From Actinomycetes bacterium (GTDB lineage Bacteria > Actinomycetota > Acidimicrobiia > Acidimicrobiales > Acidimicrobiaceae): a stretch of 41,971 bases of DNA. The notes under the pieces are model-generated. The model saw nothing but the letters and a program-made list of their open reading frames with translations. It had not been told where the DNA came from and did not search any database. Shown here piece by piece: positions 1-41,971 of this stretch. Positions within the stretch are counted from its first letter, which is position 1. Each line of letters starts with the position of its first letter. The position numbers and the translations under genes were made by a program. Location: the NCBI GenBank assembly GCA_021785255.1, contig JAJYGA010000088.1:1-41971 (forward strand). The letters are read 5' to 3'.

Positions 1-398
1 AATATCCATGAAGTCTCCTTCTGTCGGTTCACTGTTTTCAGGTGTCCGATCCGGAGAGGGCGAGGAAAATCAGAAGTCTGACGCTCGTGCTCTAGCGCAA
101 CAATCCACGGTTCTCGTGGGGCCCTCCTCCACCATGCTGACTTACAGGCTCAACGGCACTACAGAAATACCGGTGTCTAACCGAGCCGGACATTTCTAAT
201 TATTGCAGATTCAACTGAATGGCGCCAGTCTCGACCACTGGCGGCCGCACGCGCACAATCTTCTGTCCGCACGGCGAGCCAGCGGCGGGCTCTAAGTTGC
301 TGACTTGGATAATTGTCCACTTTCAGCCACGGCACCCTCCGCCTTCCCGAGTAACGGTCTCCGCTGTGAGATCGTGCGTCAAAGTACTATTCTACTTA
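1..398. other. Window edge, no gene recognised
   Basis: No convincing coding region is seen here. The short open frames show no recognisable motif, domain or good ribosome binding site. The stretch lies downstream of the minus-strand GIY-YIG helicase gene, so it could hold that operon's terminator, but I see no stem-loop followed by a T tract. Confidence 0.5.
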
Positions 399-3164
399 TC
401 AGTCAAGCAGACTCGAAACTTCTGCTAGCGAGCTGCCGTTGTAGTCGTCTGCTTTCCAAAATGACCAGCCATCTATGTTTGACGCTCCCACCACTGCTTC
501 CGCAGCGTTGTCTGGCGACTCGTATCGGATACCTGCAATCCACAGACCGAAGTCGTCGCCAACGGTAGCCTCAACGGTGCCAGAATTGGCTGTACCTACA
601 AGCCTTGCTCCTGGAGCGATGAGTCCTGCCTCCATTAGACGTGCAAAGCGCTGATCTCGACGAAGAGTCCATCCTCCCAAAGTCTCAGGGGCGAGGACAT
701 TTTCTCCGTAACGGAGACTCGGCTCTTCAAAGGTGCGAAATTTCCATACCGCATCATTCATCTTTGAGTCATTAAACACTTTAAGATCTACAAGCTCGGC
801 AAAGTCTGAAAGGGTAAGGCCGGTTACTTTTTCAAAGAGATCTGGTTCAATTTGACGAATGATGTCGTGAATAGTCCGCTCACGATCATCGGTTAGGTAC
901 ATAAAGGCCGGAATACGCGTCAAGAACCGCTGGAGACGCTTCTTGATATTGTCGCGCTTCTTCGTTGCCTCTTTCTTGACGACTTTTTCCTCGGTATCTA
1001 ATGGTTCTTTTGCGAGCGATTTCTGCCGGAGTTCCTTGTTTGTAGCAATCATCGCTTCAAGGTCAGCTTTGAGATTGATCTCCCTAAACAACTCCATCTG
1101 CTCAAGTGAAGCAAGAAGACCTGGATTACGGAGCAGCGCTTCCATCGCTCGGGCATTTAACTCAATGAGTTCAGGGGAGTTCCATCGACGCGCAAGCATA
1201 CTTGCACTAATCCCGTGGGTGAGGTAGTCGATCACATCTGCCGCATTCAGCTGACGCATGGAGTGTCCGTCATACGCCAATACCGGAAGGAAAGTCATAA
1301 ACTCATCCGCCGCTTTTTGATCATCCCGAACTGACGGATCATCCGCCCTAAGACGAGTGGCGTAGTCCACTATCTGCTGTAGTGCACGATTAGGAGCGAA
1401 GTCGAACACAAAGCATTGCTCCTTGAGAACGATCTCGTCTTCACCGCCAGCTACCGTGTCAACAAATCTGGAAACCCATGGAGATTGTACCCGAAATGCT
1501 GCTTGAAAGTAAGATTCGGGACTTTTGAGTTCACGCAACATGAAGATTCCGGTCCAAGGAGGTACCGTAACGCCGGTCATCAATTTCCCACATGTCAACG
1601 TGATGGTCTTGGTATCTTGTGGAACCGGTCCAATAGCCCTTAAGACGGGACGCAGTGCTTCCTCGCCGAGACCAGCGTCATTACCTGCCGCTACAACGGT
1701 TTTGTACTGGCGAAAGAACGTGTTATGAGTAGCCCCCAAAAGATTTGCCATTGCTTTGCAGGCGTCGACCGAAGGTAAGTACCATACGGTGTGCTGGAGC
1801 GCCTGCAAGAGGTTTCCATCCTCGTAGGGTAGTGGAGGGCGTTGTCGGGTGGACGATGCAGACCAGTAATCCGCGATGTTTTGTCCGATCAATAACGAGA
1901 GCCATTTTTGTACTTCGTCTTGATGGATAAATTTTGGAGGACTACCAGTTTCTTTGCTTGTCCTGAAGAACTCGGTAAAGGAGAACATCGACTGGTTGTT
2001 GAGAGCTATCTCACGAAGACTGTCTGGCATCTCATATGTTAGAAGAGCCATACGAGGTAACGCGGAGTAGGGATTGGATGGAGGCTCCAGCCAGTCTTGC
2101 TTCGCCCGTTGCTCGTCACTGTAGGTCCAGTTGAAGACTTGATCCTCTAGGAACTCCCCTTGAGTTAACGCTCTAAAGGGTGTCCCTGACAGATAAAGGT
2201 AGTGATCGACATGAATGTTCAATACCTCCTCAACATTGGTGCTGAAGTCTTCGTCTAGATCTGGAGTATCAAGCGCTTTCTGCTCCGAGACGTCTCCACC
2301 TTCGTCGCCATCTTTGAGGTAGAGAGATCGCGCCGCCTCTCTCCATGCCCCGAAATGATATTCATCAATAATTATGGCATCCCACCGCTCGCGGTAGAGG
2401 ATCTCGTTTTTAGTCTTGGTCTTGCCGTCCGCATTCTTGCCAAGCAGATCTTGGAATGATGCAAACCACACAAGCGGACTTGGGTTTGAGAGATCCGGTT
2501 GTTCATCGTCCTTACCGCTGAAGCGCCAGCCTTGGAAATCTCGATGACGGAGTAAGTCTTCTCGCCAATTCTTCTCCACCGCTGGCTTGTAGGTCAACAC
2601 CAGGATTCTTGTCCACCCCATGTATTTCGCCAGCTGGTACGCGGTAAATGTTTTGCCGAAGCGCATCTTTGCATTCCATAAGAAATGAGGGGGATTATCG
2701 GTATCTTTATGACTTTTGAAGTAGGTAGCTGTCTGTAATACGGCTTCTTCCTGCTCCGGTCGCATGGGAAACGTCGCTAAAGGTCGAAGGTTACTGAGTG
2801 GAGTTGCTGATCTAACCGATTGAATCGCAGCGCACACCTCATCAGCAGTACACTCGAACCACTCTCCTGACACCCTGTGAACCCCTGCGGCCACCAGGGC
2901 ACGGTGCACGCTGTGGTCCCGAAATGCGTTTCCATGATCATCCATTGCGGACTCGGTGAAGAACAACTTGTACTCGACTTCTACCGGCATCTGGACACCC
3001 TGGAGTTGTTGGCGGATGCGGAGCTTTACATCTTGGTCGGTATAGCCAACCTTCAGGAGGCCCTTCCCCGGTCTTGCTCCTACCCAAGGAGTATCAGCAA
3101 ATTGGGAAGTGGTGTAGGCGTAGATCTTTGGTTGACGAACACTTTCTGCTAAAGAGACTGGCAT
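399..3164 (-). CDS. GIY-YIG (T5orf172-like) nuclease fused to DEAD-family helicase, restriction subunit
   Basis: A 921-aa protein, probably the DNA-cutting and translocating subunit of a restriction-modification system. Residues about 14-105 look like a T5orf172/MUG113-type GIY-YIG nuclease: IYAYTT, then KVGYTD (38-43), an Arg near 49, an HRAL stretch (87-90) and GEWF (100-103). A superfamily 2 helicase follows, with Walker A NAKMRFGKT (164-172), DEYH as motif II (267-270) and a SGTPFRAL motif III further on. The rest is a large helical region. The ATG overlaps the stop of the upstream methylase gene by one base (TAATG), so translation is probably coupled. GIY-YIG/helicase proteins next to Eco57I-type methylases are a known arrangement; cleavage by this one is inferred. 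It is the last gene of a three-gene minus-strand operon. Confidence 0.85.
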   Translation of the reverse strand: MPVSLAESVRQPKIYAYTTSQFADTPWVGARPGKGLLKVGYTDQDVKLRIRQQLQGVQMPVEVEYKLFFTESAMDDHGNAFRDHSVHRALVAAGVHRVSGEWFECTADEVCAAIQSVRSATPLSNLRPLATFPMRPEQEEAVLQTATYFKSHKDTDNPPHFLWNAKMRFGKTFTAYQLAKYMGWTRILVLTYKPAVEKNWREDLLRHRDFQGWRFSGKDDEQPDLSNPSPLVWFASFQDLLGKNADGKTKTKNEILYRERWDAIIIDEYHFGAWREAARSLYLKDGDEGGDVSEQKALDTPDLDEDFSTNVEEVLNIHVDHYLYLSGTPFRALTQGEFLEDQVFNWTYSDEQRAKQDWLEPPSNPYSALPRMALLTYEMPDSLREIALNNQSMFSFTEFFRTSKETGSPPKFIHQDEVQKWLSLLIGQNIADYWSASSTRQRPPLPYEDGNLLQALQHTVWYLPSVDACKAMANLLGATHNTFFRQYKTVVAAGNDAGLGEEALRPVLRAIGPVPQDTKTITLTCGKLMTGVTVPPWTGIFMLRELKSPESYFQAAFRVQSPWVSRFVDTVAGGEDEIVLKEQCFVFDFAPNRALQQIVDYATRLRADDPSVRDDQKAADEFMTFLPVLAYDGHSMRQLNAADVIDYLTHGISASMLARRWNSPELIELNARAMEALLRNPGLLASLEQMELFREINLKADLEAMIATNKELRQKSLAKEPLDTEEKVVKKEATKKRDNIKKRLQRFLTRIPAFMYLTDDRERTIHDIIRQIEPDLFEKVTGLTLSDFAELVDLKVFNDSKMNDAVWKFRTFEEPSLRYGENVLAPETLGGWTLRRDQRFARLMEAGLIAPGARLVGTANSGTVEATVGDDFGLWIAGIRYESPDNAAEAVVGASNIDGWSFWKADDYNGSSLAEVSSLLD

Positions 3165-4678
3165 TAGGGCATCTCCTTGACCATGCTCTCGATATAGGCT
3201 CGTTCGTCTTCGGTTATGCCGTACTTCTCATAGAGCTCTTCGTCGGTCCAGGTACGGTCCCAAGTTTGCTGGGGTACCCAGGTATACGTCGAACGAGTAG
3301 CGTGTTGACTGATTTTCCTCAGCGATACAAGGAAACGAACAAATCTCGTCTTGAGATAACTCTCGACGCTCAGAGCCTGATCTTTGATATCGACGTATAC
3401 GAACAAATACGTTTGCGTGCAGACTGACGGCGGCGCTGCCACCAGCGGCTTTCCCAAAACCACATCTGGGAGCCGCTGCCCTCCATCCGATCCTGCCTGA
3501 GGGATTAGCACCTTCCATTTCTCAATCAGATGTTCGCTTTTGGTAACGTCGCCACGTTTGATCCAACCTTTGATCCGACGGGTACCTTTATTGGCATAAA
3601 TCGCTACTGATCCGATACTTTCCGTTAGGGAATAGCCCGAGAAATTACTAGTCATCCCAAACTCTTTGTCAACGGCTAGAATCTCGGTCAAAGAAACCTC
3701 TTTATGATTGAGTACTTTGTGCAGTATTTGTAAGCTTCTTGAATCGCGCACCAAAATATCAAACTCTCCAAGATCACGACTGACTGGTCCGTGGGTATCA
3801 TTGTCTCGCTTAACTGTGATATCGCACGCTCCAGGATTGTCTCGATCCCACAGGAAGTAACAGACTCCCGCCTTGATCTCAACTCCAGGAAACACTTCTG
3901 AGGCATTAGGGAAATCAACAATATGTCGAATACGTCTGTCTGTAAGCATCGACGACCGAAAGTTGTTGAGTCCCAAACCGCTAGCCATCCATCGCGAAGG
4001 GATAATCATTGCGATATAGGAGGGATTGAGCTTCTTAGCTTCTTCAACAAACAAGTTGTATATCGGGATTGTCCTGTTACTCCCGTCGCTATCCATTTGA
4101 TATGGTGGGTTCCCCACGATCACGTCGAACTTCATACCTAAATCCTTCCGAACGGCCATACGCCCTGCCTCATGTATGAAGGCATAGGCATAGTTGTCTC
4201 GATTTTCTCGCTCCATCTGTGTCTTTGATGCCGAGCACTCTCGGCACTTTCCATTGACGTAAGTGTGCTCAACTCGCTCAAACCAAATGTTGCCGTCACT
4301 CGTTGGCATTCGAACTACGGAGTGGTCGCCGGCTGCATCCTTAGAACAATACAGGGTTCGGCGGGACATCATTGAAGTGAGCTCCGTAATAGCGATACCG
4401 AAAACCTGGTTCCCAAGAATGTGCTGAAGTCGTTGGTGTTCATCAGGAATCTCATCCGCAAGTCCCGACATCAACCGCCTCGTGATCTCGCGGAGAAATA
4501 CCCCCGTCTTACACCCTGGATCAAGCCATCGCAAGGACGAATTGCTCCAGACTTCTACCGGGAGAAGGTCAAGTACCTGGGTCACAACTCGTGGTGGTGT
4601 GAATACTTCGTCGCTAGAGAGGTCAGAAATAACCTCTAAGATATCGGGTCCTTTTGAAGAGACAAGGTCGTTCCTCAT
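3164..4678 (-). CDS. Eco57I-type N6-adenine DNA methyltransferase subunit
   Basis: A 504-aa class I SAM-dependent methylase of the Eco57I type, expected to transfer methyl from S-adenosylmethionine to adenine N6. The entry motif EVFTPP lies at 24-29. Motif I reads LDPGCKTGVF (52-61), a variant of the usual DPACGSG. The catalytic NPPY is at 190-193 in VIVGNPPY, followed by a typical region with IIPSRWMASG. A CxxC pair (145-148) in a 'NGKCRECS' stretch, plus an upstream Cys, may form a metal site inserted before NPPY. Its ATG overlaps the stop of the upstream 275-aa methylase-like gene by four bases, and its own stop overlaps the helicase start by one base. Gene context makes it the modification subunit, probably working with the smaller upstream protein. 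Confidence 0.87.
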   Translation of the reverse strand: MRNDLVSSKGPDILEVISDLSSDEVFTPPRVVTQVLDLLPVEVWSNSSLRWLDPGCKTGVFLREITRRLMSGLADEIPDEHQRLQHILGNQVFGIAITELTSMMSRRTLYCSKDAAGDHSVVRMPTSDGNIWFERVEHTYVNGKCRECSASKTQMERENRDNYAYAFIHEAGRMAVRKDLGMKFDVIVGNPPYQMDSDGSNRTIPIYNLFVEEAKKLNPSYIAMIIPSRWMASGLGLNNFRSSMLTDRRIRHIVDFPNASEVFPGVEIKAGVCYFLWDRDNPGACDITVKRDNDTHGPVSRDLGEFDILVRDSRSLQILHKVLNHKEVSLTEILAVDKEFGMTSNFSGYSLTESIGSVAIYANKGTRRIKGWIKRGDVTKSEHLIEKWKVLIPQAGSDGGQRLPDVVLGKPLVAAPPSVCTQTYLFVYVDIKDQALSVESYLKTRFVRFLVSLRKISQHATRSTYTWVPQQTWDRTWTDEELYEKYGITEDERAYIESMVKEMP

Positions 4679-5502
4679 GAAGATGGCGTTCCATCTGTAC
4701 GCCCGCGTTTCCCCGTGGCGCGCTCGGTCTCTACTTGATACAGCTCAGAAATATTTCCAGTCCATAGATGCTTTGGAGGTGTTGGTCCGAACAACAATGG
4801 AGCATCGCCAACCTCGGCTTCAGCATTCTCCATAACCGCACCAAGAGTGGTTATAAAAACCGACACTTCTGCGTTCTCCGGGTTCCAGCTGTATTCGACG
4901 AGCGGAATACGTGCTCTACCGCTCTGCCGCCCGTCTACTTCAAACGGCAACATGTTGCCTACAAGGATGTTTCGTTCGACTATCCATTTCGCTGACAACA
5001 AGATTGGATTGTCACTTTCAAGCTTCTCGTCGAGACACTCTGCATGCCAATCGGAAAATATCTGCAGAAGCCTCTCTCTTGCACCGATCTCATGCCCTGG
5101 GGTTCCTCCAATCACATTATCGGGAGAAATATCCACGCCGTAAATCGACGCCAGGGACTCAAGTGCTAGAGTGCGAGTCACTTCTATCTGTTGATGATCT
5201 GTAACCACGGCAACAGCGTTCAGGACCGCCTCTAGTTTCTTGGTGAGAATTGCGACTAGAAAGTTACCGTCCCCACAGGCTGGCTCTAAAAATGTCCGTG
5301 CGGGGTGGGGTTGCCAAACGTCTAAGGGAAGCAGATTCAACATGTCTTGGACGATTGCCACTGGTGTGAACACCTCACCCAAGTCTCGTACTCGTTCTGT
5401 GGATTTTACTAGGCGTTCAGACATCTTCTCGAGACTTGGAGATGAAGCAAATTTCGCCCTCGGCTCGCCGAGATACGGATAACCGTACTGGGTGTTCTTC
5501 AC
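4675..5502 (-). CDS. N6-adenine methylase-like subunit without NPPY
   Basis: A protein of about 275 aa with a methylase SAM-binding half. From the GTG start chosen here, GEVFTP is near 42-47, motif I FLEPACGDGNF near 71-81, and the acidic motif II IYGVDI near 120-125. No NPPY/DPPY is visible anywhere, so it probably cannot methylate alone. It may be a partner of the downstream NPPY-bearing protein. The longer open frame begins at a TTG at 5547, but GTG 5502 has a good ribosome site (GAGGG, seven bases upstream) and is preferred. It is the first gene of the three-gene locus and overlaps the next by ATGA. A decayed ISL3 transposase ends about 80 bases upstream, so the operon promoter must lie in or beside the IS remnant. 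Function as a methylase subunit is family-level; the lone-subunit inactivity is inference. Confidence 0.78.
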   Translation of the reverse strand: MKNTQYGYPYLGEPRAKFASSPSLEKMSERLVKSTERVRDLGEVFTPVAIVQDMLNLLPLDVWQPHPARTFLEPACGDGNFLVAILTKKLEAVLNAVAVVTDHQQIEVTRTLALESLASIYGVDISPDNVIGGTPGHEIGARERLLQIFSDWHAECLDEKLESDNPILLSAKWIVERNILVGNMLPFEVDGRQSGRARIPLVEYSWNPENAEVSVFITTLGAVMENAEAEVGDAPLLFGPTPPKHLWTGNISELYQVETERATGKRGRTDGTPSS

Positions 5503-5584
5503 GGGGTGTCCCTCGTTTCCGTTTCCGCACTCTGAGTTATTGACCAAGCATCTTCGTTATCAATATCATAGATAAGCAATTGTA

Positions 5585-6990
5585 TCAGTGCAAGAATACC
5601 CGTGCAGAGGTGAACGCAGGTCGTAGAGAACAAGTGATCAGTCCTGCCGAGAGGCCCGATGTCCAGAGAGTGAGATAACCGTTTGTGCCACTCCAAAGCA
5701 CACCTTGGGTAGTGGTATTCCTTGTTAACTGCGCTCTTGGGGCGTAGAGCATCTTCGCACGAAGAATTTCAAAGCTGTATCCCTTACCCATGCGGTTGAT
5801 GATCTTGATGAGTGCGTTGGTGTACCTATGGTCAAAGTAAGCGAAGATCTCATCATGCCAATTCGTAAGTGCTGTAAGAAGTGACTTAAATGCAGAAACT
5901 AGTTCTTGCGTGAGGTTCGTCTTCCGATCTTCAAGGGCGGCTTCAGCCTCAGTTCGAGTCGCACATGCATAGATATCGAAGAATACCTCTTTGGACGCAT
6001 GGGCGACACCCAACGAGGGATACTTGTCGAATATTTGGTCAAGCTGACGCCCTGCAACTTACTAAGCTCTGATCGCCGATAGAGCACCAAGAACCGATCT
6101 TGTTTGAGTTGGATGTGCTCACCTTGGCTCAAATTTGCTCGGTGAGCTTTTCGAATCGCCTCTAGAGCTTGATTCGCCATTCTCATGACATGGAACTTAT
6201 CAATGACGACCTGAGCATTGATGCGGTGTTTGCGGACGCTGTCGCGGTAGGGACGCCACATGTCCATCGTGACGACTTGTACCGCTTGGGCATCGGGCAG
6301 AGAAGAAAGGTAGGCGTCCACTGTGCGACGATGCCGTTTCTCGAACATCTCGATGATCGTTTTCTCCGAAACGTTGGTAATCACCAAGTGATAGCCACTA
6401 GGTGTATGAACCTCGTCAATGCCAAGTGCCGTAGGAGTCTGCACCTTTGGACCGCTCTGTATCTGAGGCAAGTAGTCGTTGCGGACGTTACGATCTGTCT
6501 TCTCATCTACGCCGACGTCGCGTGCGAGTTCATAAAACGTGTGGGTCAATGAATTACGTTCGAGGTAACTCCGCGACCTGGTCGTTGTCAAGCGCTGATG
6601 ATCGAAGCCATCTGGGAGGTTAAAGTACGTAGCTGAGCATTGTCTACACTTGCATCACTGACGTTCAAGATCAACGATAACTTTGACTCCTCGCACGGAC
6701 AGATCGATAAAGCGTTGGACCTTTGTTCCATGTCGGAAGGGGCATAGGTCCTCACGGTTCGGATACGGTAGAGTCTCATGACGAGATCGTTCTTTAACTA
6801 ACTGAATTCCCTCGTTGAGTTCAGTCCGAATAATGTGAACGCTGGGTATATCTAAGGAAAAGCTAGGCGCACCCTTGTCTGGTGAGTCATCAGCGGCAGG
6901 AGGCACAAGTAGATCATAACGAAGGGCTGTTACATATGATCGTCCGTTGCGAATTATCACGGCAAGAGGGAAGCAGGGAGAACTTTCCAT
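5585..6990 (-). pseudogene. Degenerate ISL3-family transposase
   Basis: Minus-strand remains of an ISL3-family DDE transposase in at least three pieces. The zinc-finger end (about 6990-6662) carries CPFRHGTKVQRFIDL and then meets an in-frame TGA at about 6657-6659, beyond which the reading resumes with a CKCRQC finger. The central part (6591 to about 6050) holds the helix-turn-helix-like ARDVGVDEKT, the catalytic-type stretch LGIDEVH, and VVIDKFHV. A frameshift at about 6040-6055 moves to a second frame that carries AHASKEVFFDIY and the C-terminal NRMGKGYSFEILRAK. Relative to the family pattern, about eight residues are missing in YTNALIK (normally a YTESLNN-like stretch before LIK). It is clearly non-functional. 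Element termini were not identified. Confidence 0.85.
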
Positions 6991-7152
6991 ACGATAGTCC
7001 GTTTACGCGAATTCTTTCACGACCAGCATACCAAAGAACAAGACACGCTGGAACCACAAGGGCCTCTCAGCGCTGTACGTGCGGCTGGCTTAAAGAGTCG
7101 TTCACACATGTGCTCTGTGAATTGGCTTCTTCTCACAGTCCGCTAGCTTGAT

Positions 7153-7183
7153 AGGTGAGCGTTCTCAGCAGCAGAACTCACCT
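7153..7183. repeat. Imperfect stem-loop
   Basis: AGGTGAG then TTCT (7153-7165, with two extra bases CG) pairs with AGAACTCACCT (7173-7183): eleven pairs with one two-base bulge. There is no T tract, so a terminator role is not supported. Confidence 0.5.
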
Positions 7184-7372
7184 GGAAGATACATTGTGGT
7201 TGTGGTTACCTGAGAACTTCGCCGCACTATGCTCGTGCAGGCCTCTATATAGAAGACACCAAGGCTTGCCTGGAAGACACTTTAGTGTGGAAGATACCCC
7301 CGGAGTTCGAAAGACTGGGTGGTTACAGCTCATTCTAACTAATATCTAACGCAACTTAATTGGAGTCCTAAA

Positions 7373-7406
7373 GCCTTCTGGTCAACGTCTGTGTTGATCG
7401 GAAGGC
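7373..7406. repeat. Stem-loop with 14-base-pair stem
   Basis: GCCTTCTGGTCAAC (7373-7386) pairs with GTTGATCGGAAGGC (7393-7406) around a six-base loop. The pairing includes two G-T wobbles. On the minus strand it is followed by TTTAGG, a weak T run, so it could be a minus-strand terminator, although no intact minus-strand gene lies just upstream of it. Confidence 0.5.
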
Positions 7407-7756
7407 GATTGGATCTCTGTGGTTCTTCGATTTCTACTTATCCAAAGCAATTTGAATTGGACCAACGGCATAATCCACGTAAATGACTGTTATTGCACCG
7501 CGTGTGAAGCTTGGCACCAGGTTTAGCAGTAGTAGATATGGCTATGTGAGATGCTGGAGTTCTGTTCGTAGAGGAACTGTCTTGCGGTGGACCTCTGAAT
7601 GCGTCATCTTTTGATTCAAATTAGCTGAAGTTGGGATTGACTTTAAATTCAAGGAAACGCTAATTTCAGAGAAGCAATTTGAGACTTTTTTCGGTTGCGA
7701 AGAAGGAAAGTAGTATCGTCCAATAGGTGGATCATCTGGGACTATAAAATAGTTCC

Positions 7757-7999
7757 ATGGCGACCATAGACGAACTTACCAAAGTGCGACCAAATGAAAC
7801 CGATAGTGAAGAGCGGGATCGGATGGCACATATTGTATATCCGGCATCCGCCGTTACTGAAGCAATTGTGACGGGCAGTCCATGTACTGCGTTGTGTGGT
7901 AAGACGTGGGTGCCCAACCGTGACCCCAAGAAATATCCCCTATGTCCAACCTGCAAGGAGATTGCGGAGGGAATGGGGTGGAAGGTGCCCGATTTGTAG
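7757..7999 (+). CDS. DUF3039 family protein
   Basis: An 80-aa protein matching the small actinobacterial DUF3039 family. The recognisable core is GSPCTALCGKTWVPNRDPKK followed by CPTCKEI near the C-terminus. A Cys in ALCGK plus a CxxC pair suggests a small zinc-binding fold. The function of the family is unknown to me. It is a single gene, with long gene-free stretches on both sides. It supports an actinobacterial source. Confidence 0.85.
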   Translation: MATIDELTKVRPNETDSEERDRMAHIVYPASAVTEAIVTGSPCTALCGKTWVPNRDPKKYPLCPTCKEIAEGMGWKVPDL

Positions 8000-8636
8000 T
8001 AGGTGTTGTATAAACAAGAGCACGACTTTCTTGGGAAGAGAGATGTGATAGTTGACACTTCTAGGTCTTTCTAGGTGATCTCAAGGCTGTTTTGGGTTCG
8101 TGTATTCCCTTTCGCTGTCCCTAATGGAGATATATTACATAAGTGAACCTCCCTGTCCGAAAGGACAGCGAGGTTCACTGCAACAACCCGAGTCGTGTTA
8201 TTTTCTAACCATGGAGGGCTGATTCCCTGGGCGGCGGTAAGTTTAAACTCAAAGTGGTGCCCATCACTAGGCGCTACCTGAGACAACTCGAGCTAACGAC
8301 GCGCAACAGGCAAAGTCATCTATTCTTTTCTGCTCTTTGGCGTCGGCCCAGTTGTAACTCCCAGCATGCATGGGGCCGAGCTACTTGCAAAGCACTGCGG
8401 AAGGCTATCGGGATACAACTCCGAGCATACCTGAGGCCGAAAGGTCCGTTCGTATCGATAGGTATTGGGGATCCATCAAGTAGTCCAACTGAGACAGACA
8501 CTGGGTTGACAGCTGGATCTCGCTAAGCAAGGGTCAGTTTCGCAATTCAGGTAGAGCCATTAGGGGCTCTTGACCTCTCCTCGATATTGCACTTGATCTT
8601 CTATTCTCACAACCCGATTTGCTGATAAAGAACAGT
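8000..8636. other. Gene-poor gap with a strong hairpin
   Basis: No gene is supported. The stretch holds the GAAA-loop hairpin at 8142-8179 and two loosely similar segments (about 8351-8377 and 8414-8440, both with an ACTCC-GAGCAT-like start and GGCCGA) that look like an imperfect direct repeat. Open frames here lack recognisable motifs. Confidence 0.45.
8142..8179. repeat. Long hairpin with GAAA tetraloop
   Basis: AGTGAACCTC (8142-8151), one C-C mismatch, then CTGTCC (8153-8158), a GAAA loop, GGACAG (8163-8168), and GAGGTTCACT (8170-8179). The stem is 10 plus 6 pairs with a GNRA-type loop. No T tract follows on the plus strand. It may be a structured RNA element, a weak bidirectional terminator between DUF3039 (plus) and the aldo/keto reductase (minus), or a palindromic repeat unit. 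Confidence 0.7.
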
Positions 8637-9521
8637 TCAAATCTGTTCAAGAGCATTGCCATCGAACAAAGGTTCTATATTAAAGTCGCGGATGTCGGTC
8701 TCCATCATCTGTTCAGAAGGAAGTACAATCTCAGACGCTGCCGTCTCTAAGGTTTTTCTTAAAATGCGATAGTCGCTCGAGGTGTTGAGAAAGATCCCTT
8801 TTCGACCAAGCACGAAACCAACTGCTCGTTCGATAGCGGAGTCGTCTTGCAGAGGTTCATACCAGCTAAAGTGTTCGGTCTCAGAAGCACTGCCGGTCCA
8901 TCTTCTTCTAGCTACGGCTTTTATCGTCTGAATCGCCACATTACGTCGTTCACAGACGTCGATTAATTGCTCAACGTCATTTCGATAGGTAGGATTTGAA
9001 AGCATGGCATAGTTATAGGGGAAGAGGACGCTGTCATAAGGAAACGCCTCTAAGGACCGCATGTGCATGGACGGTACGGAAGTGCCGTGTCCCGTTACGC
9101 CTATGTACCTTACCAGTCCCTCGTCTCTTGCGGCGACGAGAGCCTCCAGGGCGCCACCTTTCCTATGAACCTGTTCCCACTCCTCTTGTTCTACCAGGTT
9201 GTGGAGTTGAATTAAGTCCACGCTGTCTACCTGCAATCTCATTAGCGATCTTTCCAGTGACTCTCTGGCGTGAACAGCATCTCTAGCTTCGGTCTTGGTG
9301 GCTAAAAAGAACTCTGAACGATGGTTCTGCATCCAAGGCGCGATGCGTAGCTCGGAGTCGCCATATGAGGCAGCAGTGTCTATGTGATTTACTCCAAAGT
9401 GGGTCAACGTCTCAAAGACCTTATCCGCATAGGATTGAGAGCAAGATCCAAGACCAGCTGCACCAAATATTATTCGAGTGCTTTGGTGTCCTGTCTTTCC
9501 GAATGAGTGTTTGGTAATCAT
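8637..9521 (-). CDS. Aldo/keto reductase family oxidoreductase
   Basis: A 294-aa NAD(P)H-dependent aldo/keto reductase with a TIM-barrel fold. The catalytic tetrad is visible: Asp48 in NHIDTA, Tyr53 in SYGDSE, Lys76 in ATKTEA and His107 in LIQLHNL. Members reduce aldehydes or ketones to alcohols; the substrate cannot be read from the sequence. The start ATG has a good ribosome site (AGGG then TGAAATC). It is transcribed alone, away from the DUF308 gene to the right, so the 9522-9690 stretch should carry divergent promoters. Length is near normal for the family and no key residue is missing. Confidence 0.88.
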   Translation of the reverse strand: MITKHSFGKTGHQSTRIIFGAAGLGSCSQSYADKVFETLTHFGVNHIDTAASYGDSELRIAPWMQNHRSEFFLATKTEARDAVHARESLERSLMRLQVDSVDLIQLHNLVEQEEWEQVHRKGGALEALVAARDEGLVRYIGVTGHGTSVPSMHMRSLEAFPYDSVLFPYNYAMLSNPTYRNDVEQLIDVCERRNVAIQTIKAVARRRWTGSASETEHFSWYEPLQDDSAIERAVGFVLGRKGIFLNTSSDYRILRKTLETAASEIVLPSEQMMETDIRDFNIEPLFDGNALEQI

Positions 9522-9693
9522 GATTTCACCCTAACGTGATTTCAAAACGAACTGTTACTTGAAGTCATATCTATGTCTAGCTCCAAGATGAATGGATACA
9601 TGTAGTCTCCCTTGAGGTTGCTGAGAACATGGCCAAAACAAGATGCGTTCAGATCATCTGTCGATAATGTGGTTGTGTAAGGAGATGGTAGAG

Positions 9694-10266
9694 GTGTATC
9701 CAAAGTACTTACGTGTAGATCAGTTTGAAGGTTTTCGAAACCAATCATACTCCCAGAGTATTATGCCGAAAATCGTTGCCAGTATGGTTACTTTATTGCT
9801 TGGGGTAATCTTTGTTTCGGTACCACGCTTTGCAGATACTGCCTTAGGTGAGATACTTGGTGTAGCAGTAACGTTTGTTGGATTGATCGTTCTGTTTGTA
9901 GCCTCTGTAATTTTGTCACGACCACTTACGTCACTTGCTGGTCTTTCGGGAATGCTCATCGGACTTATTGGCGTGCTTTTGATCTTTAATCCTGCAATTG
10001 GCGTCACCATTGTCGGAGGATTGATGGGACTGCTGTTAGTTCTTCAAGGAGTTGTCGAAGTTAGGTTTGGATCTTCTGGCGTTTCTACCAACGTAGCACG
10101 AGCAATGGTAGCCATTGGAGTCCTGTCGATCATTGGTGGAACCGTGTTCTTGCTGTTTCCCGTTCTTTCACTTTCGGCCCTCACGATGGCAGTGGGTATT
10201 TGGGTCGTAGCTGCGTCGGTAGTTCGTCTTTCTTATGGAGTATGGGTTCATCTGAGATGTCAGTGA
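9694..10266 (+). CDS. DUF308 (HdeD-like) membrane protein
   Basis: A polytopic inner-membrane protein of about 190 aa with roughly six hydrophobic segments in Gly-rich hairpins (for example FVGLIVLFVASVIL and IGLIGVLLIFNPAIG), the DUF308/HdeD pattern. HdeD of Escherichia coli is linked to acid resistance, which would suit an acidophile, but the role here is inference. The open frame runs back to 9643. An ATG at 9685 sits directly on the AAGGAG ribosome site, so GTG 9694 (nine bases from it) is preferred; ATG 9763, just before the first hydrophobic segment, is a possible alternative. A second small membrane gene follows 120 bases downstream on the same strand. Confidence 0.75.
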   Translation: MYPKYLRVDQFEGFRNQSYSQSIMPKIVASMVTLLLGVIFVSVPRFADTALGEILGVAVTFVGLIVLFVASVILSRPLTSLAGLSGMLIGLIGVLLIFNPAIGVTIVGGLMGLLLVLQGVVEVRFGSSGVSTNVARAMVAIGVLSIIGGTVFLLFPVLSLSALTMAVGIWVVAASVVRLSYGVWVHLRCQ

Positions 10267-10388
10267 TTTTGAAACACTATGGCTGGTACGATGCACTGTC
10301 CTAGTGTCACCAAGATTGCCTTAACCAAAGCAAATGTTCGTCCGATTGTCCAGTTGGTCACTTAGGCGATCTGAGAGAGGAGATGCGT

Positions 10389-10589
10389 GTGGAAAGGTAT
10401 TGGCAGAAGAACAAACCAGTATTACATGGAGTGCTTCTAGGGCTTGTGGTGTATGTATTTCAGGTGCTCTTAGTTTCTGGTTTAGCTGTTGAGGTCATGG
10501 TAATCTTGAGCCTCCTCGTTGCTATCGCTATAGTGATACTGAGAACGACTGATCCGATTTCAGTACAAAGAAACACTAATCGTAGGTAG
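10389..10589 (+). CDS. Small two-helix membrane protein
   Basis: A 66-aa protein with a basic N-terminus (RYWQKNK) and two hydrophobic segments, roughly GVLLGLVVYVFQVLLVSG and VMVILSLLVAIAIVIL, followed by a polar tail. I do not recognise the family. As with the gene before it, an ATG at 10383 lies directly against the GAGGAG ribosome site, so GTG 10389 (six bases away) is the likelier start. Being on the same strand 120 bases after the DUF308 gene, it may be co-transcribed with it. Confidence 0.6.
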   Translation: MERYWQKNKPVLHGVLLGLVVYVFQVLLVSGLAVEVMVILSLLVAIAIVILRTTDPISVQRNTNRR

Positions 10590-10828
10590 ATTCGTCACTA
10601 CCATGTGCAGGGTTCGCTGGTTGTGAGGTTGTAGTGCAATCTACCCAATGGGGAGCTAACTCTCTTTGCAGAGGTACGGCCATGAACGCGACGGAGTAAT
10701 CTTGAAGCTTCATGGACGCTCCTAATCTGAGTGTGCACAGTGGTCACTTCGAGAACAACAAGGAGATACTTGCCGTAAGTTCGCGATCACGTTGTTCGTC
10801 TGGTCACTGATCATCGAAGAGAATAAAT

Positions 10829-12364
10829 CTAGGAGATTTTGCCTTGATTCAAATAGATCTTTTCTATCTCCGACTTTAATATTTTGCCCGAGGCAGATCT
10901 AGGCAGTTGATCCAACACGATGACTCTTGTACTGTGAGTGTTTGAAGGCCAGAGCTTTTTTAGCCGTTGAGTAATCTCGGCCGCCGTCAAGTCAAATTGT
11001 GGCTTGAGGACAACTGCCACTAGCACCGCTTTGTCTTGACCGTCTCCTGTTACTCCTACAGCAGCGATCTCCGAGATCTCCTTTTGAGTCGCCAACGCCA
11101 TCTCGATCTCTTTAAAGGAGAATCTGTTGTTTATCTGTGACCAGCTATCGCTTGTGCCACTGACATAGAGGTTACCTTCTCTGTCTAGGTAACCTGTCTC
11201 CCCGCTGTGGAGCGCGCCGTCTTTTAATGCTTGGGATGTCTCTGCGGGCAGGTTCCAGTAGCCCTTGAAGACTGAAGGACCCTTGAAAACCAACTCGCCA
11301 GTAAGCTCGCCAGAAAGAGGGGCGCCATTTGGGTCTATGGCTTTTATCTCGATGTCAAGTAGAGGTTTCCCTCTGTGAACGGTTTGCGCAAAACTGTCTG
11401 TTGGTTCTTCTAAGGTTCCAACTCCACAAAGTTCCACCAACCCGTACGTATTCGCTACTTCGATTCCTTGGCTTCTCATTAACTTAGAAGTTGCGGGACT
11501 CAGCTGCCCTTCTGTGCACAGGGCATGACGAAGCGATGGCAAATTGAGACTTTGCTGTTTCATATGATCAGTTACTTCGCTCCACGTATGGAACGATAGA
11601 GAAATAATACTCGGATCGGTCCGATTGAGCGCGTCTATATAGTCCGTCGGCTTCAGGCGTCTGTCGATGTGAACTGTTCCTCCGAGATACAACAGAGGCA
11701 ACGCTAGGGTACCTAGTCCAAATACATTAGTAAAAGGTTCGATAGCAAGAGTTTCGTCGACACCGGTCAACCCAAGTCTGCTTGTGATCATGGAGACAGT
11801 GTGGGAAGTGATGTTGGCATGAGTGATGATCGCTCCTTTAGGTCTTAGGGCAGGACCCGTTGTGTATGAGATCATCAGTATCTCTGACCCGCTTATCTGT
11901 TGAGGAGGAAAGTCCGCAGAACCTGAGTGCGCATAGTCGTCGTAGTTGGCAAAAGGACCGTTCTCTGCGTGTGCTTCCACCACTAGATCCAACTCCATCG
12001 AGGTCTCTTTCAGGGCCTTTTGCAAGATATCTGAGTAAATGTTGGAGGTGAAGGCTATACGAGGTCGTGAGTCAGTAAGGATAAAGCTGACCTCATCTGG
12101 GGTTAAGGTAGAATCTATTGGAACCACAATGCCTCCGAGCTTTGCGATTGCAAAAAAGAGTTCAATCCATTCCGGAGAGTTCTCAAGGAGGAGGGCCACG
12201 CGATCTCCCAAGCGAACTCCTGTAGAAGCCAAGGAATTTGCAAGGCGATCGGAGCGCAGATTTAGACTCTGGTAGGAGATCGCTTCGTTCCTGGTGCTAA
12301 TGGCGATGTTTCGGTTGCTTAGCTGCGACCGTCTCCGCATCCAATTGCCAATCCCGTAGTCCAT
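10829..12364 (-). CDS. Acyl-CoA synthetase / AMP-binding family protein, divergent motifs
   Basis: A 511-aa member of the ANL (AMP-binding) family, which adenylates a carboxylic acid and usually passes it to CoA. The phosphate loop reads YTTGPALRPKG instead of the usual YTSGTTGxPKG. The aromatic motif NTYGLVELCG is present. The ribose-binding motif reads LHSGETGYLD, with Glu where Asp is nearly invariant. The hinge region SGTSDSW lacks the usual GRxK Arg. The C-terminal catalytic Lys is present in PRSASGK. These changes suggest altered or lost catalysis. ATG 12364 is chosen because GGGAG precedes it by five bases; the longer frame would start at a TTG at 12376. It is a single gene, divergent from the MarC-like gene. 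Confidence 0.8.
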   Translation of the reverse strand: MDYGIGNWMRRRSQLSNRNIAISTRNEAISYQSLNLRSDRLANSLASTGVRLGDRVALLLENSPEWIELFFAIAKLGGIVVPIDSTLTPDEVSFILTDSRPRIAFTSNIYSDILQKALKETSMELDLVVEAHAENGPFANYDDYAHSGSADFPPQQISGSEILMISYTTGPALRPKGAIITHANITSHTVSMITSRLGLTGVDETLAIEPFTNVFGLGTLALPLLYLGGTVHIDRRLKPTDYIDALNRTDPSIISLSFHTWSEVTDHMKQQSLNLPSLRHALCTEGQLSPATSKLMRSQGIEVANTYGLVELCGVGTLEEPTDSFAQTVHRGKPLLDIEIKAIDPNGAPLSGELTGELVFKGPSVFKGYWNLPAETSQALKDGALHSGETGYLDREGNLYVSGTSDSWSQINNRFSFKEIEMALATQKEISEIAAVGVTGDGQDKAVLVAVVLKPQFDLTAAEITQRLKKLWPSNTHSTRVIVLDQLPRSASGKILKSEIEKIYLNQGKIS

Positions 12365-12592
12365 CCTCACTCCCAACTGCGGCTGTTTGATAACCGTACC
12401 GCTAATTTCAAAGATACCAACATGAAATTAAACCTACAAGTTGTTTCTTGAAGACAAAGGATGGTCGAGGTATCGTCCGAATCCTGTTTTAATCCAGCAA
12501 CATTTGCTAACAAAGTCATATCTTTGCAACTATTCGATACAGAGACAGAGCTATGTTGTATGTACCTTATCAGTACCCCTTTTTGAGGCTAT

Positions 12593-13198
12593 ATGACAAC
12601 CTTCAACATAAAGTTCTTCACACAGGTCTTTGTCACCTTGCTCGTCATAATGGACCCGCTTGGCAATGTACCTATATTTCTGTCCCTCACGAGTTCGGCT
12701 AAGTTAGCATCACGTAAAAAGCTTGCCCTGCATGCGGTCATCGTCGCGGGCAGTGTTATTGGAGTGTTTGCACTTTTCGGACAGGAGATCCTATCCTACT
12801 TAGGGATAACTATTCCAGCCATTCAGGGGTCGGGAGGGCTCCTTCTTTTGTTGGTAGCATTGGAGCTGTTAACGGGACAGGCTAGTCAACCTAGTGCTTT
12901 AGATGAGGTATCTGTTGCTCTTGTTCCTCTTGGAACACCACTTATAGCAGGGCCAGGAGCTATAGCTGCCGTGATTGTGTTTTCAAAAGAAGTTAAAGCG
13001 ACAGGAGATGTGCTGGCTTTGATAGCGGCGATTTTGTCGGTGCTTGTAATTCTTTGGCTATCTTTGAGGTTTTCTATTCAATTGGTCAAGATCTTCAAAG
13101 AAGGTGGGATCATGCTCTTGACAAGAGTCTTTGGACTTCTTTTGGCAGCTATAGCGGTGCAGTTAGTTGCAGAAGCAATATCGGGATTCATAGGTTAG
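12593..13198 (+). CDS. MarC family integral membrane protein
   Basis: A 201-aa MarC/UPF0056 protein. The typical N-terminal VIMDPLGNVPIF motif and the central LVPLGTPLIAGPGAIAAV motif are both present, and about six membrane helices are visible. The family was once tied to multiple antibiotic resistance; its actual transport role remains unsettled. ATG 12593 has GAGG five bases upstream. It is transcribed alone, diverging from the acyl-CoA synthetase-like gene, with a 446-base gene-poor stretch after it. Confidence 0.88.
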   Translation: MTTFNIKFFTQVFVTLLVIMDPLGNVPIFLSLTSSAKLASRKKLALHAVIVAGSVIGVFALFGQEILSYLGITIPAIQGSGGLLLLLVALELLTGQASQPSALDEVSVALVPLGTPLIAGPGAIAAVIVFSKEVKATGDVLALIAAILSVLVILWLSLRFSIQLVKIFKEGGIMLLTRVFGLLLAAIAVQLVAEAISGFIG

Positions 13199-13644
13199 TG
13201 GTGTAGTGTCTGGAAGAGCACGGCACTCGTCAACTTTTTGGAAGATCAAATGGACTTTGGCAATCTGAACGTGGCGAGACTCTTGGATTCAAAGAATCTA
13301 ACGAAAATCAGATATTGGTGCGGGGGCTGTGCTATGTCCGTTCACCTTATTTTGAGTTTGTGGGACCACCTCTTCAATGCGATAAACAAGAGCCTGTGTC
13401 TTTCAAAGGAATCGAATCGAGCTGTATGCTTGTGTGGTTGGGATGATTGATGGGTAGGCAACGCTTTTAGCTCTTTTGTGACTGAACTCTTTAAGTTAGG
13501 AAGAACAAAAAAAGTTGTAAATACGGTGGCAATCGCAATATCAGATCGTGGCTGTGGCTGTTTTGAAATTTTCGATTTGACCGCTACTATATACATACGT
13601 AAAACCGAAGGTCACAACTTTAGGAATCTTATGAAGGAAGAGAT
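13199..13644. other. Gene-poor gap
   Basis: No gene is supported. A 70-codon plus-strand frame from a TTG at 13238 has no recognisable motif. The right part is AT-rich (about 13495-13620, including TATATACAT near 13590) and probably holds the promoter of the following membrane-protein gene. Confidence 0.4.
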
Positions 13645-14226
13645 GTGGTAGCAGGGTCTAAGGACGCTTGTACAAGGCCGACCAGCTTTTTTGTGGGACT
13701 TTCTCGTCTTAGAGCAGTACTTGCCTTCTCCACTGTCACACTTGTGCTTTCTATGACTCTGTTCGTAGGACAAGTGCTCAACTGGTCCAATATCGATGTC
13801 TTGTCCGTTGGGGTTTTGGTCACAATTGCAGGTTCGTACACTGCATATCGATACCTGCGCGAGCGAGGGTTGTTTTGGGGAAAAATCTCTTGTGCGAGCT
13901 CATTACGGACCTCGGGTGAGAGTTCTCCCTGCGAAAGTTGTAGTTCCCAAGGGACCAGCTGTTTTGGGAACTACAACGATGATATGGCATACCGGATTGC
14001 CGACTTTGAGCAAAAGGAATTGAGGAGAATGTTTTCCTCGCCTTTTGTCGTACAGATGGCTGTAGTGCTTGGATGGTGTTTTCTGCAACTTGTGGCATTA
14101 TCAACACATATAGCTAGTACTTGGATTTTTGGGGACGCATCTTTTATGCTTAGCTTTGCCGCACTGTTAGGTTTCTCGGTAGTTCGCGTATACGGACTTC
14201 GGCTTTCAAAGATGCAGCTCAGATAA
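13645..14226 (+). CDS. Unknown membrane protein with Cys-rich loop encoded by a palindrome
   Basis: A 193-aa protein of unknown family with about four hydrophobic segments: two in the first 75 residues (around AVLAFSTVTLVLSMTLF and VGVLVTIAGSYTAYRY) and two in the last 65 (around MAVVLGWCFLQLVAL and ASFMLSFAALLGFSVV). Between them is a hydrophilic, Ser- and Cys-rich loop (about residues 80-115) with at least four Cys. Part of this loop (SCSSQGTSCFGNYN) is encoded by a 14-bp perfect inverted repeat. Translation probably starts at GTG 13645, four bases or so after a GAAGGAAGAG ribosome site; an ATG at 13643 is out of frame. The gene precedes a fatty acid desaturase on the same strand, with about 125 bases between, and may share its transcript. 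Confidence 0.65.
   Translation: MVAGSKDACTRPTSFFVGLSRLRAVLAFSTVTLVLSMTLFVGQVLNWSNIDVLSVGVLVTIAGSYTAYRYLRERGLFWGKISCASSLRTSGESSPCESCSSQGTSCFGNYNDDMAYRIADFEQKELRRMFSSPFVVQMAVVLGWCFLQLVALSTHIASTWIFGDASFMLSFAALLGFSVVRVYGLRLSKMQLR
13937..13977. repeat. Perfect 14-bp inverted repeat inside a gene
   Basis: GTTGTAGTTCCCAA (13937-13950) and TTGGGAACTACAAC (13964-13977) are exact reverse complements separated by 13 bases. It lies in frame within the unknown membrane-protein gene and encodes the Cys-containing loop. Confidence 0.85.
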
Positions 14227-14352
14227 GATAATTCGCAGAACGAGGCGGCAGCATAAACCGAATTGCAGTTCGTCATCCTGCTCAATGTTGACAGTATCAG
14301 CAGTTTTCTTTTGTTTAGTGGGATTATAGTGTCTAACGTTAGGTACGCTGTG

Positions 14353-15126
14353 ATGGTGAATTCATGGATACTTGGGGCCGTATTGGGCCTTGCGACGACG
14401 CAGCTTGCTGTGATGGCTACGACAATCTATCTCCACAGAGGACTTGCACATAAGTCTCTAACTATGGACAAACGAGTGGCGTTGCTATTTCGGATTATTA
14501 TCTGGATAACAACAGGTATTCGGCCGAGGGAGTGGGTAGCTGTTCACAGAAAGCATCACGCCTTTACTGATGAAGAACCCGATCCACACTCACCGGTTAT
14601 CAAGGGATTTTGGAAGATTCAGTTAGCTAACGCCTATTACTATCGGCGTGAGGCGAGTCGCCGCGAAACCGTCGAAAAGTATGCTAAAGACTTGTTGGGT
14701 AACAAACTTGACGAAAAACTTCTCGATAGATCTTTCCTGGGCCTAGGAATCGGCATAGGGATTTTGTATCTCATCGGAGGATGGGAAGTCGCCCTTATCG
14801 GCTCCTTGGTGCATATTGTTTCATACCTTGGGATCTCTGCGGCAGTCAATGCGATCGGACATACATATGGTAAACGGCCCTATCGCAACCTCGCAACCAA
14901 CAATAACTGGCTTGCCTTTATCTCCTTTGGAGAGGGATTACATAACAATCACCATGCAGCGCCTACAGCGGCAAGACTTTCTTTTACAAAGCGGGAGTTC
15001 GATCCGGCGTGGACGATTATCAGAATTCTGGTGAAGACTAAGCTGGCAACCGTTAGACATTCAAAGCCAATATTTTCTACTAGAACAGGTCAGGCAAGCA
15101 ACCTGATAAAAGAAGCAAGCATTTAA
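14353..15126 (+). CDS. Acyl-CoA/fatty acid desaturase
   Basis: A 257-aa membrane di-iron desaturase that introduces a cis double bond into a fatty acyl chain. All three histidine boxes are present: HRGLAH (28-33), HRKHH (65-69) and HNNHH (197-201). Hydrophobic segments lie before the first box and in the middle (LGIGIGILYLIGG and the stretch after it). The frame is open back to a TTG at 14263, but ATG 14353 gives the short N-terminus usual for this actinobacterial subgroup. It probably adjusts membrane fluidity. It follows the unknown membrane protein on the same strand. The final 25 or so residues are polar and look unstructured. Confidence 0.85.
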   Translation: MVNSWILGAVLGLATTQLAVMATTIYLHRGLAHKSLTMDKRVALLFRIIIWITTGIRPREWVAVHRKHHAFTDEEPDPHSPVIKGFWKIQLANAYYYRREASRRETVEKYAKDLLGNKLDEKLLDRSFLGLGIGIGILYLIGGWEVALIGSLVHIVSYLGISAAVNAIGHTYGKRPYRNLATNNNWLAFISFGEGLHNNHHAAPTAARLSFTKREFDPAWTIIRILVKTKLATVRHSKPIFSTRTGQASNLIKEASI

Positions 15127-15991
15127 AGTACCGACGATAGAACAGTCATGGATGTACGAGGCATCAGATTGCTTATATAAGTCTTGAAGTTTTGACGGAA
15201 CTTTGATTGGGGCTGTTGCCCGCTCCTGAAGACGCTTTGTTCAGCTTGTTGAAGATTCTTTTGAGAATGGTTGAGTTGCTCAAGAGGGTGCCGCCGTTTT
15301 TGCAATGACTGTCGAGGCTCCTGCGGCGGTGATCACCCAGAGACTCAATTGATCTAGTTAGTTACCCTCTCGAAGCATCGCCCACATTAAAGTGTGGGAT
15401 TGGTTTGTTCGTTGGTCGAGCATGCGTTTTGTTGTCCATTTGGCCCGCGTAGGTGGGAGCGGTGGAGCAAGTGTTTACAGTAGTCTCCTGGGTTGTCGAG
15501 GATCCCTTGAGCGCAATGTATGCAAAATTCACTAACAAAGTGTTATACATTGACGATGGAGCATCAAGGTAAGTGTGAACCACGCGTGCTATGGGAAGCA
15601 GCTGCACACTTGCACAGCTGCAAACATTTTGTTTTCGCTTAGTTGCTGACCTGGTTCTTTAAAACTTGCCTGTACGAATCTTGGTGGACGTTTGGTGATG
15701 CCTGCACACGTTCCTTAGTCCCTCCAATGAAGCGCATGAAAGAAGACCTGCATCCTCTGCTCGACCAAGTTGTGGTCAAACTGGTGGCGGCTCTGATAGT
15801 TCAGTTGTGCTTGTTTGTGCTAAACCCCTGTCGGCCGATATTTGTACTAGCTGGAGGGAGATGTTGACTATTGGACCTGGAAAACGGTGTCTGATGGAAC
15901 TCATGGTTCAGCGATAGCCTCTTTGCCCCGATATCGAGCTGCCCGTATGCGTTGCTATGGTTAGTGTCTAATGGTGATTGGACTCGCCAGG
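15127..15991. other. Long gene-poor gap, possible IS200/IS605 end
   Basis: No gene is supported in these 865 bases between the desaturase and thiL (convergent). Visible structures are the CCCACA hairpin at 15381-15398 and an interrupted repeat CAATGTAT (15514-15521) with ATACATTG (15545-15552), which could be an operator-like dyad. The plus-strand frame at 15643-15867 has no recognisable domain. Confidence 0.4.
15381..15398. repeat. Small hairpin resembling an IS200/IS605 right end
   Basis: CCCACA, loop TTAAAG, TGTGGG. This type of short GC stem around an A/T-rich loop is common at the right end of IS200/IS605-family elements downstream of tnpB. No tnpA or tnpB reading frame is visible upstream, so the assignment is weak. 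Confidence 0.3.
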
Positions 15992-16918
15992 TCAGTGAAG
16001 GAACCCCTTTTTGGGAAGTGGCTTGCCTCGTAAAGTTCGTAGATCTTTATCTTCTGTGACTACGCCAATGACCGTCGCCGCGGCTCTTTCGAGTATCTCA
16101 TCCAGAAGCGCTGCAAGCGAAGCGCCGTCTTTTGTAAACAACAAGAGTTCGTAGTCTTCTCCTCCAAAAAGGGCCTCCTCTGGGGAAACTCCATCCACGA
16201 TGGGTATATGACTAAGTTCGAATCCGACGTCGGAGGCGTCTGAAACCCTGTGAAGATCTAGCGCCAAGGAGTCAGATATATCGATTCCCGCTTTTACCCC
16301 ATGAGATAACGCGGCTCGCCCTGCTTTAAGCAAAGGCAGGGGCCGCAGGTGGGCAAGCTCAAAGAGCGAAGGGTGCATAGGTCTTGTGCGTTTTTGGCTG
16401 AGAGATCTTAGACCCGCTGCGGAGAGCCCTGTAGGTCCGGTGAGAACTATCTCGTCTCCGGGAGAAGCCTTTGACCGGAGAAGAGAAGTATGGGTTTCCC
16501 GGGTTCCAATGACGCTCACAGATGCGGTGATCTCTGCTGATCTAGAGATATCTCCACCGACTAAAGATATGTCGTAGTGATCACATGCATCCTGGATGCC
16601 GGTCAGTATCTCTCCTAGCGGATAACTTTTTGGACCGCTTAAGGTGCAAAGGAGATAGACAGCGTTTGCACCCATCGCTGCAATGTCTGAAAGATTGACG
16701 GCTACGGCCTTATACCCAATATCTCTGGGATCGAAGTATGACGTTTCAAAGTGAATATGTTCCACTAGCATGTCTGCACACAGAACTAGATCTGTGTCGC
16801 CTAGGCGAGCTACTGCACAATCATCTCCAACTCCAACTTCAATATCTCGGGTTCGTTTCGTAGAAAAGCCACTTAACAATTTCAGTAGTTGTTCTTCACT
16901 CCAATGGTTGTCTGTCAG
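15992..16918 (-). CDS. thiL: Thiamine-monophosphate kinase
   Basis: ThiL phosphorylates thiamine monophosphate to thiamine diphosphate using ATP. The N-terminal VGVGDDCAV, the central VNLSDIAAMGA and LVGGDISRS motifs and the later VLTGPTGLSAAG identify the AIR-synthase-like fold. The start is unusual: no ATG or GTG lies in frame between the upstream TAA and the conserved core. A TTG at 16879 would cut off the stretch WSEEQLLKLL, which resembles the conserved ThiL N-terminus. A CTG at 16918, preceded by a GAGG about 11 bases upstream, would include it, so 16918 is used here with caution. The gene diverges from pckG. Confidence 0.85.
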   Translation of the reverse strand: MTDNHWSEEQLLKLLSGFSTKRTRDIEVGVGDDCAVARLGDTDLVLCADMLVEHIHFETSYFDPRDIGYKAVAVNLSDIAAMGANAVYLLCTLSGPKSYPLGEILTGIQDACDHYDISLVGGDISRSAEITASVSVIGTRETHTSLLRSKASPGDEIVLTGPTGLSAAGLRSLSQKRTRPMHPSLFELAHLRPLPLLKAGRAALSHGVKAGIDISDSLALDLHRVSDASDVGFELSHIPIVDGVSPEEALFGGEDYELLLFTKDGASLAALLDEILERAAATVIGVVTEDKDLRTLRGKPLPKKGFLH

Positions 16919-17034
16919 TTTTTCTGTACCTCGACTCTTCGTATTTGCGTTGTTGAATAAAATGAGTAAGACTTACACCTAACCCTACATGGTTACTAGT
17001 CGAGCTTAAAACGTTTGGTGTTGGAAGGAAGTAT

Positions 17035-18828
17035 ATGTCTGCTCTTACATTTCATGCTGATTTGCAGAGATGGGTTGAAGAGGTCGCTCACCATTGCAAC
17101 CCTAAGGAAGTTTATTGGTGTGACGGCTCTGCAAAACAGTTTAAAGAGTTGGCGGATGAGCTTGTCGCTTCGGGTACGCTACTGCGATTAAACGCGAGCA
17201 AGCGACCTAACTCTTACTGGGCACACTCAGATGCGCGTGATGTTGCTCGCGTCGAGAGCAAGACCTACATCTGCTGTGAAAATGAAGAAGATGCAGGTCC
17301 CACCAATAACTGGCGGGCGCCTTTGGAGATGAAAGCCACTCTGACTGATCTGTACAAAGAGTCTATGACTGGCAGAAGGATGTATGTGATTCCATTTTCG
17401 ATGGGTCCATTGGGGTCAGAGTTCTCGATTATTGGCGTTGAGCTCACAGACTCTGCGTATGTGGTTTTGAACATGATGTACATGACCGAGGTGGGAAACA
17501 GTGTTCTTGAAAAGCTGGGAGAAGATGGGCGTTTTGTGAAATGTTTGCACAGCGTGGGAGCTCCGTTAGGGAGTGAGACGGAAAGTGACGTGCCCTGGCC
17601 CTGCAACCCGGATAATACCTATGTTGCTCACTTCCCAGAGACTAAGGAGATTTGGTCGTTTGGTTCAGGGTACGGTGGAAATGCTCTCTTGGGCAAGAAG
17701 TGTCTGGCACTTCGCATCGCCTCTTCAATGGCCAAGGACGAAGGCTGGCTAGCTGAGCACATGTTGATCTTAAAACTTACGAGCCCCGCTGGTGAAGTGC
17801 ATTACATAGCGGGAGCGTTTCCGTCTTCATGTGGAAAGACAAATCTGGCCATGCTCGTTCCGGCGATAGAAGGATGGAAGGCGGAGACGATTGGGGATGA
17901 TATAGCGTGGATGCGTTTTGGAAAGGACGGACGTATCTATGCGGTAAATCCAGAGAAAGGTTTTTTTGGCGTAGCCCCTGGAACGTCCTATAAGAGTAAT
18001 CCGGTCGCCATGGACACGATCAGGAGTTCTGCTATCTTCACTAATACTGCCCTTACCGAAGATCTTGATGTCTGGTGGGAAGGGATCGATAATGGAACCA
18101 GTGCATTCACAGACTGGCAGGGTAATAGATGGGATCCTAGCTCTGGAAAACCAGCAGCCCATCCGAATTCTCGTTTTACCGTTTCTGCCTCGCAGTCTCC
18201 AAAGATCGCACCAGAGTGGCAAGATCCAAAGGGAGTTCCCATCTCAGCGATTTTGTTCGGTGGACGTCGCTCGTCCTTGGTCCCTCTTGTGACCGAGGCC
18301 TTTAACTTTTCTCACGGCGTATTCATGGGTGCTACCATGGCCTCGGAAACGACAGCTGCCGCCGAGGGTCAGGTTGGGCAGTTGCGCAGAGACCCGTTCG
18401 CCATGTTACCATTTTGTGGTTACCACATGGCCGACTACTTTGCTCATTGGCTTGAGTTGGGCGCCAAAGGAGACGAGTCAAAGCTGCCGAAGTTGTTCTT
18501 AGTGAACTGGTTCCGCCGTAATGAGGCTGGTAAGTTTATGTGGCCCGGCTATGGCGAGAATGCGCGTGTTTTAAAGTGGATTCTTGACCGAGTTCAACAT
18601 AGAGTTGAGGCGAAGGAGACACCATTAGGTCTGATACCATACACCAATGACCTAGACGTATCAGGTCTCAACATGAGCGATCACGAGCTTGATCAGCTCT
18701 TCGAGATGGATATTGAAGATCTGTTGAATGAAGTGGACTCTATAGAGAGTCACTTTGCCAGCCTTGGATCTAAGCTGCCAGAAGCTCTTAGGAAGGAGCT
18801 TGATCTGATGAGGTCCAAGCTCGTCTGA
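17035..18828 (+). CDS. pckG: Phosphoenolpyruvate carboxykinase (GTP)
   Basis: A 597-aa GTP-dependent PEP carboxykinase, close to the usual length of about 600-620. It interconverts oxaloacetate and phosphoenolpyruvate with GTP in gluconeogenesis or anaplerosis. The kinase-type P-loop with the reactive Cys reads FPSSCGKTN (about 261-269), followed by the metal-binding GDDIAWM. The substrate-binding [10 protein letters not shown] is near residues 56-65, and the nucleotide-binding FGGRRSS is in the second half. The ATG has an excellent ribosome site (GGAAGG, six bases upstream). It diverges from thiL and is followed by a long gene-poor gap containing a short similar remnant. Confidence 0.96.
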
Positions 18829-19034
18829 GCCTACTGAAGCTCTAGAGCAAGAACTTTTATGCCATGGAGCCTTGTGCTAGATGTAGCTCGGAAGGCGAGT
18901 TCAATGCGTCGCCCTGTCAATGAATCAGAGAGCGTTTTCATTCACCTGGTTCGGACCTACTTGACGGAACTGTCGCTAGTGAGAGTGATTTAGGTTCAAT
19001 GGTTTTGCATACGAAGTGCCCAGCGAAGTCTGCC

Positions 19035-19085
19035 TGCATTTTGGACCGACGGTAGGGTATATTCGGTGAATTCAGAGAAAGGTTT
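19035..19085 (+). pseudogene. Short pckG-like remnant
   Basis: The stretch 19060-19085 matches 17938-17963 of the intact pckG at about 23 of 26 positions. The similarity continues more weakly to the left through a shared TTTTGGA. In one frame it still reads GRVYSVNSEKGL, parallel to [12 protein letters not shown] of the enzyme, but the flanks are not alignable by eye. It may be all that remains of a second or partially duplicated pckG. Confidence 0.45.
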
Positions 19086-19296
19086 GTCTGATTCCTTCTC
19101 GAGAAATCTCTGATGGTTGTTGATAAATAGCTATTAGTTTTGCCAACCTACTGAAAATCTTCAAGATCTTGCACAAGGCTTTGCTTTGTTGTGGATGACT
19201 CAGAGCAGGTCGAGAGTCGATCGCGACTAGGCACCGAAATCAGTGAACTTAGGAGGATGCGTAGGTGAAGTTCCGAAGGTACCAGGTGGAACTCCA

Positions 19297-19340
19297 TGAC
19301 TATATCTAGTTCGACGGCCAATGTTGACTAGATATAGTCA
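19297..19340. repeat. Perfect 14-bp inverted repeat
   Basis: TGACTATATCTAGT (19297-19310) is the exact reverse complement of ACTAGATATAGTCA (19327-19340), with 16 bases between. There is no T tract on either strand. It may be a protein-binding dyad, a decayed element end or a stem-loop in the 3' region of the lipoprotein transcript. Confidence 0.75.
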
Positions 19341-19500
19341 GGCTAAGATACTGGACTTCGTGCAACATAGTGCCCATGTGCAGATGCCAAAAGTGCTCCG
19401 AAACTATTTCCAGTTGTGCAGATATGGCATTGAACTCACGAGCCTGGGTTCCAGGTTCGTCCAAAGCTCGTCGACTAACCTTTGAGAAGGCAGCTCGCTA

Positions 19501-20313
19501 TCACTTTTCTACGAAGATGTTCATTCCGCCAGCGATACGAGAAGTACTTCCCTTCATGGTTGCGACAATTCTGAACGGCGTGGTTGAACTTGCCATCACG
19601 TCTGTTGATACCATGCCATTTGAAGATGTCGAGTATGACATTGGGGAAGTTGCAGGGGAGCCCATTCCTGATGACATAGACGTCTTGGGAGTTACGGTTA
19701 CGCTGGCACCAGGCACAGGACCAGACGGCGAGGAAACCAAAATACTTAAATGTTGGCTACTAGACGATGCAACCGTGGCGAAAGGTGAAACTGTGACGTA
19801 GTCGCCAATGGGAGCGGTGGGGGAAGTACCTGGACTTGTCCACCAAGCATCCATAGACCCTATAGCACCTTTTGTTTGACTAAACGTTGATAAGGTGCCT
19901 ACCGATACCCCTATCATCTCCATAGTGTTCACCGGTTGGCCTTTTAAAATCAACGTTGCCTTGCCAGCGGAATCAGTGCGGGCGGAAGCCGAAACAACGT
20001 AAGGGCTAGCAGCTGTTGTACCTGACTTTACCCATGTTTTTACTCCTATCCCACTAAGAGGTACCATGGTGCCAAGGTAAAACGATACCGGTGCTTGTGG
20101 CACTGGTGCTCCAGACTTCGATAGTGCGGTCAGCGTAAACGTGGCATCTTGCCCACTTTGTACCATCTGTGCCGTTTTAGAGGTGAGGATCGTGTATACC
20201 CCCGTCTGTGGCTTGGAAACTGAAGTTGTGTTTGAAGTGCTCGATGAAGTTGTTCCACAAGCGCTTAGAAGCACAGAAAGCCCAGCGGCTCCTAAAATCG
20301 TTTTACGGGTCAC
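19501..20313 (-). CDS. Secreted lipoprotein with Ig-like repeats
   Basis: A 270-aa lipoprotein. The N-terminus has a basic MTRK, a hydrophobic stretch and the lipobox LSAC (Cys near residue 19), followed by a Ser/Thr-rich linker. The rest is rich in Ser, Thr, Gly and Val with two beta-sandwich-like units: 'GQDATFTLTALSKSGAPVP', and later 'SPSGPVPGASVTVTP' before a Met/Ser-rich loop. This is the pattern of Big1/invasin-type Ig-like domains, so a cell-surface structural or carrier role is plausible; no enzyme motif is seen. It starts at a GTG preceded by AGGAAGAG. The run MSSGMGSPATSPMS is rich in Met and might bind copper, which is speculation. Confidence 0.78.
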   Translation of the reverse strand: MTRKTILGAAGLSVLLSACGTTSSSTSNTTSVSKPQTGVYTILTSKTAQMVQSGQDATFTLTALSKSGAPVPQAPVSFYLGTMVPLSGIGVKTWVKSGTTAASPYVVSASARTDSAGKATLILKGQPVNTMEMIGVSVGTLSTFSQTKGAIGSMDAWWTSPGTSPTAPIGDYVTVSPFATVASSSSQHLSILVSSPSGPVPGASVTVTPKTSMSSGMGSPATSPMSYSTSSNGMVSTDVMASSTTPFRIVATMKGSTSRIAGGMNIFVEK

Positions 20314-20640
20314 GTACTCTTCCTATTCCGTATTGCTCTATGTTCTGTTATTAGAATATAGCTAATAGTCTAGTATGGCATTTGTATATGAATAATGCGT
20401 GGCTTAACTGAGTGTCTCAGGATATGTACAGTAAACAAAGCAGTCAGTTTTTGTCGATAGCCCGATGATGTCTTGAATAAATGAGACTGAGGGCTCTATG
20501 CTGCCTAAAGTTAGGCTATCAATGAAGGTTTTAACTACTTGTTTGCATCCCTCATCAGAGTTTCACTGTAAGACTGGATTTTCAACAAAAGAACCTAAGT
20601 CCACTAGACAAGATAATAAGTAGCGGCGGGGCAATGTTGT
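20314..20640. other. Promoter region and unassigned DNA
   Basis: The first 100 bases contain AT-rich blocks on the minus strand (for example TATATTCT and TAGACTAT) suitable for the lipoprotein promoter, though exact boxes cannot be fixed. The remainder up to the IS3 remnant has no recognisable gene. Confidence 0.35.
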
Positions 20641-20644
20641 CATA

Positions 20645-21495
20645 GTTCCAGGGCGTGGTAGATGAACTCCGGTTCGCTATCTGATAGTGTGTACTTTGGA
20701 GTCCTCCACTCGGCAACAATGCCATCTAATGCCTCAGTTAGTCCTTGGACATGATCGAACTATCTATGAGGGATGTCGGGTACTCACGAGAGTACTCGTC
20801 TGTGACAGTGAGCAGTTTGATAACCTTTTCATCTCGAGTCTTATCGATCTGGAAGCTCAATTGCTCAGGTGATGTTGGCACCGACTGCCTGATGAGTTCC
20901 CATGGCAATGCTGTGACGTGCTCTGTTGTGCTAACGTATGCGGTATGGTGCGTCCAGTTCGGTATCCCTCCAAAGACGATGAACTTCTTCAGGTTCACCT
21001 TATATCGTTCTTCCAAGACGGCTCGATAGACCTTCTTGTAGCCCTGGCGAGGATGGTCGAAATCGAACTTCCTTAAGAACTCCGTCCGTAAGTTCCTCGA
21101 TTATCGCCGCTTTGACTTTGAGATCTGCCTTTGAGTAGATCTTGGTTGGCCCGTGACCTTGCAGGCTCTGCGCTTTGAAACCCCGAACCGCTGATGTAGT
21201 AACTTCACCGCTCTGCGCCTGTGATTCGGGGTTACCAGTTTCTGATCTCGAACTCCTTTGGCATTGTCTTGTCGAGGTCAGGTCGACGATGATTGTCTTG
21301 AGCTTGCGGTTCTCTGTCTTGAGTTCCTTCAAGCGTTTTTCGTCATTAGCCTTCATACCGCCATAGTGGTTCTTCCATCGATACCAAGTGGTTTCGGTGA
21401 TGCCAGAGTTCCTTGTTACTTCGGCAACCGTTTTGCCCTTGATAGGCATCCGGTCACCTTCTACAAGCCTTCCGTGACTTGCTCAGAGGTGCGCT
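20645..21495 (-). pseudogene. Degenerate IS3-family element (orfA/orfB remnants)
   Basis: The minus strand carries pieces of an IS3-family transposase in several frames. OrfA: KKRTSEQVTEGL near 21490-21455, then a frame change to GKTVAEVTRNSGITETTWYR and WKNHYGGMKANDEKRLKEL, a typical helix-turn-helix and leucine-zipper N-terminus. OrfB: pieces reading DEKVIKLLTVTDEYSREYP (around the second catalytic Asp), then EALDGIVAEWRTPKYTL and SDSEPEFIYHALEL, where SDNGPEF is expected, followed by a stop. Internal stops, frameshifts and missing segments make it non-functional. The end of the orfB catalytic domain is missing. Confidence 0.8.
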
Positions 21496-21559
21496 TCTTA
21501 CTCTATAAGTAGTTTCTCTCTCATGTATATTCTTGTCGGTCTTCTCGCAATTTGGGCGG

Positions 21560-21890
21560 ATCAAATAGGGTTCACCATATCGGTGACTTCCGGGTCTAGT
21601 ATCTGGTACCAATTGTAGAACCCAGAGATGGCGACCAGGCGCCGATTGCTACAGGAGGTGGCCAAGCTAGTGTTCCGGGTATCTAATCGAGTAGACATTG
21701 CCTCGTCTCGTCTCCGGAGCATTACTGCAGAAGTTCAAGTATCGAAGCAGCCACCAATAGTTACCTTCTGTGACGAATGCTGCTCTTCAACCAGCCATCG
21801 GCAGAAAGGCAAGAGGTCAAATGCGTAAGCCTCCGCTGTCCTTGGCGAGTGGCCCCGGTCCGCCAGATAACTGAGATAGACAACCACCAA
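21560..21890 (-). pseudogene. Tyrosine recombinase (integrase) N-terminal remnant
   Basis: Minus-strand translation gives YLSYLADRGHSPRTAEAYAF followed by DLLPFCRWLVEEQH, the SAM-like core-binding domain of phage/XerC-type recombinases. After a stop and frame change it continues as SNRRLVAISGFYNWYQILDP and then a DMVNPI ending at a stop, like the usual NRRLAALSGFY...NP stretch. No catalytic domain (Arg, HxxR, Tyr) follows. It is a relic of an integrase lying at the left boundary of the plus-strand defence cassette. Confidence 0.7.
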
Positions 21891-22117
21891 CTAGTTACGG
21901 TCAACCACCAAGCCCGACAGGCTCCAGCCCTCTTCTTTGTGATCGGGCCGCAACGTCTCTGTCTCCACGAGGCGTCAGTATTGCAGTATCTCAGCATTGT
22001 GCAAGTACCAATACGCGAGATCCCCAATATTTCCGAAATATCTGAGCTTGCGTGGAATACCAAGGAAATAGTGTCCACCATCATTGCTACTAGTTATTAG
22101 TCACATAAAGAGGGAGT

Positions 22118-22137
22118 GGAGAGGGGAAGTTCTCTCC
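22118..22137. promoter_or_regulatory. Small dyad upstream of the HNH gene
   Basis: GGAGAG (22118-22123) and CTCTCC (22132-22137) form a six-base dyad with an eight-base spacer, about 60 bases before the HNH start. It could be an operator or leader hairpin. No clear -35/-10 pair was fixed. Confidence 0.3.
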
Positions 22138-22197
22138 CATCACTCGACACCTTGCCCTGATTGAGCTCGGTTGGCTTCTCCTGGTAACATCGGTTAC

Positions 22198-23817
22198 ATG
22201 AACTCGCTATATCTTAACAGACTGTCGCCTGAGGCGCGCCAGTCCCTAATAGACAGGCTCCATTCTATGCAGTCGGGAAACTGTTTCATTTGTGAGAGAC
22301 CGATCGATCTCAAACTTCACGCGAACTCTTTTGACATCGATCACGTCGAACCTCTAAAGCTTGGCGGTAAGGACGGGGAGGAGAACTTCGCGCTAGCTCA
22401 CTCGACTTGCAACAGGTCTAAGCAGGCGACGGATCTTCGTGTTGCTCGAGTCCTGGCGCGATTCGAAATGATCAGAGAGAGGTGTGCTCAGGACGATCGC
22501 GGTCCAAATCTCGCTGATATTCTTCGGGCTTATGGAGGCGCTAAATATGAGCTCATGTTTGGTATTGTAGGTCACAACATTCGCCTGACCTTAGACGCAA
22601 TGGGTGATCCGGAGATTCAGTCTCTTCCGCTCTACACGGATCCACTGAGCAAACTGCAGTATTTCTTTAGTGTTCTGCCGATCGAGTATCTTCATCACGA
22701 CGACAGGATTAATCCTCGCAACCTTGGTGGAAGCCTCGCACCTTTGGTCGAGGAGTTCCACCTAGGGAGGCCACAACTCCATGCGGCGCTCGCGTGGATT
22801 GATCGAAGCCAAGGACCTGGTCTGGTGAAGGTGTTTGACGGCCAACATAAGGTAAGCGCACAATTGCTGCTAGGCGTGCGGTCGCTTCCCGTTCGGGTGT
22901 TCATTGACCCTGATCCTGAACTTCTCCTTACCACCAATACGCGCGCAGGAACCACTCTACGTCAGGTTGCATTTGATAGGTCGGTCCAAAGACGGCTTGG
23001 AAGATCCCTCTTCACTGACAGGCTTGAGAGGTATCGGCTTGAAAAGGGATTACCAGATGATGATGAATCCATGTCTGAGCGTGACCTGGTCAACTTTTTC
23101 AGGGGAGAATCTAGAGAAGTAAAGCGCTACGCCGTTGATGCCGTTAGAGCTGCCATCACACATAACTCCCTGAACAAACTAACCCCCTACATTGAGTTCG
23201 GAGGTAGGTCAACTGAAAAGCCGCTCTCGTACAGCACGGTAGAGAAGACGTTTTTCTCGTTCTTCATATATACCGATGTCTTAGACACTCCTCTCAATTA
23301 TAGGGCTGATGAGGGCCTCAATCCCCGTCAGTTGGAGATCGACCAAGTCGTCCGGCTGATGAATTTTGTTGCTGAGATCATACTCGTCGACCAGTTCGAC
23401 ACCGAGCTTGGCACGGCCCGCCTTGAGAATAAAGTTCAGAAGAACGAAGATATACCTGAACCTCATCTTAGGGCTTTCAGAATGTGTAAGGAAGAAGTAC
23501 TTTACTCATGGTTAATCTATATTAGACAAATAGTTCAGGGTCACTTTACGTACAGTGGTCAACCCTTCGATCAGAACAGATCATTTCAATACAAGTTCCC
23601 AGAACAGTTATGGAGGCAACTGCACTCCTATCTTGTCCACTTGAGGGACTTTCCGCTCTGGGTTAATCGTGACTTATCTTCCACTGTTTTTGGAGGCAAG
23701 CAATCTAGCGAGTTTTGGAGAATAATCTTCGAGAGTGGCAAGACTCCTGAAGGACAGCAAGTGCTGAGTGGATCGATCAACCTAATGACCATGATCGAAG
23801 ATGCTGACTCGGTATGA
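22198..23817 (+). CDS. HNH endonuclease fused to DGQHR/ParB-like domain
   Basis: A 539-aa protein, first gene of the defence cassette. The N-terminal HNH nuclease reads CxxC (Cys29, Cys32), then DIDHVEPLKLGG with the catalytic DH at 48-49, Asn63 and CNRSK (71-75). After a linker (about 85-160) comes a DGQHR-type segment: VFDGQHK (212-218), followed by a ParB-like PVRVFIDPD and a TTNTRAGTTL stretch. DGQHR domains occur in DndB of DNA phosphorothioation systems and belong to the ParB/sulfiredoxin superfamily. The last 270 residues are mostly helical with no motif I recognise. An upstream TTG (22171) would add nine residues; neither start has a strong ribosome site. A DNA-cutting or DNA-sensing role is inferred from domains and neighbours. 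Confidence 0.82.
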   Translation: MNSLYLNRLSPEARQSLIDRLHSMQSGNCFICERPIDLKLHANSFDIDHVEPLKLGGKDGEENFALAHSTCNRSKQATDLRVARVLARFEMIRERCAQDDRGPNLADILRAYGGAKYELMFGIVGHNIRLTLDAMGDPEIQSLPLYTDPLSKLQYFFSVLPIEYLHHDDRINPRNLGGSLAPLVEEFHLGRPQLHAALAWIDRSQGPGLVKVFDGQHKVSAQLLLGVRSLPVRVFIDPDPELLLTTNTRAGTTLRQVAFDRSVQRRLGRSLFTDRLERYRLEKGLPDDDESMSERDLVNFFRGESREVKRYAVDAVRAAITHNSLNKLTPYIEFGGRSTEKPLSYSTVEKTFFSFFIYTDVLDTPLNYRADEGLNPRQLEIDQVVRLMNFVAEIILVDQFDTELGTARLENKVQKNEDIPEPHLRAFRMCKEEVLYSWLIYIRQIVQGHFTYSGQPFDQNRSFQYKFPEQLWRQLHSYLVHLRDFPLWVNRDLSSTVFGGKQSSEFWRIIFESGKTPEGQQVLSGSINLMTMIEDADSV

Positions 23818-24369
23818 CAGGGGCGTATCAGTAAGTTGGAACCTCATTTAGCGCTTCCAAATACCCAGGCTCGGATTGCAGACCTCAATCCGAATCGCAG
23901 GACATTGCCTCTTGTAGCTCTTGATCTGTGCGACTGCGTGAATGAGGACGTTAAACATAAGCGAGTTACACGTCGTTGTATGTTGTTCTGTCGTTCCAAA
24001 AGAGATATCTCGCTAGCTCGCGGTTCAATCTTTTCTAGGTTCGCGAATACGAGAAACAACGCTTATCTCTATCCATACCAAGCTGACCAAATTTGTTCAG
24101 AGACGGAGGGACTGCCCTGGCACCATACGGGAAGAGCGAGCGCATCGTTTTGCCCTTGGGGATTGATCCTTACGCTATCTCTACAGATCGTTGTGGTGTG
24201 GCTCTCGGAAATGAGTAGTGGCAAAGTCGTATTGCCGTGTATCGGGCTGGCGTGCGTCGCCATATCTCGGGCCTATTATAGGGTGAAACCTTTACGAAGA
24301 TTTCACCAGAGACAGTTGCTCGTCGTCTCGTAACGAGAGTCGAGTCTAAGACAGGGAGAACCAAGCAGC
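23818..24369. other. 552-base spacer inside the defence cassette
   Basis: The gap separates the HNH gene from the large helicase gene, whereas the later genes overlap. A 165-codon frame (23836-24333, TTG start) is open but shows no recognisable domain. Another frame (from about 24109) reads PYGKSERIVLPLGIDPYAIS and, after two stops, ISPETVARRLVTRVESKTGR, which looks protein-like. Either a small gene has decayed here, or the gap is a leader with a second promoter for the three large genes. A ribosome site GGGAG lies near 24354-24358. Confidence 0.4.
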
Positions 24370-27300
24370 GTGGATGTCTTTGAGCTACGCGATCGAATGG
24401 TCGCAGAATACGAAAGCTACGTGATGAGTTTCCTCACTATTGGCGACAGTCGGCTCGTCGCCGAAGTAAAGAAAGAACTCGACTCCGGACTGTTGTGGCC
24501 GGAACCGCGTATTGGCCTGAACCCAAGTTTCGCATCTGGTGGAAAGATCGGTCAGTTGGTGGACGAGGGACTCCTTCATCCTGAGTGTCGCCGGATCTTC
24601 CAGATCAAGAATTCAGCCGGCGATGTCGTAGCCCCTCTAGAGCTCCACCAACACCAGAGAGAAGCGATTAAGATAGCGAGGACCGGAGCCAACTACGTGC
24701 TCACTACAGGAACCGGCTCAGGAAAGAGTCTTGCCTACATCATTCCTATCGTTGATGCTGTGCTTCGTGAGGGGCCAGGTAACGGGATTAAGGCGATCGT
24801 CGTCTACCCGATGAACGCGCTGGCGAACTCCCAAGAACAAGAACTAACCAAATACATCAACTACGGGTACCCTAACAGTCAAGGGCCGGTTACCTTCAAG
24901 CGATACACCGGCCAGGAGACCGACGATGAGAAGCAGGCGATCATCGAAAACCCACCGGACATTCTCCTTACCAACTACGTCATGTTGGAACTCATCCTCA
25001 CGCGTGTCGATGAGACGCGCTTGGTGGATGCGGCACGGGGTCTGCGGTTCCTGGTATTTGACGAATTCCATACCTATAGAGGCCGCCAGGGAGCAGATGT
25101 CGCTTTTCTCGCTAGGAGGACCAAACTTGCCTGCGGTGGGGATCACCTTCAGATCATCGGTACATCGGCGACGATGTCAAGCTCAGGCGATCAACGCGCC
25201 GAGGTAGCCAAGGTTGCCACCTTACTCTTTGGTGCAGAGGTAACCAAGGAAGCGGTTATTGGTGAGACGCTTCGCAGAGCTACCAAAGTACATGACTTCT
25301 CCCAGCCAGTCGAACGTGGGCTCTTGGCGACTCGTCTGCGCTCTGTCAATGAGCCTGCCGCAGATGTTGACACATTCATTGCAGACCCACTTTCGGCCTA
25401 TATCGAACAGACCTTCGGACTCACCGAAGATGCCTCAGGGAGACTCGTTCGCCAGAACCCACGGCCACTTGGAGGCATATCCGGCGTCGCCCACGAACTG
25501 AGTGACCTTACCGGCGTCGCTGTACCCGAGTGTGAACAAGCCCTGCGGAAGCAGCTGCTCGCTGGCTACAACCTCTACCCCGATGGTGGTCGCTTCCCAG
25601 TCTTTGCCTTCAGAGTGCATCAGTTTCTTTCCAGGGGCGATGCAGTCTCTGCCACCTTGGAGGATCCACAAGCTCGGCGGATTTCCTTCGAGGGAGAGTC
25701 GTGGATCACAGGTGATTCGGGAGAGCGCGAGGCTCTCTACCCACTCGCATTCTGCCGCGAGTGTGGGCAGGACTACTACGTCGTGTCGCTGGTCAACAGC
25801 ACGGCCAAGACTTTGCGACGTGACCTGGAGTACACGAAAGAGATGGCAGCGCAGTTGATTCCACGCATCTTCGACGATCGAGGAGCCGAATCCCAGGAGG
25901 AGTCTGGGTATCTCTATTTCGGCAACTGGGACGAGACTGCTCCCGACTACTACGAGACTCTGCCCGAGAATTGGATCACCTATCGAAACGATCAACCCGT
26001 GACCAACTCTCGCTACCGAGATCGATTGCCCATTGCGGTACAGGTTGGCCGAGACGGAGTGCTCGGTCACGGTGGAGTACGCGCCTTTTATTTTCGCACC
26101 CCACTGCAGTTCTGTCTTAACTGCCGTGTCACCTACGGCTCACGCCAGCGTTCTGATGTGCCGAAACTGAGTACTCTTGGCTCAGGGGGACGCTCGACGG
26201 CAACGACGATTCTCTCGCTCTCGCTACTGAAACAGTTGCGGACCTCAACTGGTTTGGATCCGACCGCCCAGAAACTCTTAGTCTTTACCGACAATCGCCA
26301 AGATGCCAGCCTTCAAGCTGGACACTTCAATGACTTTGTGGAGATGACCCAGCTCCGAGCCGGCCTCTATAAAGCCCTATGTCAAGCCGGGGACTCAGGG
26401 GTGTCATACGAGAACCTGACTAACGCTCTTTTTGGCGCGATGAATGTTGGCTTCGAGGTGTATTCCTCTTCGCCGGATGCCCGTTTCAGTGCTAGGGACA
26501 ACATCGAAAGAACCTTCAGAGATGTCCTTGGCTATCGAATCTACCGAGATCTTGAGCGAGGCTGGCGCATCATGGCTCCAAACTTAGAACAGACTGGACT
26601 CTTGCGGATCGACTACCAGGATCTCGATGAGATAGTCGCCTCGGAGGATCTTTGGTGTGATACACACGCTGCTCTAAGAGGTGCCTGCCTTGAAACCCGA
26701 CGTAGCCTGGCGCTGGTACTACTTGACTACCTGCGCAAGGAGCTTGCCATAAAGGTCGACTATCTAGACCCGCAGTTCCAGAGTGGCCTTGCACAGCGAT
26801 CCGGGCAGAATTTGAAGACTCCGTGGGCTATCGACGAGAACGAGAAGTTGCTCACGGCTAAGATCGCCTACGTCGGCTCGGTGTCTGCGAGCAAGGACCA
26901 AGATGTCATCGGGTTGACACGGCTCGGTGCCTATGGTCAATGGCTTCGTAAGCGCTCGACACTGAACCATCTTTTGGACCAACTCCCCTCGGCCGAGGTG
27001 GAGACCGTGATCGCAGAACTCCTCGGCGTACTTGCTCGTGTGGGACTCCTTGCGGAGATTCGCTCACCAAGAGGCCAGAGATCTGGCTACCAAGTCAAAG
27101 CCGCGGCGCTCGTGTGGCACCAAGGGAATGGTGAGATTGCACCTGATCCGATCCACTTGCCTCGGCCCCCAAAAGATGGTCGTCGGCCCAACGAGTACTT
27201 TCAACAGCTTTACATGGGGGCTGCAGAGGGATTTGCTGGCCTTGAGGCCCGTGAACATACCGCCCAGGTTCCCCCGGAGGCACGAGTTGATCGCGAGACG

Positions 27301-29586
27301 AGATTCCGCAAGGGGGAGCTGGCGGCACTGTTTTGTTCTCCGACCATGGAACTCGGCGTCGACATCGCAGAGCTCTCGGTCGTCGGCCTTCGCAACGTTC
27401 CGCCAACGCCTGCAAACTACGCCCAACGCTCAGGTCGTGCTGGACGCTCCGGCCAGCCAGCGTTGGTCTTTACCTATGCAACCACCGGCTCTCCCCATGA
27501 CCAGTACTTCTTCAGGCGACCGGACAAGATGATCTCCGGTCAGGTCTCTCCTCCACGCCTCGACCTTAGCAATCAGGATCTTGTACGAAGCCATGTCCAC
27601 GCACTCTGGTTGAGTTCAGCCAAGTTCAGTCTTGAATCCAAGTTGAGCGATCTCCTCGACGTCAGTGGTGAACCTCCGAGCCTGGAGATGACAGACCGAG
27701 TCAAGGAGGCACTATCGGACCCGACCCCTAAGCGATTTGCTCAAGAGAACGCCCGGATGATGTTGGTCGCCCTTGACCACCAACTCGAGGCCTCAGGCTG
27801 GTGGAGCGAGATGTGGTTGAGCGAGACGATGAACTCGCTCGGTGCCCGATTCGAACAGGCTACTCAACGCTGGAGAAGTCTCTATCGAGCTGCCAGGACA
27901 CAGAGCGATATCCAACATCGTATCTCCCAGGACGCCTCGAGATCCCCTGCCGACCGGGCCAATGCTGACCGGCTACGCAGGGAGGCTCGATCGCAACTCG
28001 AGTTGCTCCTGCTCGACACCAATGCGTCAACTCAGTCCGACTTCTACTCGTACCGTTATTTTGCAGCAGAGGGGTTCCTGCCCGGCTACTCCTTCCCCCG
28101 CCTTCCTCTCTCCGCCTTCATCCCAGGTAGGCGACACGGCTATGGTGAAGACGGCTTCTTGGCGCGTCCAAGATTCCTAGCCATAAGCGAGTTTGGTCCG
28201 CGCAACTTCATCTATCATGAGGGATCTCGCTACGAGGTCAACCGAGTCATTTTGCCAATAGCTCAAGGATCCACCGGAGCCGATGGCGAGAACCTTCTTA
28301 CTCGTCGGGCCAAACTCTGTCATCAGTGTGGATACTTACACTCTCTGAGCTCGGATGCTGGCCCAGATCTCTGTGAGAGCTGTGGGGCCGAGCTTGGCGT
28401 GGCGATCCCTAACCTCTTTCGCTTGGAGAACGTAGTAACTAGGCGACGTGAGAGGATCAATTCAGATGAGGAGGAGCGACGCCGACAAGGTTATGACGTA
28501 CTCACGACCTATCGATTCTCCTCGGCTGCGCCACTCCGTGGTGAGGTAGTAATCGACGAAGAGGCGGCTCTTCGCCTCACCTATGGGCAAGCAACCACGC
28601 TATGGCGTATCAACCAAGGGTGGCGGAGGCGGGCCAATCAAGCTCAGGTAGGTTTTGGCCTCGACACCGAACGCGGCTACTGGGCAAGTAGACCCGAGGA
28701 GGAGGGTGAGACCTCAGGCGAAGAGAGTGACCCAATCAATAAACGCGCGATCAAGGTCGTGGTTCCCTACGTTGAGGATGCGAGGAATGTCCTCGTCATC
28801 GAACCACTTGGCGGCACTGGTGGCACCCCTGATAGAACTGGGTTCATGGCCTCTCTACAAGCGGCGCTAAAGCACGCTATCCAGATCGAGTACCAGCTCG
28901 AAGACAATGAGCTGGCTGCAGAGCCGCTCCCGAATCCAGAGGATCGACGCTTCATCATGTTCTATGAGGCCTCGGAAGGGGGAGCCGGTGTACTGCATCG
29001 ACTGATCGAAGAGCCGAATGCCTTCGCACGAGTGGCAAGGGTCGCGCTCGAACTCTGCCACGTCGATCCCGACACCGGCAAGGACCGAGACGACGTCGGC
29101 ATACGACCCTGCAGCGTTGCCTGTTATGACTGTCTCCTCTCCTACTTCAACCAGGGCGACCATCGAAGGCTGGATCGACATGGTATTCGTTTCTACTTGA
29201 GCGACCTCATGAGATCGGTGACCAAAGAGACTGGTGGTAGTAGGGATGCCGAGGACGCACTCAAACGACTCAAGGCCACGACCGCGAGCAGCCTCGAAGA
29301 TGCCTGGCTTGATTTTCTCGTAGAGCATCGGTTGCGCCTGCCTTCGAGTGCTGCGCACCTCGTCAAGGCCGCCCGGTGCCGCCCGGATTTTCTCTACGAA
29401 CGCGACTACGTTGCCGTCTTCCTCGACGGACCAGTGCACGACGATGCAGACATTCAACTCAGAGATGAGGCGGCAACCGCGCGGCTCCGCTCTCTCGGCT
29501 GGAGCGTGGTGCGCTTTGGCTATCAGGATAACTGGGCTGATATCGCTGCGAGTCGTCCAGAGATCTTTGGAAAGAAGGACCTATGA
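24370..29586 (+). CDS. DEAD-family helicase with DUF1998 and Vsr/DUF559-like nuclease tail (DrmA-DrmB/DruE-like)
   Basis: A 1738-aa protein. The superfamily 2 motor has Walker A TGTGSGKS (113-120), TNYVMLELIL (201-210), DEFH (231-234) and GTSATM (264-269). The second RecA half carries SPTMELGVDI (about 990) and the Arg-finger motif QRSGRAGR (about 1019). Cys-rich points are CRECG near 462 and a four-Cys site CHQCG...CESCG near 1317-1340. The DUF1998 region includes EASEGGAGVLHRL and CSVACYDCLLSYFNQ (about 1536-1590). The end (about 1650-1726) reads RPDFLYERDYVAVFLDGPVH, then RSLGWSVVRF, like Vsr/DUF559 nucleases. Length and order equal DISARM DrmA plus DrmB in one chain, as in DruE or MrfA. 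GTG start with GGAG upstream; its stop overlaps the next ATG (ATGA). Role as a DNA translocase-nuclease in anti-phage defence is inference. Confidence 0.87.
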   Translation: MDVFELRDRMVAEYESYVMSFLTIGDSRLVAEVKKELDSGLLWPEPRIGLNPSFASGGKIGQLVDEGLLHPECRRIFQIKNSAGDVVAPLELHQHQREAIKIARTGANYVLTTGTGSGKSLAYIIPIVDAVLREGPGNGIKAIVVYPMNALANSQEQELTKYINYGYPNSQGPVTFKRYTGQETDDEKQAIIENPPDILLTNYVMLELILTRVDETRLVDAARGLRFLVFDEFHTYRGRQGADVAFLARRTKLACGGDHLQIIGTSATMSSSGDQRAEVAKVATLLFGAEVTKEAVIGETLRRATKVHDFSQPVERGLLATRLRSVNEPAADVDTFIADPLSAYIEQTFGLTEDASGRLVRQNPRPLGGISGVAHELSDLTGVAVPECEQALRKQLLAGYNLYPDGGRFPVFAFRVHQFLSRGDAVSATLEDPQARRISFEGESWITGDSGEREALYPLAFCRECGQDYYVVSLVNSTAKTLRRDLEYTKEMAAQLIPRIFDDRGAESQEESGYLYFGNWDETAPDYYETLPENWITYRNDQPVTNSRYRDRLPIAVQVGRDGVLGHGGVRAFYFRTPLQFCLNCRVTYGSRQRSDVPKLSTLGSGGRSTATTILSLSLLKQLRTSTGLDPTAQKLLVFTDNRQDASLQAGHFNDFVEMTQLRAGLYKALCQAGDSGVSYENLTNALFGAMNVGFEVYSSSPDARFSARDNIERTFRDVLGYRIYRDLERGWRIMAPNLEQTGLLRIDYQDLDEIVASEDLWCDTHAALRGACLETRRSLALVLLDYLRKELAIKVDYLDPQFQSGLAQRSGQNLKTPWAIDENEKLLTAKIAYVGSVSASKDQDVIGLTRLGAYGQWLRKRSTLNHLLDQLPSAEVETVIAELLGVLARVGLLAEIRSPRGQRSGYQVKAAALVWHQGNGEIAPDPIHLPRPPKDGRRPNEYFQQLYMGAAEGFAGLEAREHTAQVPPEARVDRETRFRKGELAALFCSPTMELGVDIAELSVVGLRNVPPTPANYAQRSGRAGRSGQPALVFTYATTGSPHDQYFFRRPDKMISGQVSPPRLDLSNQDLVRSHVHALWLSSAKFSLESKLSDLLDVSGEPPSLEMTDRVKEALSDPTPKRFAQENARMMLVALDHQLEASGWWSEMWLSETMNSLGARFEQATQRWRSLYRAARTQSDIQHRISQDASRSPADRANADRLRREARSQLELLLLDTNASTQSDFYSYRYFAAEGFLPGYSFPRLPLSAFIPGRRHGYGEDGFLARPRFLAISEFGPRNFIYHEGSRYEVNRVILPIAQGSTGADGENLLTRRAKLCHQCGYLHSLSSDAGPDLCESCGAELGVAIPNLFRLENVVTRRRERINSDEEERRRQGYDVLTTYRFSSAAPLRGEVVIDEEAALRLTYGQATTLWRINQGWRRRANQAQVGFGLDTERGYWASRPEEEGETSGEESDPINKRAIKVVVPYVEDARNVLVIEPLGGTGGTPDRTGFMASLQAALKHAIQIEYQLEDNELAAEPLPNPEDRRFIMFYEASEGGAGVLHRLIEEPNAFARVARVALELCHVDPDTGKDRDDVGIRPCSVACYDCLLSYFNQGDHRRLDRHGIRFYLSDLMRSVTKETGGSRDAEDALKRLKATTASSLEDAWLDFLVEHRLRLPSSAAHLVKAARCRPDFLYERDYVAVFLDGPVHDDADIQLRDEAATARLRSLGWSVVRFGYQDNWADIAASRPEIFGKKDL

Positions 29587-32432
29587 CTCACTCCGTTGGA
29601 AGCCTGGTAAGAGCCCGAGGGCGGGACTGGGTGGTACTCCCTGAATCCGATGAGGAACTCCTGGTCCTTCGACCGCTCGGTGGCACTGACCTCGAGGTCG
29701 CTGGAGTATTGACCTCACTTGAGAAAGTAGAGCCATCCACGTTTGCTCTGCCAAGCACCAAGGACTTAGGTGATAAAAGGTCTGCTCGGATGCTCACCGA
29801 TGCCCTCAAGCTTGGCTTTCGTGCTTCAGCCGGCCCGTTTCGAAGCTTTGGTCAACTCGGTTTTGAGCCAAGGCCCTATCAGTTTGTGCCGTTGATGATG
29901 GCCCTCAAACTTGACCCCGTCCGTCTGCTCATCGCCGATGACGTAGGGGTAGGCAAGACCGCCGAGGCGCTCATGATTGCCAGGGAGCTTCTCGCCCAGG
30001 GTGAGATCACAAGACTGGCCATCCTCTGCCCGCCTCATCTGGCGAACCAATGGCAACAGGAGATGGCCGAGAAGTTTGGCCTTGGGGCTGAACTCGTTCT
30101 TGCCTCGACAGCAGCGACGCTGGAACGGGGATGTCGCACCGGGGAGACCCTCTTTAACCACTTCCCTATCACCGTCGTCTCCAGCGACTTCATCAAGGCG
30201 GAACGGCGAATGACGGAGTTTCTCCGCACGGCCCCTGAGATGATCATCGTCGATGAGGCCCATGCGGCAGCTGCTGACACCAGAGTTCGCTCTGCACGCC
30301 ACCAACGCCACGAGCTCATCAAAGCCCTAGCACAAAAGCCAGAGCGCCATCTCATCCTCGTCACCGCCACCCCTCACTCAGGCAATGAAGGAGCCTTCCG
30401 ATCACTCCTCGGTCTGTTGCGGAAGGACTTCACCGAGCTTCCAGAGGATCTATCTGGAGATGCAAACCGACGGATTCGCGAGCAGGTTGCCCGTCACCTG
30501 GTACAACGCCGACGAGCAAACCTGCGCGCCTACCTCGGCGATACCGAGTTCCCCGAACGCCTCAGCCGCGAAGCCCCTTACCAGCTCACCGAGGAGTACA
30601 AGCTCCTCTTGAATAAAGCGTTGACCTATGCGCAACGCCAAACTGGTCAACGCCAAACGGGCGGGCCAGATGACGCTCGCAGGATGCGTGTGCGTTGGTG
30701 GTCGGCACTGGCTCTTCTGCGAGCTATCGCCTCCTCCCCCGCGGCAGCGGCTGTCACCCTGCGCAAACGCGCTCAAACCCACGGTGTCGCGGACCCAGAG
30801 GAGGTCGAGCGTATCAGCCGCCAACGAGTTATGGATCTTTTTGGCGATGATGATGACGGAGAGGTCGACGAGGAGCTTGGCGTAGCCGAGGATGACAATG
30901 GCGAAGGTGAGCCGACGGCAGGTCTTACCAATGCCCCAGAGTTAGCTGAGCGACGAACGCTCTATGAACTTGCACGTCTAGCAGATGACTGCATGGGGGA
31001 TAAAGATGCGAAGTTGATGATGCTCGTCGATGAGGTCAGAGGGCTTTTAGGCCAGGGTTTTGTGCCGATTATCTTCTGTCGTTTCATAGCGACCGCCGAC
31101 TACCTCGCGAGCGAACTCCAAGGACGACTCACAGGCGTCGAGATACGCGCCGTCACAGGAGATGTACCCTCCACAAAACGTGGCGAGATCGTCGATGAGC
31201 TCGCTAGTCATCCAAGACGAGTGCTCGTCGCCACCGACTGCCTCTCTGAGGGTATAAACCTCCAGGATTATTTCAACGCGGTCATCCACTACGACCTATC
31301 CTGGAACCCAACCCGGCACGAGCAGAGAGAAGGCCGCGTTGATCGCTTTGGGCAGTCATCCAAAGAGGTACGGATCATCACCTGTTATGGAAGCGACAAC
31401 CGGATTGATGGACTGGTGATGGAGGTTCTCCTGCGCAAGCATCAGTCGATTCGCAACTCGCTTGGCATCTCGATCCCAGTCCCTGGGGATCCAAACACCG
31501 TAGTGGAGACCCTGATCCGTGGAGTACTCAGCGAAGGCGAGCGCTTGGGCCAGGGGACTCAGCTTACTCTCGAGGGTCTTGGACCAGCCGAAAGTGAGCT
31601 CGCTACCGCCTGGGAGGCGAGTGCCAGACGTGAAGAGGTGCTACGGACCATCTTTGCCCAGAACACGCTTGGGCCAGATGTGGTAGCCAGAGAGCTTGAT
31701 TCACTCAGAGAAGCAGTCGGTACCGTCGCAGACATCAAGAGGTTCACAAGTGACGCCATCAGATCCGTTGGCGCAACGGTGAGTGGCGACGACCCTTTGG
31801 TGTTCACCCTCAATGGTGTCCCACACGCAATCAAGGAGCTTGCAGGGGGACAAAGAGAGATTGTCATGCGCTTTGAGTCACCAGCGCGCAATCCACGAGA
31901 ACGAACAGCGTCACGGGTCGAGCCATTCATCGCAGGCCTGAGTTCTTGGGTAATAGATAGCGCACTCGACAACTCCGGACCCGCTGCACGAGCAGGAGTA
32001 CGGCGGTCCAATGCCGTTAGCATCGTCACGACACTAACGGTCGTGCGCCTTCGCTTCGAGCTGCGAACACGAAACTCACAACTCCTGGCTGAGGATGCAC
32101 TGGTTGCCGGATTCGAAGGACTTGGAAGCGATATCGTCTGGCTTGACTCACGAGATGCTCTTTCGTTACTCGATGCCCCTTCAACCGGCAATGTCGCCTC
32201 ATTTCAGGCTGAGGAGTTTCTCCACCAAGCCCTCGACGACTACGAGAAGTTCTGGCGAGATGACTTGGTCAAGTTGGCTAGACATCGAGGGGAGGTGCTC
32301 AAAGAGAGTCACCAACGGGTTCGCGATGCTGCCCGTCGCAGTGGCGAGGTTGACGTTTCGCTCATGGTTCCACTTGATGTCATTGGCCTCTATGTGCTCT
32401 TGCCTGACGCTTCTTCAGGGGAAGCTAAATGA
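29583..32432 (+). CDS. SNF2/RapA-like helicase, DrmD-like
   Basis: A 949-aa SNF2-family ATPase of the RapA/HepA type. The N-terminal 90 residues are a small beta-rich region, followed by FEPRPYQ and Walker A DVGVGKT (120-126), CPPHLANQW (149-157), DEAH (224-227) and VTATPHSG. Between the two RecA halves is an acidic insert ([10 protein letters not shown] near 419-428). The C-terminal half has the [12 protein letters not shown] motif V and the Arg motif [11 protein letters not shown]. Class 1 DISARM encodes an SNF2 protein, DrmD, with the same partners, so this is its likely counterpart. ATG overlaps the upstream stop, and its own stop overlaps the next ATG, so all three proteins should be made in a linked ratio. 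Confidence 0.88.
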
Positions 32433-35400
32433 GCGCTGCCATAGTTGGAGTCGGTGTCAGGAGCATTGGAGGACTCTTGCCGGCCGAGTTTCTTCTTCGG
32501 CTACGGGATCCAAAGTCGGATCTCATCGGCATACGTCCGAGTGACTATCATCTTGGTGCCAATGAACGCATGAGTGAGATCATCTCTCGATCGTGGAATC
32601 GTCTGGCGAATGCCTGGATTGGCTTTAGTAAAGCGCTTGAAGAACTCAACGATCAAGAGGTCACTGCCGGTGCTCTCACTCGGGAAAAGTGGCTCAGCGT
32701 GATCTTTGGTGAGCTCGGGTATGGAAGATTGTCAAGTGCCAAATCGATCGAGATCGAAGGGCGACTCTATCCGGTTTCTCATGAGTGGAGAGATGTCCCC
32801 ATCCACCTGGTTGGAGCTCGCGTTCCCCTCGACAAGCGCACTTCTGGAGTGAAGGGGGCGGCCGGGAAGAGCCCACACTCCTTGGTCCAGGAGTTGTTGA
32901 ATCGGTCAGAGGAGAGACTCTGGGGGATGGTCTCCAACGGCCTAATCCTGCGGGTCCTTCGTGATAGCACCAGTCTGACCCGTCAGTCCTACCTCGAGTT
33001 CGACCTCGAGGAGATCTTTTCGAATGAACTCTTCGATGACTTCGTGACGTTCTGGATGATCTGCCACGAGAGCCGCTTTGAGGGCGATGATCTCGCCCGG
33101 TGCTGGCTCGAGCGCTGGCGCGGGCAGATCAACGAATCGGGCATTCGTGCCCTTGATGCGCTCCAAGATGGGGTGAAACAGGCGATCGAGTCGATTGGTC
33201 AGGGCTTGCTCAGCCACCCGAAGAATATAGTGTTACGTGAATCATTGCGCATGGGAGAGTTGAGTAACCTTGAGTTCTATCGTGAGGTCCTTCGACTCAT
33301 CTACCGAATTCTCTTTCTTTTTGTTGCGGAGGATCGAGAACTGCTCCACGCACCAGACGCGTCGCAACTAGCGATCGATCGTTATCGAAAATGGTATTCG
33401 ACCAAGAGACTGCGAGAACAGGCTTGGGGGGCTCGTTCAAATAGTCATGACGATCTTTGGCAGATGATGCTTGCTGTAATGCACGGACTCGGTAAGCCAG
33501 AGGGTCTACCCGAGCTTGGACTGAGCGCACTCGGGAGTTACCTGTGGAGTGATGAGGCGATCCCAAAGCTCATTAATTGTGCGATTGGCAACAGGAGTTT
33601 CGGAACTGCACTCGTGCACCTCTCAAGCATGATCTCAGAAGGGGTACGTCGTCGAGTAGACTTTGCCAATCTCGGTGCTGAGGAACTGGGCAGCGTCTAT
33701 GAGGCGCTTTTGGAGCTTGTCCCCGAGGTGGACATTGCCTCCGCGAGCTTTGAGCTGAGAGCGACACCTGGAAACGAGCGCAAGACGTCCGGTAGTTACT
33801 ACACGCCGAGCGAACTGGTGGCCAGTCTGCTTGAGAGCGCACTCGACCCGGTAGTAACGGAAGCTCTTCAGGCTCCGGATCCAGAGCAGGCTCTCCTTGG
33901 GATCAAGGTCCTTGACCCAGCCTGCGGAAGCGGTCACTTTCTCATCGCTGCCGCCCATCGCATCGCCGAACGTTTAGCCGGCTATCGGGTTGGCGAACCG
34001 GAGGCTCCACCAACAGCGGTCCGTCACGCGCTCCGTGAGGTGATCTCTCGGTGTTGTTATGGGATCGACATCAACCCGATGGCGGTTGAGTTAGCGAAAG
34101 TGAGCCTCTGGATGGAGGCGATGGAACCAGGTAAACCATTGACTTTTCTTGAACGACATGTCATTACCGGTAATGCACTTCTTGGCACCACGCCTGCACT
34201 CGTCGTACGCGGTATCCCACATGAAGCCTATAAGGCACTCGATGGAGATGATCGGGCGAGTGCGAACGCAGCCAGGAAGAGGAATCTGGCTTTCTGTACA
34301 GGTCAAATTAGTCTTGACTCTGAACGGCTGCGAAGTAGCGCAAGCAAAGTCCGCGAAGAGGTTCTAGAGATCGACGAGATTGAAGAGAACAGTCTGGGAG
34401 ATATCGAGGTAAAAGCCCAACTGTGGGAGGAGTTACAAACACAGAGCGCATTTGAGCGAGAGAAGTTGGCCGCCGATGCCTGGTGTGCGGCCTTCTTCTA
34501 CGAGAAGGTCCCCCAAGGTGGAGAAATCACGACCGACACCATCCACAGGATTCTCACTGCGGGCCGGGCGGGAGGTGGGCAGAGGGAACTCGAGCTAATC
34601 GAGATGCTGGCAACTCAGAACAAGTTCCTTCACCTACACATTGCCTTCCCTGAGGTGTTCCCGATCGGAGACGAAAACACCTCGACAGGGACAAGCGCTG
34701 GACTGCGGGGGGGATTTGACGTTGTTCTTGGCAATCCGCCTTGGGAGCAAATTCAGCTGAAGGAAGAGGAATATTTTGCGGTGACAGCACCGGAAATAGC
34801 AGCTGCCAAGGGAAGTACACGTAAGCAGTTAATCCAGGATCTAGCAATAACAGATACAACCTTGTATAGCGGGTACCAATCTGCGCTACGAGCACAACAT
34901 GCGATCAGCGCGTTCTTACGCTCGAGCGGCAGGTTCCCTCTGGCGGGAACCGGGAAAGTCAACAGTTACGCTGTTTTTGCTGAGTTGATGCGCCAAGCGC
35001 TCGGACCAAGAGGTCGCTGCGGTGTCATTGTCCCGACCGGTATTGCGACCGACGACTCGACCAGCGAGTTCTTCAAAGACCTCGTCGCGACGCGCACTTT
35101 AGTGAGTCTCTTCGACTTCGAAAACCGGAACAAGGTGTTTCCCGCTGTCGATAGCAGGCAAAAGTTCTGTCTCCTTACCATCTCGGGCTCCGAGCGACCA
35201 ACCAAAGTAGCCCAGTTCGTTCTCTTTGCTCATACGGTCGCAGATCTCGAAGACCCGCAACGACGCGTGACCTTGTCCGATGCAGACTTTGAGCTCATCA
35301 ACCCAAACACTGGCAACCTGCCGATCTTTCGGACCATGAGAGATGCTGAGCTTGCCAAGCAGGTGTACTCACGGGTTCCTGTACTACTTCGCACCGGATC

Positions 35401-36331
35401 AGAAGTGACGAATCCGTGGGGGGCTCGACTGAAACAGGGCCTGTTCAATATGACGACAGGATCAAGCTCATTTCTCACCTTCGATTTCCTGCTTGCCTCC
35501 GGTGCGGCGCTTGATGGCAATGTCTTCGTCGGTGTTGATGGCATCCGGTATCTCCCTCTCTATGAAGGTAAACTCATTCACCATTTCGATCACCGATTCG
35601 CAACGTATGAAAGGGCAAAAGGGGACAAACCTATCGAGGTTGAGGGAGCTTACAAGATGGATTCGAGTTGGGCGATCATGCCACGGTACTGGGTCAGCGA
35701 AGGCGAGGTTCGAGAGAAGCTCGAAGGTTGGGATCGGGAGTGGTTGATCGGGTTTCGGGGTATCACCAATTCCACCAATGAGCGGACAGTGATCGCATCG
35801 GTGTTTCCAGTGACCGCAGTGGGGAACAGTATGATCCTCGTCGACGTACCACACTCGCAAGGGTCCACGGTGGCCGCGTTAGTTAGCTGTCTCGACTCCT
35901 TTGCTTTGGACACGATTGCCCGCATGAAGGTTGGTGGCTCAAACTTTAATCTCTTCATAGTAAATCAGCTACCGGTATTGCCTCCTGACGTTTTTGATGA
36001 TCGGGTGCCGTGGGGATCCGACCGATCAGAGACATTAGCCCAGTGGATCGCCTCTCGTGTGCTAGAGCTGACCTATACAGCCTGGGACCTACGGCCATGG
36101 GCAAAGGAACTTGGCTATGACGGCGAACCATTCATCTGGGATGAGCTAAGACGCGGACGGCTCCGTGCGGAGTTGGATGCTTGTTTTTTCCATCTCTATG
36201 GGTATACGAGAGATCAGGTGGTACATGCGATGGAGAGTTTCCCGATCGTCAAACAAAGGGACGAGCAGCAATTTGGCGAGTATCGGACCAAGCTCCGGAT
36301 TCTCGACCTGTTTGACGAGTATTCCTCATAG
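32429..36331 (+). CDS. Large N6-adenine DNA methyltransferase, PglX/DrmMI-like
   Basis: A 1300-aa adenine-N6 methyltransferase of the type IIG/PglX architecture. A long helical N-terminus (1-450) precedes the entry motif TSGSYYTPSELV and motif I LDPACGSGHF (about 495-504), then a YGIDINPMAVELAK motif and the catalytic NPPW (about 768-771) in VVLGNPPWEQ. The last 400 residues probably form the target recognition domain. Comparable enzymes are DrmMI of class 1 DISARM and PglX of BREX, which mark host DNA. No PD-(D/E)xK motif was recognised in the N-terminus, so it is probably a modification-only subunit. It is the last gene of the cassette; its ATG overlaps the SNF2 stop. Confidence 0.88.
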   Translation: MSAAIVGVGVRSIGGLLPAEFLLRLRDPKSDLIGIRPSDYHLGANERMSEIISRSWNRLANAWIGFSKALEELNDQEVTAGALTREKWLSVIFGELGYGRLSSAKSIEIEGRLYPVSHEWRDVPIHLVGARVPLDKRTSGVKGAAGKSPHSLVQELLNRSEERLWGMVSNGLILRVLRDSTSLTRQSYLEFDLEEIFSNELFDDFVTFWMICHESRFEGDDLARCWLERWRGQINESGIRALDALQDGVKQAIESIGQGLLSHPKNIVLRESLRMGELSNLEFYREVLRLIYRILFLFVAEDRELLHAPDASQLAIDRYRKWYSTKRLREQAWGARSNSHDDLWQMMLAVMHGLGKPEGLPELGLSALGSYLWSDEAIPKLINCAIGNRSFGTALVHLSSMISEGVRRRVDFANLGAEELGSVYEALLELVPEVDIASASFELRATPGNERKTSGSYYTPSELVASLLESALDPVVTEALQAPDPEQALLGIKVLDPACGSGHFLIAAAHRIAERLAGYRVGEPEAPPTAVRHALREVISRCCYGIDINPMAVELAKVSLWMEAMEPGKPLTFLERHVITGNALLGTTPALVVRGIPHEAYKALDGDDRASANAARKRNLAFCTGQISLDSERLRSSASKVREEVLEIDEIEENSLGDIEVKAQLWEELQTQSAFEREKLAADAWCAAFFYEKVPQGGEITTDTIHRILTAGRAGGGQRELELIEMLATQNKFLHLHIAFPEVFPIGDENTSTGTSAGLRGGFDVVLGNPPWEQIQLKEEEYFAVTAPEIAAAKGSTRKQLIQDLAITDTTLYSGYQSALRAQHAISAFLRSSGRFPLAGTGKVNSYAVFAELMRQALGPRGRCGVIVPTGIATDDSTSEFFKDLVATRTLVSLFDFENRNKVFPAVDSRQKFCLLTISGSERPTKVAQFVLFAHTVADLEDPQRRVTLSDADFELINPNTGNLPIFRTMRDAELAKQVYSRVPVLLRTGSEVTNPWGARLKQGLFNMTTGSSSFLTFDFLLASGAALDGNVFVGVDGIRYLPLYEGKLIHHFDHRFATYERAKGDKPIEVEGAYKMDSSWAIMPRYWVSEGEVREKLEGWDREWLIGFRGITNSTNERTVIASVFPVTAVGNSMILVDVPHSQGSTVAALVSCLDSFALDTIARMKVGGSNFNLFIVNQLPVLPPDVFDDRVPWGSDRSETLAQWIASRVLELTYTAWDLRPWAKELGYDGEPFIWDELRRGRLRAELDACFFHLYGYTRDQVVHAMESFPIVKQRDEQQFGEYRTKLRILDLFDEYSS

Positions 36332-36850
36332 CCTTCGACGCCGTCATGGGAGACTGCTCGATGGAGTAGTAGCCAGAGTCAACTTCGCCGCAGAGTAATT
36401 ATCAACTCCATGCAGACCGATTCTCATGCATCCATTTGGTCTACCAATCTTTCACGAGTCGCGTCTCAAATATTGTGCAATTTTCATTAGATAAATGAAA
36501 ACTAGTGGTGGTCATGGTATCGAGAAAGTAAGAAACAAAAACACCTAGTTGAAAGGACCGTACTGCACTAGCTGCCAGATTAGTTGTAGCCCCACATATT
36601 TAAGTACTATATTAAATTAATAGGCTGCAAGTAATCTGGCAGCTAGGGCGAATAGGAAGCTCCTTTAATGCTCCAAAGTGAGTAGCGCTCGAGTAAGTGT
36701 TTAAAATGGGTTGCCTCGAACTCTGAGTATCTAGTGTCTATGTGCGTTCTAGATGATACTAAGGGGTCAGAAGTACAATTTAGCAGGGAGTTATCGGACA
36801 TTGGAAGTGGACTTGGAGCTTTGTCTTGTCCAGTAACGACGTTGTGTGTC
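36332..36850. other. AT-rich gap with inverted repeats
   Basis: No gene is supported. It contains a short dyad TTTTCATT (36481-36488) with AATGAAAA (36494-36501) and the long inverted repeat at 36568-36646. The stretch 36470-36630 is clearly AT-richer than the cassette. It separates the defence cassette from the housekeeping rpmB-hemH pair and probably marks the right boundary of the inserted DNA. Confidence 0.5.
36568..36646. repeat. 25-bp imperfect inverted repeat with AT-rich centre
   Basis: CTAGCTGCCAGATTA (36568-36582) is the exact reverse complement of TAATCTGGCAGCTAG (36632-36646). The match continues inward (GTTGTAGCCC against CTTGCAGCCT, eight of ten), giving arms of about 25 bases around a 29-base AT-rich centre. 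It resembles a miniature inverted-repeat element, an element end pair or a large hairpin. No second copy was seen in the window. Confidence 0.75.
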
Positions 36851-37885
36851 TTATGTTTTTGGTGAACGACAACATGTCGAGGAACAGAAGTTGGGGAGCG
36901 GGACTCCGACGCTTTTGATTTCTGCGTTAGGATCCAAGCGTTCGGATACCAGATCCACGACCATCTCTACGAAGTCGTCTGAGTGAGATACAGTTGGTAC
37001 TCGATAGAGGTTTACGCCCGCATGTAGCGCTCTTTGGTGCGCTAAGGTGTCGAGGTCGTAGCGTACTTCTTGATGATCTGAGATGAATCCGATTGGAACA
37101 ACTACAAGGCGCTTGAAGCCTTCCTTGGCGAGTTCTTCAATCTTGTCCCCGATGTCAGGTTCTAACCATGGCTGTGAAGGTGACCCGCTCCGGGACTGAA
37201 AGGCCCTAAAGAACTCATAGGGTTCTCCTAGGTGTTTCACTGTGACGAACTCAAGGTGGGAACTCACGAACTTTATCTGCTCTTCGTAGTTGCTCGTGGA
37301 AGCCATCTCTAGTGGTATGGAATGAGCTGTCGTGATGAATGCGGTGTCCTTTACCGATGGCGACTCGACCTTGCTGAACGTCGACAATGTAAGTTGTTCA
37401 AGAGAAGACAAGAACTTTGGATGGTTGTAGAACCCTCTAATCTTGTGTAGTTCAATGAATCCGTTCTTTAAGTTTGCGTGTTTAGCTCGTTCGATGTCTT
37501 CAAGATACTGCCTACACGAAGAGTAGGAGGAGTATGCTGAGGTCGCAAATACTAATGCTTTAGTGATCCCGTCCGCTATCATCTCACGTACGGTGTCCTG
37601 GATGTATGGTGTCCAGTTTCTGTTTCCGAAGTAAATAGGAAGGTGGAACCCTTGTCTTAGCATGAAATCTTCGACTCTTTTGATGAGACTTCGATTTTCC
37701 TGGTTAATAGACGAGGTTCCACCGAATTGGTAGTACTGTTCGGCTACCAACTGCAAACGCTCTTTAGGTATGCGTCTCCCCCTGGTTACATTCTCCAAAA
37801 AAGGCATTACATCTTCCATGGACTCGGGTCCGCCGAAGGAGAGCCAAAGGAGAGCCTGGTAAGAAGAGTCCTTCTGGGAGGACAT
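36851..37885 (-). CDS. hemH: Ferrochelatase (coproporphyrin III type likely)
   Basis: A 344-aa ferrochelatase that inserts ferrous iron into a porphyrin ring in heme synthesis. Diagnostic stretches are LWLSFGGPES near the N-terminus, YFGNRNWTP, the catalytic AHSIP motif (about 190) and PIGFISDHQEVRYDLD, which carries the conserved SDHxE. Actinobacteria generally use the coproporphyrin pathway, so the true substrate is probably coproporphyrin III (CpfC); that is family knowledge. The C-terminus holds three Cys (FCSSTCC), suggesting the [2Fe-2S] cluster known in actinobacterial enzymes. It follows rpmB by only four bases, so the two are co-transcribed. Confidence 0.93.
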   Translation of the reverse strand: MSSQKDSSYQALLWLSFGGPESMEDVMPFLENVTRGRRIPKERLQLVAEQYYQFGGTSSINQENRSLIKRVEDFMLRQGFHLPIYFGNRNWTPYIQDTVREMIADGITKALVFATSAYSSYSSCRQYLEDIERAKHANLKNGFIELHKIRGFYNHPKFLSSLEQLTLSTFSKVESPSVKDTAFITTAHSIPLEMASTSNYEEQIKFVSSHLEFVTVKHLGEPYEFFRAFQSRSGSPSQPWLEPDIGDKIEELAKEGFKRLVVVPIGFISDHQEVRYDLDTLAHQRALHAGVNLYRVPTVSHSDDFVEMVVDLVSERLDPNAEIKSVGVPLPNFCSSTCCRSPKT

Positions 37886-37889
37886 AGAC

Positions 37890-38078
37890 CTAAGCTTTGG
37901 TTACTTTCCCAGCCCTAATGCAGGATGTGCAAACTGACAGGCGCTTTGGCGTGCCACCAACTACTGCGTGAACTCTCTGTATGTTTGGATTAAATCTTTT
38001 CTTGTTTCTACGATGGGAGTGGGAAAGACTCATGCCGAAGTACGGCTTTTTTCCACACAGTTCACAAACTGCTGCCAC
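37890..38078 (-). CDS. rpmB: Ribosomal protein bL28
   Basis: A 62-aa large-subunit ribosomal protein. It has the zinc-binding CELCGK pair near the N-terminus, the basic NKKRFNPNIQRV core and a second CTSC pair near the end, so it is the zinc-type variant. It starts at GTG after a strong GAGGAG ribosome site. It is divergent from the DAK2-domain gene, an arrangement (rpmB next to yloV and recG) that is widely conserved in Gram-positive bacteria. Confidence 0.95.
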   Translation of the reverse strand: MAAVCELCGKKPYFGMSLSHSHRRNKKRFNPNIQRVHAVVGGTPKRLSVCTSCIRAGKVTKA

Positions 38079-38170
38079 TTTATCTCCTCAAATGTCGACG
38101 ACGGAACATTTAGTTTATACGCTTTGCTATCAAAGGCGAACTAGCGAGCAAGAGCGCTACTATTTGTGCA

Positions 38171-39913
38171 GTGGATGTAAAGAACTTTGACTCGATGAGC
38201 GCGCTCAAGAGAAGTTTTTCTCGACTTGAGGAGCTTCTAGAGGCCAACTATAAGAAGTTGAACAGGCTCAACGTGTTTCCGGTACCAGACGGTGATACGG
38301 GAACGAACATGTTGCTGACTGTTCGATCGGTAAATGATGCGCTTCGAAAGATGCAGGGACAAGCCGGTGAGGCAGCAAACTTTGCGAAGACGGTATCGAT
38401 GGCAGCTCTTCTTGGCGCACGTGGAAACTCTGGGGTCATTTTGTCTCAAATGATTCAAGGGTTTGTTTCACATCTGTCCGGTTCGTTGACACAGGTGAAG
38501 AACTCAAGAGATCTCGTTTCTAGTTGGGCTGAAGCCCTTCAAGAGGCCTCTGAGGAGGCACGGTCCGCGGTATTGAAGCCCATGGAGGGAACGATCCTGA
38601 CGGTGGCGTCAAGTGCGGCCAAACAAGCGTTAGCGGTATCCAAGATAGCAGGGGAGGATCTTGAGAGCGTCATCCGCAGTGCTTTGGAGAAGTCCAGAGC
38701 AACGCTTGCAGAGACACCAAATATGTTGGAGCAGCTCAAAAAGGCTGGCGTTGTTGACTCAGGAGGAGCCGGATTCGTGCATCTACTCGAGGCTTTCTAT
38801 GAGGGCTTTTTGAGGAAGGAGCTACCGGAAGCTCTAAAGAGCCACCCCTGGTTAGACGAAGCGAATGAGCTAGAAGAGATCCCTGCTGATACTAGTTACC
38901 TAGATCGTTCAAACGCCGAGCGAGGACTGCGCTATGAGGTTATGTACATACTTGAGACTGAAGCGTCCGAGCTAGTAGAGAGTATGAAAACTGTATGGTC
39001 AGAGATTGGCGACTCAATCGTGGTTGTTGGAAGCGAAGGTGTGTACAACTGCCATATTCATACGGACGAAATTGGTCCTGCAATCGAGGCTGGAATAGCG
39101 GTTGGTGCAGTGAGCAACATTAGAGTCTCGGATCTTTATGACCTAATCGAAGATAGCAGTTCTCATAAAGATAGTGATAGTCGACACGCGGCAGACCGAA
39201 GCGTGATGGAGATGGACACTTTTGATACAAGCTACGACAATCAAGAGGTAACGGAAGCGGCTATGGTTGCGGTCGTCAATGGTGTGGGCCTCGGAGATAC
39301 ACTAGTATCTGTGGGTGTGGCTGGCCTAGTAGAGGGCGGGGATTCGATGAACCCTTCGACTCAGGATATCTTGAAGGTCATTGAGTCGGTTAAAGCGCAT
39401 TCCGTTGTTCTTTTCCCAAACAATAAGAACGTTATTGCCACGGCGCATCTAGCAAGGGATCTGGCTACTAAACCCGTGGAGGTGATCCCGACGAGATCTG
39501 TTCTCCAGGCGTTTTCGTTGGCTCTTGACTTTGACCCATATAAAGATGCGGCAACGAACGCTTCATTAATGCGCGAGCAGATCTCTAAGGTTAGATATGG
39601 GGAGGTAACCTTTGCCTCAAGAGGCGGTATTACTCGTGATGGGAGAACAGCTTTCGGCGACGGTGATCTTATCGGAATATTCCACTCAGAGGTCGAGGTG
39701 GTAGGAAAAGATTTATCGGTTGTCGCCGTATCGCTGTGTGAGAAAATGCTGTTGGAGGGAGACGAACTTATAACCCTAGTTTGGGGAGGACAACTGAGTA
39801 TCGATGAGGCAGAGAGAGTTGCAAGAGATGTACAGGAAAACTTACGCGACCTGAGTGTTGACTTGCTCTTTGGAGGGCAGCCGCACTACCCCTTGCTGAT
39901 CTCCATAGAGTGA
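38171..39913 (+). CDS. DAK2 (DhaL)-domain kinase-like protein, YloV/FakA type
   Basis: A 580-aa protein with an N-terminal DhaL/DAK2 domain (about 5-205), whose metal-ATP loop reads PVPDGDTGTN (37-46) followed by ARGNSG (83-88) and DSGGAGFVHLLEA. The C-terminal half matches the YloV/FakA type, ending in a DegV-like region with an 'YGGQP'-like FGGQPHYPLLI tail. In Firmicutes FakA phosphorylates fatty acids bound to FakB; that role in this organism is unproven. Start is GTG 38171 or ATG 38195, neither with a strong ribosome site. recG follows after 15 bases, so they form an operon. Confidence 0.88.
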   Translation: MDVKNFDSMSALKRSFSRLEELLEANYKKLNRLNVFPVPDGDTGTNMLLTVRSVNDALRKMQGQAGEAANFAKTVSMAALLGARGNSGVILSQMIQGFVSHLSGSLTQVKNSRDLVSSWAEALQEASEEARSAVLKPMEGTILTVASSAAKQALAVSKIAGEDLESVIRSALEKSRATLAETPNMLEQLKKAGVVDSGGAGFVHLLEAFYEGFLRKELPEALKSHPWLDEANELEEIPADTSYLDRSNAERGLRYEVMYILETEASELVESMKTVWSEIGDSIVVVGSEGVYNCHIHTDEIGPAIEAGIAVGAVSNIRVSDLYDLIEDSSSHKDSDSRHAADRSVMEMDTFDTSYDNQEVTEAAMVAVVNGVGLGDTLVSVGVAGLVEGGDSMNPSTQDILKVIESVKAHSVVLFPNNKNVIATAHLARDLATKPVEVIPTRSVLQAFSLALDFDPYKDAATNASLMREQISKVRYGEVTFASRGGITRDGRTAFGDGDLIGIFHSEVEVVGKDLSVVAVSLCEKMLLEGDELITLVWGGQLSIDEAERVARDVQENLRDLSVDLLFGGQPHYPLLISIE

Positions 39914-39928
39914 TAACATACTTCTATA

Positions 39929-41971
39929 ATGGAACATATGTACGAAAAAATCTCTCACGCCAAAGAGACAACTCTTGTAGAATTGACGAAGATACCTATT
40001 GAGAACCTCAGGGGTATAGGCTCATCCCGCTCAAAAGGCTTCAATGCCTTGGGTGTAAGTACGTTATACGATCTACTTACTTATTATCCTCGTCGCTACA
40101 TAGACAGGACACGCCAATCTCCAATATCAGAGACTGCTCTTGAACAGGAGATAGTTGTGTTGGGAGTGATCTCCGACGTTTCGACTCGACGGTTAAGAGG
40201 CGGCAAGATGTTAGTCGAAGCAAAACTTTTTGATGGTAGACGTCGCTGCAAGCTTGTGTTTTTCAATCAAGCGTGGAGACAGCGGCAGTTGGCCAACGTG
40301 CAAGAGGTGGCGGTCTTTGGGAAACTCCAACGCTTCCGGTCGGAGTTCCAGATGACGAATCCTACTGTAGATACGGTAGGGGATCGTACGGGAATAATCG
40401 TACCGATCTATCCCATGAGCGAGAAAGCCCAAATCTCTACTTGGGACATACATCGTGCTTTGAAGGTACTTTTTAACGAGGTCGTACCAAAAGTTCACGA
40501 TCCAGTGCCTCAGCAAGTTCAAGAAGAGTTTGATCTTGTCGATAGAGACATGGCATATAGATCAGTTCACTTTGCGGAGTCTATAGATCAAGTGGTTAGA
40601 GCCCGCAGGCGCCTTATTTTTGACGAACTGTTTCGTCTCCAGCTGACCCTGGTAGCGAGAAAGGCGCGATATGTAAGAGAATCTCGCGGCATCTCCCACG
40701 ATGTATCGCCATTTAGTGGACGTGATCTCGAGGATGATACGTTAGCCGCAGCTTTCTTGAAGTCTTTGTCGTTCTCTTTGACTAAAGCCCAGATGCGCGT
40801 CGTGAGCGAAATAGCGAAAGATATGGCAAAAGACGTACCTATGCATCGATTGGTCCAAGGGGATGTTGGATCAGGCAAAACACTGGTGGCTCTCTTGGCT
40901 ATGTTGTTTGCTGTCCAAAGTGGCCGGCAAGCGGCTCTTCTTGCCCCTACGGAGGTTCTGGCTGAGCAGCACTACTTGTCTCTCAGTCGTTACCTTGATG
41001 AGTTCGTGACCCGTGATCTAAGTACTTATTCTCTGTTCCAAGGTGCTGAGCGAAGTATCAACGTAGGACTCCTGACGGGGTCTTTAGGATCTAAGAGAAA
41101 GGTAGTAGCGGAGCAGATTCGCTCTGGTGAGGTCGATATTGTTGTCGGCACCCACGCATTACTTAGCGAAGGAGTGTCGTTTCGATCTCTTGGACTTGTC
41201 GTCATTGACGAACAACATCGTTTTGGTGTGGATCAACGGGGTGTACTTAGGGCCAGGGATCGCCAAGGAGAGGATCTTGACCCCGATACTTTGGTGATGA
41301 CGGCAACTCCAATTCCCAGAACGGCTGCAATGACGGTATATGGAGACCTAGATGTGAGCGTGGTAGATGAACTTCCGCCTGGGAGAACCCCCATTAAGAC
41401 TCGCTGGCTCTCGGGTGATGCAGAGGCAGATGCCTACAGGCATCTGTTAGAAGCTATAAGGGAGGGTGGCCAAGGGTACGTAGTGTGTCCTCTTGTGGAA
41501 GGTTCAGATAAGGTCGTGGCGAAATCGGCTGTTGAGGAGTTTGAACGTCTTAGGGCGGGACCTTTGGCTTCTGTGAGAGTGGGCCTAATGCACGGACAGA
41601 TGTCTTCTGAAGAAAAAGACAAGGTTATGGATGCTTTTCGTAACCATAAAATAGACGTGCTGGTCGCCACTACCGTTATCGAAGTAGGTGTGGATGTTCC
41701 AAATGCGACGATCATGGTGATTGAAGATGCGGATCGCTTCGGTATTGCCCAACTACACCAACTGAGGGGACGTGTTGGTAGAGGGAAGAAAGCCTCTCAT
41801 TGTTACCTGCTGTCCAAAGCTCAGCGGGAACAGGCCGAAGAGCGCCTGAAGGCACTTGAACGTTCTTCAGATGGTTTCTACCTGGCGGAGAAGGATCTGG
41901 AGCTACGTGGTGAAGGTACTATATTTGGTACGAAACAGCGAGGAAGTAACGATCTCAAGCTGGCGTCGTTA
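39929..41971 (+). CDS. recG: ATP-dependent DNA helicase RecG (3' end beyond window)
   Basis: The frame stays open for 681 codons to the window edge. RecG remodels stalled replication forks and branch-migrates Holliday junctions. The N-terminal wedge/OB part includes NLRGIGSSRSKGF and YYPRRYIDR. The helicase motifs are GDVGSGKT (about 311-318), APTEVLAEQHY, DEQHRFGVDQ (about 424), MTATPIPRT, and HGQMSSEEKD in the second RecA half with QLRGRVGRG near 613. Two in-frame ATGs, 39929 and 39938, are both possible starts. It lies 15 bases after the DAK2-domain gene. The missing end should be only a few dozen residues. Confidence 0.95.
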   Translation, partial: MEHMYEKISHAKETTLVELTKIPIENLRGIGSSRSKGFNALGVSTLYDLLTYYPRRYIDRTRQSPISETALEQEIVVLGVISDVSTRRLRGGKMLVEAKLFDGRRRCKLVFFNQAWRQRQLANVQEVAVFGKLQRFRSEFQMTNPTVDTVGDRTGIIVPIYPMSEKAQISTWDIHRALKVLFNEVVPKVHDPVPQQVQEEFDLVDRDMAYRSVHFAESIDQVVRARRRLIFDELFRLQLTLVARKARYVRESRGISHDVSPFSGRDLEDDTLAAAFLKSLSFSLTKAQMRVVSEIAKDMAKDVPMHRLVQGDVGSGKTLVALLAMLFAVQSGRQAALLAPTEVLAEQHYLSLSRYLDEFVTRDLSTYSLFQGAERSINVGLLTGSLGSKRKVVAEQIRSGEVDIVVGTHALLSEGVSFRSLGLVVIDEQHRFGVDQRGVLRARDRQGEDLDPDTLVMTATPIPRTAAMTVYGDLDVSVVDELPPGRTPIKTRWLSGDAEADAYRHLLEAIREGGQGYVVCPLVEGSDKVVAKSAVEEFERLRAGPLASVRVGLMHGQMSSEEKDKVMDAFRNHKIDVLVATTVIEVGVDVPNATIMVIEDADRFGIAQLHQLRGRVGRGKKASHCYLLSKAQREQAEERLKALERSSDGFYLAEKDLELRGEGTIFGTKQRGSNDLKLASL

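Follow-up and report, generated by a model that had tools for sequence, protein, structure and literature searches.

ARMADA Type I is the described system closest to the locus analysed here. Its genes generally code, in this order, for a YprA helicase, a BrxHII-like helicase and a PglX-like methylase; a Vsr-type nuclease forms part of the YprA chain (Bell et al. 2025 preprint, PMC12458937). The same work reported the order SNF2-methylase-YprA for archaea and cyanobacteria, described ArmD in ARMADA Type II, found ARMADA YprA closest to Druantia, and published anti-phage activity for Type II only (PMC12458937). ParB-fold/HNH fusions were called novel in a 2025 survey (PMC12704722), and in SspE the HNH nuclease is licensed by GTP hydrolysis, for which the DGQQR motif is required (PMC13251355).

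The window (the whole stretch of DNA that was analysed, 41,971 nucleotides) contains four genes on the + strand at 22198-36331. The first (gene 1, 22198-23817, 539 aa) codes for a protein with an HNH and a predicted ParB/sulfiredoxin-fold domain, the second (24370-29586, 1738 aa) for a YprA-family helicase, the third (29583-32432, 949 aa) for a RapA/BrxHII-like SNF2 helicase, and the fourth (32429-36331, 1300 aa) for a PglX-like N6-adenine DNA methylase. ORF calls agreed with the initial annotation on the common strand and on the joining of the last three genes by ATGA overlaps, each exactly 4 bases long. The HNH, DEAD helicase-DUF1998, SNF2 and N6-adenine methylase motifs that it listed were also found, the motif that it read as DGQHR in the first protein being FDGQHK (residues 213-218). 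We consider it very probable, taking both parts together, that genes 2-4 form an ARMADA Type I anti-phage system and that the HNH gene is independent of it, most likely coding for a stand-alone, nucleotide-gated restriction factor.

Pfam profile searches placed DEAD, Helicase_C and MZB (the same as DUF1998) domains in the single 1738-aa chain of gene 2, so that the DrmA- and DrmB-like parts are one protein, as initially annotated. This chain shared 38-52% identity over its full length with proteins of loci that have the same operon. Most positions of the Walker A motif (TGTGSGKS, residues 113-120, 24706-24729, + strand) and of the DEFH box (residues 231-234) were invariant in the homologue alignment; residue 233 varied. 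A BrxA-like helical insert and zinc-binding modules are further features expected of ARMADA Type I YprA, and in this alignment CxxC pairs were conserved at 462/465, 582/585, 1317/1320 and 1335/1338. The MZB/DUF1998 zinc-binding domain (residues 1496-1589, 28855-29136, + strand; PF09369, E 1e-9) was present in all 16 homologues. The C-terminal tail (residues 1640-1720, 29287-29529, + strand) resembles Vsr/DUF559 proteins: 13 of the 16 homologues matched DUF559, with E-values down to 4e-6, the match of the window's own tail being sub-threshold (18.2 vs 20.6 bits). Residues E1643 and D1673 were invariant among homologues and D1686 and H1690 nearly so. Judged from these sequence features, the tail is a putative Vsr-like nuclease, in line with the earlier reading. 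Gene 3 contained SNF2-rel and Helicase_C domains (Pfam). Gene 4 matched the Pfam Eco57I/N6_Mtase families (Eco57I, E 1e-18), with DPACGSG at residue 496 and NPPW at residue 769. The catalytic motifs of genes 2-4 were intact.

Genes 2-4 are assigned to ARMADA Type I because their gene set, order and domain architecture agree with the published description (PMC12458937). The window trio has the order YprA, BrxHII-like helicase and PglX-like methylase, the helicase core and DUF1998/MZB lie in one YprA chain, and YprA ends in a putative Vsr-type nuclease, though with the sub-threshold DUF559 match noted above. The YprA protein occurred in 23 of 396 genomes of the phylum, the window's genome counted, and the trio was found in the same order in 19 further loci, 16 in genomes of the phylum and three on plasmids of Nocardioides (Actinomycetota), Deinococcus (Deinococcota) and Roseomonas (Alphaproteobacteria). 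All 16 fetched regions (L063-L078) had YprA, SNF2 and methylase genes in this order, some with small insertions and two with methylases running off the contig. Natrinema and Chroococcidiopsis showed the order SNF2-methylase-YprA. In a YprA tree, where long branches meet and from which the published Type I reference WP_108720193.1 is absent, the window protein clustered with proteins of Type I-order loci, apart from ARMADA Type II (L081, L085 and L086) and DruE (L090 and L091). Searches of viral contigs with single-protein patterns found no YprA, and a DNA-similarity search of E. coli genomes gave no hits, as expected at such distance.

Additional genes were observed within other ARMADA Type I operons. 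One operon had a gene for an ArmD-like UvrD helicase of 727 aa between YprA and SNF2 (L067:8386-10566, - strand), whose product shared 30% identity over ~650 residues with ArmD of an E. coli Type II plasmid locus (L081). Another contained a MazE/AbrB and PIN pair (L065:10908-11651), and a third contained genes for HigB and an HTH protein as well as HicB-like and DUF4258 genes (L066:4915-6874).

All four genes of the window lie inside an inserted island of ~16.4 kb (20439-36860), in place of which a same-genus genome (G524) has ~157 bp at the same site. In a blastn comparison with this genome (L100), window positions 19494-20438 matched 6291-5341 and positions 36861-41971 matched 5183-79. PEPCK was close to ferrochelatase also in G082 (L101). 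Direct repeats bounding the island were not convincing in 19000-24500 or in 36200-37000, the two ranges being searched separately, and a scan for promoters and terminators gave no more signals than shuffled sequences. An imperfect inverted repeat with 27-nt arms (89%) and a 31-nt spacer (36565-36649) lies within the island, ~0.2-0.3 kb before its right end; near the left end is an HTH_Tnp_1 transposase piece (21000-21449, - strand). Elsewhere in the window, a second R-M-like operon (399-5547, - strand) contained N6/Eco57I methylase pieces and a ResIII helicase that also has T5orf172 and RAMA domains, and was adjoined by an ISL3 transposase piece (5899-6591, - strand).

The HNH gene is a separate gene that shares this island with the ARMADA trio and has no recurrent partnership with it. 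We base this on the absence of linkage in either direction, on the 552-bp gap without overlap that separates it from the YprA gene, and on its different GC content (49%, flank- or host-like, vs 54-58% in genes 2-4). The lone ORF in the gap (23836-24333, 165 aa) was without a family match. The ARMADA trio was near none of 28 relatives of the HNH gene (up to 10 kb per side, less on short contigs); near one relative (L012) only the methylase was matched, and weakly, and no ARMADA gene was nearby in L079, an HNH relative in a genome of the same order. Conversely, the flanks retrieved for the 19 Type I loci contained no HNH gene, and among 22 other ARMADA genomes one (G162) had an HNH relative, on a contig other than that of ARMADA. 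The four-gene cassette with an HNH member, for which recurrence in other genomes was searched, was accordingly not found again, and the initial proposal of such a unit is rejected. It could still be argued that this particular ARMADA Type I recruited the HNH-ParB/Srx protein in its lineage as an optional accessory effector, which would give a true four-gene defence unit. The gene is on the same strand, next upstream and in the same island, other Type I operons do take in accessory genes (the ArmD-like helicase in L067 and the toxin-antitoxin genes in L065 and L066), and G162 holds both an HNH relative and ARMADA. However, the lack of recurrence, the separate contigs in G162, the gap and the GC difference make this improbable.

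PADLOC 2023 models gave a different picture of the trio, as no ARMADA model was among the matches and the three proteins were split across DruE, DpdE, DrmD and DrmMI. The initial annotation had known no named system of such composition and had described the locus as a hybrid; a DISARM/Druantia-related defence cassette it is, but not an unnamed one, as the published ARMADA Type I fits exactly. Its specific version, a new class 1 DISARM hybrid with fused DrmA and DrmB and with DrmC replaced by the HNH-DGQHR protein and the Vsr tail, agrees with the matches of the SNF2 protein to DrmD (E 7e-89) and of the methylase to DrmMI (E 5e-63). We nevertheless regard it as very unlikely: the YprA chain is much closer to DruE models (E 4e-91) than to DrmA (E 4e-14), as reported for ARMADA, DrmC is absent, as initially annotated, with no DrmC/PLD match among the island's proteins, the trio is already named and widespread, and no second case of the four genes together was found. 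Least credible is membership of the trio in Dpd or BRIGADE, as suggested by the match of PADLOC 'DpdE' (PDLC02853) to SNF2 residues 1-945 (E 2e-216), since the curated NCBIfam DpdE model scored only 164.6 against a cut-off of 500 and neither a 7-deazaguanine DNA modification gene nor a PLD gene was present among the window genes scanned. Nor does the complete island contain dpdA/dpdB or genes of deazaguanine synthesis. PDLC02853 itself probably derives from ARMADA SNF2 proteins.

The HNH protein was also analysed as a family of its own. Its Pfam match was HNH (PF01844, E 5e-9), covering a nuclease domain at residues 29-76 (22282-22425, + strand) with the pattern CFIC...DH...N...H..CN, and PF01844 was detected in 22 of 25 family members. 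Residues C29, C32, D48, H49, N63, H68 and C71 of this domain were invariant in 25 homologues, as were D214, G215, Q216, H217 and K218 of the FDGQHK motif (22834-22851, + strand), which lies in the ParB/Srx-like domain. An AlphaFold model built with 24 sequences had a pLDDT of 88.9 and a pTM of 0.56. In this model, residues 10-94 matched Cas9 HNH domains and residues ~150-252 matched ParB/sulfiredoxin folds, the latter modestly (Z 7-8, 8.0 at most; Foldseek E 0.004 at best), and each structural match spanned a domain. The protein is thus predicted to join a Cas9-like HNH domain to a following ParB/sulfiredoxin-fold domain, the combination of HNH (PF01844) and a ParB fold in one chain that is seen in ParB/Srx-HNH fusion proteins. 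Assignment to GmrSD Type IV restriction (DUF262 followed by DUF1524 HNH) was rejected, as neither DUF262 nor DUF1524 was matched in the 25 homologues and the domain order is reversed.

The 28 relatives (22-73% identity) came from Actinomycetota, Bacteroidota, Thermotogales, Nitrosotalea, Bathyarchaeota and others; none was found in plasmid and phage collections. One contig of 102 kb in a viral collection had an HNH-ParB/Srx relative (L080:8001-9605, 45% identity). Defence-type neighbours included BREX PglZ-BrxL (L007), Type I R-M (L010 and L013), an Eco57I/ResIII pair (L002 and L023) and a KAP NTPase (L018). Other neighbours were housekeeping genes, such as those for valyl-tRNA synthetase and SecA, and many HNH loci were without a recognised defence neighbour. 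Clustering of neighbours across 30 loci revealed no recurrent partner besides the near-identical L003/L004 and the Eco57I/ResIII pair of L002/L023, where homologues of the second R-M-like operon of the window (399-5547) lie close beside the HNH gene. An association with this pair was dropped as weak, as only one of eight other ResIII-bearing genomes of the phylum (G317) had the HNH gene. It is quite possible, and we suggest it tentatively, that HNH-ParB/Srx proteins with FDGQHK are an unnamed family of stand-alone anti-phage nucleases that has spread horizontally over bacteria and archaea. In such proteins a ParB-like domain would bind a nucleotide and thereby license the N-terminal Cas9-type HNH nuclease, and their genes would slot in next to BREX, R-M and ARMADA systems.

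By analogy with GmrSD and SspE, the HNH protein most likely works as a stand-alone, nucleotide-gated restriction factor with the domains reversed, in which nucleotide binding or hydrolysis by the ParB/Srx-fold domain would gate HNH cleavage. In ARMADA, the PglX-like enzyme may place N6-methyl-adenine marks through which host DNA would be spared, targets discriminated, or both; the RapA-like and YprA-like motors would load onto unmarked invading DNA and travel along it, and the Vsr-like tail of YprA may cut it.

The locus is a known system with an uncharacterised neighbour gene, whose family is itself unstudied and widespread. A false four-gene system is thereby removed from the candidates and the trio is filed as ARMADA Type I. 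Two leads emerge, the uncharacterised HNH-ParB/Srx family of bacteria and archaea, and the accessory genes, of toxin type or for an ArmD-like helicase, that some ARMADA Type I operons contain.

In comparison with known systems, gene 1 has, like GmrSD, BrxU and SspE, a predicted ParB/Srx-fold domain with a DGQ(Q/H)(R/K) motif together with an HNH nuclease; in GmrSD and SspE the ParB/Srx part precedes HNH and the motif is DGQQR, whereas in gene 1 HNH is N-terminal and the motif is DGQHK. Class 1 DISARM has in common with the window a DrmD-like helicase and a DrmMI-like methylase, but it has separate DrmA and DrmB and the PLD protein DrmC, in contrast to the helicase and DUF1998 in one chain of the window. 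Druantia DruE is a fused YprA-DUF1998 helicase, as in the window, and its PADLOC models were those that fitted the YprA chain best; however, no other Druantia gene (such as DruH) was matched at the window, where the partners are SNF2 and methylase. YprA, SNF2 and methylase of ARMADA Type II (E. coli plasmid, L081) are homologous to those of the window, but their identity to the window proteins is only ~22-26%, the order there is SNF2-methylase-YprA-ArmD, and an ArmD (RelE-UvrD) helicase gene, not found in the window, is present. ARMADA Type I shows no essential difference from the window trio, the upstream HNH gene lying outside the described system.
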